From positions 7,130,001-7,194,000 of the forward strand of contig NC_015957.1 in the NCBI RefSeq assembly GCF_000147815.2: a DNA stretch of 64,000 bases, read 5' to 3'. The notes under the pieces were generated by a model. The model saw only the letters and a program-made list of their open reading frames with translations. It did no database searches and had not been told where the DNA came from. The translations under genes were made by a program, and so were the position numbers. Shown one piece after another: positions 1 through 64,000 of this stretch (positions are counted from its first letter, which is position 1; every line of letters starts with the position of its first letter). The DNA comes from Streptomyces violaceusniger Tu 4113. GTDB lineage: Bacteria; Actinomycetota; Actinomycetes; Streptomycetales; Streptomycetaceae.

Positions 1-1572
1 CACATCGGCCTTTCCGTCGCCGGTGCCCATGGCGTGGATGGACGACGCGAAGTCTTTCCCGGGGAATTCGGCGATCTGGGCGGGTGCGCTCCACGCGGGG
101 ACGGGCGCGTGGGAATCGTAGGTGACGCTGTGCACCGTGCGCTCGTTCATGGTCCACACCGCCAGCACCACCCCGGGCGCCGGACAGGCCACCGCGAGGT
201 CCGAGTTCAGCGAAATGGCGCCTGCCGGGGTCGCCGCCTGCGGTGGCCCCCATGCCCCCTTGGCGTCCTGGAACGCGGCCATCAGCGTGCCGGTGCCATT
301 GTCCTGCCACATCACGACGACCGAGCCCGGTGAGGCGGCGGCCTCGCCGAACGAGACATCGGTGGTGCCGCCGCTCACCTCGACCGGGGCGTCCAGCCAT
401 CCGGTCGGCCGGGTGGGGTCGGTGCGCGTGGCGTAGATGCCGCCCTGCTTGCCCCGCATCACCACGGTGATCAGACCCGGCCCCGACGACACGGCGCACG
501 GCGTGGGTTCCTTTCGCACCGTGTTCTCCGCGCTGATGGCCACCGACGGCTTCCAGGCCGGTGCGGCGGCGGTGGCGTCGTAGGACGTGGTGCGGAGCTG
601 GTCCTTGTCCGGGTCCCGCCACACCAGCACGGTGTGCCCCGGCCGGTCCGATGCCGCGGCCAGGGTCACGATGCTGTCCGGCACCTCCACCGGGGTCCAG
701 GGGGACCATCCGGGTGTGCGCGGGTCCTTGGCCCAGTGGGCCACGGTGTCGTGGAGGCCCATGAGTTTGGCCAGACCCGTCCTGACCCGCATATCGGCAC
801 GCAGCAGATCGGCGTAGTAGGCGCGGGCGTCGTCATACTCGGCCTGCCCTCCCGGACGCCACCCGACTTCGGTGTGCCCCGTGTCGTAGCCGGTGATGTG
901 GTCCACGCACTGGTGGGCCAGGAAGTAGCTGCCGCGGTTGTCAGGACCGCCCCCGGTATACGGTTCGATGGCCTGGTCGGCGTGTTGGAACACCCAGTCC
1001 AGCCGCGCCGCGTGCCGGGTCAGCTCCTCGCGGGCCAGCCGGTCCTCGCGGTACTGCGGATTGAGACCGGCGATCACGCCGAACCGGACGGTCAGCACAT
1101 AGACGTAGGCGATATACGCCAGCCGGTGATCGAAGACGCTTTCCGGCGCATTCGGATCCGGGCGGTAGAAGTACGAGTCGCCCTCCAGCAGCGTATTCGC
1201 CGCCAGCCGTGAGTTGTTGTCCGCGTTGGACCGCAGCAGGGGGTCCTTGCGCCCGTCGGCGACCCAGGCGCTGAGCTCGTCCATGGCCGTGCGGGCCCGC
1301 CCGCGCAGCCCCTCCAGATCGCGCCGCAGATTGAGGACATACGCCTGCTGCTCGACCCTGACCGCCTGTTTCACGGCCTCGAGCACCTCGTCGAACCGCC
1401 CCTGGAGGGCGACGAAATCCTGGTGCAGCACCTCCAGCCGGGCCAGGATCTGCTCTTCGGGAGTGGGGGTGTGACTGCCGAGGCTGACGAAGGCGACGAT
1501 GCCCTGGTATGCCTCGTACGCCTTCTTGCCGGCTTCATACACCGCCAGTGCGGTGACGATGGGCGTGGCCAT
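1..1572 (-). CDS. Partial protein: helical N-terminal domain plus beta-propeller-like repeats
   Basis: The reading frame is open from an ATG at 1572 to the window edge, so 524 N-terminal codons are visible and the C-terminus is missing. A GAGGGGGG ribosome site lies about 9 bases upstream. Residues 1-20 are hydrophobic and alanine-rich; residues about 45-115 are strongly helical (repeated Leu/Val with Glu, Arg and Gln), followed by more helical sequence to about 280. From about 290 the style changes to repeating beta units, each with a GW or AW turn and strings such as TVLVW, VVVMW and VLAVW, as in lectin- or sialidase-like propellers. A helical bundle followed by a propeller recalls pore-forming or insecticidal toxins, but that is inference; no family is recognised with certainty. 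No classical signal peptide is seen. Confidence 0.7.
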   Translation of the reverse strand, partial: MATPIVTALAVYEAGKKAYEAYQGIVAFVSLGSHTPTPEEQILARLEVLHQDFVALQGRFDEVLEAVKQAVRVEQQAYVLNLRRDLEGLRGRARTAMDELSAWVADGRKDPLLRSNADNNSRLAANTLLEGDSYFYRPDPNAPESVFDHRLAYIAYVYVLTVRFGVIAGLNPQYREDRLAREELTRHAARLDWVFQHADQAIEPYTGGGPDNRGSYFLAHQCVDHITGYDTGHTEVGWRPGGQAEYDDARAYYADLLRADMRVRTGLAKLMGLHDTVAHWAKDPRTPGWSPWTPVEVPDSIVTLAAASDRPGHTVLVWRDPDKDQLRTTSYDATAAAPAWKPSVAISAENTVRKEPTPCAVSSGPGLITVVMRGKQGGIYATRTDPTRPTGWLDAPVEVSGGTTDVSFGEAAASPGSVVVMWQDNGTGTLMAAFQDAKGAWGPPQAATPAGAISLNSDLAVACPAPGVVLAVWTMNERTVHSVTYDSHAPVPAWSAPAQIAEFPGKDFASSIHAMGTGDGKADV

Positions 1573-1635
1573 ATCGGTGTTCCCCCCTCGGACTGTGCCC
1601 CCCGCGGGCACGCCTGAGCCAAGTGAACCACCGGA

Positions 1636-1664
1636 CAAGGACACTTATGGTGGAAATGTCCTTG
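1636..1664. promoter_or_regulatory. Perfect 8-bp inverted repeat upstream of the propeller protein
   Basis: CAAGGACA at 1636-1643 and TGTCCTTG at 1657-1664 are perfect inverted copies separated by 13 bases. They lie 64 bases upstream of the start at 1572, in the only space between that gene and the SDR gene. A dimeric repressor or activator site fits the spacing. A transcript hairpin is also possible. Confidence 0.45.
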
Positions 1665-1719
1665 AGCGCCCCCTCCTGAGCGCCCCCCTGAGCGCGGAGC
1701 GGCCGTGGCGCCGATCGGG

Positions 1720-2550
1720 CTACACCTGGGCGAGGATGCCTCCGTCGACGCGGAACTGTGATCCGGTGAGCCAGCGCGCCCGCTCCGACACCAGGAACGC
1801 GACCAACTCGGCGGCGTCCTCAGGGGTTCCGGGGCGGTTCATCGGCACGTTCAGCCGCGCCGCGAGGCCGCGCTGCGCCTCCTCCAGCGAAACCCCCTGG
1901 CTGTCGGCGATCTTCTGATGGTGCGCGATCGCCCCCGGGGTGGCGATGAAGCCCGGCAGGACACAGACCACCCGCACCCCGGCCGGGCCGACCTCGGCCG
2001 CGAGCGAGCGGCTGTAGCTGTTCAGCGCGGCCTTGGCCGCCGCGTAGGCCGCCTGGCCCGGCTGCGGCAGATGGCTCGCGATGGACGAGACATGCACCAC
2101 GACCCCCGAGCCGCGCTCCACCATGCCCGGGACCAGTTCCTGGTCCAGCCGGACCGCGGACAGCAGATTGCTCTCGAGGTCCGACTGCCAGGTTGCCGGC
2201 GGCCGGGTCAGCGTGGACTCCGGGGCGCTGCCGGCACCGGCGTTGTCGACGAGGATGTCCACCCCGCCGGCGGCGTCGCGCACCCGCTCCGCCAACTGCC
2301 GTGCTCCGTCGGGGTCCGCGAGGTCCGCGGTGAAGAACCGCGCCGGCAGCGAACCCTCGGGCGGCGCCGATCTGGCTGCCGCGAACACGGTCGCGCCCGC
2401 CGCGGCGAGTCGCCGCACGATCGCCGCGCCGAGCCCGCGGCTCCCGCCCGTGACCAGCGCGCGCCGCCCCGCAAGCCCTTCGTCGAGGATCGGCGAGGAT
2501 GCGTCGATTCCGCTCCCACCAGCGGGTAGGTTGCTCTCTGTGCCATTCAT
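1720..2550 (-). CDS. SDR family oxidoreductase
   Basis: This 276-residue short-chain dehydrogenase/reductase has the NAD(P) glycine motif GGSRGLG near residue 37, an NAG motif, the catalytic serine in VHVSSIASH and the YAAAK catalytic Tyr/Lys motif. The C-terminal GSQFRVDGG is typical of classical SDRs. Residues 1-28 before the Rossmann fold are longer than usual, so a start further in cannot be excluded. It is divergent from the TetR-type gene at 2590 with 39 bases between them and a palindrome in that gap, so it is probably the regulator's target. The substrate is unknown. Confidence 0.85.
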   Translation of the reverse strand: MNGTESNLPAGGSGIDASSPILDEGLAGRRALVTGGSRGLGAAIVRRLAAAGATVFAAARSAPPEGSLPARFFTADLADPDGARQLAERVRDAAGGVDILVDNAGAGSAPESTLTRPPATWQSDLESNLLSAVRLDQELVPGMVERGSGVVVHVSSIASHLPQPGQAAYAAAKAALNSYSRSLAAEVGPAGVRVVCVLPGFIATPGAIAHHQKIADSQGVSLEEAQRGLAARLNVPMNRPGTPEDAAELVAFLVSERARWLTGSQFRVDGGILAQV

Positions 2551-2563
2551 GCGCCCAGAATAC

Positions 2564-2583
2564 CTGACTTACCAGTAAGGCAG
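2564..2583. promoter_or_regulatory. TetR-type operator between SDR and TetR genes
   Basis: The core CTTAC-CA-GTAAG at 2568-2579 is a perfect palindrome. CTG (2564-2566) and CAG (2581-2583) extend the symmetry, with one mismatched pair between. It fills the gap between two divergent starts, the classical place for a TetR-family autoregulatory operator. Confidence 0.6.
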
Positions 2584-2589
2584 TTGAAT

Positions 2590-3162
2590 ATGCCGGAGCA
2601 AGCCGATCGAAGGCGTACCGACACCCGTCGGCGCGTGCGGGCCATCGCGCTGAAGATGTTCACCGAGCAGGGCTACGAGCTGACCTCGTTGACTCAGGTC
2701 GCCAAGCAGGCGGGGGTCACCAGGCAGGCCGTCCTGCACCACTTCGCGAACAAGGAGGAGCTGCTCACCAGCTCCTACGAAGAACTGCTCCCGGCGCTCG
2801 ACGCCGTCATCGAGTCCGCACGCGCCCACCCGCCGTCCGCCGCGACCCGCATGCGAGCCGTTGAGGAATTCGACACCCTGGTCCGCGGCGAGCACGGTGC
2901 CTCGCTGGTGTGCGCCCAGGTCAACGAGCACGCCCTGCGGGGCCTGGCCGCCGCGCGCACACTCCAGCAACGACTGGGCGACCTGACCCGCGCACTGGCC
3001 ACCGGCGAAGGGCCCGAGGGCATGATGCGCGGACGGCTGGCCCTGTCCGCCGTCGTCATGGCCGCGGCACGCGGACGCGAACTGGGCGGCCGACAAGCGG
3101 AACGCCACGCAGCGGCGCTCACGGTGGCCCGCTCACTGATCGCACCCGAGACCGGGTCCTAG
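2590..3162 (+). CDS. TetR/AcrR family transcriptional regulator
   Basis: The 190-residue protein has a TetR helix-turn-helix at about residues 12-58 (RRRVRAIALKMFTEQGYELT, then VAKQAGVTRQAVLHHFANKEEL), where the usual tyrosine of LYYHF is histidine. The C-terminal half is an alanine-rich helical ligand domain. ATG at 2590 is preferred because AAGG sits nine bases upstream; a TTG at 2584 would add two residues but overlaps the operator. It probably represses the adjacent divergent SDR gene and itself. The effector cannot be inferred. Confidence 0.85.
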   Translation: MPEQADRRRTDTRRRVRAIALKMFTEQGYELTSLTQVAKQAGVTRQAVLHHFANKEELLTSSYEELLPALDAVIESARAHPPSAATRMRAVEEFDTLVRGEHGASLVCAQVNEHALRGLAAARTLQQRLGDLTRALATGEGPEGMMRGRLALSAVVMAAARGRELGGRQAERHAAALTVARSLIAPETGS

Positions 3163-3208
3163 AAGGAGTCTCTCCCGCTCCTGCCCGGCGGTTCACGATC
3201 CGAGCCGC

Positions 3209-3883
3209 TCAGGGGTGCAGTCCGGTCAGGAGACTGCGGCGAGCGGAGTCGACGTGTTCTTCGGCGCGCCGGGCCAGCGTCTCGCGGTCGCCGGAGCGCA
3301 GGAGCCTCGCCAGTTCGTGGTGTTCGTCCACCACCCGGGCACGGTAGTGCTCGTAGCCGAGGGCGATACGGCGGAGCTGGAAGAGATAGATCTGTGAGCG
3401 TATGGCGTGCCATGCCGCGCCGAGTCTGCCGTTGTCGGAGGCCGCGTAGATCAGGTCGTGGAAGGCGATGTCGAGCGCGAGCAGCCTCGTGCCGGACGCC
3501 TCGCCGCCGGTCTCTTCCGCCATCGCCTGGACCAGGGTGTCCAGCTCGGTCAGCTGATCGGCGGTCGCGTTGCCCTGCGCGCTCGTCGCCGCGAGGCGGT
3601 CGAGCGCGGCGCGCACGGCGTAGACCTCCTCGACGTCCTGCTCGGTGACGTCGATGACGGTGGTGCCGCGATGCCAGGCGCTCCGGACCAGCCCTTCGCG
3701 TTCGAGGAAGGCGAGTCCTTCGCGTACCGATCCGCGGCTGACCCCCAATGAGGCGGCGAGTTCGACCTCGCGCAGCGGCGATCCGGGCGGGAAGTGGCCG
3801 GTGAAGATCGCCTCGCGGATGAGGTCGGCGGCCTCTTGTGCCAGTCCGCGGCGGCTGGCTCTGGGGAGCGGTGCGATGGGCAT
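3209..3883 (-). CDS. GntR/FadR-type transcriptional regulator
   Basis: This 224-residue regulator carries an N-terminal winged helix (EAADLIREAIFTGHFPPGSPLREVELAASLGVSRGSVREGLAFLEREGLV) and a helical FCD ligand domain. A conserved metal-binding pattern is visible: D in LALDIAFHDLI and H in VVDEHHELARLL and AEEHVDSAR. The start at 3883 gives the usual length and leaves the 16-bp palindrome just upstream. ATG codons at 3898 and 3931 would put the palindrome inside the gene; none has a clear ribosome site. It is divergent from the VOC-SDR operon, which it probably controls. Confidence 0.8.
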   Translation of the reverse strand: MPIAPLPRASRRGLAQEAADLIREAIFTGHFPPGSPLREVELAASLGVSRGSVREGLAFLEREGLVRSAWHRGTTVIDVTEQDVEEVYAVRAALDRLAATSAQGNATADQLTELDTLVQAMAEETGGEASGTRLLALDIAFHDLIYAASDNGRLGAAWHAIRSQIYLFQLRRIALGYEHYRARVVDEHHELARLLRSGDRETLARRAEEHVDSARRSLLTGLHP

Positions 3884-3885
3884 GT

Positions 3886-3901
3886 CGAATGTTGACATTC
3901 G
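3886..3901. promoter_or_regulatory. GntR operator, perfect 16-bp palindrome
   Basis: CGAATGT-TG-ACATTCG is a perfect inverted repeat with 7-base arms. It abuts the chosen start of the GntR gene and lies 51 bases upstream of the VOC gene start. Its central TGTTGACA resembles the TNGTNNNACNA core described for FadR-branch GntR regulators. Confidence 0.6.
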
Positions 3902-3952
3902 GATGTGCGGTGCTGCAAGGTCTGAAGCCATCCGAGCCAAGGGAGCCGCTCC

Positions 3953-4375
3953 ATGTCTGTGCGTCCTGCCGTGCATCTGGCCATACCCGTGGATGACCTG
4001 GATGCCGCGCGCCGGTTCTACGGAGGGGTCCTCGGGCTTGCCGAGGGACGTTCCACCGGCCAATGGGTCGATTGGGATCTGCACGGCCATCAACTGGTGA
4101 CACATGTGGTCCCCGGTGGCCCCGTGTCCACCGGGACCAGCTCGGTCGACGGGCAGGCGGTTCCGATCCCCCACTTCGGACTGCTGCTGTCGACCGGGGA
4201 CTTCCACGGGCTCGCCGACCGGCTCCGCGCGGCGGGCGCCGACTTCGTCATCGACCCCTGCCTTCGGTTCCGGGGCGAGCCGGCGGAGCAGTGGACGATG
4301 TTCCTCCACGATCCGGCCGGCAACGCGCTGGAGTTCAAGGCGTTCCGTGACGAGTCGAAGGTGTTCGTGCGATGA
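3953..4375 (+). CDS. VOC family (glyoxalase-like) protein
   Basis: The 140-residue protein has two beta-alpha-beta-beta-beta modules of the vicinal oxygen chelate fold: the first starts HLAIPVDDLDAARRFYGGVLGL, the second HFGLLLSTGDFHGLADRLRAAG and ends FLHDPAGNALEFKAF. Candidate metal ligands are the first His, the His of HFGLLL and the Glu of LEFKAF. The ATG follows GGGAG with a seven-base gap. Its stop overlaps the next ATG (ATGA), so it is translationally coupled to the SDR downstream. It could be a lyase, dioxygenase or isomerase acting before the dehydrogenase. Confidence 0.8.
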   Translation: MSVRPAVHLAIPVDDLDAARRFYGGVLGLAEGRSTGQWVDWDLHGHQLVTHVVPGGPVSTGTSSVDGQAVPIPHFGLLLSTGDFHGLADRLRAAGADFVIDPCLRFRGEPAEQWTMFLHDPAGNALEFKAFRDESKVFVR

Positions 4376-5133
4376 GGCGGGTGCTGGTCACAGGAGCGTC
4401 GCGGGGCATCGGCCGTGCCGTGGCCCACGCGTTCGCCGAGCGGGGCGACCGCGTGGGGGTGCACTACGCGACGGGCCTCGCGGATGCCGAGGACACCTTG
4501 CGAGGCTTGCCAGGCTCCGGCCATTGTCTGCTCGGCGGCGATCTCGGTGATCCACAAGCGGCGCAGGACATCGCCGAGACGGCCGTGCGGACGCTGGGCG
4601 GGGTCGATGTGCTGGTCAACAACGCCGCCATCGCGCCGTCCGCCGAGAACCGCCACTCCGTGGCCGACGTGTCCTACGCGGACTGGCAGCGGATCTGGCA
4701 CCGCATGATCGACGTCAATCTGCTCGGTGCGTCGAACATGACCTACTGCGTCGCCCGGCATCTCATCGACCGCGGCGCGACCGGGAGCATCGTCAACATC
4801 GGTTCCCGCGGCGCCTTCCGGGGCGAGCCCGACTTCCCCGCGTACGGCGCGAGCAAGGCCGCGCTGCACGCTTTCGGGCAGTCGATGGCCGTCGCGCTGG
4901 CGCCGCACGCGATCGCGGTGGCCTCCGTGGCCCCCGGGTTCGTCGCGACCGAACGGCAGGCCCCCAAGATGGCCGGTCCCACCGGGGACGAGCTACGGGG
5001 CCAGAGCCCGTTCGGGCGGGTCGGGACGCCCGAGGAGGTGGCCGCCGCCGTGCTCCACCTGGCCTCACCGGAGGCCGCGTGGTCCTCCGGAGCCGTGCTC
5101 GACCTCAACGGCGCGTCCTACCTACGGACCTGA
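4372..5133 (+). CDS. SDR family oxidoreductase
   Basis: The 253-residue classical SDR has TGASRGIG at residues 7-14, NNAA, the catalytic serine in VNIGSRGA and YGASK. The C-terminal PGFVATE and FGRVGTPEEVAAAVLHLASPEA are typical of the FabG-like branch. It starts inside the stop codon of the VOC gene, so the two are co-translated and probably act in one small catabolic or detoxifying step under the GntR regulator. Confidence 0.85.
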   Translation: MRRVLVTGASRGIGRAVAHAFAERGDRVGVHYATGLADAEDTLRGLPGSGHCLLGGDLGDPQAAQDIAETAVRTLGGVDVLVNNAAIAPSAENRHSVADVSYADWQRIWHRMIDVNLLGASNMTYCVARHLIDRGATGSIVNIGSRGAFRGEPDFPAYGASKAALHAFGQSMAVALAPHAIAVASVAPGFVATERQAPKMAGPTGDELRGQSPFGRVGTPEEVAAAVLHLASPEAAWSSGAVLDLNGASYLRT

Positions 5134-5158
5134 GACAGCCCTACGGACCTGAGACAGC
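5122..5158. repeat. 19-bp tandem duplication across an SDR stop codon
   Basis: CTACGGACCTGAGACAGC occurs at 5122-5139 and again at 5141-5158, a period of 19 bases. The first copy contains the last codons and the TGA of the SDR gene; the second sits between it and the end of the convergent gene. It looks like a recent slippage duplication that left the protein unchanged. Confidence 0.8.
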
Positions 5159-5165
5159 ACCTTGG

Positions 5166-5621
5166 TCATACGCCCCGGACGAGGGCGACGGCGAACAGCG
5201 TGAAGGCGAGCACGATGACGCCCACGCGCACGTAGTGAAACCGGTCCCACCGCCCCACCTGATGCTTCCAGTCCGCGGGCACGCCCTCGCGCGACCAGGC
5301 CGCGACGCGCGAATTGATGGGCACGAGCAGGAGGATCGACATCACCACGCTCAGCACGAGCAGGAGCGTGCCCGCGGTGATGAACGACGCGCCCGCGGCA
5401 CCCCACGTCACCGCGGCCCAGACCGCGCCGAGGACGACCGAGCCGACGTACCAGAACGGCATGACCCTGCCCAGGACGCGCGCCCCGTCGCTGCGAGCGT
5501 CGAGTCCGCCGTCGTTCGGGAGCCGGTCGAGGATCGGGTTGACGAACACCGCCACCGCGAACTCCACGCCCACCATCACTCCGACCACGACGACCGTGAC
5601 GACTGCCAATACGTCCTGCAT
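5166..5621 (-). CDS. DUF1772-type membrane protein
   Basis: The 151-residue protein has four hydrophobic segments (about residues 3-28, 57-76, 80-98 and 128-148). The pattern of a first helix running to NPILDRLPNDGG, then the turn LVPINSRVAAWSREGVP with DWKHQVGRWDRFHYVRV, matches DUF1772, a family that also includes fungal anthrone oxygenases. GGAGGGG lies a few bases before the ATG. It is divergent from a TetR gene, and a copy of the duplicated operator lies near each start. The function is not known; a cofactor-independent oxygenase is one family possibility. Confidence 0.75.
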   Translation of the reverse strand: MQDVLAVVTVVVVGVMVGVEFAVAVFVNPILDRLPNDGGLDARSDGARVLGRVMPFWYVGSVVLGAVWAAVTWGAAGASFITAGTLLLVLSVVMSILLLVPINSRVAAWSREGVPADWKHQVGRWDRFHYVRVGVIVLAFTLFAVALVRGV

Positions 5622-5652
5622 GTCCCCTCCAAAGTTTTCCCGGCACCGATTC

Positions 5653-5665
5653 CTAGCATCGCTAG
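5653..5665. promoter_or_regulatory. TetR operator copy 1 (DUF1772 side)
   Basis: CTAGC-ATC-GCTAG is a perfect inverted repeat 31 bases upstream of the DUF1772 gene start. Its reverse complement is identical to copy 2 at 5704-5716, and the match extends to 16 bases including flanks. Confidence 0.7.
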
Positions 5666-5703
5666 AATCTGGTGCGACGATAGACCTGCCGACGCACTAT
5701 TGT

Positions 5704-5716
5704 CTAGCGATGCTAG
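5704..5716. promoter_or_regulatory. TetR operator copy 2 (regulator side)
   Basis: CTAGC-GAT-GCTAG is a perfect inverted repeat 10 bases upstream of the TetR gene start. It is the exact reverse complement of copy 1, with centres 51 bases apart, about five helical turns. Confidence 0.7.
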
Positions 5717-5726
5717 GATCGAGGTC

Positions 5727-6302
5727 ATGTCAGTACACGAACGCAAGGCACGCGAGCGGGCCAACCGCCACCAGCTGATCGTCTCAACGGCCCGCGAACT
5801 CGCCGAGACCCACGGCTGGGACGCGGTCACCACACGTCGGCTCGCCGAGCGGATCGAGTACAGCCAGCCCGTGCTCTACAGCCACTTCCGGAGCAGGAAC
5901 GAGATCGTGGGAGCGGTCGCAATGGAGGGGTTCGCCGAGCTGACGGCCGCGTTGCGGGCCGCGGTGCCGGAGGGGCCGGCCGACCGGGAGGCGGTGACCG
6001 CCCTGGCCCACGCCTACACGGACTTCGCCGAGCGCAACCACGCCTTGTACGACGCGATGTTCAGCCTCGACAACGGCCTGCCCTTCGCCGACGAGGCCAC
6101 GCCCGCCCCCCTGCGCGAGGGGTACCAGGCCCTGCTGGACCCTCTCCAGGACCACGCGGGCTCCGATGCCCCGGGGTTGTTCGTCGAGACGTTCTGGGCC
6201 GCGCTGCACGGACTGGTCACCCTCACCCGTGCCGGACGCATGCCCGCCGACCAGGTCCCCCAGCGCCTCGCCCTCCTGATCGACCGCTTCATCCCCCGCT
6301 GA
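5727..6302 (+). CDS. TetR family transcriptional regulator
   Basis: The 191-residue protein has an N-terminal HTH (HQLIVSTARELAETHGWDAVTTRRLAERIEYSQPVLYSHFRSRNEI) and a C-terminal domain of the type seen in small actinobacterial TetR proteins (ALYDAMFSL, then FWAALHGLVTLTRAGRMP). ATG at 5727 fits the family; a GAGG sits at 5721-5724, closer than ideal. Two identical operators upstream suggest strong autoregulation and control of the DUF1772 gene. Confidence 0.85.
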   Translation: MSVHERKARERANRHQLIVSTARELAETHGWDAVTTRRLAERIEYSQPVLYSHFRSRNEIVGAVAMEGFAELTAALRAAVPEGPADREAVTALAHAYTDFAERNHALYDAMFSLDNGLPFADEATPAPLREGYQALLDPLQDHAGSDAPGLFVETFWAALHGLVTLTRAGRMPADQVPQRLALLIDRFIPR

Positions 6303-6390
6303 GGCCGGTGGGACGCCGCCTGCCACCCCGCCACGGACGCGCAGCACGACCGAGCAGCTCGGCCCGCCCGGGGATCCCGGCCCGGTTCGC

Positions 6391-6705
6391 CATGCGGTGC
6401 CGTGGACCGCGATCAACCTCACCGACTACTACTTCGCCCGCCACGGCCACTACGACATTCCCGAACTGCTGACGAAGAACGGACGGTACGGCACCTTCAC
6501 CTGTGGGCGGTGCTCGTCCACCTGGTGTCGATCGCCGCCGAACTGCCGTTCATCAACAGCAGCAGCTACGTCGGCCCGCTGGTGCGATCCCTCGGCGGCG
6601 CCGACCTGTCCTGGCTCGTCGGGCTGGTCGTGGGCGCGGTGGGGTACTACGCCCGCACCAAGCTGTTCGCCGACCGACGGCCCCGGGCGGTCGCTCCCGG
6701 ACTGG
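6391..6705 (+). pseudogene. Relic of an NCS1-type (allantoin/cytosine) permease C-terminus
   Basis: From about 6397 the frame reads WTAINLTDYYFARHGHYDIP followed by LLTKNGRYG, the typical late segment of NCS1 nucleobase/ureide permeases. At about 6495-6505 it shifts and continues in another frame as AAELPFINSSSYVGPLVRSLGGADLSWLVGLVVGAVGYYARTKLF, the last two transmembrane segments. The N-terminal three quarters are missing and no start fits. The remnant runs up against the stop of the TetR gene on the other strand. An allantoin-type permease would match the ureide relic near 60.3-61.3 kb, though the two are far apart. Confidence 0.75.
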
Positions 6706-7326
6706 TCAGGAGCCGACGGCCGCCATGCCCGTCGGGCGTGCGGAGAGCAGCGCCAGGCAGTTGTCCCACAGGGCTTCGAGGTGCTGCGTGTTGTTGTAGA
6801 GCTTGGCGAACAGCACCTGGCCCTCGAGCTGAGCGACGACCGACCGGGCAGCGGCATGGGTGTCGCCGACGGTGACCTCCCCGCGCTCCCGGGCTTCGGC
6901 GATGACCGTATCGACCATCTCCACCTGGGCGTCGAAGATCTGCTGAAGGCGGGCGCGGATGGGCTCGGTCTGATTGCTCAGTTCCAGGGTGAGGTTGCCG
7001 AACATGCATCCGGAGACCGTTCCACAGCTCTGCTGGCCCGCGCGCAGACCGGCCTGGGTCTGCTCGAACAGCCGGCGCAGCCGCGAGAGCGGCTCCCCGT
7101 CGTCCTGCAGGGCCCGGGCCCAGTCGCCGCGCTGCGCCTGCCAGTGCTCGTCGAGGACGGCCAGGGCAAGAGCCTCCTTCGACTCGAAGAAGTAGTAGAA
7201 GCTGCCCTTGGGAACGTCGGCCGCCTTGCAGATCTCGGCGACACCCAGCGCCGAGTAGCCACGCAGCTCGATGAGCGAGTGCGCGGCGTTGAGGATCTTC
7301 TCCTTCGCATCACTGGTGCGTCCCAT
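6706..7326 (-). CDS. TetR family regulator, LmrA/YxaF-like
   Basis: The 206-residue protein starts GRTSDAKEKILNAAHSLIELRGYSALGVAEICKAADVPKGSFYYFFESKEALALAVL, a textbook TetR HTH with KGSFYYFF as in LmrA/YxaF-type repressors. The C-terminal part has CGTVSGCMFGNLTLELSNQTEPIRARL and a conserved LEGQVLFAKLYN helix. Upstream DNA holds LmrA-like half sites but no intact divergent gene follows, so its usual neighbour (an efflux pump or oxidoreductase) may have been lost. It could act on the monooxygenase locus to the right instead. Confidence 0.85.
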   Translation of the reverse strand: MGRTSDAKEKILNAAHSLIELRGYSALGVAEICKAADVPKGSFYYFFESKEALALAVLDEHWQAQRGDWARALQDDGEPLSRLRRLFEQTQAGLRAGQQSCGTVSGCMFGNLTLELSNQTEPIRARLQQIFDAQVEMVDTVIAEARERGEVTVGDTHAAARSVVAQLEGQVLFAKLYNNTQHLEALWDNCLALLSARPTGMAAVGS

Positions 7327-7437
7327 GGCGGTAAGTGTACGACCGATCGTCTATACCGAGAATCCGCAGCCCCCGGGCGTCCCGCCGGACGCCCGGGGGT
7401 CGGCCGGTCCCCCTTGGTCCATGCCGCTGGTGGCAAT

Positions 7438-7452
7438 TAGACGACTGGTCTA
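7438..7452. promoter_or_regulatory. LmrA-like operator, TAGAC/GTCTA inverted repeat
   Basis: TAGAC (7438-7442), five bases, then GTCTA (7448-7452). The pattern resembles the TAGACC-N-GGTCTA sites of LmrA/QdoR repressors, and the adjacent regulator is of that type. It lies 112 bases upstream of the TetR start. The rest of 7327-7620 has no credible gene. Confidence 0.55.
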
Positions 7453-7468
7453 CTAATCTTTAGCCGAT

Positions 7469-7485
7469 CGGTCGACTATCGACCG
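7469..7485. promoter_or_regulatory. Second palindrome beyond the LmrA-like site
   Basis: CGGTCGA-CTA-TCGACCG is a perfect 7-base-arm inverted repeat, 17 bases after the first site. A tiny frame of six codons begins at the ATG of 7487 immediately after it and stops, as if the first gene controlled from here had been lost. Confidence 0.45.
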
Positions 7486-7620
7486 CATGCTCAAGGCCGC
7501 TGCCTGATCAGTCCGCCGGACGCAAGCCCGTCGCCCGGCCCGGTAGGCACCCGACGGTGCCCTCACACACGGTTCCGACCGACCGCCCCTGTGGCCATGC
7601 CACCGGTCCTCTCGATCGCA

Positions 7621-8733
7621 TCAGCGCGGCTGGAAGAACGCGAGCATCTTCCGGCCGGCGTCCGGCGACATCAGGATTTCCTGGACGCTCGCGGACTGCC
7701 GACCGGCAGTGCTGGTGCGTTCGAACATCTCGCGTTCGTATTCCCCCACGGCGGCGGGAAAGTCGTCCGGGTGCGCGGCCAGCGCGAGGCCGAGCAAGGC
7801 GCCGTCGAGCAGTGCCATGTTGGCGCCCTGCCCCACCGGCGGCATCAGGTGCGCGGCGTCGCCGAGCAGCGTGATGTCCGGTGTCGACGGCCAGGTCAGA
7901 CCGACCGGAAGCGTGGTGATCGACCGTGGCAGGACCGTGTCGTCGCAGGCGGCGATCAGCGCGGTGAACCGTGCGTCCCAGCCGGTGAACAGGTCGATCA
8001 GCCGCGCCCGGGCGGCGGCGGGGTCGTCGAACGGGATGCCACTACGGCCGAACCAGTCCTCGGCGGTGTAGAAGCTGAGGTAGATGCGTACGCGGCCGTC
8101 GCCGTTGCGCTGTGCCGAGAGGGATTGTCCGTTGCCGAGCGCCCAGTAATTGCCGCGCCCAACCATCGCCGCGAGATCGGGATGGGTGCGGTCGATCTCG
8201 GGAATCCCGAGCTCAACGACGTTTTGGCCGGTGTGCGTTGGTCGGGCGTCGGTGAGCAGGGCGCGGACCCGGGAGTCCGCGCCGTCGGCGCCGACCAACA
8301 GGTCATACGTCGTGCTGCTGCCGTCGGCGAAGTGCAGCAGGCCGTCACCGGCGTGCTCGAAGGCGTGCCCCCAACGCACCGCGTGCTCGGGCAGCGAATC
8401 CAGCAGCAGATGACGCAGATCGGCACGGTCGACCTCGGGTCGGTCGAGCGGGGCGTCCTCGGGCGTGTCCTCCTGCAGCAGGAGGGTGCCGTCCGGCTCC
8501 AGAAGGCGCAGGTCCTGGCCTTCGCGACGGGCCATCGCGCGGAACTGGTCGATCAGACCGGCCTCGTGTATCGCCCGTTGACCGGTCTCGGTGTGCAGGT
8601 CGAGCATGCCGCCCTGACCGCGGGCGTCGCGCGACGGTTCGCGTTCGTACACGATGGCGTCGATGCCGTTCACGTGCAGCACACGGGCAAGGGCCAGGCC
8701 GCCCAAGCCGGCTCCAACGATGCCGATGGTCAT
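7621..8733 (-). CDS. FAD-dependent monooxygenase, TetX-like
   Basis: The 370-residue flavoprotein begins MTIGIVGAGLGGLALARVLH, the FAD-binding GxGxxG motif. GQGGMLDLHTETGQRAIHEAG matches the GG-LDLH signature of TetX-like tetracycline and aromatic-polyketide monooxygenases. LLVGADGADSRVR (the DG motif) and ITLLGDAAHLMPPVGQGANMALLDG (the GD motif) complete a group A flavin hydroxylase. GGAGG precedes the ATG. It starts 13 bases after the stop of the Clp N-domain gene, so the two form an operon. Hydroxylation of an aromatic or antibiotic substrate is likely; tetracycline inactivation is only a possibility. Confidence 0.85.
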   Translation of the reverse strand: MTIGIVGAGLGGLALARVLHVNGIDAIVYEREPSRDARGQGGMLDLHTETGQRAIHEAGLIDQFRAMARREGQDLRLLEPDGTLLLQEDTPEDAPLDRPEVDRADLRHLLLDSLPEHAVRWGHAFEHAGDGLLHFADGSSTTYDLLVGADGADSRVRALLTDARPTHTGQNVVELGIPEIDRTHPDLAAMVGRGNYWALGNGQSLSAQRNGDGRVRIYLSFYTAEDWFGRSGIPFDDPAAARARLIDLFTGWDARFTALIAACDDTVLPRSITTLPVGLTWPSTPDITLLGDAAHLMPPVGQGANMALLDGALLGLALAAHPDDFPAAVGEYEREMFERTSTAGRQSASVQEILMSPDAGRKMLAFFQPR

Positions 8734-8746
8734 GGTTGCCTCCGAT

Positions 8747-9718
8747 TCACCGGCGGAGCCGGGGCGCGAGCACCGTACGCACGGCCTTGGCCACCTTGCT
8801 CGCGGCGGATCCGTCCGCCTCCTCGGGTTCCGGTTCCAGCACGCGCTGGATCTGCAGCAGCAGTTGGTTGGTCGACCGCCAGAGCGGGACGAACATCCCG
8901 GCGACCGGCCCGACGCCATGGATCGGGCCGCCGGACAGCTCGGTGACGTTCTTGGCGATCGTGACCGTTGCCGGGTCCCGCAGGATCAGGTGCACCTCTT
9001 CGTCGACCAGCCGGATTTCCATCCTGCGCGCGGCGGCTTCCTCCGGGTTCGCGTCCGTGGTCGTCTCCGGGTCCAGTTCGTCGATCTTGGCGGCGACCGC
9101 GTCCGGGTCGACTCCGAGTTCGCGCAACACCCTGGCCGCCATGCTGTTCTCCGCCCGCAGCATCGCCTCTAGAAGGTGATGGCTGCCGACCGGTGCGCCA
9201 CCGGCCAGCGCGCCGGCGGCGGACACGGTGTCCTCCGTGGCAGGTGTGCCGGCCGGCCATGGGCCTGCCGCGGCGTCCGGCGATCCCTCCGCTGAGGCCA
9301 GCACCGCGGCACGGATCTTGCTGATCGGACTGATCCGCTCGGCAAGCGCCTTCGCGCCGACGCCCTCACCTTCGCTGACCAGGGCGAGCAGGATGTGTTC
9401 CGTACCGATGTAGGTGTGGTGGAGCTGCTGCGCCTCGCGCACGGCGAGGTCCAGCGTCTTCTTCGCGCGCGGCGCGAACGGGATATGGCCGCTCAGCTCC
9501 TGCGCGCCGGGCTTGACCACCGCGGCGATATCGGCCCGCGCCGTCTCCTTGTCGTACCCGAGCCGGTGCAGAACCTTCGCCGCCGTGCTGTCCGGCGCGT
9601 CGAGCAGCCCCAACAGGATGTGCTCCGTGCCGATGTAGTGGTGCTTGAGCAGCCTCGCCTCCTCCTGAGCCGTGACGACCACCTTGCGGGCTTCCACCGT
9701 GAACCTTTCAAATGGCAT
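8747..9718 (-). CDS. Stand-alone Clp N-domain protein
   Basis: The 323-residue protein starts MPFERFTVEARKVVVTAQEEARLLKHHYIGTEHILLGLL, the ClpC/ClpA N-domain. A second repeat follows at about 75-140 (AKKTLDLAVREAQQLHHTYIGTEHILLALV), and a third degenerate one at about 170-215 (GAPVGSHHLLEAMLRAENSMAARVLRELGV). No Walker A or B motif is present, so it lacks the AAA+ unfoldase rings. The C-terminus (DEEVHLILRDPATV, then MFVPLWRSTNQLLLQIQRVLEPEP) is not recognised. It probably binds Clp substrates or Arg-modified proteins without unfolding them. It shares an operon with the monooxygenase and is divergent from a small HTH gene. Confidence 0.85.
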   Translation of the reverse strand: MPFERFTVEARKVVVTAQEEARLLKHHYIGTEHILLGLLDAPDSTAAKVLHRLGYDKETARADIAAVVKPGAQELSGHIPFAPRAKKTLDLAVREAQQLHHTYIGTEHILLALVSEGEGVGAKALAERISPISKIRAAVLASAEGSPDAAAGPWPAGTPATEDTVSAAGALAGGAPVGSHHLLEAMLRAENSMAARVLRELGVDPDAVAAKIDELDPETTTDANPEEAAARRMEIRLVDEEVHLILRDPATVTIAKNVTELSGGPIHGVGPVAGMFVPLWRSTNQLLLQIQRVLEPEPEEADGSAASKVAKAVRTVLAPRLRR

Positions 9719-9735
9719 GTCTCCATGGTCGCAAC

Positions 9736-9763
9736 CCCTGTCAATACACTGTTATTGATAGGG
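9736..9763. promoter_or_regulatory. Operator between the Clp N-domain gene and the HTH gene
   Basis: CCCTGTCAATA (9736-9746), six bases, then TATTGATAGGG (9753-9763): 11-base arms with a single mismatch. It is centred between divergent starts at 9718 and 9788 and in an AT-rich spot, as expected for a MerR-like or HTH repressor site overlapping both promoters. Confidence 0.6.
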
Positions 9764-9787
9764 TCACCGTGGCGAAGGGAAGGTGTG

Positions 9788-10147
9788 ATGGAGACACCGT
9801 CGGACTGGGAGGACCGGCTCGCGCGCTGGCAGAATGAGCTGGAGCTGTTCGAGCGGCTGGACGAGACACCCTGGGTCACACTGGCCAAGGCGGAGGCCGA
9901 GACCGGCGTTTCCCGCTCCGCCCTGCGGTCCTGGTACCGCAACGGCGAGATCCGGTCCCGCCTCGTGGACGGCCCGAACGGGCCGCAGCGCCTGGTCCAA
10001 CTGGACGCGGTGATCGAGCGCGCCGCCGCGTCACCGCGCATTCAACGCCGGGCGGAACGGGAAGTCAGCCTGGAGGCCCAGGTCACCCTGCTACGGCACC
10101 GAGTTGACCAGCTCGAGCTGCGACTGGCCGCGCTGGAGCGGAGGTAA
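9788..10147 (+). CDS. Small MerR-like HTH protein with C-terminal coiled coil
   Basis: The 119-residue protein has a helix-turn-helix resembling MerR/excisionase folds (WVTLAKAEAETGVSRSALRSWYRNGEIRSRLVDGPNGPQRLV), followed by a heptad-rich tail (SLEAQVTLLRHRVDQLELRLAALERR) that should form a dimeric coiled coil. No effector domain is present. It is divergent from the Clp N-domain/monooxygenase operon with a palindrome in between, so it is the likely regulator of that operon. The ATG at 9788 follows AAGGGAAGG. Confidence 0.8.
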   Translation: METPSDWEDRLARWQNELELFERLDETPWVTLAKAEAETGVSRSALRSWYRNGEIRSRLVDGPNGPQRLVQLDAVIERAAASPRIQRRAEREVSLEAQVTLLRHRVDQLELRLAALERR

Positions 10148-10234
10148 GAGGAACTTGATGCGTATTCAGGCATTCGTCCCGTTGCGCTGAGAAGCGTTTC
10201 ATGGCCTGCTCCAGCGGCCGTTACGGTCGGATTT

Positions 10235-11686
10235 ATGGAGTGGAATTTTCAGACGGCCGAAAGGCTCGCGGCCGCTTTGCGTGCCGGTGAAGTGACCTCG
10301 GCGGAACTGACCGACCAGGCGATCGCCCGTATCGAGCGGGACGACAAGGCGATCAACGCGATCTGTGTGCCGGACTTCGACCGGGCACGGGCCGCCGCGC
10401 GCGATGCCGACCAGGCGCGCGCCCGTGGCGAGGACCGGCCGCTGCTCGGCATTCCGGTGACGGTCAAGGAGTCCTACAACATCGCCGGGCTGCCCACGAC
10501 CTGGGGCATGCCGCCACACCGCGACTTCATGCCGGCCGAGGACGCGGTGCAGGTGTCGCGGCTCAAGGACGCGGGCGCGGTGGTGCTCGGTAAGACCAAT
10601 GTGCCCTTGGGGCTGCAAGATATCCAGAGCTTCAACGAGATCTACGGCACCACCAACAACCCGTGGGACCACGGCCGCACGCCGGGCGGATCCTCCGGCG
10701 GATCGGCGGCGGCCCTGGCGTCCGGATTCGGCGCGCTGTCCATCGGCTCCGACATCGCCGGTTCATTGCGCACCCCCGCGCATTTCTGCGGTGTCTACGC
10801 ACACAAGCCGACACTCGGGCTGGCGGCCAACCGCGGTATGGTCCCGCCGTCCGCACCGGCCTTGCCGGTCGACCTCGACCTCGCCGTCGTCGGTCCGATG
10901 GCCCGCACCGCCCGCGACCTCACACTCCTGCTCGACATCATGGCCGGACCGGATCCGTTGACGCTCGGCGTGGCGCACCACTTGAGGTTGCCGCCCACGC
11001 GCCACGAACGGCTCCGCGACTTCCGGGTCTTGATCCTCGACGAACATCCGCTCATTCCAACCGGGTCGGCGGTGCGGGCGGGCGTGAACCGAGTCGCCGA
11101 CGCGCTTGTCGACGGCGGCGCCCACGTCGAACGGCACAGTCCGCTGCTACCCGATCTGGCCGAGGCCGGGACGCTCTACAGCCAGTTGCTGGTTTCGGGC
11201 TCCGTCGCACGTTTTCCCATCGAACCGTACGATCGGCTGCGGTCCCGCGCCGCCGGACTGAGCGCGGACGACCAGAGTCTCGACGCGGCACGGCTGCGCG
11301 CCATGGTGTTCAGCCACCCCGACTGGCTCCAGGCGAACAACCGCCGCGAACTGCACCGCCACGGCTGGCGGCAACTGTTCGCCGAGTTCGATGCCGTGGT
11401 GTGCCCGATCACGCCCACTCCCGCGTTCCCGCACGACCACGACCCCAATCCGCTGGAACGCCGGATCGACATCGACGGCGTCGACTACCCGTACTTCGAC
11501 CAGCTCGTCTGGGCAGGTCTGGCCACCATGCCCGGCCTGCCCGCCACCGCCATACCGGCGGGCCGGTCCCCCGAGGGCCTGCCGGTGGGAGTGCAGCTCA
11601 TCGGCCCGATGTTCGAGGACCGCACCCCGCTGCGGCTGGCCGAACTGCTCGAAGAGAAGATCGGCGGCTTCCAGGCACCGAATTAG
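10235..11686 (+). CDS. Amidase (amidase-signature family)
   Basis: The 483-residue enzyme carries the amidase-signature catalytic set: Lys in PVTVKESYNIAG, the Gly/Ser-rich TPGGSSGGSAAALASG with the cis-Ser, and the nucleophile Ser in GSDIAGSLRTPA. The C-terminal PGLPATAIPAG and LPVGVQLIGP are standard. No signal peptide is seen, so it is cytosolic, hydrolysing a carboxamide. It stands alone, with a weak ribosome site and a terminator hairpin behind it. Confidence 0.9.
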   Translation: MEWNFQTAERLAAALRAGEVTSAELTDQAIARIERDDKAINAICVPDFDRARAAARDADQARARGEDRPLLGIPVTVKESYNIAGLPTTWGMPPHRDFMPAEDAVQVSRLKDAGAVVLGKTNVPLGLQDIQSFNEIYGTTNNPWDHGRTPGGSSGGSAAALASGFGALSIGSDIAGSLRTPAHFCGVYAHKPTLGLAANRGMVPPSAPALPVDLDLAVVGPMARTARDLTLLLDIMAGPDPLTLGVAHHLRLPPTRHERLRDFRVLILDEHPLIPTGSAVRAGVNRVADALVDGGAHVERHSPLLPDLAEAGTLYSQLLVSGSVARFPIEPYDRLRSRAAGLSADDQSLDAARLRAMVFSHPDWLQANNRRELHRHGWRQLFAEFDAVVCPITPTPAFPHDHDPNPLERRIDIDGVDYPYFDQLVWAGLATMPGLPATAIPAGRSPEGLPVGVQLIGPMFEDRTPLRLAELLEEKIGGFQAPN

Positions 11687-11716
11687 GGCGTCCTACCGAC
11701 TGTCCGTCGAGGGCGA

Positions 11717-11754
11717 GGGGTAGCCGGTTCACGGCTATGTGCTCCGGCTACCCC
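11717..11754. terminator. Bidirectional terminator hairpin
   Basis: GGGGTAGCCGG (11717-11727) and CCGGCTACCCC (11744-11754) are perfect 11-base arms around a 16-base loop, located between the convergent amidase and cupin genes. No clear U tract follows, as is common in Streptomyces. Confidence 0.65.
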
Positions 11755-11791
11755 GCACACGTGTAACTGAGCTTTCAGTCGGCCACGCTTT

Positions 11792-12199
11792 TCAGTTGGC
11801 CACCCGTAGGTGCCGTCGTTCGGCCAGTTCCTCCGGGCTGACCACGGTCAGAACCGGGGTACCGGGCGGCGCGAACATGGTCACCACAAGCTGCGACTGC
11901 GCGTCCGGAAGGTTGTTGGCACCCTGGTAATGGATCACATCTCCCCCGGGCTCGAACAGGGCGTCACCGGCCTTGAGCACCCGGGGCGCCTCCCCCTCCA
12001 GCTCGAAGAGGATCTCGCCCTCGGTCACGATGCCGTACAGCGGTCCGGGGTGCCGGTGCGGCGGCGCGCCGGGGTCACCTGGCGCCAGGGTGACCCGGAC
12101 GGTCCTGGCCTCGGCGCCGGCCGGGATCCGGTCCGCCGCCCCCGGCAGGGTCATGATCACCTCAACGCCATGTGGCAGGTGTGCGTGCTCAGCACTCAT
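11792..12199 (-). CDS. Cupin-domain protein
   Basis: The 135-residue single-domain cupin has GAPPHRHPGPLYGIVTEGEILFELEGE (motif 1, with His ligands and the downstream Glu/Gly pattern) and a motif 2 around FEPGGDVIHYQGANNL. GGAGGAAC lies just before the ATG at 12199, so independent initiation is very likely. However, the frame upstream has no stop, and the MerR-HEAT regulator reads straight into it, so a fused form is also possible. It may be a small-molecule sensor or isomerase/oxygenase linked to the MerR regulator. Confidence 0.75.
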   Translation of the reverse strand: MSAEHAHLPHGVEVIMTLPGAADRIPAGAEARTVRVTLAPGDPGAPPHRHPGPLYGIVTEGEILFELEGEAPRVLKAGDALFEPGGDVIHYQGANNLPDAQSQLVVTMFAPPGTPVLTVVSPEELAERRHLRVAN

Positions 12200-13273
12200 G
12201 TGTTCCTCCAAACAGGGACTGTCCATAGAAAGGACAAGACGGCCTCCCTGTTTGTGACAGCCCCGCCTCCGCTCTTCGAGAAGTCCGACGAAGGACGAGG
12301 CGACGAGGGCGACAGCGCGGTCGTCGTCGTGGGTCAGTTGGCGCAGGACCTCCCGCACGGCGGTCCCCGACAGCTCGACCAGGGCCTGGGCCAGGCGTAT
12401 CCGGGTCGCGGAGTCCGCGGTGGGGGCGGCGAGTTCGTCGGCCAGTGCGGTCAGGATCCGGGCCCCGCACCCGGGGTCCTGGGACAGCGTTCCCAGGACC
12501 TCCGCCGCGTCGACGTCGTTGGAGCCCTCGACCACCATGCCGACGAGGGTCGGCACGGCCGCGGTCACGCCACGCTTGCCCGACGCCAGAGCGGCGTGTC
12601 TGCGCACCGCCGGGTCCGGGTCCCCGAGCGCGTCCGCAAGCACCGCGGTCGCGCCCGGGGCCTCGGAGATCTCGGCGATCGTCAGTACCGCGCGCCGCCG
12701 GATGTCGACGTCCTCCGAGTGCACGCCGGCGGCCAGCGTCGCCACGCCGTCGCCGCCGGATCGGGCGAGCGCCCAGCGCAGGGCGCCGGCGACAACGGGG
12801 TCGGATTCGGCCAGGACCGCTCCGGCCAGCAGTTCGGCGGGGACCGGCACGTCCCCCGGCCGGGCCAGGACCGCCTGCTGCCTGCGCGCGGCGCTGGTCG
12901 ACTTGAGCCCCTGCATGAGTTCGACGATGCGCAGGACGTCCTGCCAGCCGGTGGGCGCCGACGCATCGATCGCGCGGAGCCGTTCGAGCAGCTCCGCTTC
13001 CCGTGCCAAGCGGTCTTCCGTCCATTGGATGAGGTCGCTGACCAGGGCGGACGGGATGAAGGCCGGGTCGTCCAGCGCGCGCCCGATCTGCTTGAGCGAG
13101 AGCCCTAGGGACCGCAGGCTCTCCACGTGGAAGATCCTGCGGACGTCCTCGGCGGAGTACTCGCGGTAGCCGCCGACGGTGCGACCGGTCGGGCGCACCA
13201 GCCCGAGGGCGTCGTAGTGCCGGAGCATCCGGGCGCTCACCCCCGAGTGACGGGCCACCTCGCCGATCAGCAA
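11792..13273 (-). CDS. MerR-type regulator with HEAT repeats, in frame with cupin
   Basis: Starting at TTG 13273 (GGAG eight bases upstream), the frame gives a MerR winged HTH at residues 1-70 (LIGEVARHSGVSARMLRHYDALGLV, then VGGYREYSAEDVRRI), a dimerisation helix, and from about 120 to 345 alpha-helical HEAT-like repeats (for example VHSEDVDIRRRAVLTIAEIS and LGDPDPAVRRHAALASGKRG). The family usually ends near LLEERRR, but here no stop codon follows: about 20 junk-like residues connect it to the cupin at 12199, giving a 493-residue frame. A lost stop, or a genuine three-domain fusion, would both explain this. Its start overlaps the stop of the HEAT protein upstream. Confidence 0.75.
   Translation of the reverse strand: MLIGEVARHSGVSARMLRHYDALGLVRPTGRTVGGYREYSAEDVRRIFHVESLRSLGLSLKQIGRALDDPAFIPSALVSDLIQWTEDRLAREAELLERLRAIDASAPTGWQDVLRIVELMQGLKSTSAARRQQAVLARPGDVPVPAELLAGAVLAESDPVVAGALRWALARSGGDGVATLAAGVHSEDVDIRRRAVLTIAEISEAPGATAVLADALGDPDPAVRRHAALASGKRGVTAAVPTLVGMVVEGSNDVDAAEVLGTLSQDPGCGARILTALADELAAPTADSATRIRLAQALVELSGTAVREVLRQLTHDDDRAVALVASSFVGLLEERRRGCHKQGGRLVLSMDSPCLEEHMSAEHAHLPHGVEVIMTLPGAADRIPAGAEARTVRVTLAPGDPGAPPHRHPGPLYGIVTEGEILFELEGEAPRVLKAGDALFEPGGDVIHYQGANNLPDAQSQLVVTMFAPPGTPVLTVVSPEELAERRHLRVAN
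12209..12254 (-). promoter_or_regulatory. RNA stem-loop next to the cupin ribosome site
   Basis: CAAACAGGGA (12209-12218) and TCCCTGTTTG (12245-12254) are perfect 10-base inverted copies, with a nested pair TGTCC (12220-12224)/GGACA (12232-12236). In the minus-strand transcript the 3' arm runs directly into the GGAGG of the cupin gene, so folding would partly mask the ribosome site. Confidence 0.55.
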
Positions 13274-14007
13274 TCCGCGATCTCCGCAGTCTTCGCGGAC
13301 GCCGTAGCCTCCGCGGCAGCGGCTCGTTCCGGGCCGAGTGTGACGACTCGCTTCGCCTCGTCGATGGCCGCGTCGAAGCCGGTTTCCGGGTTCTGCCGGA
13401 GCAGCTCGGTGGCGCGGGCGTGCGTGGCCACCGCCGGGTCTTCGTCCGCCGCGGCCCGCTCCAGGGCGCGGTCTGTCACATCGCCGAGGTCGACCAGGGC
13501 CCGGCTCAGGCTCAGCCGCACCTCGCGGTCGCCGCGGCCGAGCTGCGTGGCCAGTTCGTCGGCCAGGTCCTCCTTCTCGTCCTCGGGTACGAGGACGACC
13601 GCGACGCGCCACGCGGTCCGCGCGATCTCGTCGTCGGTGTCGCGCAGCAGGTCGCGGGTGATCCAGGCCCATGCGCCCTTGTCGCCGATCTTGGAGAGCG
13701 TGTGCAACGCCTGGCTGCGGGCCTGAGTGCGCTCAGCGTGGAGTTCCAGGCGGATCCGGGGCAGGGTGATCTCCGGCGAGAGGCGGGTCAGCGCCCAGGA
13801 CAGCATGTCCCGTACGAAGAAGTCCGGCTCGACCGCGCACCGCTCGACGAGCGGCTCCAGGAAACCGGGGTCGGGGTTCGAGCCGACCGCCAGGGCCGCC
13901 TGAAGCCGGACCGACGAGTCGTCGGCGCTCAGGGCGTTGGCCACGCGGGTGTTCTGCGGGGTTCCGATGGTTGTGTTGATCGGGGCCACCTCCTGCACCC
14001 AGGACAC
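13267..14007 (-). CDS. HEAT-repeat protein
   Basis: The 246-residue protein is built of HEAT-like helical pairs, for example ADDSSVRLQAALAVGSNPDPGFLEPLVERCAVEPDFFVRDMLSWALTRL and RTQARSQALHTLSKIGDKGAWAWITRDLL. It has no enzymatic motif and probably binds a protein or partner regulator. The GTG at 14007 is uncertain: it sits at the edge of a MerR-like operator and lacks a separate ribosome site, so the message may be leaderless. Its TGA overlaps the TTG start of the MerR-HEAT gene, so the two are coupled and share repeat type. Confidence 0.8.
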   Translation of the reverse strand: MSWVQEVAPINTTIGTPQNTRVANALSADDSSVRLQAALAVGSNPDPGFLEPLVERCAVEPDFFVRDMLSWALTRLSPEITLPRIRLELHAERTQARSQALHTLSKIGDKGAWAWITRDLLRDTDDEIARTAWRVAVVLVPEDEKEDLADELATQLGRGDREVRLSLSRALVDLGDVTDRALERAAADEDPAVATHARATELLRQNPETGFDAAIDEAKRVVTLGPERAAAAEATASAKTAEIADC

Positions 14008-14028
14008 ACGTTATCACCGTGTCAAGGT
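14008..14028 (-). promoter_or_regulatory. Putative MerR-type promoter/operator
   Basis: On the minus strand the DNA just before the HEAT gene reads CTTGACCTTGACACGGTG then ATAACG: two overlapping TTGAC -35 candidates inside an imperfect 21-base dyad. MerR-family promoters typically have the operator between -35 and -10, and the operon encodes a MerR protein, so autoregulation is likely. Confidence 0.45.
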
Positions 14029-14031
14029 CAA

Positions 14032-14071
14032 GCCCGTGACCGGCGGATCGGAAGATCCGCTGGTCACGGGC
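14032..14071 (-). terminator. Strong terminator hairpin after the glucanase gene
   Basis: Two 18-base arms (14032-14049 and 14054-14071) pair with a single mismatch around the loop GGAA. It lies 30 bases beyond the stop of the large secreted enzyme, shielding the HEAT/MerR operon from read-through. Confidence 0.8.
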
Positions 14072-14100
14072 CGATGCCGGTGCACCCTGTGGAACAGCGC

Positions 14101-17100
14101 TCAGTCGCGCGATGCCGATGCGGCGGACCGGTTCGCGGAGCCGTTGATCACGAACTGCGAGCCGGGCTCCTTCATCACGTCGCCCTCGGCCGAGTTGGTG
14201 ATCGTCACGTTCGTCAGCGTGGCGCTGCCGCGCGCCCCGCTCATCGCGAGGATCCCGGACCCGTTGTTGGACTTGTCGACGGTGACGTTCTCGATCCGGA
14301 CGCCGGGCATCGCGCCGCCGCCCGTCTTGAACTGGATGCCGTCGTAGGTGGAGTCGTGGATGTCGGTGTCGCGGATCGTGACCCCCGGGATGTCCTGCCC
14401 TTGGGCGAACAGGGTGATCGCGCCGAACTCCTGGGCCTCGCCCCAGAACGCGCCGCCCGTGCGGTACAGGCCGTTGTTGGCGATGAGCGTCTGGCCCGAG
14501 AAGGGCAGCGGGTCGTGGTCCGTGGCCAGCATGATCCCCGGGTAGTTCATGGTGTCGGAGATCAGGTTGTTCTCGATCGTGTTGCCGTAGCCGCCGTAGA
14601 CCGCGATGCCGTTGGCCCGCCAGGGCAGTTGGATGGTGTTGTTGCGGAAGTGGTTGTCGTGGCCGATGTCCGTCGAGGTGTCCTTCACGTACTTGTTGGC
14701 CCAGACGGCGAGCGAGTCGTCGCCGGTGTTGCGGAAGGAGGAGTTGTATACGGTCGAATTGCGGGTGCCGTTGGTGAAGTTGACGCCGTCGGCGTAGGTG
14801 TTGCGGATCCGTACGCCGCTGAATTCGAGGCCGTCACCGGGCCCCCACAGCTCGGGGATGTTGGAGTAGTCGCGGCCGACCCAGGCGCCGACGTTGGCGT
14901 GCTCGAGCCACACGTTGGTGATCTTGGTGTTCTTGCCGAAGCGGCCATTGAGCCCGACACCGCCCTCGGCGCCGCCGTCGCCGCCGCGGATGGTGCCGGA
15001 GCCGAAGACGGCGATGTCGGAGATCTTGGTGTTGTCGTCGATGTCGAAGCCGAAGTTGCCCTCGTGGGGGTGGTTGATGCCGCCCGCTTCCTGGGGCGGG
15101 ATGAGCGAGTAGAGCTGCGAGTGCCACATCCCGGCACCGCGGATGGTGACGTCCCGGATGCCCATCTGGTTGTACTGGCCGTGATCCTGCGGGTCGTCGG
15201 TCAGGATCTTCTTCTCCTGGCGCCACTGGCCCGCGGGGATCCACACGCAGGGGATCTGACCTTCCTGGTCCGCCGTGACGGCGCGCTGGATGGCGTCCGC
15301 GTCGTCGATGCCGTCGTTGGGCACGGCCCCGTAGTCGGTGATGGAGACGCAGTCGGCGGGCTTGGTGGCCGGTGCCGCCACCTGCTCCAGGTCGACCAGG
15401 TCGATGATGTAGAAGGCCGCGTCGTCACCGGTATCCCGCTGGAGCCGGAACTTGGTACCCACCGGGTAGGAGTCGGTGAGCAGCGCGTGGGACTCGTCGA
15501 ACAGCCGCCGGGCGTCGCCGCCGGGCCGATTGGTCAGGCCCTCGGGGTCGTCGGTCGTGCCGTAGAGCCAACTGTGCTTGGAGGACAGGGTGAGTTTGCG
15601 GACGAACTTCCCGTCCGCGTAGAGGCTGATGGTCGCCTCCTTGCCGCCACCGGCTGCCGCGTCCGGGATGGAGTTGCGGACGACGATCGAGTTGGACGGT
15701 GTGGTGGAGGTGAACTCCACGTACTGACCGGTGGTGTCGAGCCGGACCGATGCACGCCCGGAGGACTCGGTGGCGAAGTTGGTGTGCCCGAAGGTGCGCT
15801 TGGCGTCCGCCTTCAGCAGGGTCCCGTCGTACCGGCCGTCCTCCGCCTCGTACTCGGTGTACGGCACGGCGGCGCCACGTCCGACGACGAGGGAGCGGGC
15901 GAAGGTGTTGTTGTCCTCGTTGGTCTCGGCGACGGTGCCGGTGGCGTCGGCCGTCGCGGCGAGCGTCGCTCCCCCGTTGGTGGCGGTCCAGTCGCCGCCG
16001 ATGGCCACGGTGGCCGTACCACCGGCCGGGACGGTGCCCGCCGTGCCGTTCAGCGTGGTCTCGCCGACGGTGAGCCGGGTGACCGATCCGGCGGGCACCG
16101 CGCTCGTGCCCCTGTTGTGCACCGCGACGGTGAAGGTGACCTTGGCGCCCACGGCCGGGCTGGAGGGGTTGGTGGTGATGCCGGTGACCTCCAGGTCCGG
16201 TCCGGGGGCCTGGCCGACGACCAGCTTCGAGGCGGCGTTGCGGCTGTTGTTGGTGTTGTCGAGCTCAGGGACCGTGTCGGTCGGATCGACGACGGCGGAG
16301 ACGGTGTAGCTGCCCATGGCCCGCTTGCCGACCTTGACCGGCACCTTCAACGACGCGCCCGCGGCGAGAGCGTCGACGGCGCCGCTGCCGGCGACCGTGC
16401 CCTCGAGGCTGACGTTCACCGTGGTCGCGGGCGCGGCGACCGTCCCGGCGTTGCGGACCGTCGCCTCGACGGTGACCGCGTCCGTCTCGGAGGGCGACTG
16501 GGGCGACCAGGAGAGATCGGTGACGGTCAGGTCGGGGGCGGGTGCGGCCGCGCCGACGACCTCGAACTCGGCGACCTGTCCGCCGCCGGCGCCGGTGTTT
16601 CCGGAGAACTGCAGCCGTACGTCCGCGTACCGGCCCGTGACCGGGATGGTCACCGTGTTCTTGTTCTGCGACGGGCTGAAGGTGTAGTCGGCCCGATCCT
16701 TCAGCAAGGTGAAACCGGACTCCCCGGCCGGCCGTCCCAGCACCTGAATGCTCTGCGACCGGGTGCTCCACACCGGATCGGGGTTCAGCTTGACGACGAC
16801 GCCGGTCAGATCGGCGTCGGCGCCGAGCTTCGCGGTGAGCGTCGCGGACTGGCCGCTCGCCTCCCAGTAGGTGGCGGTGCTGCCGTCGTTGGCGTTGCTC
16901 GCGATGTAGTTCTGGGTGGTCGACGACGCCTCGATCGGCTTGCGCAGGGCCAGGTTGGTGCCCGCGGGCGGGTCCTCGGGGTTCTCCCCGCCGGCCTTCC
17001 CGCGCACCTCCACCTCGGAGAGCTGGACGGCGTTCCAGCCCGTGTTGCCGGTCACCTGGACGCGCACGTACCGCGCGTCGGCCGTGACATCGAGCGCCAC

Positions 17101-17502
17101 GGTGTTGCCGGACGACGGCGAGAAGTCCTCGCGCGCGTCGGCGGCCACGGTGGTGAAGTTCTGGCCGTCGGCGCTGGCCTGGACTCTCACGCCCTCGGTG
17201 CGGGACTCCCACGACGCGGGGAGTTTCAGTACCACCTCGTCGATATCCGCCTTGCTCCCGAGGTCGACCTGCACCCACTGCGGGAACGAGCCCGCGGGGC
17301 CCTCCCAGTAGGAGGACTGGCTGCCGTCGGTGACATTGCTCGCCGGGTAGGAGCCGTGTGCCCCACTGGCCGTCACCGGCCTGCCCAGCGCCAGGTTCGT
17401 TCCCTCTGCGGCATGGGCTGCCACGGGCAGCAGCCCGACCGTGAGCAGACCCGCCGTCACAAGCCCGGCGGCTAACCGCCGACCGTGATGTCTTCTTCTC
17501 AT
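14101..17502 (-). CDS. Secreted GH87-type alpha-1,3-glucanase/mycodextranase
   Basis: The 1133-residue exoenzyme starts at ATG 17502 with the signal peptide MRRRHHGRRLAAGLVTAGLL ending near VAAHA. Two discoidin (F5/8-type) domains follow (about 35-170 and 185-310, each NLALGRPVTAS or NLALRKPIEAS), then two CARDB domains (about 320-555) and a sugar-binding-like domain with YEAEDGRYDG. The C-terminal part is a right-handed beta-helix starting CVSITDYGAVPNDGIDDADAI. Asp905, Asp928 and Asp929 (YADGVNFTNG and NTGDDSLAVW) have the same spacing as the catalytic aspartates I recall for GH87 glucanases. It probably degrades fungal cell-wall alpha-glucan. A pectate-lyase-like enzyme is less likely. Confidence 0.82.
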   Translation of the reverse strand: MRRRHHGRRLAAGLVTAGLLTVGLLPVAAHAAEGTNLALGRPVTASGAHGSYPASNVTDGSQSSYWEGPAGSFPQWVQVDLGSKADIDEVVLKLPASWESRTEGVRVQASADGQNFTTVAADAREDFSPSSGNTVALDVTADARYVRVQVTGNTGWNAVQLSEVEVRGKAGGENPEDPPAGTNLALRKPIEASSTTQNYIASNANDGSTATYWEASGQSATLTAKLGADADLTGVVVKLNPDPVWSTRSQSIQVLGRPAGESGFTLLKDRADYTFSPSQNKNTVTIPVTGRYADVRLQFSGNTGAGGGQVAEFEVVGAAAPAPDLTVTDLSWSPQSPSETDAVTVEATVRNAGTVAAPATTVNVSLEGTVAGSGAVDALAAGASLKVPVKVGKRAMGSYTVSAVVDPTDTVPELDNTNNSRNAASKLVVGQAPGPDLEVTGITTNPSSPAVGAKVTFTVAVHNRGTSAVPAGSVTRLTVGETTLNGTAGTVPAGGTATVAIGGDWTATNGGATLAATADATGTVAETNEDNNTFARSLVVGRGAAVPYTEYEAEDGRYDGTLLKADAKRTFGHTNFATESSGRASVRLDTTGQYVEFTSTTPSNSIVVRNSIPDAAAGGGKEATISLYADGKFVRKLTLSSKHSWLYGTTDDPEGLTNRPGGDARRLFDESHALLTDSYPVGTKFRLQRDTGDDAAFYIIDLVDLEQVAAPATKPADCVSITDYGAVPNDGIDDADAIQRAVTADQEGQIPCVWIPAGQWRQEKKILTDDPQDHGQYNQMGIRDVTIRGAGMWHSQLYSLIPPQEAGGINHPHEGNFGFDIDDNTKISDIAVFGSGTIRGGDGGAEGGVGLNGRFGKNTKITNVWLEHANVGAWVGRDYSNIPELWGPGDGLEFSGVRIRNTYADGVNFTNGTRNSTVYNSSFRNTGDDSLAVWANKYVKDTSTDIGHDNHFRNNTIQLPWRANGIAVYGGYGNTIENNLISDTMNYPGIMLATDHDPLPFSGQTLIANNGLYRTGGAFWGEAQEFGAITLFAQGQDIPGVTIRDTDIHDSTYDGIQFKTGGGAMPGVRIENVTVDKSNNGSGILAMSGARGSATLTNVTITNSAEGDVMKEPGSQFVINGSANRSAASASRD

Positions 17503-17856
17503 GAGGCCCTCTCGATCTCTTCCCCTGAGCGCTCGCAACCGGCCCCGCCACCCGCCGCCCACCGACGCGCAGGATTTCTCGGGGCAGGGAGCACGCAGGC
17601 ATGAGGGAGCGGTGCGCCTGGTGGACGATGACGGTGTTCAGCGGGCCCGGACGATGTCGCGGTGAAGAAGCCGAGCCAGCCGCAGTGCAAGAGTTGAGTA
17701 ATTTCGTCTATCTTTTGCAGTGCCGTGACGACAGATTTCTACTGCCCATCGACTTTGTCAACGGCCTGGTACACCGCAGTACTTGGCGACGGAGCGCTTC
17801 AGTTGGCCACTGAGTGCCTCGGTTGGTGAGCGCCGCGTCTTCCCCGGAGGCGGCGA
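17503..17856. other. Non-coding stretch upstream of the glucanase
   Basis: No credible gene is found in these 354 bases. They must hold the glucanase promoter on the minus strand: a TTGACA at about 17756-17761 is a candidate -35, but no good -10 follows at normal spacing. The part 17690-17760 is AT-richer than its surroundings. Confidence 0.4.
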
Positions 17857-18318
17857 CTACTCCTGCCACGTCCCGTCGCGCATGATGGTTCTCCCGCGCA
17901 GCTCCTGCTCGCCGCGCCAGGCGAGCACCGTCTTCGGCACCACGCGGACGTACAGAAAGGGGCCCTCCTCCGTGCGAGGATCCCACCCGAACTTGGCGGT
18001 GAACGCCTCGGCCGCGTCTGCGGGGACCTCCTGATCCGGGAAGCACTCCGCCTCCCCTTGGAGAAGCACCACATCGAAGGTGTCCGGCAGTGCCAGGCGT
18101 ACGCGCGGCTCCTCGCGGACGTTCCGCGCCGTCACCGAAGTGGCGCTGGTGCACATCCAAACGGCCTGCCCATCCCACAGGAACCACAGCGGCACCTGGT
18201 GCGGTCCGCGCTCAGGATGCCCCGTCGACACCCATACATCCCGCTCGGCGACGAGCCGGTCCAGTGTGTCGCGCCGTCGCTCCGCCGCCTGGCGGCGAAC
18301 GCTTCCCGTGGTCCGCAT
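17857..18318 (-). CDS. Pyridoxamine 5'-phosphate oxidase-fold protein
   Basis: The 153-residue protein has the split beta-barrel pattern of FMN- or F420-binding PPOX proteins: ERDVWVSTGHPERGPHQVPLWFLWDGQAVWMCTSATSVTARNVREEPRVRLALPDTFDVVLLQGEAE. The C-terminal FLYVRVVPKTVLAWRGEQELRGRTIMRDGTW is typical of the F420-linked Rv1155-like group. The substrate is unknown. It is divergent from the PEP-mutase-like gene. Confidence 0.85.
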   Translation of the reverse strand: MRTTGSVRRQAAERRRDTLDRLVAERDVWVSTGHPERGPHQVPLWFLWDGQAVWMCTSATSVTARNVREEPRVRLALPDTFDVVLLQGEAECFPDQEVPADAAEAFTAKFGWDPRTEEGPFLYVRVVPKTVLAWRGEQELRGRTIMRDGTWQE

Positions 18319-18467
18319 GGGAGCCGACCCTAGCCAGCGGGCTCACCGTGCGCATGAGGCGCGGGACCTACTACCAGCGACCGGTGGGTGGGCCGAGATT
18401 CGGCAAGGTCGACGTCGATGTCGGATTCCTGCCGGAAAGGGCCACCCGGCAGTGTTTGGCTACCCGC

Positions 18468-19298
18468 ATGACCGCCACGCAGCAGGCCAAAGCCCGCCTC
18501 TTCCGCTCCCTGCACACCCTCGCCGGGCCCCTCACGCTCGCCAACGCCTGGGACGTCGCAAGCGCTCGCGTCATCGAATCCGCGGGCGCCCCCGCGATCG
18601 CCACCACCAGCGCCGGCGTCGCCTGGTCGCTGGGCTCCCCGGACGGCGACGCGCTCGTCCGCGACCAGGCACTGGAGACGATCTCCCGCATCACCGCAGC
18701 GGTCGCGGTTCCGGTCACCGCCGACATCGAGGGCGGGTACGGGCAGGACGCGGCCGACGTCGCCGGGACCATCACCGGGGTGCTCGCGGCGGGCGCCGTC
18801 GGCGTCAACATCGAAGACGGCACCAGGCCCCCGGGCGAGCTCGCCACGCGGCTGGCGGTCGCCCGGCGGACCGCTGACCGGGCGGGGGCGGACCTCTTCC
18901 TCAACGCCCGTATCGACACGTACCTGTTGGGGCTCGGGAACCCGGACACCCGACTTGAGGAGACCCTGTCCCGGGCGCACATGTATGTCGACGCCGGTGC
19001 GGACGGCATCTTCGTCCCCGGTGTCACCGACACCACCACCATCGCGGCGCTGGCCAAAGACATCTCGGGACCGCTGAACGTCATGGCCGGCCCCGGCGCC
19101 CCGACCGTCGCCGAGCTGGGCACCCTCGGCGTGGCCCGCGTCAGCCTGGGCTCCGGCGTGGCGCAGGCCGCGTACGCTGCCGCTCGCCGCGCGGCGCGGG
19201 AACTCTTCGACACCGGTGACTACGGCTCCCTCCTCGGCGCGATCCCCTTCCCGGAACTCAACGGGCTGCTCTCCGAACCCCGGGGTGCCCTCTCATGA
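18468..19298 (+). CDS. Isocitrate lyase/PEP mutase family protein
   Basis: The 276-residue TIM-barrel enzyme shows the family's landmarks: LANAWDVASARVIESAGAPAIATTSAGVAW, the metal-site strand VTADIEGGYG and VNIEDGT. LFLNARIDTYLLG and ADGIFVPGVTD complete the barrel. The KKCGH loop of true isocitrate lyase is absent, so it is more like phosphonomutase or oxaloacetate hydrolase relatives that form or break C-C or C-P bonds in short oxo-acids. ATG at 18468 matches the usual start. Its last bases overlap the end of the convergent AraC gene. Confidence 0.85.
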   Translation: MTATQQAKARLFRSLHTLAGPLTLANAWDVASARVIESAGAPAIATTSAGVAWSLGSPDGDALVRDQALETISRITAAVAVPVTADIEGGYGQDAADVAGTITGVLAAGAVGVNIEDGTRPPGELATRLAVARRTADRAGADLFLNARIDTYLLGLGNPDTRLEETLSRAHMYVDAGADGIFVPGVTDTTTIAALAKDISGPLNVMAGPGAPTVAELGTLGVARVSLGSGVAQAAYAAARRAARELFDTGDYGSLLGAIPFPELNGLLSEPRGALS

Positions 19299-20172
19299 GG
19301 TGGGTTGCGCCTGCGCGATCACGGCAGGCGGCCTCCGGGGCGTCGAGGAAACCGGCCACGCCACGTCGTCGATCGCGAGCCACGGCGCCACGGCCACGGC
19401 CGTGGGGGTGAGCCCGGTGAACGCCTTGACCTCGCGGTGGAGATGGGACTGGTCGACGTAGCCGCTCTCGGTGGCAACGTCGGCGGCGGCGTGACCCGCC
19501 GCGAGAAGGTGGGCCGCGTGGTTGAACCGCACCAGTCGAGCGGCGCGTTTGGGTGTGATGCCGAGCTGGGAGCGGAAGCGGGCGGACAGGCGCTTGCGGC
19601 TCCAGCCGACCTCCTCCGCCAGGCGCTCGACCCGCACCCGCCCCCGGCCGGTGAGCGTCCGCCGCCAGGCGTGGGCGACCTCCGGGGCGACGGGTGGGCG
19701 CCTGCCCAGCCATCGGCCGAGGATGTCCACCGCGATCGCGCACCGCTCGTCCCACGACGTGGCGGCACACAGCCTGTCCTCGGCTCGCTCGGCGTCGGGG
19801 CCCCAGACATCATCGAGGGATTCCACCGTCCCGCTGAGCTCGGCCGACGGGCGGAACACCGCGGCCGCCGCGACCGGCTCCAGCCGGATCTGGAGGCACT
19901 CGCCCACCCGGCCGCCTGCCCGCAGCTCGCCGGGGTGGAGCCCGACGACGACACTGCCGCGCCCATGCCGGCCGTGTGCGTCGTAGACGAGGCCCTCGCC
20001 CTCGCTCAGGTCGAGCAGCAGGGTGACGGACGGGTGCGCCACCATGGCGATTGTCCACCGCCGCGGGGACACGTTGGCGGAACCCGGCCATGCTGCCCCC
20101 CGGCAGCCGACCGGACGGACGCGGGACCGCGACGCCCACCGCTGACCAGTCGAATGGTGTCCCCGCCGACAT
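19293..20172 (-). pseudogene. AraC family regulator, frameshifted near residue 40
   Basis: The C-terminal two thirds (19293 to about 20050) carry an AraC HTH pair (VERLAEEVGWSRKRLSARFRSQLGITPKRAARLVRF, then DVATESGYVDQSHLHREVKAFTGLTPTAV). The N-terminus FDWSAVGVAVPRPSGRLPGG, then SMAGFRQRVPAAVD, lies in another frame from 20172; the two would join as VDIAMVAHPSVTLLLDLSEG if one A were removed at about 20050. So either the gene is inactivated by a one-base insertion, or the sequence has an error there. A shortened protein from GTG 20072 is conceivable. It begins 20 bases after the alpha/beta hydrolase gene. Confidence 0.75.
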
Positions 20173-20191
20173 CACGCGACCAGTCCAGGTC

Positions 20192-21022
20192 TCAGGGCGT
20201 CACGGGCGGGGTGTCAACGCCCGTCGCCGCGAAGCCCAGCAGCAGGGTGCCGGTCGCCTCGGGCTCCTCGATCATGGGCACATGCCCGACGCCGGGCAGC
20301 AGCTCGACCCGCGCGTTCGGCACCGCGTCGTACTGGTGCGCCGATGAGGGCTCCCAGCGGGGGTCGGCAGTACCGAAGACCACCAGTACGGGGAGGTCGA
20401 TGGCGGCGAGACGCTCGGGCACACTCCGCTCGGTGATGTACGCGGCGTTCCGGCGCAGCACGGTCCTGAGCGCCGGGTAGGTGATCCTCCGTATGTCGGC
20501 GACCACGTCGTCCGGCACCTCCACCGGGCGAGCGCACGCCGCCCCGATTCCCCTGCGGATCGTCGCGTCCGAACGCCTCGGCCACAGCAGCGGGCCGAGG
20601 GGCGGGGCCAACAGCACCCGAAGGAGGAGCGGCTGCGGCAGGAGGGCGTCGAGACTCGGGCCGCTGCTGATCAGCGTGAGCGATCTCACCAGGTCGGGGC
20701 GGTGTTCGGCAAGCGCGGTGGCCACGTAGCCGCCGCTGGAGTGCCCGGCCACGGCCACGGAACGGAGGCCGAGGCCGTCGAACAGCGCCGCCACCTGACC
20801 CGCCTGCGCGGGCACGTCATAGGACGCCGCGGGCGGGGACTGGCCGCAGCCCGGAAGGTCGACCCGAACGACGTGATGGTGGCGGGCGAGCGCCGGGACC
20901 ACCGGGCCCCAGAAGCCGCCCGAGGCCCCCGATCCGTGGATGAGCAACAGGGGCGGTGCCTGCCGAGGGCCGTCGTGGACCACATGCATCCCGCGCGAGA
21001 GCTCAACGCTGTGTTCGCTCAT
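20192..21022 (-). CDS. Alpha/beta hydrolase
   Basis: The 276-residue enzyme has the oxyanion HGSGASGGFWGPVV, the nucleophile elbow GHSSGG, the acid Asp in LVVFGTADPRWEPS and the catalytic His in GVGHVPMIEEPEAT. This is a complete Ser-Asp-His triad of an esterase or C-C hydrolase. The start at ATG 21022 is chosen by homology-like beginning (MSEHSVEL); ribosome signals are poor and an ATG at 21064 would add 14 residues. It lies just upstream of the AraC relic on the same strand. Confidence 0.85.
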   Translation of the reverse strand: MSEHSVELSRGMHVVHDGPRQAPPLLLIHGSGASGGFWGPVVPALARHHHVVRVDLPGCGQSPPAASYDVPAQAGQVAALFDGLGLRSVAVAGHSSGGYVATALAEHRPDLVRSLTLISSGPSLDALLPQPLLLRVLLAPPLGPLLWPRRSDATIRRGIGAACARPVEVPDDVVADIRRITYPALRTVLRRNAAYITERSVPERLAAIDLPVLVVFGTADPRWEPSSAHQYDAVPNARVELLPGVGHVPMIEEPEATGTLLLGFAATGVDTPPVTP

Positions 21023-21590
21023 GCGGGGATGGTGCGTGGGCCGCCGACCGTCGGTCTTGTACATATGTCGTCGTGGCGGTGACGATCGCGATGGCCGTGG
21101 TCAGCAGCCAGGCGGGCGGACGGCGCCGGGCGGGCTCGGCGGGGGTGACGAGGACGGTGTCGGGCCTGGCCGCCGTCGGGGCCGATTCCGGACCGGCGGG
21201 GGCCGCGGTGGAGTGGTGTGCGAGGTCGACCATGGTGCGCGCCGCGTGCTCGGCCTCGGTCAGTGTTCCGGCGAGAACCGTGGGGCATTCCTCGGGCCGG
21301 CGCCCGGTCCGGCCGCCCTCTCCTCCAGCCATCCGCTCAGCCGGGCCGCCGTCGGGCGCCCGGCCGGGTCCTTGGCCGGACGCGCGGTGAGCAGTGGCTC
21401 CAGCTCCGGGGGGACGCCTTCGAGGTCGGGTTCCTGGTCGGGTTCCTCGTGGACCACTCGGTAGAGCAGGGTGGCCGCGGGTGTCTGTTCCCCCGCGCGC
21501 GAGAAGGGGCCATGTCCGGTCGCGAGGCGGTAGGCGGCCAGCAGGGCGAGCGCGATCGGAACAGCAGATACAGGGCGGCCCCGGCCCGCC
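21003..21590 (-). pseudogene. Relic of a membrane Ser/Thr protein kinase
   Basis: In one frame the segment near 21590-21300 reads AYRLATGHGPFSRAGEQTPAATLLYRVVHEEP then PPELEPLLTARPAKDPAGRPTAARL, the last kinase subdomains of PknB-type enzymes. A second frame nearer 21003 supplies a Thr/Pro-rich linker and a membrane helix (RRRPPAWLLTTAIAIVTATTT). The ATP-binding and catalytic lobes are gone and the two parts are out of frame. It overlaps the start of the hydrolase gene. Confidence 0.65.
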
Positions 21591-21770
21591 GCATCATGGC
21601 CGTCACCCGCCGCCGAGCCGGCGAGATCACCGTCCTCACCCACGCCGCACAAACCATCACCGCGGCCGTCACGCGGTTGCTGCCGATGCACTGGCCGCCC
21701 CACCTGGGGAGGTGAAGGAATCACGCCCGTGCGCGCCGCGGCGGGCGAGGGTGAACTTTTTTGGATATCC

Positions 21771-21791
21771 GCGTGACGTAATCCGTCACGC
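21771..21791. promoter_or_regulatory. Perfect 8-bp inverted repeat before the Lrp gene
   Basis: GCGTGACG (21771-21778), TAATC, CGTCACGC (21784-21791). It lies about 140 bases before the tandem-Lrp start and directly behind an AT-rich run (ACTTTTTTGGATAT). It may be an operator, or a terminator for relic transcription. Confidence 0.4.
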
Positions 21792-21934
21792 CGCACCTCG
21801 TCCGTTCATGCGCGCCAGATCTGCGGGTGTTACGCCTTCGTGATCTGCGGGGTGCCGGATCGCCCGGCTGTGACCTGGAGCAATGCAGGATTCCATCATT
21901 GACGAGTGGAAAAGCGCTCATTAGCGTCCGCCTC

Positions 21935-22942
21935 ATGACCCACCAAGCACTCGTGGACACCATTGATGACCTGGACCGTTGCGTGATCGCGGCGCTCCAG
22001 CTCAATGGTCGTGCGCCGTGGTGCGCGGTGGCCCGTTGGGTGGGTACGAGCGAGACGACCGCCCAGCGGCGCTACAAGGCTCTGCGCGAGCGGGGACTGC
22101 TGCGGGTCGTCGGCACGCTGGAGCTGGACCGCACCCGGGAGGGCTCGTCCATGCTCGTCCGGGTGCAGGCCAGGCCCGGTCGCGGGCTGGACCTCGCGGA
22201 CCAGCTCGCCGTCAGCCCGGATGTGCGCTTCCTGGCCGTCGTCACCGGCGCGGCCGATCTCATCGTCGATTTCGTTGCCCGTGACAACGAGGAGATGATG
22301 CGGATGCTCTTCACCGACCTGCCCGGGGCCGACCTGATCAGCAGCACCGAGGCGGTCGCCGTCATCCGTGCGTTCACCTCCGCGTCGATGTGGGACACCG
22401 GGCTGCTGCCCGCCGAGGCGGCCGCGGACCTGCGGCCCGCTTCCCTCGCGTCGTCGTGCGACCGCGACGACTGGGACGAGGCGCCAAAAGCGCTGACCGG
22501 TCTGGAGCAGGAGGTCGCGGCGGCTCTCAAGGAAGATGGCCGGGCCCAGATCAGCGCCCTGGCCCGGCGCCTGGGCCACACCGAGGCGGGCGTCGCACGG
22601 GCCATGGAACGTCTCATATCCCGTGGCATCCTGCAGTTCCGGACTCTGGTCGAACCGGGCCTGCTCGGGTACGACGCCGAGTTCATGGTGTGGCTGTCGA
22701 TCGAGCCCGACCGGCTCGAAGCCGCGGGGCGGCAGCTCGCGCGCCATCCGGGAACCAAGTTCCTGTGCGCGGCGACCGGGCGTTTCAACCTCGTCGGACA
22801 CATGGTTCTGCCCCGTCGCACCGATCTGCTCCGCTACACCAGTGAGGTCATCGGGACGCTGCCCGGGCTGATCGCCTCCGATGTGACGTTGCACCTCGCC
22901 ACCCTCAAGTACTCCTGGCACCGGATGGTCCGCACCGTCTGA
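21935..22942 (+). CDS. Tandem Lrp/AsnC family regulator
   Basis: The 335-residue protein is two Lrp units in one chain: HTH1 at about 8-55 (IDDLDRCVIAALQLNGRAPWCAVARWVGTSETTAQRRYKALRERGLL) with a RAM-like domain ending near 150, then HTH2 at about 185-230 (LTGLEQEVAAALKEDGRAQISALARRLGHTEAGVARAMERLISRGIL) with a second RAM domain. Tandem Lrp proteins usually sense amino acids or related amides and control an adjacent operon. Here that is the hydrolase/permease/SDR/fusion operon that starts 142 bases downstream on the same strand. Confidence 0.85.
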   Translation: MTHQALVDTIDDLDRCVIAALQLNGRAPWCAVARWVGTSETTAQRRYKALRERGLLRVVGTLELDRTREGSSMLVRVQARPGRGLDLADQLAVSPDVRFLAVVTGAADLIVDFVARDNEEMMRMLFTDLPGADLISSTEAVAVIRAFTSASMWDTGLLPAEAAADLRPASLASSCDRDDWDEAPKALTGLEQEVAAALKEDGRAQISALARRLGHTEAGVARAMERLISRGILQFRTLVEPGLLGYDAEFMVWLSIEPDRLEAAGRQLARHPGTKFLCAATGRFNLVGHMVLPRRTDLLRYTSEVIGTLPGLIASDVTLHLATLKYSWHRMVRTV

Positions 22943-22990
22943 GCCCCCGGCCGGCCGCCGGGCACACCGCGCGATAGCGGCCCGGCCATA

Positions 22991-23060
22991 CCCTCATCCG
23001 CCCCCTTCCGCCCCCTTCCGCCCCCTTCCGCCCTCTTCCGCCCTCTTCCGCCCTCTTCCG
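22991..23060. repeat. Seven 10-bp tandem units in an operon leader
   Basis: Units end in CCG at every tenth base: CCCTCATCCG, three CCCCCTTCCG and three CCCTCTTCCG. The strand is almost pure pyrimidine with a G every ten bases, one per helical turn. It occupies the space between the Lrp gene and the first catabolic gene (start 23084), where promoter or leader signals belong. Confidence 0.85.
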
Positions 23061-23083
23061 CTCCGATCCTTGTGGAGATCACC

Positions 23084-24040
23084 ATGCCCACAGACGACTT
23101 CGGCCTGCCCTCGGAGAGCTGGCGCTGGCCCGAACACACCTGGCGCGGCCACGTCGACGCGGTCCGCGCCGGGCGGCGGCTGGTCCCCGACCGGTGGCCC
23201 GGCGGTGCCCGCGTCGCGGTCGCCCTCTCCTTCGACGCCGACCACGAGACGATCCCGCTGCGCGACGGCGGGACCAGCCCCGGCCTGCTCGCCCAGGGCG
23301 AGTACGGGGCCCGCGCCGGCTCCCCGCGGATCCTGGACCTCCTCGCCCGCTACGGCGTCCCCGCGACCTTCTTCATGCCGGCCGTCTCCGCCCTCGTCCA
23401 CCCCGAGGAGGCCCGCGCCTACACCCGTGACGGGCATGAACTTGCCGTCCACGGCTGGATCCACGAGCGCAACATGCTGCTGGGCCGCGACGACGAGCGG
23501 GACCTCACGGCGCGGGCCCTGGACACCCTCACCACGCTGACCGGCCGGCGCCCGGTCGGCATCCGCACCCCGTCCTGGGACTTCTCGGACTCGACCCTCG
23601 ACATCATGATCGAGCTGGGCTTCGCCTACGACTCCTCGCTCATGGCCGACGACGAGCCGTACGAGATCGTCGCCGACGGCCGGCCCACCGGCCTGGTGGA
23701 GATCCCCGTCGACTGGATCCGGGACGACGCCCCGTACTTCACCATGGACCGCTACGGCTCCGCCCGCCCCCACAGCCGTCCGCGCGACGTACGGGAGATC
23801 TGGACCGACGAGTTCGACGCCGCCTACCGGGACGGCGGCGTCTTCCAGCTCACCCTGCACCCGCACGTCATCGGCCACCGCTCGCGCCTGGTGGCGCTGC
23901 GGGAGCTTCTCGACCACATCGCCGCTCACCCCGGCGTCTGGTACGCCACGCACGCCCAGCTCGCCGACACGGCCCGCGACGTGCTGCACGGCCGGACCAC
24001 AGCCGGCTCCGCCGCCGACACTCCGGAGCACACACCATGA
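23084..24040 (+). CDS. NodB-fold hydrolase, PuuE/HpPgdA-like (deacetylase or cyclic amidase)
   Basis: The 318-residue protein has the NodB motif 1 as VALSFDADHE (metal Asp and base Asp region), motif 2 as VHGWIHERNM (His-x-x-x-His) and motif 3 as GIRTPSWDFSDST; VFQLTLHPHVIGHRSR supplies the late His. No signal peptide or membrane anchor is present, so it does not act on cell wall. Cytosolic members such as PuuE-type allantoinase and HpPgdA-like proteins attack cyclic amides, imides or ureides, and the M20 partner in the operon fits such ring opening followed by hydrolysis. The ATG at 23084 has GTGGAG seven bases upstream. Confidence 0.8.
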   Translation: MPTDDFGLPSESWRWPEHTWRGHVDAVRAGRRLVPDRWPGGARVAVALSFDADHETIPLRDGGTSPGLLAQGEYGARAGSPRILDLLARYGVPATFFMPAVSALVHPEEARAYTRDGHELAVHGWIHERNMLLGRDDERDLTARALDTLTTLTGRRPVGIRTPSWDFSDSTLDIMIELGFAYDSSLMADDEPYEIVADGRPTGLVEIPVDWIRDDAPYFTMDRYGSARPHSRPRDVREIWTDEFDAAYRDGGVFQLTLHPHVIGHRSRLVALRELLDHIAAHPGVWYATHAQLADTARDVLHGRTTAGSAADTPEHTP

Positions 24041-25365
24041 ACACCGGATCCGCCACGCCCACCGGCCCCCTGCGCCAGGACGGCGCCGCCCCCGCCACGA
24101 CCCGGCTCAGCGGCGCCCAGCGCAAGGCCATCGTCGCCGGCACCATCGGCAACACCGTCGAATGGGTCGACTGGGCCCTGTACTCCATCTTCGCCAAGAT
24201 CATCGCCGATGAGTTCTTCCCGAAGAGCGACGGCCCGGTGGCCCTGCTGTCCACGCTCGCCGTCTTCGCCGTCGGGTTCGTGATGCGCCCGGTCGGTGCC
24301 GCCGTTCTCGGCGCCTACGCCGACCGCCACGGACGTAAGAAGGGCATGACCCTCACGGTCGGCCTGATGGCGGCCGCCGGTTTCGTCATCGCGATCACCC
24401 CCTCCTACGAGACCATCGGCATCGGCTCGCCGCTGCTTCTGCTGGTCGCCCGGCTGGTGCAGGGCTTCTCCGCCGGTGGCGAGTTCGGCTCGTCCTCCGC
24501 GTTCCTCGTCGAGTCGGCGGCCCGTGGCAGGCGCGCCTTCGCCGGGTCCTGGCAGCAGGTGTCGGTCGCCGGCGGCGTGCTCGTCGCCTCCCTCCTGGGC
24601 ACACTCGCCACCTCGGCACTGAGCGAGGACGCCCTGCACGCCTGGGGCTGGCGGGTGGCGTTCATCGTCGGCGGCCTGCTCGGACTGGTCGGCCTCTGGC
24701 TGCGGGTCTCGGTGGCGGACACCGACTCCTTCGCCCAGGTGCGGGGCTCCGGCCGCACCCGCACCAATCCCGTCAAGGCCATGTTCGTGGAGCACCCCGG
24801 GGCCGCCCTGCGCGTCGCCGGCATCACGGTGGCGGGCACCCTCACCTACTACATCTGGGTCAACTACCTTCCCACGTACGCGAATCTGACCACCGGCATC
24901 CCGCTGAAGACCGCGCTGCTGTCCCAGACGCTGTGCCTGGTCGTCTTCGTCATCGCGCTGCCACTTGTGGGCGTGGTCTCGGACCGGCTGGGACGCAAGC
25001 CGACCATGGCGGGGTTCGCGGGCGGCTTCGTCATCCTGGCCTGGCCCCTGCTGCACCTGCTGAGCAACAGTTTCCTCAGCCTGTTCCTGGTCCAGCTCGT
25101 CGGCATGCTGCTGATCCTCGGCTACTCCGCCAACTGCGCCGTCATCATGGCCGAGCAGTTCCCCCCGGAGGTGCGTGCCACCGGTATCGCCCTGCCGTAC
25201 GCCCTGGCCGTCGCGCTCTTCGGCGGCACCGCGCCCTATCTGACGACGTGGATGCACGAGAGCGGCCACAGCGACCTGCTGTGGATCTACGTATCGGCGG
25301 CCTCACTGATCTCCCTCGTGGTCTACCTCACGATGCCGGAGACCAAGGACAAGGAGTTCAACTGA
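24037..25365 (+). CDS. MHS-type MFS transporter
   Basis: The 442-residue permease has 12 predicted helices. IGNTVEWVDWALYSIFAKIIADEFFP, the loop GAYADRHGRKKGMTLTV and LVARLVQGFSAGGEFGSSSAFLVE are the fingerprints of the metabolite:H+ symporter branch (citrate, proline/betaine, alpha-ketoglutarate, shikimate carriers). It starts inside the stop of the NodB-fold gene (ATGA) and ends one base into the SDR start, so it is the uptake system of this operon, probably for a small carboxylate- or amide-bearing substrate. Confidence 0.88.
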   Translation: MNTGSATPTGPLRQDGAAPATTRLSGAQRKAIVAGTIGNTVEWVDWALYSIFAKIIADEFFPKSDGPVALLSTLAVFAVGFVMRPVGAAVLGAYADRHGRKKGMTLTVGLMAAAGFVIAITPSYETIGIGSPLLLLVARLVQGFSAGGEFGSSSAFLVESAARGRRAFAGSWQQVSVAGGVLVASLLGTLATSALSEDALHAWGWRVAFIVGGLLGLVGLWLRVSVADTDSFAQVRGSGRTRTNPVKAMFVEHPGAALRVAGITVAGTLTYYIWVNYLPTYANLTTGIPLKTALLSQTLCLVVFVIALPLVGVVSDRLGRKPTMAGFAGGFVILAWPLLHLLSNSFLSLFLVQLVGMLLILGYSANCAVIMAEQFPPEVRATGIALPYALAVALFGGTAPYLTTWMHESGHSDLLWIYVSAASLISLVVYLTMPETKDKEFN

Positions 25366-26276
25366 TGACCCACGTCCTCGTCACCGGCGCCGCGGGCGGC
25401 ATCGGCGGGGCGATCGCCGAGGAGTTCGCCGCCCAGGGCGCGTTCCTCACCCTCGTCGACCGCGACCTCGCCCCGCTCCAGCGGACCGGGGCACAGCAGG
25501 GAAGCCGTACCGCCGCACGGGCCGCGGACCTGACCGACCCCGACGCGCCCGCCGCCCTCGTCGAGGCGGCCTGGGCGGAGCACGGCCCCATCGACATCCT
25601 CGTCAACGCCGCGGGCGTCTACCCCTCCCTCGACATGGCCGACGTGGACGCGTCGGCCTGGGACCGGCTGTTCGCCGTCAACCTGCGCGCCCCGGTCCTG
25701 GCCACCGCCGCGTTCGCCCGGCTCGCCATCCGCCATGGGCGGCCCGGTGCGGTCGTCAACATCTCCTCCGGCTCCGCGCTGCGCGCCCGCCCCGGCGGAG
25801 GCCCGTACGCGAGCTCGAAGGCCGCCCTGGAGATGGCCACCCGCGCCACCGCGCTGGAACTGGGCACACACGGCATCCGCGTCAACGCGGTCAGCCCCGG
25901 TTTCATCCCGGTGGACAGCGACTGCAACCCCGTCTCCGCCCAGTACGCCGAGGCCATCGGCACCAACCCACTGGGCCGCCCGGGAACACCACAGGACATC
26001 GCCCGGGCGGTGCGCTGGCTCACCGGCCCCGACGCCTCCTGGATCACCGGCGAGGTGGTGCGGGTGGACGGCGGATCCAGCACGGGCGCCCTGCACCTGC
26101 CCCGGATCTGGCAGCCCGACGACACCCGCGCCACTGCGCCCGCCCCGGTGCCGGCGACCGCGACCACCGCGGCCACGACCACCGCGACCGCGACCACCGC
26201 GGCCACGACCGCCACGACCACCGCGACCGCGAGCACCGCAGCCACGACCACGGAAGAAGGACGAACCACCCGATGA
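25365..26276 (+). CDS. SDR oxidoreductase with Ala/Thr repeat tail
   Basis: The 303-residue SDR has TGAAGGIG at 7-14, NAAGVYPS, catalytic Ser in VNISSGSALRARPGGG and YASSK. GRPGTPQDIARAVRWLTGP and WITGEVVRVDGG close the enzyme at about residue 250. The remaining 50 residues are an Ala/Thr low-complexity tail (ATATTAATTTATATTAATT) encoded by tandem DNA repeats, ending EEGRTTR. It is coupled to both neighbours by overlapping start and stop codons. It probably oxidises or reduces a hydroxy or keto intermediate of the same pathway. Confidence 0.85.
   Translation: MTHVLVTGAAGGIGGAIAEEFAAQGAFLTLVDRDLAPLQRTGAQQGSRTAARAADLTDPDAPAALVEAAWAEHGPIDILVNAAGVYPSLDMADVDASAWDRLFAVNLRAPVLATAAFARLAIRHGRPGAVVNISSGSALRARPGGGPYASSKAALEMATRATALELGTHGIRVNAVSPGFIPVDSDCNPVSAQYAEAIGTNPLGRPGTPQDIARAVRWLTGPDASWITGEVVRVDGGSSTGALHLPRIWQPDDTRATAPAPVPATATTAATTTATATTAATTATTTATASTAATTTEEGRTTR
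26154..26249. repeat. 30-bp repeats encoding the SDR Ala/Thr tail
   Basis: A 27-base sequence beginning GCGACCGCGACCACC is identical at 26154-26180 and 26184-26210 (period 30) and recurs with two changes at 26223-26249. It sits just before the start of the fusion gene at 26273. Confidence 0.85.
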
Positions 26277-28495
26277 ACGACGCCCAGCCGGTCAGGCCCG
26301 GATACACCGTCGTCGGCGCGGGAGCGATCGGCGGCACCCTCGCCTTCGCCCTCGCCCGGGCCGGCCACCCGGTCACCGTCGTGGACACCGACCGCGCCCA
26401 TGTGGACGCCATCCGCACCCGCGGACTCGTCGTCGCCCGCGGCGGCACCCGCGAGAGCGTGCCGGTCACCGCCACGACCCCGGAGGAGTTCACCGGTGGC
26501 CTCACTCGCGTCCTGCTGGCCGTGAAGGCGCAGGCCACCGGCACCGCGCTGGACTGGATCGCGCCCCGCCTGGCCCCGGACGGCTACGTCGTCTCCCTGC
26601 AGAACGGCTTCAACGAGTCCCTGATCGCCGAGCGTCTGGGGGCCGCCCGCACCGTCGCGGCCTTCGTGAACATCTTCGCCGACGTCATCGAACCGGGCGT
26701 CATCCTGGACGGCGGCGCCGGAGCCCTCGTCATCGGCGAGCCCGACGGCGCGCCGGTCAGCCCGAGGGTCCGGGACCTGGTGGCCCATCTGCACAGTTGG
26801 GGCCCGGCCGTGGCCAGCGACAACGTCGAGGGATACCTGTGGGCCAAGGCCGGGTTCGGCGCCATGCTCGCCGCCACCGCCCTCGCGGACGCCCCCATGG
26901 CCGACCTCATCGACCGGCACCGCCCCGCCATGGCCGCGCTCACCGGCGAGATCTTCGCCGTATCCGACCGCCTCGGCGTCACACTGGAAGCGTTCGACGC
27001 CTTCGAGCCGCACCCCTTCCGGCACGGGACGGACCCGGCCGCCCAGAACGCCGCCTTCGACCGTCTCACCGCATGGCTGCGCACCCAGACGAAGGACCGC
27101 AGCGGTATCTGGCGCGACCTCGCCGTGCGCCACCGGCCCGTGGAAGCCCCCACGCACTACACCGAGGTCTTCCACCACGCGGCGCGCGAAGGCCTGCCCA
27201 CCACTCTGCTGCACACGGTCGTGACCGGCCTGCGCCAACTGGAGGGTGCCGCGCAGGACATGTCGGAGTCGCGGCTGGACGAACTGGACCGCCTGGCCCA
27301 GCCCCCCGCGCCCTCGCTCCCGCTCGGCTCCGAACAGGCCGAAGCGGTGCGGCAATGGCTCGACGCCCACCGCGAGGACATGGTCGCCGACCTCGCCGCC
27401 TACACCTCCCAGGGCAGCGCCAGCGACGACCCGGACGCCCTGGACAGTTGCCTCGGCTGGCTGCGCGACTGGCTCGACCGGCGCCTCGGCGCACCGGACG
27501 CCGAGGAGACCCTCGCGCGCGAGGAGGCCGGGGACATCCTCGTCCGCCGCTACCCCGCCCGGGACACCACCACCGAGGACAACCGCCCCGTCCTTCTCCT
27601 CGGGCACTACGACACCGTCTGGCCGACCGGCACCCTGGACACCTGGCCCTTCCGGCGGGACGGCGACCACATCAGCGGCCCCGGCGTCTTCGACATGAAG
27701 GCCGGCCTCGTCCAGGCGGTGTGGGCACTGCGCGCCCTCGACTCACTCGACCTGCCGCGCCCGGCCTGCACCTTGATGCTCAACGGCGACGAGGAAACCG
27801 GCAGTCTCGCCTCCCGCGACGCCATCGTCGACGAGGCACGCGACAGCCGCCTCGCCATGGTCTTCGAGGCCGCCGCCGACGGCGCGATCAAGACAGCCCG
27901 CAAGGGCGTCGGACTCTTCACCGTCACGGTCACCGGCATCGAGGCCCACGCCGGTCTGGACCCCACCGCCGGAGCCAGCGCCGTGGACGAACTCGCCCAC
28001 CAGATCCTGCGTCTGACGGACCTGCGCGCCCCGGACGCGGGCACCTCGCTGAACGTGGGCGTGGTGGCGGGAGGCACCCGCAGCAACGTCACGGCGGGGC
28101 ACGCCGTCGGCCGTATCGACGTCCGCGTCGCCACCGCCGCCGAACAACAGCGCCTCGGAGACGCCCTCGCCGCGGTGCGTCCCGTCGACCCACGGACCTG
28201 CGTGGAGGTCACCGGAGGCTGGAACCGCCCGGTCTTCGAGCGCACGGAAGGGGTCGCCGCACTCGCCGAGCTGGCGCGCCGGTGCGCCGCACTGCTCGGA
28301 CACGACCTGCCCGAGGCGTCGGTCGGCGGAGCCAGCGACGGCAACTTCGTCGTGGCCGAGGGCACGCCGGTCCTGGACGGTATCGGCGCGGTGGGCTCGG
28401 GCGCACACGCCCGCTCGGAGAACACGTCGGTGCAGGGCATGGTCATCCGTGCGGCGCTGGCCGCCACCGTGCTGGCGGCGCTGGCCATGCGATGA
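26273..28495 (+). CDS. Ketopantoate-reductase-like/M20 amidohydrolase fusion
   Basis: This 740-residue protein joins two enzymes. Residues 1-345 are a ketopantoate-reductase-fold NAD(P) oxidoreductase: GAGAIGG at 15-21, VSLQNGF and Lys192 in LWAKAGFG. The Asn at Lys+4 and Lys+8 that bind ketopantoate in PanE are Gly and Ala here, so the substrate differs. Residues about 350-740 are an M20 metallopeptidase of the CPG2 type: His445 (LLGHYDTVW), Asp474 (GVFDMKAG), Glu507/508 (DEETGS), NVGVVAGGTRSNVTAG, then GASDGNFVVAEG and a late His in GSGAHARSENTS, so all metal and catalytic positions are present. It is the last gene of the operon and coupled by ATGA. It likely couples redox at one centre to N-acyl or amide hydrolysis at another. 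Confidence 0.85.
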   Translation: MNDAQPVRPGYTVVGAGAIGGTLAFALARAGHPVTVVDTDRAHVDAIRTRGLVVARGGTRESVPVTATTPEEFTGGLTRVLLAVKAQATGTALDWIAPRLAPDGYVVSLQNGFNESLIAERLGAARTVAAFVNIFADVIEPGVILDGGAGALVIGEPDGAPVSPRVRDLVAHLHSWGPAVASDNVEGYLWAKAGFGAMLAATALADAPMADLIDRHRPAMAALTGEIFAVSDRLGVTLEAFDAFEPHPFRHGTDPAAQNAAFDRLTAWLRTQTKDRSGIWRDLAVRHRPVEAPTHYTEVFHHAAREGLPTTLLHTVVTGLRQLEGAAQDMSESRLDELDRLAQPPAPSLPLGSEQAEAVRQWLDAHREDMVADLAAYTSQGSASDDPDALDSCLGWLRDWLDRRLGAPDAEETLAREEAGDILVRRYPARDTTTEDNRPVLLLGHYDTVWPTGTLDTWPFRRDGDHISGPGVFDMKAGLVQAVWALRALDSLDLPRPACTLMLNGDEETGSLASRDAIVDEARDSRLAMVFEAAADGAIKTARKGVGLFTVTVTGIEAHAGLDPTAGASAVDELAHQILRLTDLRAPDAGTSLNVGVVAGGTRSNVTAGHAVGRIDVRVATAAEQQRLGDALAAVRPVDPRTCVEVTGGWNRPVFERTEGVAALAELARRCAALLGHDLPEASVGGASDGNFVVAEGTPVLDGIGAVGSGAHARSENTSVQGMVIRAALAATVLAALAMR

Positions 28496-28628
28496 CCCCC
28501 TGCCCTGTCATACGTGACCACTTCCCGAGGCCCGGCAGGACACCGAACCGCGTGCCTTACAATTCCCCGGCCACTGGCGAAAAATGAGCGGTCGAACGCA
28601 TGGGCCGCAGGGGCGAGGAGGAATCGCG

Positions 28629-29591
28629 ATGGCAACGGGGGGATGGGGTCCGCCGAACGGCCCCGGGCAGGGCGGCAATCACTGGGGGCCGCCGCCGGCA
28701 CCCGGTCCGTACGGGCCCACGCCGACACCGGATCCGTACGGGCCGCCACCGGCACCGGATCCGTACGGGCCGCCACCGAACCCCTACGGGACCCCGCCGC
28801 CCGGGCCCTACCGCCCGGCGCCCAGGAACCGGCGCCGGTACCGGCGGGTGCCCTTCCTCGTCCTGATCGTCCCCCTGCTCCGCTCGGTGCACCGGGCCGC
28901 GCGCAGGGTGTTCGACCAGGACGGCGGCGGGCGTGTCCACGATCCCGTGGTCACCCGCGTCCAGGTCATCCGCACGGTGCTCGGCATCCTCGCGACGCTC
29001 GCGCTCTACTACATGTACGGGGCGGACAACGGCCTGGGGGACCAGGCCGGCGAGGGTGTCGCCCAGCTCCTGCTGACCCCGGTCCTGCTCATCATCGCCG
29101 GACCGGTGGTGATCACCGCCTTCATCCGCTACGCGCCCGCGGAGCGGCGGCGGCTGCTGCGCTCCCGGCTCGGCGTCCCGGCCAAGACCGTCGGCTGGTA
29201 CATCCTGGTCGTGGCCGGCCTCCTCGGCACGGCGTGGGTGATCTCGGGCACCACGCTGCTGCACGGGCTGCACGGGGTGTGGCTATTCGTGGCCGCCGTC
29301 CCCGCGCTCGCGTTCGTGCTGTGGGGGCTGCCGTTCTTCTTCGTGGCCTCGGCCTACGTCGCCCGCTCCGCCTTCAACACCGCCTATGTGCATGCCGCGC
29401 TGCCGGCCGTGCTCACCGTGGTGATGGTCTGGATCGTCGCCATCCTCAACGCGACCGGGAGCGGCATGCCGAACGGTCCGATGTGGGCCCAGTTCTGCTC
29501 CCTGTTCGGCGGCCCGCTCTCGGTGACCGGGCTCTCCCTGTGGGAACTGCACCGACTGCGTACGCGCCACGGCGTGACCATACGCGGCTGA
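28629..29591 (+). CDS. Membrane protein with Pro-rich N-terminus
   Basis: The 320-residue protein begins with about 70 residues rich in Pro, Gly and Tyr with repeats of the form DPYGPPPAP, then a basic stretch (RNRRRYRRV) and about six membrane segments between residues 75 and 300 (for example TVLGILATLALYYMYG and GWYILVVAGLLGTAWVISG). Such Pro-Tyr-Gly tails are common on actinobacterial membrane proteins. GAGGAG precedes the ATG at 28629. No family function is recognised. Confidence 0.75.
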   Translation: MATGGWGPPNGPGQGGNHWGPPPAPGPYGPTPTPDPYGPPPAPDPYGPPPNPYGTPPPGPYRPAPRNRRRYRRVPFLVLIVPLLRSVHRAARRVFDQDGGGRVHDPVVTRVQVIRTVLGILATLALYYMYGADNGLGDQAGEGVAQLLLTPVLLIIAGPVVITAFIRYAPAERRRLLRSRLGVPAKTVGWYILVVAGLLGTAWVISGTTLLHGLHGVWLFVAAVPALAFVLWGLPFFFVASAYVARSAFNTAYVHAALPAVLTVVMVWIVAILNATGSGMPNGPMWAQFCSLFGGPLSVTGLSLWELHRLRTRHGVTIRG

Positions 29592-29712
29592 AGCATCCCA
29601 CCGTCTCCGGGGATCGCCGCGGTCGTACCGTGGGCCACCGGGCGTTCCGCCGCGCTGCTCGGGAATCGACGGCGGACGTGGGTGGTGGCGGCCTGTTCCG
29701 TACCCTGGCGGC

Positions 29713-30606
29713 ATGCGCATGCGCCCCACTTTGAGCTGGACCCCCGTCGAGGACCTGCCGCCGGGCACCACGGACCTGGCGCCGGTCGCCGACGCCCTGA
29801 GCACCGGCGGGGTGCTGGTGCTCAGCGGGGCGGGCATCTCCACGGAGTCGGGCATCCCCGACTACCGGGGCGAGGGCGGGAGCCTGAGCCGGCACACCCC
29901 GATGACCTACCAGGACTTCACCGGCGGCGCGCAGGCCCGGCGCCGGTACTGGGCCCGCAGCCACCTCGGCTGGCGCACCTTCGGCCGGGCCCGTCCCAAC
30001 GCCGGGCACCGGGCCGTGGCCACGTTCGCGCGGCACGGCCTGCTCTCGGGCGTGATCACCCAGAACGTCGACGGTCTGCACCAGTCCGCCGGCAGCGAGG
30101 GTGTCGTGGAACTCCACGGAAGCCTGGACCGGGTCGTCTGCCTTGGGTGCGGCGCCGTCAGCCCGCGCCGCGAACTCGCCCGGCGGCTGGAGGAGGCCAA
30201 TGTGGGCTTCGCGCCGGTGGCCGCCGGAATCAATCCGGACGGTGACGCCGACCTCACCGACGAGCAGGTCGGGGACTTCCGCGTGGTGCCCTGTACGGTC
30301 TGCGGCGGCATCCTCAAACCGGACGTGGTGTTCTTCGGCGAGGCCGTTCCGCCGCGGCGGGTCGTGCACTGCCGCGAGCTGGTCCGTGAGGCCACTTCAC
30401 TGCTGGTCCTGGGCTCCTCACTGACGGTGATGTCCGGGCTCCGGTTCGTCCGCCAGGCGGCCAAGGCCGGGAAGCCGGTGCTGATCGTCAACCTGGCCCC
30501 GACCCGGGGCGACCAGCACGCCGTCACCCGGGTCGCCCTCCCGCTGGGAACGGCCCTCACCGCCGTGGCCGGCCGACTGGGCATCCCAGAGCCGGCACAG
30601 ACCTGA
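29713..30606 (+). CDS. SIR2 family NAD-dependent protein deacylase
   Basis: The 297-residue sirtuin has GAGISTESGIPDYRG, the catalytic TQNVDGLHQSAGS with VELHGSLDRVVC and two zinc-binding Cys pairs (CLGCG and CTVCGG). PDVVFFGE and LGSSLTVMSG complete the NAD site. The segment between the two Cys pairs is longer than in CobB (about 50 residues), as in the actinobacterial class of larger sirtuins. It probably removes acyl groups from metabolic enzymes. It stands alone, convergent with the luciferase-like gene. Confidence 0.9.
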   Translation: MRMRPTLSWTPVEDLPPGTTDLAPVADALSTGGVLVLSGAGISTESGIPDYRGEGGSLSRHTPMTYQDFTGGAQARRRYWARSHLGWRTFGRARPNAGHRAVATFARHGLLSGVITQNVDGLHQSAGSEGVVELHGSLDRVVCLGCGAVSPRRELARRLEEANVGFAPVAAGINPDGDADLTDEQVGDFRVVPCTVCGGILKPDVVFFGEAVPPRRVVHCRELVREATSLLVLGSSLTVMSGLRFVRQAAKAGKPVLIVNLAPTRGDQHAVTRVALPLGTALTAVAGRLGIPEPAQT

Positions 30607-30629
30607 CTCCGGCGCCCTTGCGACCCTGG

Positions 30630-31499
30630 CTATTCCGCCGGGCGGAGCCAGCTCCGGGCGAGTTCCGCGACCCAGGTGGCCGCCGCGTCGGGAGCGGGCG
30701 GAGGAGCGCCGACGACGACGAGTTCGGTGACGCCCGCCGCGCCGAGTGCGGGGAGGTGCTCCGGGGAGCCGTCGCTCAGCGCGACGGCGACCGTGAGCTC
30801 GTCAAAAGCGCGGCCGTGGCGGGCGCACTCGTCGGCGAGAACGGCGATACGCGCCGGGACGTCGGCCACCGGGACGTTGAAGCCGTACCAGCCGTCGGCG
30901 AGCGTCACCGCCCGGCGCAAGGCGGCGTCGCTGTTGCCACCGACCACGACCGGCAGCCGTCGGCCACGCAGCGGCTTCGGGTTGACCCGGATCGCCTCGA
31001 AGCGGGTGAACTCCCCCGCGTAGGAGGCCGGATCCGCCGCCCAGAGAGCGCGCATCGCGGCAAGGTACTCCTCGGCGCGCCGCCCGCGCCCCGCGAACGG
31101 GACTCCGAGCGCCGCGAATTCCTCGGCCGACCAGCCGACTCCGACCCCGAGGCTGAACCGCCCGGCGGAGAGCACATCGAGTGTGGCGGCCTGCTTGGCG
31201 ACCAGGACCGGATTGTGCTCAGGCAGCAGGAGTACGCCGGTGGCGAGCTCGATCCGGCTGGTGACCGCCGCCGCGAAGGTCAGGGCGAGCAGCGGGTCCA
31301 GCCAGTCCGCGTCCGCGGGCACGGCGATCCGGCCGTCCGCGGAGTAGGGGTAGCGAGAGTCGGGCGCGTCCACGAGCACCACGTGCTCGCCACACCAGAG
31401 CCTCGCGAAGCCATGCGTCTCGGCGGCTGTGGCCACCGCACGGATCACCTCGGGACGGGCACCGTCACCGATACCGAGCGCGTGCACTCCCACTCGCAT
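30630..31499 (-). CDS. LLM class F420-dependent oxidoreductase
   Basis: The 289-residue TIM-barrel protein has the luciferase-like features RLWCGEHVVL, SRIELATGVLLLPEHNPVLVAKQAATLDVLSAGRFSLGVGVGWSAEEFAALG and GRGRRAEEYLAAMRALW, followed by LPVVVGGNSDAALRRAVTLADGWYG. This pattern belongs to the TIGR03619-like F420 group. GGAGGTGG lies before the ATG. The substrate is not predictable. Confidence 0.88.
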   Translation of the reverse strand: MRVGVHALGIGDGARPEVIRAVATAAETHGFARLWCGEHVVLVDAPDSRYPYSADGRIAVPADADWLDPLLALTFAAAVTSRIELATGVLLLPEHNPVLVAKQAATLDVLSAGRFSLGVGVGWSAEEFAALGVPFAGRGRRAEEYLAAMRALWAADPASYAGEFTRFEAIRVNPKPLRGRRLPVVVGGNSDAALRRAVTLADGWYGFNVPVADVPARIAVLADECARHGRAFDELTVAVALSDGSPEHLPALGAAGVTELVVVGAPPPAPDAAATWVAELARSWLRPAE

Positions 31500-31836
31500 G
31501 CTCCACCTCCGGGCGTCACCTTAAGCACGAGGCGCGGACTCACCCGGGTGACGTGGCACGCCGCGCCCGCCCGTGGCGGGGCATGTCGTCCGGACGAGCG
31601 AAGGCCTTCCTCGATGCCCTCTGGGAGAAGCCTTGGGCATGTCTACGGGGGGGGTAACCCCAGCCACTGCCCTGAGGGCAGCGCATCGGCAGGTCAGGGG
31701 GACGGCCGGATGGGCCGATCCCCTCTCCGCTGGTGGGATGGTCGCAGACCACCGGCTCCGGGGGCGAAACAGCCGCGGGCCACAGCCTGGGCGGTCCCCG
31801 AAACGCGCGGGCAACCCCGACCAGAAAGGGATCACC
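31500..31836. other. Long leader region with several hairpins before the serine hydrolase
   Basis: No gene is seen in these 337 bases. They contain a C/G-rich element at 31653-31662, a perfect hairpin CTGCCC-TGA-GGGCAG at 31667-31681 and other short dyads up to AAAGGG at 31825-31830, the ribosome site. A structured leader RNA before a secreted cell-wall-type enzyme is plausible, but I cannot match it to a known riboswitch class. Confidence 0.35.
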
Positions 31837-32982
31837 ATGCATGGGCTGGGAAGGCGCCGGCGGGGCCGGCTCGTCCTGACCGGCCTGGCCACGGTCCTCC
31901 TCGCCGCCTCGACCGGACCGGCGGCGGCGAAGCCGCGGCCGGCCGATCCGCTCCAACAGCAGGTGGACGCGGTCCACGGCACCGGGGCCGTCGGTGTGCT
32001 CGCCGAGGCGACGTCACCGGACAGACGTGACAGCGCGCGCGCCGGGACGGCCAAGGTGGGCACCGGGAGGCCGATGCCACGGAACGGCGGGTTCCGGATC
32101 GGCAGCGCCACCAAGACCTTCACCGCCACCGTCGTGCTGCAACTCGTCGGCGAGGGGCGCATGTCCCTGGAGGACACCGTCGAGCAGTGGTTACCGGGAG
32201 TGGTCCACGGCAACGACAACGACGGCAGCCGGATCACCGTACGGCAGTTGCTGCAGCACACCAGCGGCATCCATGACGTCCTGCCGGAGATACCCGCGTT
32301 GAACAGCGCGGAGGGCTATCGCGCCGAGCGGTTCCGCACGTACACCCCCGAGGAGTTGGTGGGGCCGGCGATGAAGCACCGGCCCAACTTCCCGCCGGGC
32401 GACGGCTGGTCGTACTCCAACACCAACTACGTTCTCGCCGCGATGATCATCCACGAGGTCACCGGCCGGAGCTGGGCACAGGAGGTGAACGACCGGATCA
32501 TCCGCCCGCTGGGCCTGAGGGACACCAGCGCCCCCGGCGCCTCCCCGTCCATCCGGGGCCCGCACGCCCACAGCTACGCCGCGTTCGGCACCGACACCAG
32601 CATCGACGTCACGGCGCTCAATCCGAGTATGGCCGCCGGCTCCGGCTCGATCATCAGCACCACGCACGACCTGAACCGGTTCTACACCGCACTGCTCGGC
32701 GGCCGTCTGCTTGCTCCCGCACAGCTCGACGAGATGACGACCACCAAGCCCGCGCCCGAGCTGGGCGTGAGGTACGGACTCGGTCTGGGCGAGATCCCGT
32801 TGTCCTGTGGCGGCAGCTACTTCGGCCACCCGGGCGAACTGCTCGGCTATCACACCTGGGGTGGCGTCACCCGAGACGGCACCCGGACCGCCGTGGTGTA
32901 CGTCACCAGCGACGGCGGCGACGACACCCAGCAGTCCATGAGCACACTCGTGGACCAGGAACTGTGCCGGACCCGCCCCTGA
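31837..32982 (+). CDS. Secreted serine hydrolase, class C beta-lactamase/DD-peptidase fold
   Basis: The 381-residue protein has a Sec signal peptide (LGRRRRGRLVLTGLATVLLA, cleavage after TGPAAA), the catalytic SATK tetrad (Ser and Lys), YSN as GWSYSNTNYVLA and the KTG-equivalent HPG in YFGHPGELLG. This makes it a penicillin-binding-like D-alanyl-D-alanine carboxypeptidase or esterase. The long leader and AAAGGG ribosome site favour ATG 31837. True beta-lactamase activity cannot be assumed. Confidence 0.87.
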   Translation: MHGLGRRRRGRLVLTGLATVLLAASTGPAAAKPRPADPLQQQVDAVHGTGAVGVLAEATSPDRRDSARAGTAKVGTGRPMPRNGGFRIGSATKTFTATVVLQLVGEGRMSLEDTVEQWLPGVVHGNDNDGSRITVRQLLQHTSGIHDVLPEIPALNSAEGYRAERFRTYTPEELVGPAMKHRPNFPPGDGWSYSNTNYVLAAMIIHEVTGRSWAQEVNDRIIRPLGLRDTSAPGASPSIRGPHAHSYAAFGTDTSIDVTALNPSMAAGSGSIISTTHDLNRFYTALLGGRLLAPAQLDEMTTTKPAPELGVRYGLGLGEIPLSCGGSYFGHPGELLGYHTWGGVTRDGTRTAVVYVTSDGGDDTQQSMSTLVDQELCRTRP

Positions 32983-33030
32983 CACTCCGCTCAAGGTCCG
33001 CGATCCATGTGCGGGTCGGGTGGGCGGGCG

Positions 33031-33996
33031 CTACGCGGCGCGGGCCGCGAATACCGCCGCGCCCAGCAGGGCCTGGTCCTCGCTGTCGTCGCGTACCGAC
33101 AGGGCCAGTCGCGCGAGCCGCGGGTCGTGGTGGGTCAGGCCGGCGTAGAGGGGCGGGCCTATCAGGGGCCATGCGGCCGTGATGGAGCCGCCGAAGACCA
33201 CCGTGTCGGCCTCGAAGGCGGTCAGCCACGGGGCGAGGGTCTTGCCGAGGGCGCGCAGGGCCGAGGTGATGACGTCGCGGGCGGTGATGTCGGCCGCGGC
33301 GAGGGAGGTCAGCTCCCGCAGCCCGTCGACGGGGCGGCCGGTGCGGTCCGTGTAGCGGGTGGTCATCGCCCGGGTGGAGACCGTGTCCTCCAGCGGGCGG
33401 CTGTCCACGGTGAGCAGGTCGACGCGGCCCTCGGGCGGTACGCGCGGGTCGTCCTCGACGATCGTCCCCCGGTCCAGGAACGCGGAGCCGATCCCCGTGC
33501 CGAGCGTGACCGCCACGAGGCGTCCGCTCCCGGTGTGCACCGTGTGCCGGGCGCCGAGCGCGAAGGCGGAGGCGTCGTTGAGGAACCGCAGCCCGGCCGG
33601 GCGGGGGTTCAGCCGGGGCGTCAGGAGTTCGCCGACGGCGAGGCCGTTCAGCGAGGCGAACTTGCCGACGCCGTGGTAGCGGGCGATGCCGCGCGCGTAG
33701 TCGAACGGCCCCGGGACCGCGATGCCCCAGGTGTCGCGGACCGCACGCGCGCCGAGGGCGGGCGCCGAGAGCACGCCGTTGGCGGTCTCGGCGAGCGCGA
33801 CGAGGAAGTCCTCGGGGCCGATGCCGGGCGCCAGCGGCAGGCGGCGCCGGGTGCCGTCGGCGATCCGGGCCCGATCGAGGTCGACGGCCGCCGCGGTGAC
33901 ATGGGAACCGCCCACTTCGAGGACGGGCACGAGGGGAGGCGGCACGACGCTGGACGGCACAACGCTGGGCGGCACGGGACCTCCGGAAACCGTCAT
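33031..33996 (-). CDS. ROK family sugar kinase
   Basis: The 321-residue protein has PVLEVGGSHVTAAAVDLDRARI (phosphate loop 1), WGIAVPGPFDYARGIARYHGVGKF, FLNDASAFALG with the catalytic Asp and LVAVTLGTGIGSAFLDRG. The ROK zinc motif (CxCGxxGC) is missing, so this is a zinc-free branch. It starts six bases after the LacI gene; the ATG at 33996 has no ribosome site, while a GTG at 33975 follows GGAGG closely. In the mannoside divergon it would phosphorylate the released mannose before the isomerase acts. Confidence 0.85.
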   Translation of the reverse strand: MTVSGGPVPPSVVPSSVVPPPLVPVLEVGGSHVTAAAVDLDRARIADGTRRRLPLAPGIGPEDFLVALAETANGVLSAPALGARAVRDTWGIAVPGPFDYARGIARYHGVGKFASLNGLAVGELLTPRLNPRPAGLRFLNDASAFALGARHTVHTGSGRLVAVTLGTGIGSAFLDRGTIVEDDPRVPPEGRVDLLTVDSRPLEDTVSTRAMTTRYTDRTGRPVDGLRELTSLAAADITARDVITSALRALGKTLAPWLTAFEADTVVFGGSITAAWPLIGPPLYAGLTHHDPRLARLALSVRDDSEDQALLGAAVFAARAA

Positions 33997-34002
33997 CGGC
34001 GC

Positions 34003-35025
34003 CTACCGCGGCGCCGGATGGTCGACAAGTGTGGTCGCGATCGTCACGCGCCGCGGCGGCTGCGGGGCGGTGCTCGCCTGGCGCTCGAAGAGCAGCGTCG
34101 CGGCGGCCCGGCCGATTTCGACCGGGTCGTAGGAGACGACGGTGAGCGGCAGGTGCAGCATGTCGGCGAGTTCGATGTCGTCGAAGCCCGCGAGGGCGAC
34201 CGGCTCCTGGTCCCGCGCGCGGTCCCGCAGGGCGCGCAGCGCGCCGACCGTGTTCCGGTTGTTGGCGGTCAGCAGCGCGGTCGGCGGGTCCGGCAGGGCG
34301 AGCATGGCGCGCGCCGCCTGCTCCGCGAGCGCGCTGTCGCTCCGGTGCCGGCTGACGTACCGCTCGTCGAGCGCGATGCCCGCCTCCTCCAGCGCCACCG
34401 CATAGCCCCGGAAGCGCTCGGACCCCGTCCACAGCGACGGCGGCAGACCGAGGAAGCCGACGCGCCGGTGGCCGCGGGCGACGAGCCGCCGGCAGGCGTC
34501 CCGGGTGCCGCCGAAGTCGTCGACGAGGACGCAGTCCACGTCGATGCCCATCGGCGGGCTGGCGGCGAGCACCACCGGGAGGTCGCGCAGCCGTGTCCCG
34601 GCGAGGTGGCTGTGGTCATGACCGGCCGGGACGACGACCAGGCCGTCCACGCCGCGGTCCACCAGGTCGGCCACCACCTCGCGTTCGGCGGCCGGGTCCT
34701 CCCCGGTGCTGCCGAGCATGACCCGTGCGCCGTAGCCCACACAGATCTGCTCGAGGCCCACGGCGAGTTGGGAGTAGAACGGGTTCGCCAGGTTGGTCAC
34801 GACCAGCCCGATGAGCTCGTTCGGACCGCCCGAACGCAGCTCCCGGGCACGCTTGTTGGGGCGGTAGCCGAGGGCCTCCACCTCGGCGAGCACCCGCCGG
34901 CGGGTGGCCTCGCCGATGCCGCGCTGACCGCGCAGCGCGCGGGAGACGGTCATCGGGCTGACGCCGAGCCGTGCGGCCACGTCCCGCATGGTGAGGGCCG
35001 GTTCGGAACCCGAGTGTGCGCTCAT
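34003..35025 (-). CDS. LacI family transcriptional regulator
   Basis: The 340-residue repressor has a LacI HTH and hinge (LTMRDVAARLGVSPMTVSRALRGQRGIGEATRRRVLAEVEALGYRPNKRARELRSG) and a periplasmic-binding-like core (LIGLVVTNLANPFYSQLAVGLEQ, then PVALAGFDDIELADML). Its ATG overlaps the TGA of the isomerase-like gene. It lies inside the operon it probably controls, with LacI-like dyads in the divergent promoter region 36864-36972, so it is likely the inducible repressor of both arms. Confidence 0.9.
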   Translation of the reverse strand: MSAHSGSEPALTMRDVAARLGVSPMTVSRALRGQRGIGEATRRRVLAEVEALGYRPNKRARELRSGGPNELIGLVVTNLANPFYSQLAVGLEQICVGYGARVMLGSTGEDPAAEREVVADLVDRGVDGLVVVPAGHDHSHLAGTRLRDLPVVLAASPPMGIDVDCVLVDDFGGTRDACRRLVARGHRRVGFLGLPPSLWTGSERFRGYAVALEEAGIALDERYVSRHRSDSALAEQAARAMLALPDPPTALLTANNRNTVGALRALRDRARDQEPVALAGFDDIELADMLHLPLTVVSYDPVEIGRAAATLLFERQASTAPQPPRRVTIATTLVDHPAPR

Positions 35026-36863
35026 ACCACCTGTGCCTTCACCAGACGGACCGGCTCCGGCCCCTGATTGTGCACGCGGTAGGAGGTGACGGACGCCGGG
35101 ACTGCGAGAGTCTCGGCATAGTGTACGGAGTGCCGGTGCCCGGCGGCGGTGGTGATGACCGCGCCCTGCCCGTCGACCACGGTCAGCACATGGAAGCGGC
35201 CGTCGGTCTCCTGCTCGGCGGTCCGGCCCGGCTCGACGGCGATCCGGTGCACCTGGAAGAACATCGCCGGCAGTGCGCCGAGCAACTCCTCCGTCCAGCC
35301 GTCGCCGGCAAACAGCGGCCGGGGCCGCTGGACCAGTTCGCGGGCGACCGCGTCGCCCGACCGCGCCGGGTCGAGGTTGCGGAAGGCATGCTCCACGTGC
35401 ACGGCACGCTGCCGGTCCGCCGCGTCCCGCCGCAGCCAGTCGTAGAACCGCAGGGAGTACAGGTAGGGGGTGGCGCTGACTTCGAGGACGACATTGCCCT
35501 CGCCGCTGCCGTGCGGCGTACCGGCCGGGACCAGGTAGAGCTGCCCGGCCTCGGCGGGAAACACCTGCACGTACCGCTCGACGTCGAACGGTGTGCCGTG
35601 TGCGTCGGCGGCGTGCGCGCTGTGGTGGAACGCCTCGACGTCGGCGCCCTCGCGCAGTCCGAGGAAGACCTTGCTGTGGTCCCCGGCGCGCATCAGGTAG
35701 TAGGTCTCGTGCTGGGTGTACGGCCAGCCGAAGACGTCGCGCATATCGTCCGGCCTGGGATGGCAGTGGACGGAGAGGTTGCCGCCGCCGACGGTGTCGA
35801 GGTAGTCGAAGCGCACGGGGAACGACGTGCCGAACATCTCGTGCACGGCGGGGCCGAGCACATCCACCGGGGAGAGCGCGACGACGAGCTGGAACGGCAC
35901 CTCCACACATCTGGAGGCGTCGTCGCCGAGCAGGACACCGCTCTCCGGCGCGATCAGCTCGTAGCCGAGGGCGGTGTTCTCCGCGTCCGGGTTGTGACCG
36001 AGCGTCTCCTGTCCCCAGTGCCCGCCCCACGGCGTCGAGTTGAAGGTCGGCCGGGTGCGGAAGGGGCGGGCGGCGAGCGACCGGCAGGTCTCGCGCAGCG
36101 TCTGCCCGCCGATCGACGTCGGGGCGACGGTATCGGTAACGTCAATCCAGCGGTCGATCCGCCCCGCCATGTCGTCGCGATGACGGTCGAGCAGCGGCCA
36201 GTCGATGTAGAGCAGCCGCCGCAGGGTCGGCGGCTGACCCTCGGGCGCCGCGAGGTTGCGGCCCCGGCCGTGCTTGACCGCCGCCTCCGCGTACCGCTTC
36301 GGCAGGTCGGCCCACCACAGGACGTCGGCGTCCGCGAGCGCGGCGCCGGGCCCGAGCAGCACGCGCAGCGCGGCGCCCTCGCCCGGGCCGGATTCACCCG
36401 CGCCGCCCTCCCCCAGGCCGGATTCACCCGCGCCGTCCTCGCCCGGGTTGTCCTCGCCCGGGCCGGATTCGCCCGGATCGGCGAGCGCCGCCAGGGCCTG
36501 CGGGTCCATCAGGTCTGACAGGTCGCCACCGGCCAGCCTCGCGAAGTCGGGGTCGCCCCGCAGCTCTTCGGAGTCCGTGAGCCGCCGTACCGTCTCCCAG
36601 TCGCGCACCGCCGTGCGGACGTCCGCGAACTCCACCGGGGTGCGCCGATCGTCGAACGCCGCGCGCAGCCCGGCGGCGACGGCGGCCCAGTCCAGTACGG
36701 CGGGGCCGTCCACGGCGAGGACCCGGGTCCCCTTCGGGAGCGTCCCGGCCGCGTCGGCCCAGCCGGCGGCGACCGTGTCGGCGAGGACGGGATAGCACGG
36801 TGTCGGATCGTACTGCGGTGCCTTCTGCGGTGCCTTCGCGTTGACCTGCGGAGCCTCGCCCAT
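35022..36863 (-). CDS. Class I mannose-6-phosphate isomerase-like protein with extra N-terminal domain
   Basis: The 613-residue protein has a C-terminal cupin-type phosphomannose isomerase domain from about residue 270 (FNSTPWGGHWGQ). Metal ligands are visible as VHCHP at about 365-369, the Gln and Glu of QHETYYLM at 384-391 and the His of AGTPHG at about 451. Residues about 20-255 form a separate domain (GTRVLAVDGPAVLDWAAVAAGLRAAF, then VLWWADLPKRYAEAAVKHG) resembling a uridine-kinase-like fold without a Walker A loop. An acidic pentapeptide repeat of GExxx units fills residues 131-163. It is first in the minus arm and divergent from the ABC transporter, and should convert mannose-6-phosphate to fructose-6-phosphate. 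Confidence 0.8.
   Translation of the reverse strand: MGEAPQVNAKAPQKAPQYDPTPCYPVLADTVAAGWADAAGTLPKGTRVLAVDGPAVLDWAAVAAGLRAAFDDRRTPVEFADVRTAVRDWETVRRLTDSEELRGDPDFARLAGGDLSDLMDPQALAALADPGESGPGEDNPGEDGAGESGLGEGGAGESGPGEGAALRVLLGPGAALADADVLWWADLPKRYAEAAVKHGRGRNLAAPEGQPPTLRRLLYIDWPLLDRHRDDMAGRIDRWIDVTDTVAPTSIGGQTLRETCRSLAARPFRTRPTFNSTPWGGHWGQETLGHNPDAENTALGYELIAPESGVLLGDDASRCVEVPFQLVVALSPVDVLGPAVHEMFGTSFPVRFDYLDTVGGGNLSVHCHPRPDDMRDVFGWPYTQHETYYLMRAGDHSKVFLGLREGADVEAFHHSAHAADAHGTPFDVERYVQVFPAEAGQLYLVPAGTPHGSGEGNVVLEVSATPYLYSLRFYDWLRRDAADRQRAVHVEHAFRNLDPARSGDAVARELVQRPRPLFAGDGWTEELLGALPAMFFQVHRIAVEPGRTAEQETDGRFHVLTVVDGQGAVITTAAGHRHSVHYAETLAVPASVTSYRVHNQGPEPVRLVKAQVV
36375..36473. repeat. 15-bp repeats encoding GExxx pentapeptides
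   Basis: Six degenerate 15-base units encode GESGP, GEDNP, GEDGA, GESGL, GEGGA and GESGP in the isomerase-like protein, an acidic flexible insert inside its N-terminal domain. Confidence 0.8.
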
Positions 36864-36883
36864 GTCACCAATCCCGTGAGATA

Positions 36884-36891
36884 CGTTAACG
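36884..36891. promoter_or_regulatory. LacI-type half-site pair 1
   Basis: CGTTAACG is a perfect palindrome 20 bases upstream of the isomerase-like gene start, within the 109-base divergent promoter region. Confidence 0.45.
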
Positions 36892-36923
36892 CGCGTCTTT
36901 TCAAACCACCTGCACGCCTGTAC

Positions 36924-36935
36924 GTTACCGATAAC
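36924..36935. promoter_or_regulatory. LacI-type operator 2
   Basis: GTTA-CCGA-TAAC fits the GTTANCGNTAAC-like sites bound by many LacI-family sugar repressors. It is about 38 bases upstream of the binding-protein gene start, on the promoter of the transport arm, 42 bases from site 1. Confidence 0.6.
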
Positions 36936-36972
36936 TTACCAGGTCGGTGATTCCGTGACGAGGGGGTCTCAG

Positions 36973-38271
36973 ATGGGGCCGATCGACATGCCACAGGGGA
37001 CCAGCCGCCGCCGGGTGTTGGCCTCCTCCTTCGCAGCCGTCTCCGGTCTCGCGCTCAGCGCATGTGCACGAGGTTCGATGAGCCGGCCCGCACCGGCCGA
37101 CGTGGTCTCGGTGTTCAACGACAACCCCACCTGGGCGCCGGGTTTCCGGGCGGCGGGCAGCCAGTTGCGGCCGCTGTCCGGCTTCCGGCTCGCGCCGCGG
37201 GCGGTTCCCAACGTCAGCAACTACCAGCAGATCGTGCGGATGTCGGCGCAGACCGACTCCACGGCCGATCTCCTCAAGTGGTGGAACGGGTACCGGCTGC
37301 GCGACATCGCCCGCGCCGGGATCCTCGCCGATGTCACCGACGCCTGGGACGAGGCGGCCCGGCGCGGCTGGAGCGACGACACCGCGTTGCGCGAGACCTT
37401 CAGCCACGAGGGACGGCAGTACGGCGTCCCGCTCTACAAGTCGTACTACGTGGTCTTCCACAGCCGGTCCGTCTTCAAGCGGCTCGGGGTGGAAGTGCCC
37501 AGGACATGGCAGCAGTTCCTCGATGTGGTGGACGCCGCCCACTCCGAGGGCATCACGCCGATCTCCTCCGGCGGGGCGACCACCTGGGAGTCCTCGATCT
37601 GGTTCCAGCAGCTCGTCAACGGGCTCGACCACCGCTTCTACCTCGACCTCGCGGCGGGCCGGGCCTCGTACACGGATGAGGTGTGCCGGCGCGCGATGGC
37701 CCTGTGGAGCGATCTGTACCGGCGGGGCGCGTTCTCCTCGCCCGATGCCTCGTCCACGGACGTACCGGGCCAGTTCGCGCGGGGCAGCACCGCCATGTGC
37801 CTCTACGGCACCTGGAACACCGGGACGTTCCTCGACACCGGGGTCAAGGAGGCCGACCTCGGCGCGTTTCTGCTGCCACCGCCGCCCGGCGGCGCCCCCT
37901 CGGTCCTCGTGGAGAGCGGTGTGCTGGCGGTGTCGGCGAACGCCCACAAGCGCGACGCCGCCCTCGCCGTGGCACGCGCCTGGCTCGACCCGGCGGTCCA
38001 GACGGCGTGGACGGGATTCCTGCGGGACACCTCCGCCGACCCGGGCGTCGTGCCGAAGGTGGACACGGTGCGCCAGGTCGCCGCCCAGGTGCGACGGGAA
38101 CGGCCGGCACAGGCCATCCGCTACTGGGAGGCGTCGCCCCCCGTACTGATCGAAGGGAACGTCCAGGACTTGAGCGCCTTCATGATCGACCCCACGTCGG
38201 CGCAGGCGACGAAGACCCTGACGAACATGCAGCACCGAGCCGACAAGGAGTGGAAGATGTGGACGTCCTGA
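36973..38271 (+). CDS. ABC sugar-binding lipoprotein
   Basis: The 432-residue protein starts at ATG 36973 (AGGGGG six bases upstream). Its signal is SRRRVLASSFAAVSGLALSAC, with twin arginines and a lipobox LSAC whose Cys31 would be lipidated. Its core (YGVPLYKSYYVVFHSRSVFKRLGVEVPRTWQQFLDVVDAAHSEGITPISSGG) is a family 1 extracellular solute-binding protein. Its stop overlaps the permease start. In this divergon it should capture mannosides or mannose oligomers at the cell surface. Confidence 0.88.
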   Translation: MGPIDMPQGTSRRRVLASSFAAVSGLALSACARGSMSRPAPADVVSVFNDNPTWAPGFRAAGSQLRPLSGFRLAPRAVPNVSNYQQIVRMSAQTDSTADLLKWWNGYRLRDIARAGILADVTDAWDEAARRGWSDDTALRETFSHEGRQYGVPLYKSYYVVFHSRSVFKRLGVEVPRTWQQFLDVVDAAHSEGITPISSGGATTWESSIWFQQLVNGLDHRFYLDLAAGRASYTDEVCRRAMALWSDLYRRGAFSSPDASSTDVPGQFARGSTAMCLYGTWNTGTFLDTGVKEADLGAFLLPPPPGGAPSVLVESGVLAVSANAHKRDAALAVARAWLDPAVQTAWTGFLRDTSADPGVVPKVDTVRQVAAQVRRERPAQAIRYWEASPPVLIEGNVQDLSAFMIDPTSAQATKTLTNMQHRADKEWKMWTS

Positions 38272-39215
38272 CCACTGCCGACGAGGCGGCCGGCCGCACG
38301 GGGCCACGCCGCCCCGAGGCCCCCGCGCCCGGCCCGCGCGCCGATCGCCACCGCGCCGCCGTCTGGGTGGGCGCGTTCCTCACCCCCGCCGTGGCGCTGG
38401 TCCTGCTGCTCCTGGTCGTGCCCTTCCTGGTCACCGCATGGCGCAGCCTCTTCGACGACAACGGCATCACCGCACGCTTCGTCGGCCTGTCCAACTACAC
38501 CGCGCTCTTCTCCGACCCCGACTTCGGCCGGTCGCTGCTGAACACCGTGCTCTGGGTGGTGGGCACGCTGGTCCTTCCCGTACTGCTGGGCCTGCTCCTC
38601 GCGGTGCTGACCCATTCGGTGCGCTGGGGCGCGGTGGCCCGCACCGCCGTGGTCATCCCGTACGCGCTCTCCGGCTCGGCGACGGCGCTGCTGTGGACGT
38701 TCCTGCTGAAGAGCGATGGGGCGGTCAACCAGACGCTGAGCGCGGTGGGGCTCGGCGGCTGGCAGCAGGAGTGGCTGCTGCACTGGCCGATGAACACCCT
38801 CGTCATGATCGTGGCGACGACGTGGCAGGCGACCGGGGCCTCGCTGATCCTGTTCCTGATCGGGCTCCAGACCATTCCCTCGGACACCATCGAGGCCGCC
38901 CGGATCGATGGCGCGCAGGGCCTCCAGCTCTTCCTGCGTGTGATCGTGCCGCAGTTGCGGCCGATGACCGTCGTGGTGGTGGGCATGTCCATCGTCAACA
39001 GCCTCAAGACCTTCGACATCGTGTGGCTGCTCACCCAGGGCGGCCCCGGAACGGCCTCCGAGACGCTCGCGCTGACGATGTACCGGCAGACCTTCACCCT
39101 CAACCGGTACGGCTACGGCGCGGCCGTCTCCGTCGTGCTGACGGTCGTCGTCATCGCCGCCTCCTGGCTCTACCTGCGGCGACAGGTGGGGCAACGGACG
39201 GGGGAGGGCGTATGA
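38259..39215 (+). CDS. ABC sugar permease, MalF/UgpA type
   Basis: The 318-residue membrane protein has six helices and the ABC-contact EAA loop as EAARIDGAQGLQLFLRVIVPQLRP. GTG 38259 is chosen because AAGGAG lies eight bases before it; the gene then overlaps the binding-protein gene by 13 bases. It pairs with the next permease. No ATPase is encoded nearby, so a shared MsiK-type ATPase, as usual in Streptomyces, is inferred. Confidence 0.9.
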   Translation: MDVLTTADEAAGRTGPRRPEAPAPGPRADRHRAAVWVGAFLTPAVALVLLLLVVPFLVTAWRSLFDDNGITARFVGLSNYTALFSDPDFGRSLLNTVLWVVGTLVLPVLLGLLLAVLTHSVRWGAVARTAVVIPYALSGSATALLWTFLLKSDGAVNQTLSAVGLGGWQQEWLLHWPMNTLVMIVATTWQATGASLILFLIGLQTIPSDTIEAARIDGAQGLQLFLRVIVPQLRPMTVVVVGMSIVNSLKTFDIVWLLTQGGPGTASETLALTMYRQTFTLNRYGYGAAVSVVLTVVVIAASWLYLRRQVGQRTGEGV

Positions 39216-40024
39216 CGGGCAGGACGGTACGTGGCGCCCTGGTCGTCCTGGTCTCCGTGCTGTGGCTGGTGCCGACCTGGCTGGTCGTCGTCAACGCGTT
39301 CACCCCGGCCAAGCAGTACACCGGATCGCCACGGTGGTGGTTCGCCTCCCCGGGGCTGTTCGCGAACATCCGCGCCGCGTTCGACAGCGCCGACGTCGGG
39401 CGGGGACTGCTCAACACCCTGACATACGCGGTGATCGGCGCGGCGGTGGCGGTGGTGATCGCGGCACTCGCCTCGTTCGCCGTCACCGTGATGCCGGTGC
39501 GGCGGCCCGCATTCTGGTTCTGGTTCATCTTCACCGGCACCGTGCTGCCCCTCCAGACGTTTCTGTCCCCCCTGTTCACCGGGTACGCCGCCACCGGCCT
39601 CTACGACACCCAGTACGGCATGCTGCTGGTCTATGTGGCGCTGACCATCCCCTTCGCGTTCTTCGTCAACCGCAACTTCATGCTCACCGTGCCGAGGGAG
39701 ATCTCCGAGGCGGCCCAGCTCGACGGCGTGAACTGGCTGTCGATGTTCCTGCGGATCCATCTGCCGCTGGCCAGGAACGCGCTGCTGGCCGCCTTCATCT
39801 TCCAGTTCACCTGGATCTGGAACGACCTGCTGTTCGGCATCACCCTGTCGCTCAGCCCGAACGTGCGGCCGGTGACGGCCACACTGGCCGACCTCGGCGG
39901 CAATTGCTCCACGGTGGGGCCGCCCGTCGTGCTCGCCGGCGCGCTCGTGGCGTCGCTGCCGACCGTGGTCCTCTTCTTCGTGTTCCAGCGCTTCTTCGTC
40001 AACAGCCTGCGGCTCACGGCCTGA
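39212..40024 (+). CDS. ABC sugar permease, MalG type
   Basis: The 270-residue permease has six helices and the EAA loop EAAQLDGVNWLSMFLRIHLPLARNALL. It starts within the stop of the preceding permease (ATGA), so the pair is co-translated. It forms the second half of the membrane channel and depends on an ATPase encoded elsewhere. Confidence 0.9.
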   Translation: MTGRTVRGALVVLVSVLWLVPTWLVVVNAFTPAKQYTGSPRWWFASPGLFANIRAAFDSADVGRGLLNTLTYAVIGAAVAVVIAALASFAVTVMPVRRPAFWFWFIFTGTVLPLQTFLSPLFTGYAATGLYDTQYGMLLVYVALTIPFAFFVNRNFMLTVPREISEAAQLDGVNWLSMFLRIHLPLARNALLAAFIFQFTWIWNDLLFGITLSLSPNVRPVTATLADLGGNCSTVGPPVVLAGALVASLPTVVLFFVFQRFFVNSLRLTA

Positions 40025-40051
40025 ACCGAACCACCCTGGGAGAGAAGACAT

Positions 40052-43000
40052 ATGACGACGCGCGCCCTCGTACGCGACCGCCGCTGGTCCACCGACAAGG
40101 CCCGGACGAGCATGATCGGCCTCGCCGTCGCCGCCACCGCGCGGGCCGGCGGCATGGAACTGCGGGCCCTGCCGGAACACCTCGTACGCCGCGACGACGC
40201 CGGCGCCCGGCGCGGTGTGCGCATCCTCGTCTCCGGCGACTCGCCGGGCCACGGCGCTCGGGATCACGGCACTCCCGACCACAGCGCTCCGGGCCACGAC
40301 GCTCCCGACCACGACGCTCCCGACCACGACGCTCCGGGCCACGACGCTCCGGACCACGGCGAGTGGACATTCGAGGTGGAGGTCGCCGGCCGTGGCCGGG
40401 TGCCCGTCGAGGTGCTGCCCGCGCCCGGCGGCCCACGCCTGATGCTCCCCCTGGAGAGCGACCGCCGCGATGTGCGGATCCAGGCCCGCAACGGCGACGT
40501 GTCGGCGGTGCTCGCCTTCGCGCTGGAACCGCCGCGGGAGTGGACGATCCACCTGGTCCACCACTCGCACCTGGACATCGGCTACACCGATCCCCAGGGC
40601 ACCGTCCTCGGCGAACATGTCGCCTTCCTCGACTCCTGCCTCGATCTGACCCGTACCACCGACGGCTGGCCCGACGACGCCAGGTTCCGGTGGGCCGTGG
40701 AGTCGCTGTGGTCGTTCGAGCAGTGGGCCGCCGTCCGGCCGCCGGAGCGGGTGGCGGAGTTCGTCGAGCGGGTCCGGGCCGGCCAGATCGAGCTGACGGC
40801 CATGCCGTACAACCTCCACAGCGACACCTGCTCCACCGACGAACTGCACGAACTGCTGCGGCTGGCCCGCCGGGTGAGGGACACCTACGGGATCGATTTC
40901 CACTCGGCCATGCAGACCGATGTACCCGGCTCCGTCGCCGGGCTGCCGGACGCCCTGTCCCCGCTGGGCGTGCGCTACCTGTCGGTGGCGCACAACTGGG
41001 CCGGGCGCTCGGTGCCCACCACCAACGGCGGGGCACGGCTGCCGCGCCTGTTCCGGTGGCGCGCCCCGTCGGGCAAGGAGGTGCTGGTATGGATGACCGA
41101 CAGCCCCCACGGCCTGGCCTACATGGAAGGGCCCGTGCTGGGCTTCGACACCTCCTACGCCATGGTGGACGACCTGCTGCCCGCCTACCTGACGTCGCTC
41201 GCGACCAACCCCTACCCGATCCCGCCCGAGCTCCTCGGCTCACCGTCCCCCGCGCCGGGCGAGCGCGAGCCCTACCCGTGGGACGTGCTGCATCTGAGGG
41301 TGCAGGGCCACTTCGGGGACAACGCGCCGCCGCGGCTGATCCTCGCCGAGACCGTACGACGCTGGAACGAGACATGGGACAGCCCCAGGCTGCGGCTGTC
41401 CACCAACACCGACTTCTTCACCGACGCCGAGGCCCGGCTCGGCGACGCCATCCCCGCCTTCGAGGGCGACTGGGGCGACTGGTGGGTCGAGGGCGTCGGC
41501 TCGGGCGCCCGGCCCCAGGCCATGGTGCGCCGCGCCCAGTCCACCGTCACCGACGCCACCACCCTGTACGGCATGGCCGCCCTGGCCTCCCCCGCGGCGC
41601 CCACCGCCGACCTGGCCGCGGCCGCCCGCGGCGGCGCCGACCAGGTGTACCGGTCGGTGTCCCTGTTCAACGAGCACACCTGGGGCGCCTCCGACCCGTG
41701 GACCCACGGTGACGCGGGCGGCGAGTCGGGCGAGCAGCAGTGGCACTGGAAGTACGGGTACGCGCTGCACGGCGACAACGACGCCGACACCTTCCTCGAC
41801 CACGCCTCGGCCGCACTCGGCGCCCTGCTGCCCGCCGCGGCCGACGCCGACGTGACGTACTGGGCCGTCAACACCACGGCGGCGGCCCGCACCTCGGTCG
41901 TGACGGTGTTCCTGCGCGAGAGCCGTGTCCCGCTCACGAGCACGGTGTCGGTGGCCGACGGCCGCACCGGCGCGGAACTGCCGCTGGTCCAGGAGGCGCA
42001 GACCAACCCGGTCCACCGGGACGCCGGGCGGTGGCTGCACATCCAGGTCCCCGATGTGCCGCCGTTCGGCCTCGTACGGCTGGACGTGACGGTGACCGGC
42101 ACCGACGGCGGCAAGGTGGTGGCCTCCCCCACCGCCCTCCGCCTCGACGGGGACGAGGCGGGCGAGGAGGGCGAGAAGCGCGGGGACCGCGCCGTCCCCC
42201 TGCCCACCGCCGACGACCTGATCCTGGAGAACGACCATCTGCGCGTCCGCGTCGACCTGACCACGGCCTGTGTGGCGAGCCTCGTCGAGAAGGCCACCGG
42301 TCGCGAACTCGTCGACCAGGACGCCGTCGTCGGCTTCAACGGCTACGTCTACGACACCTACACCACCGCGGGCGGCTACAACCACCAGGCCAACAAGACC
42401 ACCGTGAGCGAGGAACTGGAACTCCTCGGCTCCCGGACCCTGGCCCGCCCCGCCGTACTCCTCGAACGCGTCGACGACGCCCTCGGCCGGCGCCTCACCT
42501 ACGAGTACGCGGCGGACGGCGTCCGCCGGGCCCGCACCACGCTCAGCCTCGGCCGTGACGACGCCCACCTGGTGATCGACAACCGCTTCGACAAGCCCGC
42601 CACCATGACGAAGGAGAGCGCCTACCTCGCGTTCCCCTTCGCGCTGACACGGCCCACGGTGCACTACGAGATCACCGGGGCCCTGACCGGCACCGGCCTC
42701 GCCCATGTGCCCGGCGCACCCCAGCACATGCGTGCCGTCAGGTCGTTCGTCTCCCTGGCGGACGACGGCGGCCCCGTCGCCTGGATCACCAGGGACGCGC
42801 CGCTGGTCGAGCCGGAGACCATCGCCCTGCCCTACGCACCCTTCCCCGACTTGACCTCACCGCGCCGGCCCGGCACGGTCTACTCCTGGGTGCACAACAA
42901 CCTCTGGGACACCAACTTCCCATCCCAGCAGGCATTCCACACCACCTTCCGCTACGCGGTGGGCGTCCGCCGCAGCGGCGAGAGCATCGACGCCGAAGCC

Positions 43001-43375
43001 CTGGCACTGCGCACCGCCTACGAGGTCGACCACCCGCTGATCGGCGTCCCGGCGCACGGCGCCCCCGACGCGCACCGCCCGGCCGAACGCGCACTGCTCT
43101 CCGTGGACGACGCGCGCATCACGGTCCGCGACGCGGCCCCGGTGCCGGGTGACGACGGCGTCGACCTGCTGGTGAGGCTCCAGTCCTTCGCCACGGAGCC
43201 CCGCACGGTCCGCCTCAGGTGCGGCTTCCCCGTCGCGGGCGCGGAACGCGCCACCTACCTCGGCGACCCCGACGGCCCCGCCACCCTCGACGGCGACGAC
43301 ATCCTCGTGGACATCCCCCGCCTGGGCAGCGTCGCGGTGCGGGTGCGCCTCGGCGCGGCGGGGGCAGCGGGTTAG
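40052..43375 (+). CDS. GH38 alpha-mannosidase
   Basis: The 1107-residue enzyme has the GH38 zinc motif HHSHLDIGYTDPQG (His173, Asp175) and the likely nucleophile Asp290 in SAMQTDVPGS; MTDSPHGLAYMEG and FNEHTWGASDPW are further active-site strands. The C-terminal two thirds form the beta-sandwich domains (NDHLRVRVDLTTACVASLVEKATGRELVD). No signal peptide is present, so it acts inside the cell on imported alpha-mannosides. A repeated His/Asp/Pro insert fills residues 66-103. GGGAGAG precedes the ATG. It ends the transport arm, and a perfect terminator follows. Confidence 0.9.
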   Translation: MTTRALVRDRRWSTDKARTSMIGLAVAATARAGGMELRALPEHLVRRDDAGARRGVRILVSGDSPGHGARDHGTPDHSAPGHDAPDHDAPDHDAPGHDAPDHGEWTFEVEVAGRGRVPVEVLPAPGGPRLMLPLESDRRDVRIQARNGDVSAVLAFALEPPREWTIHLVHHSHLDIGYTDPQGTVLGEHVAFLDSCLDLTRTTDGWPDDARFRWAVESLWSFEQWAAVRPPERVAEFVERVRAGQIELTAMPYNLHSDTCSTDELHELLRLARRVRDTYGIDFHSAMQTDVPGSVAGLPDALSPLGVRYLSVAHNWAGRSVPTTNGGARLPRLFRWRAPSGKEVLVWMTDSPHGLAYMEGPVLGFDTSYAMVDDLLPAYLTSLATNPYPIPPELLGSPSPAPGEREPYPWDVLHLRVQGHFGDNAPPRLILAETVRRWNETWDSPRLRLSTNTDFFTDAEARLGDAIPAFEGDWGDWWVEGVGSGARPQAMVRRAQSTVTDATTLYGMAALASPAAPTADLAAAARGGADQVYRSVSLFNEHTWGASDPWTHGDAGGESGEQQWHWKYGYALHGDNDADTFLDHASAALGALLPAAADADVTYWAVNTTAAARTSVVTVFLRESRVPLTSTVSVADGRTGAELPLVQEAQTNPVHRDAGRWLHIQVPDVPPFGLVRLDVTVTGTDGGKVVASPTALRLDGDEAGEEGEKRGDRAVPLPTADDLILENDHLRVRVDLTTACVASLVEKATGRELVDQDAVVGFNGYVYDTYTTAGGYNHQANKTTVSEELELLGSRTLARPAVLLERVDDALGRRLTYEYAADGVRRARTTLSLGRDDAHLVIDNRFDKPATMTKESAYLAFPFALTRPTVHYEITGALTGTGLAHVPGAPQHMRAVRSFVSLADDGGPVAWITRDAPLVEPETIALPYAPFPDLTSPRRPGTVYSWVHNNLWDTNFPSQQAFHTTFRYAVGVRRSGESIDAEALALRTAYEVDHPLIGVPAHGAPDAHRPAERALLSVDDARITVRDAAPVPGDDGVDLLVRLQSFATEPRTVRLRCGFPVAGAERATYLGDPDGPATLDGDDILVDIPRLGSVAVRVRLGAAGAAG
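40247..40360. repeat. 15-bp repeats encoding DHxAP units in the mannosidase
   Basis: About seven 15-base units (DHGTP, DHSAP, GHDAP, DHDAP, DHDAP, GHDAP, DHGEW) form a His/Asp-rich loop near the N-terminus, before the catalytic domain. Confidence 0.85.
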
Positions 43376-43387
43376 CTGGGCAGCGTC

Positions 43388-43436
43388 GTGGGAGCCGCCC
43401 GCCACCGGCTCCGGGTCGGTGGCGGGCGGCTCCCAC
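43388..43436. terminator. Perfect 19-bp stem terminator after the mannosidase
   Basis: The arms 43388-43406 and 43418-43436 are perfect 19-base inverted copies (GTGGGAGCCGCCCGCCACC and its complement) around an 11-base loop, 13 bases after the mannosidase stop. Confidence 0.85.
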
Positions 43437-43463
43437 AACGCCCTGCATCACGGTCATGTAACG

Positions 43464-43690
43464 TCAGCGCTCGATGCGCCGCCGCACCTCCTCGTTTTCG
43501 TCATGGCCGGCGGCCGGGGGCAGGCTGTCGAGCTTGGCCAGTTGCTCAGCGGTCAGCTCGACCGTGTCGGCGGCGGTGTTCTCCTCCACGCGGGCGGCCC
43601 GCTTGGTGCCGGGGATCGGGACGATGTGCTCGCCCTTGGCCGGCAGCCAGGCCAGGGCGACCTGGGCCGGTGTGGCGCCGGCCGCCCGCT
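43464..43690 (-). pseudogene. Aldo/keto reductase C-terminal fragment
   Basis: The minus frame reads ATPAQVALAWLPAKGEHIVPIPGTKRAARVEENTAADTVELTAEQLAKLDSLPP, the last quarter of an aldo/keto reductase (Q-x-A-L-x-W and the GTK NADPH motif). The catalytic N-terminal barrel is gone; the sequence breaks at about 43690, where an unrelated relic on the other strand begins. It cannot be functional. Confidence 0.8.
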
Positions 43691-43980
43691 TCATCTACCT
43701 CGACCCGGCCGCCCGCGCGTTTCTCCCCGACTGGGACAAGGGCGCCGACGACGTCGCCGCGATGCTCCGCGGCGAGGCCGGCCGTAACCCCTACGACAAG
43801 GACCTCACCGACCTCATCGGGGAGCTGTCCACCCGCAGCGAGATCTTCCGCAACCGCTGGGCCGTCGTGATCTACACCGCCGTCCCCCACACCCCCAGCG
43901 CCGACGCCCTCCGCCTCCTGTCCACCTGGGCCGCCACCCAGGACCAGCCGGCACCCGACCTCCACGAGCGCCTGACCTGA
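43681..43980 (+). pseudogene. MmyB-type XRE regulator C-terminal fragment
   Basis: The plus frame reads ARFIYLDPAARAFLPDWDKGADDVAAMLRGEAGRNPYDKDLTDLIGELSTRSEIFRNRWA, the ligand domain of MmyB-like XRE regulators. It then jumps directly to VVIYTAVPHTPSADALRLLSTWA, the family's last helix, skipping the HHP segment usually in between. The HTH half is missing. So it is truncated at its 5' end and internally deleted. Confidence 0.75.
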
Positions 43981-44020
43981 CCAGCGGGAACAGCGCAAAC
44001 CATGGACATGGCCCCAGCCC

Positions 44021-44509
44021 TCATGCGGTCCTCTTGGCAGCGATTCTGGCCCGCAGCGTGTCACGAACGGTGGGCCACTCATCCGCGAGCAGGCTGTAGT
44101 AGAGCGAGTCGCGGCGGGTGCCGTCCTGGCGCCGCATATGGCTGCGCAGGGTGCCTTCGTAGACCAGGCCAAGACGGGCCAGCGCCTGTTGAGAACGCAC
44201 ATTGAGATGGTCGGTGCGCAGAGCGAGCCTGACGAGGCGCAGGTCATCGAAGGCATGGCTGAACAGCAACAGCTTGGACTCGGGATTGTACGGACCTCCC
44301 CAGCAAGACCGGTCGAACCAGGTCGCGCCGACTTCGGCCCGGCTCTCCTCCAGGTCGAGGTCGTACAAGCTGGTCGAACCGATCACAGCGTCGTCGTCAC
44401 GACGTTGCACCGCGAAGCACCGCCGGACAGGATCCGCGATCATCTCGCTCAGCATCGTGCGCAGCTGCGTCACGGTCTCAGGACGTGGCCGCGGCATCCA
44501 TCGCCACAC
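44021..44509 (-). CDS. GNAT family N-acetyltransferase, start uncertain
   Basis: From GTG 44509 the protein is 162 residues with RCFAVQRRDDDAVIGSTSLYDLDLEESRAEVGATWFDRSCWGGPYNPESKLLLFSHAFDDLRLVRLALRTDHLNVRSQQALARLGLVYEG, a RimJ/RimL-type acetyltransferase. In the same frame the upstream sequence still looks like the family (AVRLVPLSTEHADALFPSASDPE) to 44599, but no ATG, GTG or TTG occurs there before an in-frame stop. Either a frameshift has removed the true start, or an unusual start is used. Confidence 0.7.
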   Translation of the reverse strand: MWRWMPRPRPETVTQLRTMLSEMIADPVRRCFAVQRRDDDAVIGSTSLYDLDLEESRAEVGATWFDRSCWGGPYNPESKLLLFSHAFDDLRLVRLALRTDHLNVRSQQALARLGLVYEGTLRSHMRRQDGTRRDSLYYSLLADEWPTVRDTLRARIAAKRTA

Positions 44510-44699
44510 CTCGGGGTCGGACGCGGAGGGGAAGAGCGCGTCAGCGTGCTCGGTGGATAACGGGACGAGACGAACCGCACTGCCGAGGAATGTTGTTCTT
44601 CACCTTGAAACAGTAGAACGAGCCATGACACCGGCAGGAGAGCCCTGAGGCTGAGAGCGACGTCAGGCCCGTCACCATCGATCGGCATTGACAGCTTCC

Positions 44700-45290
44700 T
44701 CAGTGAGCGGGCCGCAACGGGTCCTGTCGGGTGAGGCAGACGAGAATGCCTACGAGGACGATCGCTGCCGTGATGGCTAGCGCGACCAGGGAGTTTGCGG
44801 GATACAGGATCCAGGCCCACGGCTCGGGGCGACCGCCGCTCCAGCCGGCCGCCGCGCACACAAGCGGCACGATGGCGACGGTGACGGCCGCGATGCGATG
44901 GCCGAGGAAGGGAAACAGCAGCAGCGCCAGGCCGACGTAGCCGGCGATGTTGCGCCCCAGCACCAAGGCGATGCCGTCAGCCCCCAGCGCGTAGCAGAGG
45001 GCCGCCATCCCCGCCCCGGTGGCGGCGACCGCCGAACCGAGTGCGGCGTCCCATCTCCGCACGGGCCGGCAGGCGACGCTTTCGGTGCGCAGGTCGCCGC
45101 GCCCCATGCCGTAGAGCAGCATCACCGCGGGCAGCAGCGTGATGAGGTGGCCGACCAGGAAGTGTCCGGACTGGCCGGTCAGCACGGGCACAGGGAGTTC
45201 GGCGTTGCCCATGAGGAGGCCCACCACATTGGTCCCGACGACGGACGCGCTCAACACGGGCACGGCACGGGCCTTCCACCACCAGATCAT
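44700..45290 (-). CDS. Membrane subunit of an ABC exporter operon
   Basis: The 196-residue protein has about five hydrophobic segments (HFLVGHLITLLPAVMLLYGMG, ALGSAVAATGAGMAALCYALG, YVGLALLLFPFLGHRIAAVTVAIVPLVCAAAG and SLVALAITAAIVLVGILVCL). No enzyme motif is visible. Its ATG overlaps the end of the larger membrane protein, so it belongs to the ATPase operon upstream. It is probably an accessory permease subunit. Confidence 0.7.
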   Translation of the reverse strand: MIWWWKARAVPVLSASVVGTNVVGLLMGNAELPVPVLTGQSGHFLVGHLITLLPAVMLLYGMGRGDLRTESVACRPVRRWDAALGSAVAATGAGMAALCYALGADGIALVLGRNIAGYVGLALLLFPFLGHRIAAVTVAIVPLVCAAAGWSGGRPEPWAWILYPANSLVALAITAAIVLVGILVCLTRQDPLRPAH

Positions 45291-46555
45291 CCGCGGCTCC
45301 CGTCGATACCCAACTGGGGGCGCACGTCACAGGCCCGCATGGCGCGGTTGTTGCGCTCGTACCAGGCGAGCTGGGCCTTCCGGGACTGTTTCAGGACATG
45401 CTGGGCGAGGGCCAGTTCCGGCGGTGCGACCCGGTTGGCGAGGCTCCGGGGCGAGGCGCCGGCGGTGAGGGAAAGCCACGCTCCGACGGGGCCGTAAGCG
45501 TCGGAGCCCGGGTAGCGCTCTCCGTTGTCCGCGCAGGAAGGAGATTGCGGAAGCAGCCCTGCCGCCACGCCGGTGGGCACACCGACGGCGCTGATGCCGG
45601 GGCCAATGGCCAGCTTGGTCTCGTCAGAGCGGGGCCGGTCCGCCATGGTCAGCGTGGCGGGCACCACGACGCCCGCCCGGCGGAGCCTCTCGACGGCCTT
45701 ACGTGACTCGGCGCGGACCATCCCGGCTCGGTCGTCCATCTCGGGCCACAGGCAGATACGGGGCTGACCGTGATCGCACACCAGGTCACCGACCGGACGG
45801 GAGGTCACCGGGTCCGCCCCCATGCCGTGGGCGGAGGCAGCACCACCCCCGAACCCTCCGGCCAGCAGCGCGACCGCGGCGACGACGGCGGGGACGGTCC
45901 TCCGGTAGTGGATCAGCACGGCGGCGGACAGACAGACCGCCGTACCGAACACTCCCGCGCTCACCAGCGCCCATACGTCCAGGCTCTGGTCGAGCGCACA
46001 GCAGTCCTGCAGTCCTCCGCCCACGAGGTACCGGATCCACACAGCGCTCCAGGAGACCGGGTAGGCGTTGGCGACGAAGCTCGCGATCAACGTGACCGGC
46101 ACCGCGATGATCGGAGCCCACAGACGGCCCAGGACGAAGCCGACCAGGGTGTTGGCCGCGAGCAGCACCACTTCCACCCCAAGGATGCCGAGATCGGGCA
46201 TGCCGAGGCCGACGTCGGCGGCGGCCGCAGAGACCAGCAGGGCCACCGTCATGCCGACCACGCCCATCACCAACACCGGCAGCAGGAGGGGGAAGGCGAT
46301 GGCCAGAGGCGAGCGGACCGCGTTCTGGTCGGAGATGCGCGCGCGCCTGAGCCGGCTTCCCTCCCAGGCCCCGGCTCCGGCACACGCGGGGCCCACGAAG
46401 GACAGCGCGAGGGTCGCGGTGCCGGTGGCGGAGAGCCAGTAGTGGGGCGTGACCCACTCGGACAAGTTGTCGCTGAGGGCGACGACGACGAAGCCGACCA
46501 GAAGCGGCAGAAGTCGGGTGCCCGACGAGACGCGGACGATGGTGCGCAGCAGCAC
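45287..46555 (-). CDS. Membrane protein with soluble C-terminal domain, ABC-associated
   Basis: The 422-residue protein has about seven transmembrane segments in residues 1-245, then an exported-looking domain with Cys pairs (DLVCDHGQPRICLWPEMDD and LPQSPSCADNG, then RACDVRPQ) and the strongly helical PPELALAQHVLKQSRKAQLAWYERN. It starts two bases after the ATPase gene and overlaps the next gene by four bases. It is the likely permease of this transporter. The substrate is unknown. Confidence 0.72.
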   Translation of the reverse strand: MLLRTIVRVSSGTRLLPLLVGFVVVALSDNLSEWVTPHYWLSATGTATLALSFVGPACAGAGAWEGSRLRRARISDQNAVRSPLAIAFPLLLPVLVMGVVGMTVALLVSAAAADVGLGMPDLGILGVEVVLLAANTLVGFVLGRLWAPIIAVPVTLIASFVANAYPVSWSAVWIRYLVGGGLQDCCALDQSLDVWALVSAGVFGTAVCLSAAVLIHYRRTVPAVVAAVALLAGGFGGGAASAHGMGADPVTSRPVGDLVCDHGQPRICLWPEMDDRAGMVRAESRKAVERLRRAGVVVPATLTMADRPRSDETKLAIGPGISAVGVPTGVAAGLLPQSPSCADNGERYPGSDAYGPVGAWLSLTAGASPRSLANRVAPPELALAQHVLKQSRKAQLAWYERNNRAMRACDVRPQLGIDGSRG

Positions 46556-46557
46556 GG

Positions 46558-47301
46558 TCAGATCTCCTCGCCTACGAGCTGGGTGTAGGCGGCTTCCGCG
46601 CGTTCGCGGGGGCCCTGAGCGCTGTCGGCCATGGCGTGGAATTCGGCGGTGGTGCCGTGGAAGCGGACCGTGCCCCGGTCCAGGACGACCACGTGCTGGT
46701 AGAGGTCGGCCAGATCTTCGGTCTGGTGGGTGGAGACGAGGATGTGGACGTCGTCGGCGAGTTGCTCGAGTAAGGACCGGAAGACCTTGCGCTGGGTGGG
46801 GTCCAGGCCCGCGGTGGGTTCATCCATGAGGATGAGCTCGCTGTGGTGGGTGAGGGCTCCGGCGATGCCCATCCGGCGCAGTTGTCCGCCGGATACCTGG
46901 TGGCTGCGGCGGTCGGCGAGCTTGTCCAGGCCGACACGGCCGAGCGTGACGGCCGATGCCTTCCAGGCATCCATGCGGTTCATGCCCTTGAGCCAGCCGG
47001 CGTAGGCGACTTGCTCCCGTACGGTCAGCCCCGGCACGGGCGTGATGTGCTGCGGCAGCCACGCCACCGCCTTCCGGTACGCCGTCACATCCCTACGGGC
47101 GGTGGGGCTGCGGCCCTTCCAGGTGACAGCGCCGTCCAGAGGCTTGAGCTGGGAAGCGGCCAGCGCCATCAGCGTGGACTTCCCCGCCCCGTTCGGGCCG
47201 AGCAGAACCGTCGCCGGACTGCTGACGCGAAGGTCGAAGCCGTCGAGCACGGTCGTCTTCCGGTTGTACCGGAAGGAGACACCGCGGAATTCCAAGGCCA
47301 T
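46558..47301 (-). CDS. ABC transporter ATP-binding protein
   Basis: The 247-residue ATPase has Walker A GPNGAGKST, Q-loop region WLPQHITPVPGLTVREQVAYAGWLKG, signature VSGGQLRRMG, Walker B LILMDEP, D-loop GLD and H-loop STH. ATG 47301 begins MALEFRGVSFRY, as in the family; upstream in-frame sequence to 47397 is not family-like. It is the first gene of a three-gene operon with two membrane proteins, an ABC-2-like exporter layout used for drugs, peptides or lipids. Confidence 0.9.
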   Translation of the reverse strand: MALEFRGVSFRYNRKTTVLDGFDLRVSSPATVLLGPNGAGKSTLMALAASQLKPLDGAVTWKGRSPTARRDVTAYRKAVAWLPQHITPVPGLTVREQVAYAGWLKGMNRMDAWKASAVTLGRVGLDKLADRRSHQVSGGQLRRMGIAGALTHHSELILMDEPTAGLDPTQRKVFRSLLEQLADDVHILVSTHQTEDLADLYQHVVVLDRGTVRFHGTTAEFHAMADSAQGPRERAEAAYTQLVGEEI

Positions 47302-47497
47302 GAGCCGCGCAATCCGCCGCCAGGGGTAGCCCCGAGGAGGCTGTAGTGAGGAGCCGGAGGTGCCCCGACGCAGCCAGAGTCCGCCTCGCAGGGGCACCCA
47401 TGAAGACGTGCCGTACCGTCCTCGGGTTCTCGTAGGCGATGACCACCTTGTTGGCGCTCATCGGCCGTACGACTGGTGGCCCCAACGCCGGCCCGTG

Positions 47498-47878
47498 TCA
47501 CGATGCGAGGCGGGTCTGTTCGCTGCGCGTACGTCGCTCGTCATAGTCGGATCGGGCGGCTTCCACCACTTCCAGGTGATCGACGACCCATCTCAACATC
47601 GCTTGCAAGGGTGCCTCAAGGCTCCGGCCCAGGTCAGTGATGCGGTATTCGATCGCCACCGGGTCCGTGGACACGACCAGCCGTTCGATCACACCGTTGC
47701 GCTCGAGCCGCCGCAGGCATGTGGTCAGTGACTTCGGCGTGATGGCAGGCAGGTGCTGGCGAAGCTCATTGAAGCGCCGGGGGCGGTCGCACAGTGCCTC
47801 CAACACCAGCAGGGACCACTTGTCGAAGAGCTGGTCGAGCAGACGACGACCCTCGCTGTCGAAGTCCAGTCCACACAC
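47498..47878 (-). CDS. HxlR family transcriptional regulator
   Basis: The 126-residue winged-helix protein has the HxlR signature WSLLVLEALCDRPRRFNELRQHLPAITPKSLTTCLRRLERNGVIERLVVSTDPVAIEYRITDLGRSLEAPL, with Cys2 near the start as in thiol- or aldehyde-sensing members. It is divergent from the enoyl-CoA hydratase gene, 97 bases away, and is its likely repressor. Confidence 0.88.
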   Translation of the reverse strand: MCGLDFDSEGRRLLDQLFDKWSLLVLEALCDRPRRFNELRQHLPAITPKSLTTCLRRLERNGVIERLVVSTDPVAIEYRITDLGRSLEAPLQAMLRWVVDHLEVVEAARSDYDERRTRSEQTRLAS

Positions 47879-47910
47879 GCCGGTCTCCTTCGCGATACCT
47901 GGTTTCGTTG

Positions 47911-47947
47911 AAGTATATCGCGCCTACTAGGTATACAGAAGATACTT
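47911..47947. promoter_or_regulatory. Dyad in the HxlR/hydratase promoter region
   Basis: AAGTAT (47911-47916) and ATACTT (47942-47947) are inverted copies, with GTAT/ATAC (47931-47934 and 47942-47945) nested inside. The AT-rich GTATAC-like motifs are typical of HxlR/DUF24 operators. Confidence 0.45.
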
Positions 47948-47975
47948 CCTTGCTCGACCAGTGAAGGCAGGATCC

Positions 47976-48815
47976 ATGACCGGCGAATACTCGGCTATCC
48001 AGGTCTCCATCAACGGCGGTGTGGCGCAAGTCGTCATCGACCACCCTCCGCTCAACTTGCTGGACGCCACCCTCATGCTCGACCTGGACCGGTTCGCGGC
48101 CTCGATGTCCGGCAACGACGACGTCCGGGTGATCGTCTTCGACAGCGCGGACCCGGACTTCTTCATCGCGCATGGCGACATGACGTTCGCCGACGATGCC
48201 GCGGCGTTCTCGGCACTCCCGATCGCCCCCGAGGCAGACCAGTCCTTGAACCCGATGATGCGGCTCCACGAACGCCTCAGATCGCTGCCGCAGATCACGA
48301 TCGCCAAGGTGCGCGGGCTGGCACGCGGTGGCGGTGCGGAACTGCTGTCGGCAATGGACATGCGGTTCGCCTCCCTCGAGCACGCCGGTCTGGCGCAGCC
48401 CGAGGCTGCGGGTGGGATCATCCCGGGCGCGGGAGGCACCGCGTACCTGCCCGGTCTCGTGGGCCGCGCACGCGCCCTGGAGATCATCCTCGGTACGCGG
48501 TTGATCGATGCGGCGACCGCGGAACGGTACGGATGGGTGAACCGGGCCGTGCCGAACGCCGAGCTCGACCACGTCGTCGACACCCTCGCCGCCCGAATCG
48601 CCGCCTTACAACCCGGTGTCGCTCGCGCCGCGGTCGAAGCGGTCGACGCCGCGTCGGACTCGATCGCCCACGGCCTGGAAAGGGGGAACGAACTTCTCGG
48701 CCGGCTCCTCGGCGGGCCCGCCGCGGCCCGTCTCACCAAGGCCGTACTGGCCGCAGGTGCGCAAACCCGCGACGGGGAGCGGCACTTGGAGGCCATTTTC
48801 GACACGGTCCAGTAG
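47976..48815 (+). CDS. Enoyl-CoA hydratase/isomerase family protein
   Basis: The 279-residue crotonase-fold protein has VAQVVIDHPPLNLLDATLMLDLDRF, the oxyanion strands FIAHGDMTF and KVRGLARGGGAELLSAMDMRFAS, and QPEAAGGIIPGAGGTAYLPGLVGRARALEIILG. One catalytic Glu (the PEAAGG position) is present while the first active-site Glu is replaced by Ala or Gly at ARGGGAEL, so hydratase, isomerase or another crotonase reaction are all possible. ATG 47976 follows AAGGCAGG. It is controlled in all likelihood by the divergent HxlR gene. Confidence 0.82.
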   Translation: MTGEYSAIQVSINGGVAQVVIDHPPLNLLDATLMLDLDRFAASMSGNDDVRVIVFDSADPDFFIAHGDMTFADDAAAFSALPIAPEADQSLNPMMRLHERLRSLPQITIAKVRGLARGGGAELLSAMDMRFASLEHAGLAQPEAAGGIIPGAGGTAYLPGLVGRARALEIILGTRLIDAATAERYGWVNRAVPNAELDHVVDTLAARIAALQPGVARAAVEAVDAASDSIAHGLERGNELLGRLLGGPAAARLTKAVLAAGAQTRDGERHLEAIFDTVQ

Positions 48816-48833
48816 GTCCGTCTGCAAACGGAT

Positions 48834-48848
48834 CCCGCTCAGAGCGGG
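48834..48848. terminator. Short hairpin after the hydratase gene
   Basis: CCCGCT (48834-48839) and AGCGGG (48843-48848) pair around a three-base loop, 19 bases past the stop. The rest of 48816-49069 holds no credible gene. Confidence 0.4.
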
Positions 48849-49069
48849 AATGGCGCGAGTGCGACCGGTTCGAACTTGAACTCCATTCCAGCGCGGAGCA
48901 GTGCTTCCACCCATGAGAAAACATCAGCTCACGGCCTCCTCGGCCGCGCTCTGCAGGATGTGTGCATGGCCACTGCGGCGGCGGAGCGGACATGCGACGC
49001 GCACGCGGCCCGGCGGCGTCCGAGTCGCGTCCGCTCACCGTGGAAGCGGCTGAAGACCGAACAGGACGG

Positions 49070-50185
49070 TCATGGCAGTACGACCAGCTCACGGCTGGTG
49101 CGGTTGAGCCGTTCACCGCCGTCGTCGGTGCAGATGACGATGTCCTCGATGCGGGCTCCGAACCGGTCGGGAAGATAGATGCCCGGCTCGACGGAGAAGG
49201 CCATGCCGGGCTCCAGCGGCAGGGCGGAGCCCGCCACGATGTAGGGCTCCTCGTGGGTTTCCAGCCCGATGCCGTGGCCGGTGCGGTGGATGAAGTACGG
49301 CCCGAAGCCCGCGTCCGTGATGACATCCCGGCCGATCGCGTCCAGTTGCTCGGCGGTGATACCGGGCCGGACCGCATCGGTCTGGGCGCGCTGGGCGGTC
49401 AACAGCACCTCGTACAGCCGTCGGTACTCCGCCGGGGGCTCGCCGACGACGTAATCGCGGGTGGAGTCGGAGCAGTAGCCGTCTTCGGTGGTCCCCCCGA
49501 TGTCGACCACCACGGGGTCACCGGGCAGGATCACCCGGTCCGAAAGCTCGTGGTGGGGACTGGCGCCGTGGGGTCCGGAGCCGACGATGACGAAGTCGGT
49601 CCGCACATGGCCTTCGGTCGTGATGGCTTCCGCGATGTCCCGGCCGACCTCGCGTTCGGTGCGCCCGGCGCGCAGCCACTCGCCCATGCGGGCGTGCACC
49701 CGGTCGATGGCCGCCCCCGCCCGGCGCAACGCCTCGACCTCGGCCCGGGTCTTGCGGATCCGCAGCCGGCCGAGCACCTCTCCGGCGAGTGCCTGGTCGG
49801 TGTCGGGCAGCACGGCCCGGAAGGCGATCGTCTTCTCGGCCCACATGTGGTTGTCGACGCCGACCCGGGCCATACCGGCGGGCAGCCTGGCCGCGATGAG
49901 GGCATATGGGTCCTCGGTCTCGGCCCATCCGGTGATCTCGATGCCGAGGTTCCCGGCCGGGGACGCGAGCGCGGCGGGCCGCTCCAACTCCGGTACCAGG
50001 AGGAAGGGTTCGCCGTCCACGGGGAGCACGAGGCAGGTGAGCCGCTCCAGGGGCAGGGCGTGGTAACCCGTCAGATAGCGCAGGTCGGCGCCAGGACTGA
50101 TCAGCAGCGCGTCCAGGCCCGCGCCGGCGGCGGCCTCCCGGGCGCGCTCCAGACGGTCGGCGGGGTAGAGATCGGTGAGAATCAC
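49070..50185 (-). CDS. M24 family Xaa-Pro-type peptidase
   Basis: The 371-residue enzyme has a creatinase N-terminal domain (DALLISPGADLRYLTGYHALPLERLTCLVLP) and a pita-bread catalytic domain with the five metal ligands in PVVVDIGGTTEDGYCSDSTRDYV (two Asp), RTGHGIGLETHEEP (His), FSVEPGIYLPDRFGARIEDIV (two Glu). GTG 50185 is chosen because GGAG lies eight bases before it. It is cytosolic and probably cleaves Xaa-Pro dipeptides. No operon partners are seen. Confidence 0.9.
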   Translation of the reverse strand: MILTDLYPADRLERAREAAAGAGLDALLISPGADLRYLTGYHALPLERLTCLVLPVDGEPFLLVPELERPAALASPAGNLGIEITGWAETEDPYALIAARLPAGMARVGVDNHMWAEKTIAFRAVLPDTDQALAGEVLGRLRIRKTRAEVEALRRAGAAIDRVHARMGEWLRAGRTEREVGRDIAEAITTEGHVRTDFVIVGSGPHGASPHHELSDRVILPGDPVVVDIGGTTEDGYCSDSTRDYVVGEPPAEYRRLYEVLLTAQRAQTDAVRPGITAEQLDAIGRDVITDAGFGPYFIHRTGHGIGLETHEEPYIVAGSALPLEPGMAFSVEPGIYLPDRFGARIEDIVICTDDGGERLNRTSRELVVLP

Positions 50186-50370
50186 AGGGCGTACTCCATC
50201 CTGGTGTCGGGCCGGCCGGGCCGGGGGCCGAGGCAGCGGCCAGACCGTCCTCGACCGGCTGGGGGTCCCTTCAACCTCAGCCTCCACAGCATGCAGCACA
50301 GCGGCAACCCCAAGGGCACGGGACGCACTGTCTGTGCCAGGTCCAAGCCGACCGCCCGACCGACCCGCTC

Positions 50371-50955
50371 CTAGCGCAGACCCTCGAAGATCTCGCCCCA
50401 GAACCCGGATTCCTCCACATCCGGGTCCAGGTCGATCAGGCGCTCACGCAGATCGGCGATGGCGGCCGCCCGTACGGCGTCGTCGGCCGATTCGAGGGCG
50501 TCGCTCGATTCGGCGATCAGCCCGAGGAGCACGGCCAGCCGAGGGAGCGAATCGGCGGCCGGTCCCTGCCACCCGTCTCCGTGGTCCCATCCGTTGGGGT
50601 CGTAGTGGGTGATGCCCCCGTCCGCCGCTTCGAGCATCAGGTGCTGGTCGTACCGCGTGGCCACGGTGAAGCAGAAGTTCTTCGGCGGAGAGTCGTCGTC
50701 CGGGTAGCGGTTCCCGTAGATCTCGTCTGCGTCGAAGGGTTCCAGCCCGTCCTCGTCCCGCAGGTGCCGTGTGTCGATCCGTACGACGTCGAGACGGACG
50801 GCCGGAAAACCGACCGTGAGCAGGAACTCCCTCGACTCGGCATCGGTCAGCTCGACCGGCAGACCGGCCTCGTCCGGTCGCCAGAGCGAGCCTTCACCCA
50901 GTCGCTGCTCCAGCCACACCGCGTCCGGTATGAGCGGAGTGTCGTTGCTTTTCAC
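50371..50955 (-). CDS. SUKH-4-like immunity protein
   Basis: The 194-residue protein has the SUKH-4 style AGLPVELTDAESREFLLTVGFPAV near the start, then FCFTVATRYDQHLMLEAADGGITHYDP and a late helical WGEIFEGLR. SUKH-4 proteins neutralise polymorphic nuclease toxins in actinobacteria. No toxin gene is adjacent: the neighbours are an M24 peptidase and a dehydrogenase. Assignment rests on recognised pattern only, so it is moderate. Confidence 0.6.
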   Translation of the reverse strand: MKSNDTPLIPDAVWLEQRLGEGSLWRPDEAGLPVELTDAESREFLLTVGFPAVRLDVVRIDTRHLRDEDGLEPFDADEIYGNRYPDDDSPPKNFCFTVATRYDQHLMLEAADGGITHYDPNGWDHGDGWQGPAADSLPRLAVLLGLIAESSDALESADDAVRAAAIADLRERLIDLDPDVEESGFWGEIFEGLR

Positions 50956-51143
50956 TGCGTGGCCCCCATGAAGTCCCCGTCGTTCGATCCTGGCCGGTGC
51001 CAGTCAATCGCATCGCGGGGCGCCTTCAGCGCCGTGGGGTCGGCGCGTACAGCCGGGAGGCCCGGAGGCCGGTGCGCGTCGTGGTGCGGACCGGCCACGA
51101 CGTACAGCTTCCGTGGGAGGGCCGACTCCGCGTCAACCAGGGG

Positions 51144-52004
51144 TCAGTCACCGTAGGTGTAGAAGCCACGACCGCTCTTACGGCCGAGGTGACCTGCCGC
51201 GACCATGCGGCGCAGCAGGGCGGGCGGTGCGTACAGGGGCTCCTTGAACTCCTCGTACATCGACTCGGCCACCGCCTGGATGGTCTCGAGGCCGATGAGG
51301 TCGAGCAGGCGGAGCGGTCCCATGGGGTGGGCGCAGCCGAGTTCCATGCCCTGGTCGATGTCGTCCGGGCTGGCGGAGCCCGATTCCACCATGCGCACCG
51401 CGCTGAGCAGGTAGGGCACAAGGAGGGCGTTGACGACGAAACCGGAGCGGTCGGGTGCCTGGATGGCCTGCTTGCCGAGCTGCTCGGCGATGTCGTGGGT
51501 GCGCCGCACTGTCTCCTGGCTGCTGGTGAGAGCGGGGATGACCTCGACCAGTTTTTGCACGGGCACGGGGTTGAAGAAGTGCATGCCGATGACCTGGGCG
51601 GGCCGTTCCGTGGCCACCGCGAGGTCGACGATGGGAATCGAGGAGGTGTTGGTGGCCAGGATCGCCGCCGGGTCTTCCACGACCTTGTCCAGGGCGCGCA
51701 GGACGTCGGTCTTGATGTCGCGGTTCTCGGCGACGGCCTCGATGACGAACTGGCGGTCGGACAGGTCACCGAGGTCGTGGGTGAAGGAGAGCCGGGCGAG
51801 CGCCTGGTCTCGCTGCTCCTGGCTGAGCTTGCCACGCCGTACGCCCCGCTCGAGGGAGGCGGTCAGACGACGGCGGCCCGCCTCGGCGGCGTCCGGGGTG
51901 GCTTCGGCGACACGGACATCGATGCCGTGGCGGGCGGCGACTTCGGCGACGCCGGAGCCCATGAGGCCGCAGCCGACGACGCCGAGACGGGTAACGGGAT
52001 CCAT
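51144..52004 (-). CDS. 3-hydroxyacyl-CoA (3-hydroxybutyryl-CoA) dehydrogenase
   Basis: The 286-residue enzyme has the NAD motif VVGCGLMGSGVAEVAARHG, ATNTSSIPI, the catalytic His region VIGMHFFNPVPVQKLVEVIP, DRSGFVVNALLVPYL and AHPMGPLRLLDLIGLE. This is a single-domain type oxidising 3-hydroxybutyryl-CoA. It begins 42 bases after icmF on the same strand, so the two form an operon linking butyryl-CoA chemistry. Confidence 0.9.
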   Translation of the reverse strand: MDPVTRLGVVGCGLMGSGVAEVAARHGIDVRVAEATPDAAEAGRRRLTASLERGVRRGKLSQEQRDQALARLSFTHDLGDLSDRQFVIEAVAENRDIKTDVLRALDKVVEDPAAILATNTSSIPIVDLAVATERPAQVIGMHFFNPVPVQKLVEVIPALTSSQETVRRTHDIAEQLGKQAIQAPDRSGFVVNALLVPYLLSAVRMVESGSASPDDIDQGMELGCAHPMGPLRLLDLIGLETIQAVAESMYEEFKEPLYAPPALLRRMVAAGHLGRKSGRGFYTYGD

Positions 52005-52046
52005 CTGAGGTTCGCTCCGGTGAGTTGGGGGGTGTGCCGGGGGTGG

Positions 52047-55000
52047 TCAGACGTTGCGGCGGTACTGGCCGCCGACCTCGAAGAAGGCGTCGGTGATCTG
52101 CTGCAGCGAGCAGACCCGGGCGGCGTCCATGAGGACGGCGAAGACGTTGCGGTCGCTCACCGCCGCGTCCTTGAGGGCGTCCAGTGCGGCGTGGGCCGTC
52201 TCATGGTGGCCGGCCTGGAATTCCCGCACCCGCGCAAGCTGGGACTGCTTCTCCTCCTCGGTGGCGCGGGCCAGTTCGATGGCGTCGGGCTCGGCGGTGT
52301 CCGCGTGCGGGTTGCGGAAGGTGTTGACGCCGATGATCGGCAGGGTGCCGTCGTGCTTGCGCTGCTCGTACAGCATCGACTCGTCCTGGATACGGCCGCG
52401 CTGGTAGCCGGTCTCCATCGCCCCGAGGACGCCGCCGCGCTCGCTGATCCGCTCGAACTCCTCGAGGACGGCGTCCTCCACCAGGTCGGTGAGCTCGTCG
52501 ATGATGAAGGACCCCTGGAGGGGGTTCTCGTTCATCGCCAGACCCCACTCGCGGTTGATGATGAGCTGGATGGCGAGGGCCCGGCGGACCGAGTCCTCGG
52601 TGGGGGTGGTGACCGCCTCGTCGTAGGCGTTGGTGTGCAGGCTGTTGCAGTTGTCGTAGATCGCGATGAGCGCCTGGAGGGTGGTGCGGATGTCGTTGAA
52701 GTCCATCTCCTGGGCGTGTAGCGAGCGGCCGGAGGTCTGGACGTGGTACTTCAGCTTCTGGCTGCGCTCGTTCGCGCCGTACTTCTCCTTCATCGCCACT
52801 GCCCAGATGCGGCGGGCGACCCGGCCGAGGACGGAGTACTCGGGGTCCATGCCGTTGGAGAAGAAGAACGACAGGTTCGGGGAGAAGTCGTCGATGTGCA
52901 TGCCCCGGGCGAGGTAGGACTCGACGTAGGTGAAGCCGTTGGCCAGAGTGAAGGCGAGCTGGCTGATGGGATTCGCGCCGGCTTCGGCGATGTGATAGCC
53001 GGAGATGGACACCGAGTAGAAGTTGCGGACCTTGTTGGCGATGAACCACTCCTGGATGTCCGCCATCATCCGCAGGGAGAACTCGGTGGAGAACAGGCAG
53101 GTGTTCTGGCCCTGGTCCTCCTTGAGGATGTCGGCCTGCACCGTGCCGCGCACGCTTCCCAGCGCGTGCGCACGCAGTTCGGCCGTCTCCTCGGGCGACG
53201 GGTCGCGGCCCTCGGCGGTACGGAACCTCTCGATCTGCTGGTCGATCGTGGTGTTGAGGAAGAACGCCAGGATGGCCGGCGCCGGTCCGTTGATCGTCAT
53301 GGAGACCGAGGTCGTCTGCGCCACCAGGTCGAAGCCGTCGAAGAGCGCCTTCATGTCCTCCAGGGTCGCCACCGACACTCCGGAGGTGCCGACCTTGCCG
53401 TAGTTGTCGGGGCGTTCGTCCGGGTCACGGCCGTAGAGGGTGACGGAGTCGAAGGCAGTGGACAGCCGGGTGGCCGGCTGGCCCTCGGACAGCAGCTTGA
53501 AGCGCCGGTTGGTGCGGAACGGGTCGCCCTCGCCCGCGAACATCCGCGCCGGGTCCTCGCCGTCGCGCTTGAAGGGGAACACCCCGGCGGTGAACGGGAA
53601 GTGGCCGGGCAGGTTCTCCCGGCGCCAGAACCGCACCAGTTCCCCGTGGTCGGTGAAGCGGGGCAGGGCGACCCGGGGGATCTTGTTGCCGGACAGGGAC
53701 TCGCGGGTGAGCGTGGTGCGGATCTCCCGGTCCCGTATCTTCACGATCTGCTCGTCGCCGGAGTAGGAAGCCACGACGGCGGGCCAGTTCTCGATGTGTT
53801 CCGTGACCTCGTGCGGGAGTTTCCGGCGGGCGTCCTCGAGCAGCGACCGCACATTCCCGGCGTCGGAGCCGACCTGGACGAGCTCGCCCTCGACCGCCTC
53901 CAGGCGCTGCACCCGCCGGGCCGACTCGGCCAGCCGGTCGGTCTCGGCGTGGTACCCGCGGACCAGCTCGCTGATCTCGGCGAGGTAGCGCACCCGCTCC
54001 GCGGGAACCACCTGCCGGATACCGGAGGAGTGGCGCACGTCGACGGGCGCCAGCCTGCCCTCGGACAGCGGCAGCCCCTTCTCGGCCAGGGTGCCCTTCA
54101 GGTGCTGGTACAGCGCGGTGACACCGTCGTCGTTGAACGTGGCCGCCGAGGAGCCGTACACCGGCATGTCCTCGGGCCGCATGCCGAACGCCTCGCGGTT
54201 GCGGACCAGTTGGCGGCCCACGTCGCGCAGCGCGTCCTTGGCGCCGCGCCGCTCGAACTTGTTGATCGCCACCACGTCGGCGAAGTCGAGCATGTCGATC
54301 TTCTCGAGCTGCGAGGCGGCGCCGAACTCGGGTGTCATCACATACATCGAGGTGTCGACGAACGGCACGATCGCCGCGTCGCCCTGACCGATGCCCGGCG
54401 TCTCCACGATCACCAGGTCGAACCCGGCGGCCTTCACCACGTCGATCACGTCCGCCAGGTGCTCCGGCAGCTCACGGCTGTTGCGCGTGGCCAGGCTCCG
54501 GAAGAACACCCGGTTCCCGTCCAGGGAGTTCATCCGGATCCGGTCACCGAGCAGCGCACCGCCACCACGACGGCGGGTCGGGTCGACCGCGATCACCGCG
54601 ACCCGCAGCTTGTCCTGCTGGTCGACGCGGATACGGCGCACCAACTCGTCGGTGAGCGAGGATTTGCCCGAGCCGCCGGTGCCGGTGATGCCGAGCACCG
54701 GCGTGACCCGTGCCGCCGCGGCGGCACGGAGCTGTTCCAGGAAGTCCGGGGACAGCTTGCCGAGTTCGGCGCCGGTGATGGCGCGGGCGATCGCGAACCG
54801 GTCGCCGGCGAGTACGGCGGCGGCGTCGGCCTGCCTGCCGTCCCACAGGTCGAAGTCGCAGTCCCTTATCACCGAGTTGATCATCCCGGCGAGGCCCATC
54901 CGCTGCCCGTCCTCCGGGGAGAAGATGGTCACTCCGCTGCCGCGCAGCCGGTCGATCTCCTCGGGCACGATGACGCCGCCACCCCCGCCCACCACTCGGA

Positions 55001-55277
55001 CGTGCTCCGCTCCCTGCGCACGCAGCGACTCCACCAGGTACTCGAAGTACTCCACGTGACCGCCCTGGTAGGACGAGACCGCGACACCGTGTGCGTCCTC
55101 CTCCAGCGCCGCGTCCACGACCTCCCGCACCGACCGGTTGTGACCGAGGTGGATCACCTCCGCGCCCTGGGACTGGAAGATCCGTCGCATGATGTTGATC
55201 GACGCGTCGTGCCCGTCGAACAGCGCCGAAGCGGTGACCAGGCGGACGGGGTGCGCAGGACGGTGCAGATCGCTCAT
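52047..55277 (-). CDS. icmF: Fused isobutyryl-CoA mutase IcmF
   Basis: The 1076-residue protein has all three IcmF parts in order: a cobalamin-binding domain at about 10-140 (SALFDGHDASINIMRRIFQ and VSSYQGGHVEYFEYLV), a MeaI-type P-loop GTPase chaperone at about 190-410 (GITGTGGSGKSSLTDELVRR, VIVETPGIGQGD and NKFERRGAKD) and a mutase barrel from about 560 (FPFTAGVFPFKRDGEDPARMFAGEGDPFRTNRRFKLLSEGQPATRLSTAFDSVTLYG). It interconverts isobutyryl- and n-butyryl-CoA using adenosylcobalamin, with GTPase-gated cofactor loading. GGAAGG precedes the ATG. A TetR-type palindrome lies 44 bases upstream. Confidence 0.95.
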   Translation of the reverse strand: MSDLHRPAHPVRLVTASALFDGHDASINIMRRIFQSQGAEVIHLGHNRSVREVVDAALEEDAHGVAVSSYQGGHVEYFEYLVESLRAQGAEHVRVVGGGGGVIVPEEIDRLRGSGVTIFSPEDGQRMGLAGMINSVIRDCDFDLWDGRQADAAAVLAGDRFAIARAITGAELGKLSPDFLEQLRAAAAARVTPVLGITGTGGSGKSSLTDELVRRIRVDQQDKLRVAVIAVDPTRRRGGGALLGDRIRMNSLDGNRVFFRSLATRNSRELPEHLADVIDVVKAAGFDLVIVETPGIGQGDAAIVPFVDTSMYVMTPEFGAASQLEKIDMLDFADVVAINKFERRGAKDALRDVGRQLVRNREAFGMRPEDMPVYGSSAATFNDDGVTALYQHLKGTLAEKGLPLSEGRLAPVDVRHSSGIRQVVPAERVRYLAEISELVRGYHAETDRLAESARRVQRLEAVEGELVQVGSDAGNVRSLLEDARRKLPHEVTEHIENWPAVVASYSGDEQIVKIRDREIRTTLTRESLSGNKIPRVALPRFTDHGELVRFWRRENLPGHFPFTAGVFPFKRDGEDPARMFAGEGDPFRTNRRFKLLSEGQPATRLSTAFDSVTLYGRDPDERPDNYGKVGTSGVSVATLEDMKALFDGFDLVAQTTSVSMTINGPAPAILAFFLNTTIDQQIERFRTAEGRDPSPEETAELRAHALGSVRGTVQADILKEDQGQNTCLFSTEFSLRMMADIQEWFIANKVRNFYSVSISGYHIAEAGANPISQLAFTLANGFTYVESYLARGMHIDDFSPNLSFFFSNGMDPEYSVLGRVARRIWAVAMKEKYGANERSQKLKYHVQTSGRSLHAQEMDFNDIRTTLQALIAIYDNCNSLHTNAYDEAVTTPTEDSVRRALAIQLIINREWGLAMNENPLQGSFIIDELTDLVEDAVLEEFERISERGGVLGAMETGYQRGRIQDESMLYEQRKHDGTLPIIGVNTFRNPHADTAEPDAIELARATEEEKQSQLARVREFQAGHHETAHAALDALKDAAVSDRNVFAVLMDAARVCSLQQITDAFFEVGGQYRRNV

Positions 55278-55320
55278 GAGGGCCTTCCCAGACGGGTCAG
55301 GGCACTGACTGAAGAGATAG

Positions 55321-55332
55321 TAGGACGTCCTA
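55321..55332. promoter_or_regulatory. TetR-type palindrome upstream of icmF
   Basis: TAGGACGTCCTA is a perfect 12-base palindrome; flanking TAG and GTA extend it to 18 bases with one symmetric mismatch. It overlaps the likely icmF promoter. No TetR-type gene lies next to it, so the regulator is encoded elsewhere. Confidence 0.6.
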
Positions 55333-55617
55333 GTAAATTACTGGAGGCAGGGAGGGTGTGAAGAGAAGCACAGAAGCGGCGCGAGTGATCCCGCACCGCC
55401 GGGGCATCGCGAGGGCGAGCCGGTCGCCGCAGCAGTGATTGAATCGACTTCAGTTTGAACGTTAGGTGCGGTGCGTCGGATCGTCAATCAGACCCCCAGC
55501 CCATGACTTGTGATTGACGGCACCCCGGGGCCATATTTAGCTTTGAACTCGCTTAGGTTCAGCCATGCGCCCTTCACGGAGCGTGCTCGCATGGCCCTTC
55601 CGCGGAAGTGAGGCGCC
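55333..55617. other. Non-coding stretch with a dyad and atypical codons
   Basis: No credible gene. CGTCAATCA (55482-55490) and TGATTGACG (55511-55519) are perfect 9-base inverted copies. On the minus strand, just upstream of the dyad, a short frame reads WLNLSEFKAKYGPGVPSITS in codons unusual for this genome (AAA, GCT, TAT), perhaps a scrap of imported DNA. Confidence 0.35.
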
Positions 55618-56182
55618 TTGATCGCATCACACCTTCCGGCAGCCGCCGCACCGCTGACCGTCGGTTCGCTGACCCTGCGCAACCGGCTGGTCGCCACCGC
55701 CCACGCCAGCGGTCTCGTCCGGGACGGGCTGCCGCTCAGCGGCGACGCCGAGTACTGGGGCCGTCTGGCGGCCGGTGGCGCGGCGCTGCTGATCTGCGGC
55801 GGTACGACGGTGGCGCCGGAGTCCGCGCCCCGGCAGGGAAACATCCTTCAGCTCCATCGTCCGGAGGCGGTCGAGCCACTGCGAGCACGGGTCGGGCGCC
55901 TGCGAACTGGACATCATGCCGCTGTGCACGGCAACCGGCATCGGCCCCGAGGGCGTCGCCGTCGCTCACCACACCTCCGGAGGGATGACCACCATGCCCG
56001 CGGACCAGGTCGTCGTCGTGGGGGAACGCCGCCCACGCACCGCCCCGGACTGCACCAACCCCCTGGTACTGACAGTCGGCGACGCCGTGGTTCCGCGACG
56101 TGTCGCGCACGCGATCGCCGAGGGACGGGAAGCCGCCGTACGCATCGCCTCTGCGCTACGAGACGGTATGCACCGCGGTTAG
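55618..56182 (+). pseudogene. Internally deleted NADH:flavin oxidoreductase
   Basis: The first part (about 55618-55900) reads APLTVGSLTLRNRLVATAHASGLVRDGLPLSGDAEYWGRLAAGGAALLICGGTTVAPES, the N-terminus of an Old Yellow Enzyme-type oxidoreductase. In another frame from about 55916 the C-terminus of the same kind of large protein follows (GPEGVAVAHHTSGGMTTMPADQVVVVGERRP, then LTVGDAVVPRRVAHAIAEGREAAVRIA). Full-length relatives of the 2,4-dienoyl-CoA reductase type have about 650 residues; roughly 450 in the middle are gone. Confidence 0.8.
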
Positions 56183-56242
56183 CCGACGGCAGCACACCGG
56201 TCCGGTCCGCACAGCCCAGAACGTCGGCCCGGTGGTGGGCGT

Positions 56243-56785
56243 TCAGGGCTTGCCATGCACGGAAACGGCGTACTTCCCGTCGGTGTAAGGGTCGCGGGAC
56301 CACGTCGCGTACCTGGCTTCGAGGGTGAGTCCCGCCGCACGGCAGTGCGCGTCGTAGTCGTCCAGCGGGTAACCGCGGTCCAGGGCGAAACCCGCGACGA
56401 GACGACCGGCCGGACGCACATGGGCCGCCGCCCCGGCCACCAGGGCCGGTTCCGTTCCCGGTGGGGTGAACAGGGGGACATTGCCCGCCAGCACCACGAC
56501 ATCGAAGGACAACCCCAGGTCGAGGTCGACCAGATCCCGCCGATGCCAGCGGATCTCCGGGGCCAGCCGCCGGGCGGTGGCGAGCATCGACGCGTCGGCG
56601 TCCACGCCCGCCACGTCGATCCCGTGACGGGCCAGCTCTATGGCCACCCGGCCGGTGCCGCAGCCCGCATCGAGGACCGTGGTCGGCCGGAAGGAGCGGA
56701 CCAGCGCGGCTTCACCGTGGATGTCCCCTCCTTCGGTGGCGATGCGGTCGAACCGCGACTGGTACTCGTCACCGTTCCACGTCAT
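56243..56785 (-). CDS. Class I SAM-dependent methyltransferase
   Basis: The 180-residue protein has motif I VLDAGCGTGRVAIELARHGIDVAGVDAD, motif II-like LSFDVVVLAGNVPLFTPPGTE and late strand ARYATWSRDPY. The short length and lack of further domains suggest a small-molecule methyltransferase. It is convergent with the flavin oxidoreductase relic. The substrate is unknown. Confidence 0.85.
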   Translation of the reverse strand: MTWNGDEYQSRFDRIATEGGDIHGEAALVRSFRPTTVLDAGCGTGRVAIELARHGIDVAGVDADASMLATARRLAPEIRWHRRDLVDLDLGLSFDVVVLAGNVPLFTPPGTEPALVAGAAAHVRPAGRLVAGFALDRGYPLDDYDAHCRAAGLTLEARYATWSRDPYTDGKYAVSVHGKP

Positions 56786-56882
56786 GCCGCCAGCGTGTCA
56801 CATGCGCGGTCGCGCGAGCCGATACGGGCAGGGTGTCCTGCGGTCGTACCGCAGCACAATCGACGAGCCAGAAAGCCAGGTT

Positions 56883-56896
56883 TTGGTCTATACCAA
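56883..56896. promoter_or_regulatory. DasR-like palindrome upstream of the sugar dehydrogenase
   Basis: TTGGT-CTAT-ACCAA is a 14-base dyad whose core TGGTCTATACCA differs by one base from the TGGTCTAGACCA core of DasR sites known in Streptomyces. It lies about 140 bases before the start of a secreted sugar-dehydrogenase gene. Confidence 0.45.
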
Positions 56897-57036
56897 GCGC
56901 GTCCGTCCCAGTATCCTCATCCTGGCCAGTAGCACACCATCCCCCACCCAGGTTGCGTGCTGGCGCGGGCGACACCCCCTGAACCTGCCCAAGCAGCCAG
57001 GTGACCTCCCGATTCACCGCATCCAGGAGGATCACG

Positions 57037-58176
57037 GTGAAAGTTCGCACCAGGAGTTCGGCGATCATCGGCACCATCTGCCTCGTCGCTTCCCTCGCCT
57101 TGACCACGGCGTCCGCCGACCAGCCCGCCGCCCCACGGCAGGCAGCAGCGAAGGTCGCGCTCAAGAATGTGGCCACGGCCCAGAATCCGACCGCCGGCGC
57201 CGCCGGTCCCGGAGGCACGGTCTGGATCGCCGAACGCCCCGGCACCGTAAGGGTTTTGGACGATCAGGGACTGGGCGAACCCGTCCTCGACATCTCCGCC
57301 GAGACCACCACCGACGGCGAACGCGGTCTGCTGGGCATCGCGTTCGACAAGGAATTCGCGCACTTCTACATCTCGTTCACGAACCTCGAAGGCACCAGCA
57401 CCGTGGACGAGTTCGCCATGCGGGACGGCAAGATCCAGCCGGACACCCGGCGCACCGTCCTCACCCAGACGCAGCCGTACTCGAACCACAACGGCGGCGA
57501 CATCAAGTTCGGCCCCGACGGCTACCTCTACATCGCATTGGGCGACGGGGGCGCGGGCGGCGACCCGCACGGCAACGGGCAGAACCTCGACACGCTGCTC
57601 GGCAAGCTCCTGCGGATCGACCCGAGCGGCGGCGAGCCGTACGCGATCCCGCCGGACAACCCGTTCGTGGACGACCCGAACGCGAAGGACGAAATCTGGG
57701 CGTACGGGCTGCGCAATCCGTGGCGGTTCTCCTTCGACGCGGACACGGGCGACCTGCTGATCGGTGACGTCGGCCAGAACGACTGGGAGGAGATCGACTG
57801 GGCCCCGGGGAACAGCAAGGGCGGCGAGAACTACGGCTGGTCCCAGATGGAGGGCACCCATCCCTTCCGTGGCGGCACGGAACCCGCGAACCACGTGCCG
57901 CCGGTCCACGAGTACGACCGCACCAATCTGGGCTGCTCGGTGACCGGCGGCTACGTCTACCGAGGCAACGCGATCCCGGACCTCAAGGGTCAGTACGTGT
58001 TCAGCGACTACTGCGACGGCACCGTCCGCTCTCTGCAGATGGAGAACGGCAAGGTGACCGGCGTGAACGACCTCGGAGTCAACGGCGGCGAGGTCATCTC
58101 GTTCGTGCAGGGCGGCAGTGGCGAGCTGTACGTGCTCGCCATAGGTGGCAGCGTCTCCCGCATCGACCCGGCGTAA
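57037..58176 (+). CDS. Secreted PQQ-dependent sugar dehydrogenase-like protein
   Basis: The 379-residue protein has a signal peptide (TRSSAIIGTICLVASLALTT, cleavage near ASA) and a six-bladed beta-propeller of the glucose/sorbosone dehydrogenase family: GERGLLGIAFDKEFAHFYISFTN, NHNGGDIKFGPDGYLYIALGDGG with the catalytic His, GLRNPWRFSFDADTGDLLIGDVGQNDWEEI and GGYVYRG. GTG 57037 follows AGGAGGATCACG. It should oxidise an extracellular sugar if PQQ is available. It stands alone. Confidence 0.88.
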   Translation: MKVRTRSSAIIGTICLVASLALTTASADQPAAPRQAAAKVALKNVATAQNPTAGAAGPGGTVWIAERPGTVRVLDDQGLGEPVLDISAETTTDGERGLLGIAFDKEFAHFYISFTNLEGTSTVDEFAMRDGKIQPDTRRTVLTQTQPYSNHNGGDIKFGPDGYLYIALGDGGAGGDPHGNGQNLDTLLGKLLRIDPSGGEPYAIPPDNPFVDDPNAKDEIWAYGLRNPWRFSFDADTGDLLIGDVGQNDWEEIDWAPGNSKGGENYGWSQMEGTHPFRGGTEPANHVPPVHEYDRTNLGCSVTGGYVYRGNAIPDLKGQYVFSDYCDGTVRSLQMENGKVTGVNDLGVNGGEVISFVQGGSGELYVLAIGGSVSRIDPA

Positions 58177-58257
58177 CAACTACTGGAAGACGCCGCCGAG
58201 TAGCGAGTGCGGCCCTGGGCCGGGAGCCCCGTGTGAGGCTCCGGCCCGGGGGGCGGG

Positions 58258-59760
58258 TCAGCCGGTGCCGGCCGTGGCTTCGGGTTCGGGTCGCAGGGCG
58301 GCGGTGGTGGCGGGGGCGGGGCTCCCGGTGCGGGTGACGGCGGAGACGGCCACCATGACCACGATATTGAGGACGAGGGCGATGATGCCGACGTTGAGGT
58401 CCTTCACCGCCTGCGGGAGCCCCGGCAGGAGGCTGCCCACCGTGACGTCGGAGAGGGTGACGACGGCGACCGTGGTGACTCCGACGACGATGCCCGCCGC
58501 CGCTCCCTGTTTGGTGACGAACTGCCGTTGCGCGAGGCTCGCCAGCAGTGCGGGGAAGAGCTGGGTGACCAGTGCGTAGCCCATGAGCAGCAGCGAGACG
58601 ATCGAGCTGCCGCCGTTGAAGGTGAAGTAGAGGGAGATCAGGGCGAGGGCGGGGACGAGCAACTGCGCCAGGCGGCCGATGTGCTGCTCGCTGGTGTGCG
58701 GCCGGGCGAGGCGGTAGACGTTCTTCGACAGGCAGGTCGCGGAGGTCATGAGCAGCAGGGATCCGGGGACCAGCGCGGTGAGCAGCCCGGCGCCACCGAC
58801 GATGCCGACGAACCAGGAGGGAAAAGTGGCGGTGGTGATGCGCAGCAGGGACAGGTCCGCGTCGGCGCCCTTGAGGCCGGGCACGACCAGGATGGCGGTG
58901 AAGCCGGCGAAGAAGACGAAGAGCAGGATGAGCTGGTAGAGCGGCATGAAGATGGCGTTGCGGCGGAAGACGCGTTCGTTCTGGGCGCTGTAGGCGGCGC
59001 TGAAGGTGTGCGGCCACATGTAGAAGCCGACCGCCGAGAGCAGCACGGTGGAGGCGAACCACGAGGCGCTCATGCCGCTGGAGGGCAGGGTGAGGAGCTG
59101 GGGGTGGGCCTTGTCCACCGCGTGGAACATCTCCCCGACGCCGCCGAAGTAGTGCATCGGCAGGTAGATGCCCAGGATGAGGACGACCGCGAGGATGGCG
59201 ACGTCTTTGAGCACCGACGTCCAGGCCGAGCCGTGGATGCCCGAGATCGTCACATAGAGGGTCAGTGCCACTGTGCCGATCGCGATGGCCCAGTGGGAGG
59301 AGATACGGCCGTTGGAGGCGACGGACACGATGATCCCCATCCCTTTGAGCTGCAGGACGAGGTAGGGCACCATCGCGACGACTCCGACGAGGGCCACCAG
59401 CGCGCCGAGCAGCGGGCTGTCGAATTTGGCGACGAAGAAGTCGGACTGCGAGATCAGCCGGTGCTGCTTGGCGTAGCGCCACACGGCCGGGAGCAGCCAG
59501 TACGACAGGACGTAGGCCAGTGAGGCGTAACAGAGGATGTAGTACGCGGGCGCGCCCTTGCCGTAGGCCCATCCCGAGGCACCCAGGAAGGTGAAGGTCG
59601 TATAGATCTCGCCGGCCAGCAGCAGGAAGACGAAGACCGTCCCGAAGCCGCGGCCGCCCACCGACCACTGTTCGAGATCCATGGACCTGCCACGGCGGGC
59701 GCGCAGTCCCAGGCCCAGGGCGGCGAGCAGGAAGGCGAAGATGACGGCGAGGGCGATCAT
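58258..59760 (-). CDS. Sodium:solute symporter (monocarboxylate-type)
   Basis: The 500-residue permease has 13 predicted helices with SSS landmarks: WSVGGRGFGTVFVFLLLAGEIYTTFTFLGASGWAYGKG, SDFFVAKFDSPLLGALVALVGVVAMVPYLVLQLKGMG and SAVGFYMWPHTFSAAYSAQNERVFRRNAI. This DUF3311-paired branch includes monocarboxylate carriers. ATG 59760 follows GGAGGAGC and overlaps the DUF3311 stop (ATGA), so the pair is co-translated. Confidence 0.9.
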   Translation of the reverse strand: MIALAVIFAFLLAALGLGLRARRGRSMDLEQWSVGGRGFGTVFVFLLLAGEIYTTFTFLGASGWAYGKGAPAYYILCYASLAYVLSYWLLPAVWRYAKQHRLISQSDFFVAKFDSPLLGALVALVGVVAMVPYLVLQLKGMGIIVSVASNGRISSHWAIAIGTVALTLYVTISGIHGSAWTSVLKDVAILAVVLILGIYLPMHYFGGVGEMFHAVDKAHPQLLTLPSSGMSASWFASTVLLSAVGFYMWPHTFSAAYSAQNERVFRRNAIFMPLYQLILLFVFFAGFTAILVVPGLKGADADLSLLRITTATFPSWFVGIVGGAGLLTALVPGSLLLMTSATCLSKNVYRLARPHTSEQHIGRLAQLLVPALALISLYFTFNGGSSIVSLLLMGYALVTQLFPALLASLAQRQFVTKQGAAAGIVVGVTTVAVVTLSDVTVGSLLPGLPQAVKDLNVGIIALVLNIVVMVAVSAVTRTGSPAPATTAALRPEPEATAGTG

Positions 59761-59957
59761 GAGCTCTGCTCCTCCCGGTTCGCCGGGTCCAGGTGGTAGA
59801 TGACGGCCATGGTCGCCGAGATCAGCACGACCCACATGACCAGCCAGAAGAGGTTGAACGGCATACCGAGGACGTAGGGCGTCACCCGGTTCGCGATGAA
59901 GATTCCCCCGAGGATCCCGAGGAACGGGATCACGCCGAGCAGATGGATGGGTTTCAC
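59757..59957 (-). CDS. DUF3311 small membrane protein
   Basis: The 66-residue protein starts at GTG 59957, chosen because AGGAGG lies eight bases upstream and the length fits the family. It has two membrane helices (HLLGVIPFLGILGGIFIA and GMPFNLFWLVMWVVLISATM) and a C-terminal YHLDPANREEQ. It is the standard small partner of the downstream symporter. A strong promoter lies at 60224-60252, giving a leader of about 260 bases. Confidence 0.88.
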   Translation of the reverse strand: MKPIHLLGVIPFLGILGGIFIANRVTPYVLGMPFNLFWLVMWVVLISATMAVIYHLDPANREEQSS

Positions 59958-60107
59958 GTCGAGAACCTCCTGGGACGGGCCGTACTCCACGGGTGGGTCG
60001 ACGCCGTCTGGGGTGGGTGGCACGTCCCACGCGGTGCGGTGGGGACGGGGCCGTCGGGACGCCGCGCATGGCGCAGAAGAGGCGGCGCCTCGGCGGATCG
60101 CCTACTG

Positions 60108-60159
60108 CTGACCAAGGCCACTGACCAGGGCCGCTGACCAGAGCTGCCGACCAAGGCCA
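60108..60159. repeat. Four 13-bp tandem repeats in the DUF3311 leader
   Basis: Units start at 60108, 60121, 60134 and 60147: CTGACCAAGGCCA, CTGACCAGGGCCG, CTGACCAGAGCTG and CCGACCAAGGCCA. They lie in the transcribed leader between the promoter and the GTG start. Confidence 0.8.
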
Positions 60160-60223
60160 CGGCGGCAGGTGGGACGGGGCCGAAGTGCATTTCGCCATGC
60201 GGAATTTATTTTTCGATGGCAGA

Positions 60224-60252
60224 TGTATAGGTCCGCCGCGAGGGCCTGTCAA
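60224..60252 (-). promoter_or_regulatory. Near-consensus sigma-70-type promoter for the DUF3311/symporter operon
   Basis: On the minus strand TTGACA (60252-60247), a 17-base spacer, then TATACA (60229-60224). Transcription would start near 60216. It is the best vegetative-type promoter in the window. Confidence 0.7.
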
Positions 60253-60306
60253 GGCTTTTCACGTCCCCCGCGCCGCCCGTCCGCCCGGACGTCGCCACCC
60301 GCGCCG

Positions 60307-60677
60307 ATGAGTCTGCCATCGGGCGGTCCCTTCCAACACCACCTGCGCGGAGCCCCCCCCTCGCGGCCCGGACCCGCACCGCCCCCGGCTACCGCTTGTT
60401 CTCGATCCGGGACGTCTGCCCCGGGCTGCTGCCCGACCCCGGTGTCGGCACCGCGGTGGAGGGCGAGGTCTACGACGTCCCCGACGAGGTGCTGCGCGAC
60501 CACCTGTTGCCCACCGAACCGCCGGAGCTGGAGTTCGGGATCATCCGGCTCCAGGACGGTTCCTCGTCCTTCTCGATGCTCCTTCGCCGCGGCGAGCTGG
60601 AGAGGGGCGTTCACAAGGAGATCAGCGACTTCGGTGGATGGCGTCCGTACCTGAAGAGCCTCGGCCGGGAGAACTGA
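60307..60677 (+). pseudogene. Allophanate-hydrolase-related domain protein, frameshift in a C8 run
   Basis: From ATG 60307 the frame reads MSLPSGGPFQHHLRGAPP. After the eight C bases at 60353-60360 the sense frame is offset by one base and continues as AARTRTAPGYRLFSIRDVCPG then EVYDVPDEVLRDHLLPTEPPELEFGIIRLQDGSSSFSM and HKEISDFGGWRPYLKSLG. One extra C would restore a gene of about 123 residues matching the C-terminal allophanate-hydrolase-type (GGCT-fold) domain. It could be a sequencing error, a phase-variable tract or true decay. Its TGA overlaps the next ATG. Confidence 0.7.
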
Positions 60678-60775
60678 TGAACAACCGACTTCCCCACACG
60701 GTCAATCTGTCGATCCTCTTCACCGAGCTGCCGCTCCCGGAGCGTCCGGCCGCCGCGTCCGGGAGACCCGCCGGC
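60677..60775 (+). pseudogene. Hydroxypyruvate isomerase-like N-terminal fragment
   Basis: The frame starts MNNRLPHTVNLSILFTELPLPERPAAA, the first strand and helix of Hyi-like sugar-phosphate isomerases. After about 30 residues it runs directly into allantoicase-like sequence in another frame. More than 200 residues are missing. Confidence 0.65.
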
Positions 60776-61263
60776 GCCGCGGTGGCGGCAACGACTGGAT
60801 GTTCGTCGAACTCGCCGTGCCCGGACACCTCACCCAAGTGGCCCTCGACACCTCGTACTTCATCGGAAACGCCCCTGGTTCGGCACGGCTGCGCGGCATC
60901 GACGCCACGGTGGCGGACCCGGACGATCCCGGGGCCTGGTTCGACCTGCTGCCGCGCACCCGACTGCAGCGGGATACCCGGCACCGCTTCCGTATCGACG
61001 CCTCCCGCCCGGTCAGCCACGTCAAGCTCGACATCTACCCCGACGGTGGCCTGGCCCGGCTCCAGCCTTTCGGCGCGCCCACTCCCGCCGGCCTCGCCAC
61101 GCTCGGGCTGCGCTGGTTCGACCTGCTGCCCGCCGCTGAGGCGGTTCAGCTCCTGATCACCGAGTACGGTGCGGCACCGGAACGGGCGCGGGACTGTGGC
61201 CGCGCTCACCGGAGGTTGTTGGGGGCGTTCCCCGGCCCGGGGCGACACGGGCCCAGGTCCTGA
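60776..61263 (+). pseudogene. Allantoicase C-terminal fragment
   Basis: The frame reads GGGNDWMFVELAVPGHLTQVALDTSYFIGNAPGSARLRGIDATVADPDDPGAWFDLLPRTRLQRDTRHRFRIDASRPVSHVKLDIYPDGGLARLQPFGAPT, the second discoidin-like repeat of allantoicase. The first repeat is missing, deleted with most of the isomerase gene. It stops at 61263, next to the riboswitch. Confidence 0.8.
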
Positions 61264-61324
61264 TCGCGAAGCGTGGCATGGCAGTGGCCGGACTGCACTC
61301 CTCAAGGGAGTTCGCGTCCCATGT

Positions 61325-61445
61325 CGGTGGAGCACAGGACGACGGCTACGGGTCTGACTCACAAGACATCCCGTCCGGGACCCCTCGTTCACAGTGGCGC
61401 GACCGTGCCGGATTCCCACCGGCTTCCGTCTTGCCGTCGTCGATA
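61325..61445 (-). ncRNA. Cobalamin (B12) riboswitch without a downstream gene
   Basis: On the minus strand the DNA reads GACGGAAGCCGGTGGGAATC then CGGCACGGTCGCGCCACTGT, the conserved P3-P6 core of adenosylcobalamin riboswitches. GAGTCAGACCCGTAGCCGTC follows, the B12-box region near 61355. Such leaders precede cobalamin biosynthesis or transport genes. Here the next DNA on this strand is the reverse of the allantoicase relic, with no gene until 59957. It starts about 60 bases after the EamA gene stop. Confidence 0.8.
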
Positions 61446-61503
61446 TCGCACCGACGTACCGCGTGTCGGGTTCATGGCGAAGACCGGCCACCAGGAGAGA
61501 CGG

Positions 61504-62340
61504 TCAGGTGAGGGCGAGGAGGCTGACGGCGACGGCGGCGGTCCCGAGGCCGACCAGTTGTCCGCGGTGGATGCGTTCGGCCAGGACGCCACGGGCGAGC
61601 AGTACGGTACCGGCCGGATACAGGGCGGTGATCACGGCGACGACGGCCAGGTCGCCGCTGCGGGCAGCCAGCAGGAACAGCAGATTCGCCAGCGAGTCCA
61701 GCACTCCGGCGGTGGCCGACATGGCGTAGGCGGGCTTCGTCGAGCCGAGCCTGCGGTACATCACCCCGGCCGCGGCCAGCGTGACGGCGGAGGAGACGGC
61801 ACGGCCGATGATCAGCGGGCCGACGCCGCTGTCGGACGGCGCCTGATGCAGGAAGATCAGCTGCAGGGCGATGGCGGCGCCCGCGCCGAAGGCCAGCAGG
61901 ATCGCGGCGCGCGAGGGGCGGGCCGACTTCGCGCCGTGCCCGGCGCTGACCAGTACCACCGCCGCCAGGGCCAGCGGCAGGCCGACCAGCCCGGCCGGGC
62001 CCAGGTGCTCGCCCTGGAGCAGCCCCACACCGACCGGCAGCATGGCCGAGACCAGCGCGGTGAGCGGGGAGAGCACATTCATCGGGCCGATCGCGAGCGT
62101 GCGGTAGAGCAGGGCGAAAGCGGCGGCCGACGCGATGCCGGAGGCGGCGCCCCAGGCCAAGGTCGCCGGAGCGAAGGAGGCACCGAGAAAGGGCCACAGC
62201 AGCAGCTCGACGGTGAGCGAGGCCGGCGCGGCGATCATCACGGTGCGCAGTACATGGGCCTTGCGGGCGCCGAGACCGCCGAGGAAGTCGGCGCAGCCAT
62301 AGGCCAGGGAGCTGCCCAGGGCCAGCAGCAGAGCGAGCAC
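61504..62340 (-). CDS. EamA/DMT family transporter
   Basis: The 278-residue permease has ten helices in two EamA repeats (ALGSSLAYGCADFLGGLGARK, then GPMNVLSPLTALVSAMLPVGVGLLQGE and AVVAVITALYPAGTVLLARGVLAERIHRGQLVGLGTAAVAV). GTG 62340 follows AAAGGA. It is divergent from the XRE-cupin regulator; the 155 bases between hold repeated GAACGAC motifs. It probably exports an amino acid or metabolite under that regulator. Confidence 0.88.
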   Translation of the reverse strand: MLALLLALGSSLAYGCADFLGGLGARKAHVLRTVMIAAPASLTVELLLWPFLGASFAPATLAWGAASGIASAAAFALLYRTLAIGPMNVLSPLTALVSAMLPVGVGLLQGEHLGPAGLVGLPLALAAVVLVSAGHGAKSARPSRAAILLAFGAGAAIALQLIFLHQAPSDSGVGPLIIGRAVSSAVTLAAAGVMYRRLGSTKPAYAMSATAGVLDSLANLLFLLAARSGDLAVVAVITALYPAGTVLLARGVLAERIHRGQLVGLGTAAVAVSLLALT

Positions 62341-62435
62341 AGTCCATCCTTTACCATCAATAGAACGACCGGAGCGTACAACGTACCGACCGCGCGATGT
62401 CAACTGAACGACCGCGCGGTACGGCAGACTGAACG

Positions 62436-62477
62436 ACGTAGAGAGCACGTAGAGAGACGTAGAGAGCACGTAGAGAG
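62436..62477. repeat. Two tandem 21-bp repeats in the XRE-cupin leader
   Basis: ACGTAGAGAG occurs four times, arranged as two identical 21-base units (62436-62456 and 62457-62477), ending 18 bases before the regulator start. GAACGAC also recurs at 62363, 62406 and 62431. Confidence 0.85.
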
Positions 62478-62495
62478 TGGAGAGGGGGCGCACTG

Positions 62496-63071
62496 ATGGC
62501 GGAGGCCGAGGCGGCTCTGCGGACGCTGGCGTACAACGTCAGAACCGCTCGCACACGCGCGGGGCTGTCCTTGGACGAACTCGGCCGACGCGCCAAGGTC
62601 AGCAAAGGCTCACTGTTCGCCCTGGAGAAGGCCCAGGGAAATCCGAACTTCGCCACCCTGGTCCGGCTGGCCGACACCCTCGGCGTCTCGGTGTCCGCCC
62701 TGATGGAGGGGGCGGCCCAGGAGCGCGTCCGGGTCGTGTCCGCCGACGCCGTGATGCCGCTGTGGGCGGGCCCGCACGGCAGCGAGGCCCGGCTGATGCT
62801 GACGACCTCCGGGCCGACCACGGTCGAGGTCTGGCGCTGGACACTCCAGCCCGGCGAGGAGTACCCCAGCCACCCCCACCAGGCCGGTGTCGTCGAGACC
62901 CTCAGTGTCACGGCCGGCCGGATGGTCCTGGTCGTCGACGGCGTCGAGCATCCCGTCGAGGCCGGGCAGACCGCCACCTTCAACGGCGACGCCCCCCACA
63001 CCTACCGCGGCGACGGCGACGGGACCTGCCATCTGATCATGACCGTCCACCTGCCACCCGGCCCCGCCTGA
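62496..63071 (+). CDS. XRE family regulator with cupin domain
   Basis: The 191-residue protein has an XRE HTH at about 12-65 (NVRTARTRAGLSLDELGRRAKVSKGSLFALEKAQGNPNFATLVRLADTLGVSVSALM) and a cupin at about 110-185 (EEYPSHPHQAGVVETLSVTAGRMVLVVDG, then FNGDAPHTYRGDGDG). GAGGGGGCG precedes the ATG. Such regulators sense small metabolites through the cupin. It is divergent from the EamA exporter, its likely target, and followed by an MFS gene. Confidence 0.88.
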   Translation: MAEAEAALRTLAYNVRTARTRAGLSLDELGRRAKVSKGSLFALEKAQGNPNFATLVRLADTLGVSVSALMEGAAQERVRVVSADAVMPLWAGPHGSEARLMLTTSGPTTVEVWRWTLQPGEEYPSHPHQAGVVETLSVTAGRMVLVVDGVEHPVEAGQTATFNGDAPHTYRGDGDGTCHLIMTVHLPPGPA

Positions 63072-63139
63072 CCACGTCGACCCGTCCGATCCCGTTCCGT
63101 CCGCCACCCGCCTCGAAGATCAAGGACAGCAGGAGGTTC

Positions 63140-64000
63140 ATGTCCGAGCGTGCGAAAGAATCCGTCATACGGGCCCCGGGCATACCGCACCTGCTGATGG
63201 TAGTGCTCTGCTGCTTCTCCGGATTCGCCCTGCTGCTGCCCGTCTCCCCGGCATGGGCCGTCAGCGGAGGAGCGGATGAGTTCGGTGCCGGGCTCGTCAC
63301 CGCCGTCCTGATGGCCGCCACCGTCCTGGCCCAGCTATGCGTCAAAACGGCGCTGCGCGTGCTCGGATGGACCCGCACCCTCGCCATCGGTGCCCTCCTG
63401 CTCGGCCTGCCCGCCACGCTGCAGGCCCTCAGTGACCACCTGTTGCCCATCCTGCTGACCACGGCCCTCCGCGGAGCGGGCTTCGGCATCGTCACCGTCT
63501 GTGGATCCACCGCGGCGGCCGCACTGGCCCCACGCGGGCGCCAGGGCGCGGCCATCGGCCTCTACGGCTTCGCGGTCGCGCTCCCCCAAGTCGCCCTCAC
63601 CCCGGCGGCGCCCTGGCTGGTGGGCACCTTCGCCCTCCCCGCGATCATCGCGTGCGGCGCTCTCCCCGTCCTGGCACTGCCCTGGACACGAGCCCTCGGC
63701 CGCGTCGTCGAGGCCCGCATCGGCGGCCCCGCGCCACAGGACAGCCACCCGCGGCACCCCGCCCCCATGGCCACGGTGCTCCGGCGCATTCTGCTCCCGC
63801 TCACCGTGCTGCTCCTGGTCACGGCCGCGGGGGGTGCGGTCCTCACCTTCGCCCCGCAGTTCACCGCCACCCCGACGCAGGCCGCCACGGCCCTTCTCGC
63901 CCTCACCGCCACCGCCGCGGTGTCCCGTTGGGGCTGCGGAGTACTGGCCGACCGGATCGCTCTGCGGCCGATCAGCGGCGTCCTCGCCTCGGCCGCGTGT
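63140..64000 (+). CDS. MFS transporter, partial (cut by right edge)
   Basis: The frame is open from ATG 63140 (AGGAGG three bases upstream) to the window end, 287 codons. About eight membrane helices are visible (LMVVLCCFSGFALLLPVSPAWAV, LVTAVLMAATVLAQLCVKTALRVLGWTRTLAIGALLLG, then LRGAGFGIVTVCGSTAAAALAPRGRQGAAIGLYG). The loop RWGCGVLADRIALRP is the MFS motif between helices. It follows the XRE-cupin gene by 68 bases on the same strand, so it may be co-regulated. The substrate is unknown. Confidence 0.8.
   Translation, partial: MSERAKESVIRAPGIPHLLMVVLCCFSGFALLLPVSPAWAVSGGADEFGAGLVTAVLMAATVLAQLCVKTALRVLGWTRTLAIGALLLGLPATLQALSDHLLPILLTTALRGAGFGIVTVCGSTAAAALAPRGRQGAAIGLYGFAVALPQVALTPAAPWLVGTFALPAIIACGALPVLALPWTRALGRVVEARIGGPAPQDSHPRHPAPMATVLRRILLPLTVLLLVTAAGGAVLTFAPQFTATPTQAATALLALTATAAVSRWGCGVLADRIALRPISGVLASAAC

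Follow-up and report, generated by a model that had tools for sequence, protein, structure and literature searches.

In the hydantoin-utilization and N-succinylamino-acid racemase pathways, a ring opener is combined with a hydrolase of N-acyl or N-carbamoyl amino acids, and the o-succinylbenzoate-synthase-type family includes N-acylamino acid racemases. The classical enzyme of the ketopantoate-reductase (KPR) fold yields pantoate, and pantothenate is itself an N-(2-hydroxyacyl) amino acid. An Asp at the end of the second Rossmann strand is the usual mark of NAD use. According to an earlier report, one known origin of false PanE annotations lies in the NADH-dependent D-2-hydroxyacid dehydrogenases (PMC4353338). 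For HP0310, a protein of the polysaccharide-deacetylase (PSD) fold, the published study describes inactivity on allantoin and on every further compound assayed; the authors favor a small molecule as the ligand (PMC3084791).

Here we analyze a gene of Streptomyces violaceusniger Tu 4113, located in a window (the whole stretch of DNA under analysis) of 64,000 nucleotides, that joins a KPR-fold domain to an M20 amidohydrolase domain. We consider, with a probability of roughly 0.6, that its product is a pair of tethered enzymes serving a catabolic operon and not pantothenate biosynthesis, with a cyclic or N-acyl amino-acid-like amide as the compound broken down. Each half alone is of a known kind; we found no description of the pairing, of the KPR subfamily or of the operon in the literature searched, a search that had most subscription journals outside its reach. 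An earlier, sequence-only reading had noted no described enzyme with this pairing, which holds for that literature; in the databases the architecture is common under other names, namely '2-dehydropantoate 2-reductase' or 'M20/M25/M40 family metallo-hydrolase' among the relatives listed.

The fused gene and its relatives

Table 1. Features of the locus, with positions counted from the first letter of the window.
Feature	Position	Strand	Remarks
Lrp/AsnC regulator, two DNA-binding units	21827..22942	+	start codon uncertain
PSD (PuuE/HP0310-like polysaccharide-deacetylase fold)	23072..24040	+	D55, D57, H127, H131, H263
MHS-type metabolite:H+ symporter (MFS)	24037..25365	+	TIGR00883 385.3 bits, under the cut-off of 443.45
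SDR oxidoreductase	25365..26276	+	NAD-type Asp33, Tyr149/Lys153 (numbered from codon 25362)
Fused KPR-M20 gene	26273..28495	+	740 aa, 77.9 kDa (calculated); ATG at 26273, stop at 28495, zero internal stops
KPR-fold domain, residues 9-329	26297..27259	+	GAGAIGG, D38, K192, S277-G-I-W-R-D282, E291
Linker, residues 330-350	27260..27322	+	unconserved in length and sequence
M20 (carboxypeptidase-G2-like) domain, residues 351-740	27323..28492	+	H445, D474, E507, E508, E532, H712; H559

The description of the gene as one polypeptide with two enzyme folds is borne out by the single open frame, by Pfam matches in both halves and by the predicted structure. The KPR half matches ApbA (residues 12-158, 97.2 bits) and ApbA_C (184-324, 23.4 bits, cut-off 22.7), and the M20 half matches Peptidase_M20 (441-734, 77.7 bits) and M20_dimer (541-633, 57.0 bits). 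The AlphaFold model of the 740-aa fusion, a prediction that the sequence-only reading had proposed, has a pLDDT of 90.9 and two complete predicted folds (KPR, 9-329; M20, 351-740), with a pLDDT of 73 in the linker block 341-350. Most entries in the list of fold matches concern the M20 half, and an absence from that list proves nothing. Across 19 pairwise comparisons with the window gene, pN/pS was 0.387 for the KPR domain, 0.365 for the M20 domain and 0.821 for linker residues 335-352; both domains are under purifying selection, the M20 half being as constrained as the KPR half. In relatives the linker measures 0 to about 250 aa, with an unconserved sequence, and the extra residues reach 248 (low complexity) in L049 and number 105 in L046.

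The related loci, taken from species-representative genomes, numbered 75 and came from the best 80 of 329 matches. Both domains are whole within one stop-to-stop frame in 41 of them, adjacent separate KPR and M20 genes are found in five (L050, L054, L055, L057 and L058), a KPR gene without M20 in one (L059, an operon without M20), and M20-only matches in 27. In a further locus, from S. niphimycinicus (L025), the start of the KPR half lies in another frame and the half is broken by the frame change. Sampling of 394 genomes of the family gave the fused frame in 23, the present genome counted, and an adjacent split pair in two (G359 and G003). In the seven split pairs recorded overall, the KPR stop overlaps the start codon of the M20 frame by four bases in every case, as GTGA (L050, L055, L057), ATGA (L054, L109) or TTGA (L058, L107).

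Such separate, overlapping homologues in other genera could be read as a sign of a sequencing or assembly artefact, and the sequence-only reading had itself named a one-base error near codon 345 as a possible refutation. We give this a negligible probability, and such an error can be excluded, because 41 of the 75 independent loci carry the intact fused gene and both domains show coding selection. The database search for co-occurrence that had been suggested agrees: of 7997 candidate proteins scored, 523 passed E 1e-3, and both Pfam families are present in all 120 of those listed. A pseudogene was rejected on the same three grounds (120/120 listed relatives, the pN/pS values and the whole fusions). 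We conclude that this two-part enzyme genuinely exists and is conserved in Streptomyces.

In a tree of 59 KPR rows the fused label maps to one change, with support of 73/59, and one change is also obtained in 74% of bootstrap trees; the placement of the long rows L111, L122, L116 and L123 in it is unsure. Excluded from the tree were repeat genomes (L084-L106), L002, L129-L131, further KPR hits from the own genome, and L025, whose KPR match is shorter than 250 residues. Since the support is modest, a single origin of the fusion is allowed by the tree, being compatible with it rather than proven.

Active-site residues of the two halves

The KPR alignment comprised 39 rows, consisting of 27 fusions, four unfused actinomycete genes and eight plasmid-borne relatives (from Sulfitobacter, Sagittula, Alloyangia, Caballeronia, Deinococcus, Roseomonas and Neorhizobium). 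The Rossmann motif GAGAIGG lies at residues 15-21, and the catalytic Lys192 is invariant in all rows, as are, among others, D38, K85, N111, G196, K274, S277, G278, W280, R281, D282, R286, R288 and E291. Asp38 stands at the end of the second strand in 39/39 rows, which suggests NAD rather than NADPH use; Arg occupies this position in the best ApbA match of the own genome and in the KPR-family structure 3hwr, and D-mandelate dehydrogenase (8wl3) has Asp. The two Asn that hold ketopantoate in PanE, which we take to be at K+4 and K+8, had been said to be Gly and Ala in the fusion, and the alignment agrees: K+4 is Gly196 in all 39 rows, and K+8 is Ala200, with position 200 distributed as A24/S4/T3/F8. 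Because this pair is lost while the Lys, Ser, Asp and Glu are kept, the sequence indicates that the KPR half is an active dehydrogenase with a substrate other than ketopantoate. Its fold and NAD-type Asp are those expected of a D-2-hydroxyacid dehydrogenase of the KPR family, to which it may belong.

The KPR fold and the Pfam ApbA matches are equally those of PanE, and the KPR half could be the cell's own enzyme for vitamin B5 synthesis, with the M20 half as a passenger. In keeping with this are the database names, a score of 138.7 bits against TIGR00745 (PanE), narrowly under the cut-off of 141.35, and the own genome, where no clear PanE was identified; its best ApbA match also has no Asn at either ketopantoate position and so is not necessarily a true PanE itself. 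We nevertheless regard a PanE role as very improbable, and rejected the identity on the cofactor residue, the loss of the Asn pair and the accessory distribution, since the NAD-type Asp38 and an invariant new motif are unlike PanE, the fusion occurs in only 23 of the 394 family genomes, and the M20 half is equally constrained. A homologue with proven ketopantoate function, the other refutation that had been named, was not found among the relatives, nor was one with any tested function. A database error is indicated, in which a KPR subfamily with relatives in Actinomycetota, Pseudomonadota and Deinococcota, most of them adjoining an SDR, is labeled as a vitamin B5 enzyme and its sequence argues otherwise.

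In the M20 half, the metal and catalytic residues are kept as originally noted: H445, D447, D474, E507, E508, E532, H559 and H712 show no variation across the 34 rows containing this half and align with those of carboxypeptidase G2 (CPG2). The Pfam M20 match, fold and metal ligands are those of a CPG2-like M20 enzyme; the scores against NF005602 (hydrolase; 232 bits, cut-off 357) and NF004788 (glutamate carboxypeptidase; 201.7 bits, cut-off 349) fall below threshold. Standalone M20 relatives adjoin o-succinylbenzoate-synthase-type genes in L061, L063 and L070 (296-316 bits, cut-off 200.65), and one lies beside an AbgT-type transporter whose score is under the cut-off (L073). The own genome holds another M20 relative (51% over 371 residues); its neighbors are an unassigned gene and an Lrp regulator gene identified by eye. 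In L060, an M19 dipeptidase neighbors the M20 gene. Together, the two halves are intact and probably active enzymes in one chain.

The operon and its modules in other genomes

The fusion is the last of five same-strand genes, after the Lrp regulator, PSD, MHS transporter and SDR, and the junctions overlap as ATGA (PSD/MFS), TGATG (MFS/SDR) and ATGA (SDR/fusion). PSD, MFS and SDR lie upstream in 39 of 42 fused loci; the other three are L023 and L033, which are cut by a contig end (L023 still has MFS and SDR), and L025. A close upstream Lrp gene on the same strand was found in 31 of the 42, all among the 39, and the remaining eight operons have either a distant opposite-strand Lrp match only (five) or none (three). 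The promoter scan returned zero sigma-70-type sites. The NAD-type Asp, Tyr and Lys of the SDR are kept in all 64 relatives covering them, and the protein has a low-complexity Thr/Ala tail. The metal-site residues of the PSD (D55, D57, H127, H131 and H263) are invariant in 7/7 rows and matched to HP0310 residues, comprising the Asp/His/His site with a further Asp and His that characterize this type. Against the PuuE model TIGR03212, the PSD scores 106.5 bits for a cut-off of 424.6, so that ring opening by it is proposed by analogy; the inactivity of its studied relative HP0310 speaks against the proposal. A PSD search at E 1e-75 in 346 genomes across the phylum returned the own genome only.

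Since the named relatives are mostly Streptomyces with a few Pseudonocardiaceae, plasmid records (18 stretches) were used for wider context; their gene tables are incomplete, so a gene missing there is not proven absent. PSD and M20 occur without KPR and SDR in L051-L053 and in L130, where the order is a partial racemase-like gene (at the start, read by eye), a gene with no family match, PucR, Amidohydro_3, PSD, MFS and M20. KPR and SDR occur without this M20 in L114, L115, L118, L122, L123 and L129, the last with a lactate permease nearby on the opposite strand. Roseobacter-group plasmids (Sulfitobacter, Sagittula and Alloyangia) carry creatininase, KPR, SDR, PSD and isoaspartyl peptidase, with an ABC transporter of peptide type alongside; Caballeronia has KPR, SDR and PSD (unannotated; the SDR read by eye, the PSD found by search), Neorhizobium has KPR and SDR, and Roseomonas (L116) has KPR without such partners. 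In Deinococcus (L117) we found creatininase, KPR, SDR, an M20 dipeptidase from a different subfamily (508 bits, cut-off 441), an RraA-family protein and a carboxypeptidase, and in L126 RraA and carboxypeptidase lie between KPR and SDR. The SDR directly follows the KPR in six of the eight plasmid loci. PSD and SDR, with no KPR annotated, are near hydantoinase A/B genes in L119, L124 and L134 and with isoaspartyl peptidase and creatininase in L121 and L133; PSD stands without an annotated SDR in L125 and L136, and with SDRs among other neighbors in L120, L135 and L137. Recurring elements are hydrolases of amides or rings, transporters of peptide or metabolite type and one or two dehydrogenases, with no gene set constant throughout. 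M20 thus seems to pair with PSD, and KPR with SDR, because each pair occurs without the other, and the varied neighborhoods (isoaspartyl peptidase, M32, RraA, creatininase) may reflect several substrates.

The sequence-only reading had proposed that a keto- or hydroxy-acid step and an amide cleavage act in one pathway on consecutive intermediates. The shared pathway is supported, since both steps are encoded in one overlapping operon with the same three genes upstream in nearly all fused loci (39/42); consecutive intermediates are not implied, because the modules are found apart elsewhere. That the two domains catalyze consecutive steps and pass an intermediate between their active sites is in our view rather unlikely. 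The halves do adjoin and overlap even when unfused (7/7 split pairs), and Deinococcus L117 has an independent KPR-SDR-M20 dipeptidase order; against these stand the separate PSD+M20 and KPR+SDR loci listed above and a linker free in length and sequence. The freedom of the linker likewise makes channeling between the domains unlikely.

Proposed pathway and comparison with known systems

Under the preferred reading of a tethered catabolic catalyst, an Lrp-controlled operon would import a small amino-acid-like amide through the MHS transporter, and the PSD would open a cyclic imide, lactam or hydantoin-type ring or remove an acyl cap. The M20 domain would then cleave the resulting N-acyl(amino acid) amide bond at a two-metal center, and the KPR domain, with Lys192 as a putative general acid/base, and the SDR would oxidize the released hydroxy acid with NAD+. 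We infer the step order and the redox direction; the predicted NAD preference and oxidative direction take one acidic residue in each dehydrogenase as their basis. The fusion itself would mainly secure co-production in equal amounts and proximity.

A rival reading would be pantothenate degradation, in which the M20 domain acts as a pantothenase to give pantoate and beta-alanine, and the two hydroxyls of pantoate are oxidized by the KPR domain (2-hydroxyl) and the SDR (4-hydroxyl). The chemistry of pantothenate and the place of pantoate as the classical product of the fold fit this, as do two NAD-type dehydrogenases for two hydroxyls and the RraA-family gene near KPR in L117 and adjoining it in L126. 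We consider it improbable, given that the ketopantoate Asn pair is gone, the PSD would have no evident role, and relatives of M20 and PSD have racemase-type and hydantoinase genes as neighbors; the literature search found no pantothenase gene named.

We tentatively propose, at somewhat under even odds, an undescribed catabolic pathway for hydroxyacyl-amino acid conjugates, cyclic or capped (e.g. N-lactoyl- or pantothenate-like amides, or their lactams), distributed as a mosaic across Actinomycetota, Pseudomonadota and Deinococcota. A cyclic amidase of the deacetylase fold would open these compounds, an amide hydrolase would cut them, and an NAD-dependent KPR subfamily, new and currently misnamed PanE, would drain them; in Streptomyces two enzymes of the pathway would have been fused into one chain. 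The compact operon offers a handle for seeking the substrate by growth and metabolomic tests, and comparing the fused with the split versions gives a natural experiment in how tethering affects two operon enzymes when the linker varies freely.

Compared with described systems, the fusion differs from PanE/ApbA (EC 1.1.1.169) in its NAD-type Asp38, in Gly196/Ala200 replacing the Asn pair, in the invariant W280-R281 and R286/R288, in its M20 partner domain and in a catabolic-type operon. From the D-mandelate and D-2-hydroxyacid dehydrogenases of the KPR family it is separated by an identity of about 20% to 5x20 and by the Asn pair, which 8wl3 retains in the alignment and the fusion's KPR half does not. 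Its M20 half has 26% identity to CPG2 (1cg2), carries a K540-T-x-R-K-G motif unlike the corresponding CPG2 segment and, unlike CPG2 and other M20 N-acyl amino acid hydrolases, is tethered to a KPR domain. The PSD resembles PuuE/HP0310-type polysaccharide deacetylases in fold family, by sequence, and has the metal-site residues of the HP0310 type, including a second His that PuuE does not have in the alignment. Like the hydantoin-utilization and N-succinylamino-acid racemase pathways, the operon would combine a ring opener with a hydrolase of N-acyl or N-carbamoyl amino acids, and some M20 relatives lie beside o-succinylbenzoate-synthase-type genes; unlike these pathways, the operon is without a racemase, adds two dehydrogenases, and has an M20 enzyme that is CPG2-like and not of the carbamoylase type.

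Ketopantoate positions and the decayed or misassembled copy

Alignment of the best ApbA match in the window's own genome (locus L128) revealed no Asn at either ketopantoate position. At the S. niphimycinicus locus L025, the half with the ketopantoate reductase fold (KPR) is divided over two frames, and the flanking genes are identical in kind to those of the window; no match to the Lrp regulator, the PuuE-like deacetylase-fold protein (PSD), the MFS transporter or the SDR was found within the interval tabulated for this locus. L025 is either an operon copy in decay or a fault of assembly.

Features of the loci compared, with coordinates
Feature	Locus	Coordinates
Lrp/AsnC regulator	window	21827-22942
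Repeat array, 3' end of SDR gene	window	26154-26251
Locus with divided KPR half	L025 (S. niphimycinicus)	6221-12318
Split KPR/M20 junction	L109 (G003)	~1400-1460
Best ApbA match	L128 (own genome)	5001-5969
Fusion with extended linker	L046	8001-10529
Fusion with extended linker	L049	8001-10907
Deinococcus plasmid cluster	L117	1810-14291
Deinococcus plasmid cluster	L126	1740-17715
KPR-SDR pair	L129 (G141)	7015-11806

Repeats at gene ends, junctions and linkers

The imperfect repeat array closing the SDR gene is GC-rich and encodes a tail rich in Thr and Ala; L009, L017 and L024, all close relatives of the window, have a shorter one. The Lrp/AsnC regulator of the same operon carries two DNA-binding units within a single chain. 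Low-complexity repeats also make up the extra linker residues between KPR and M20, 248 in L049 and 105 in L046. In L109, where the two halves are separate genes, the junction carries tandem copies of a short unit that includes a GGAG-like ribosome site and an ATG, and because this unit is repeated, several in-frame candidate M20 starts are present.

KPR relatives and their neighbours

Both Deinococcus plasmid clusters combine a KPR that its sequence suggests is NAD-type with an SDR, a peptide ABC transporter, a GntR regulator, a creatininase-family protein, an RraA-family protein and peptidases. The KPR-SDR pair of L129 is a distant relative, and a lactate permease gene lies near it on the opposite strand.
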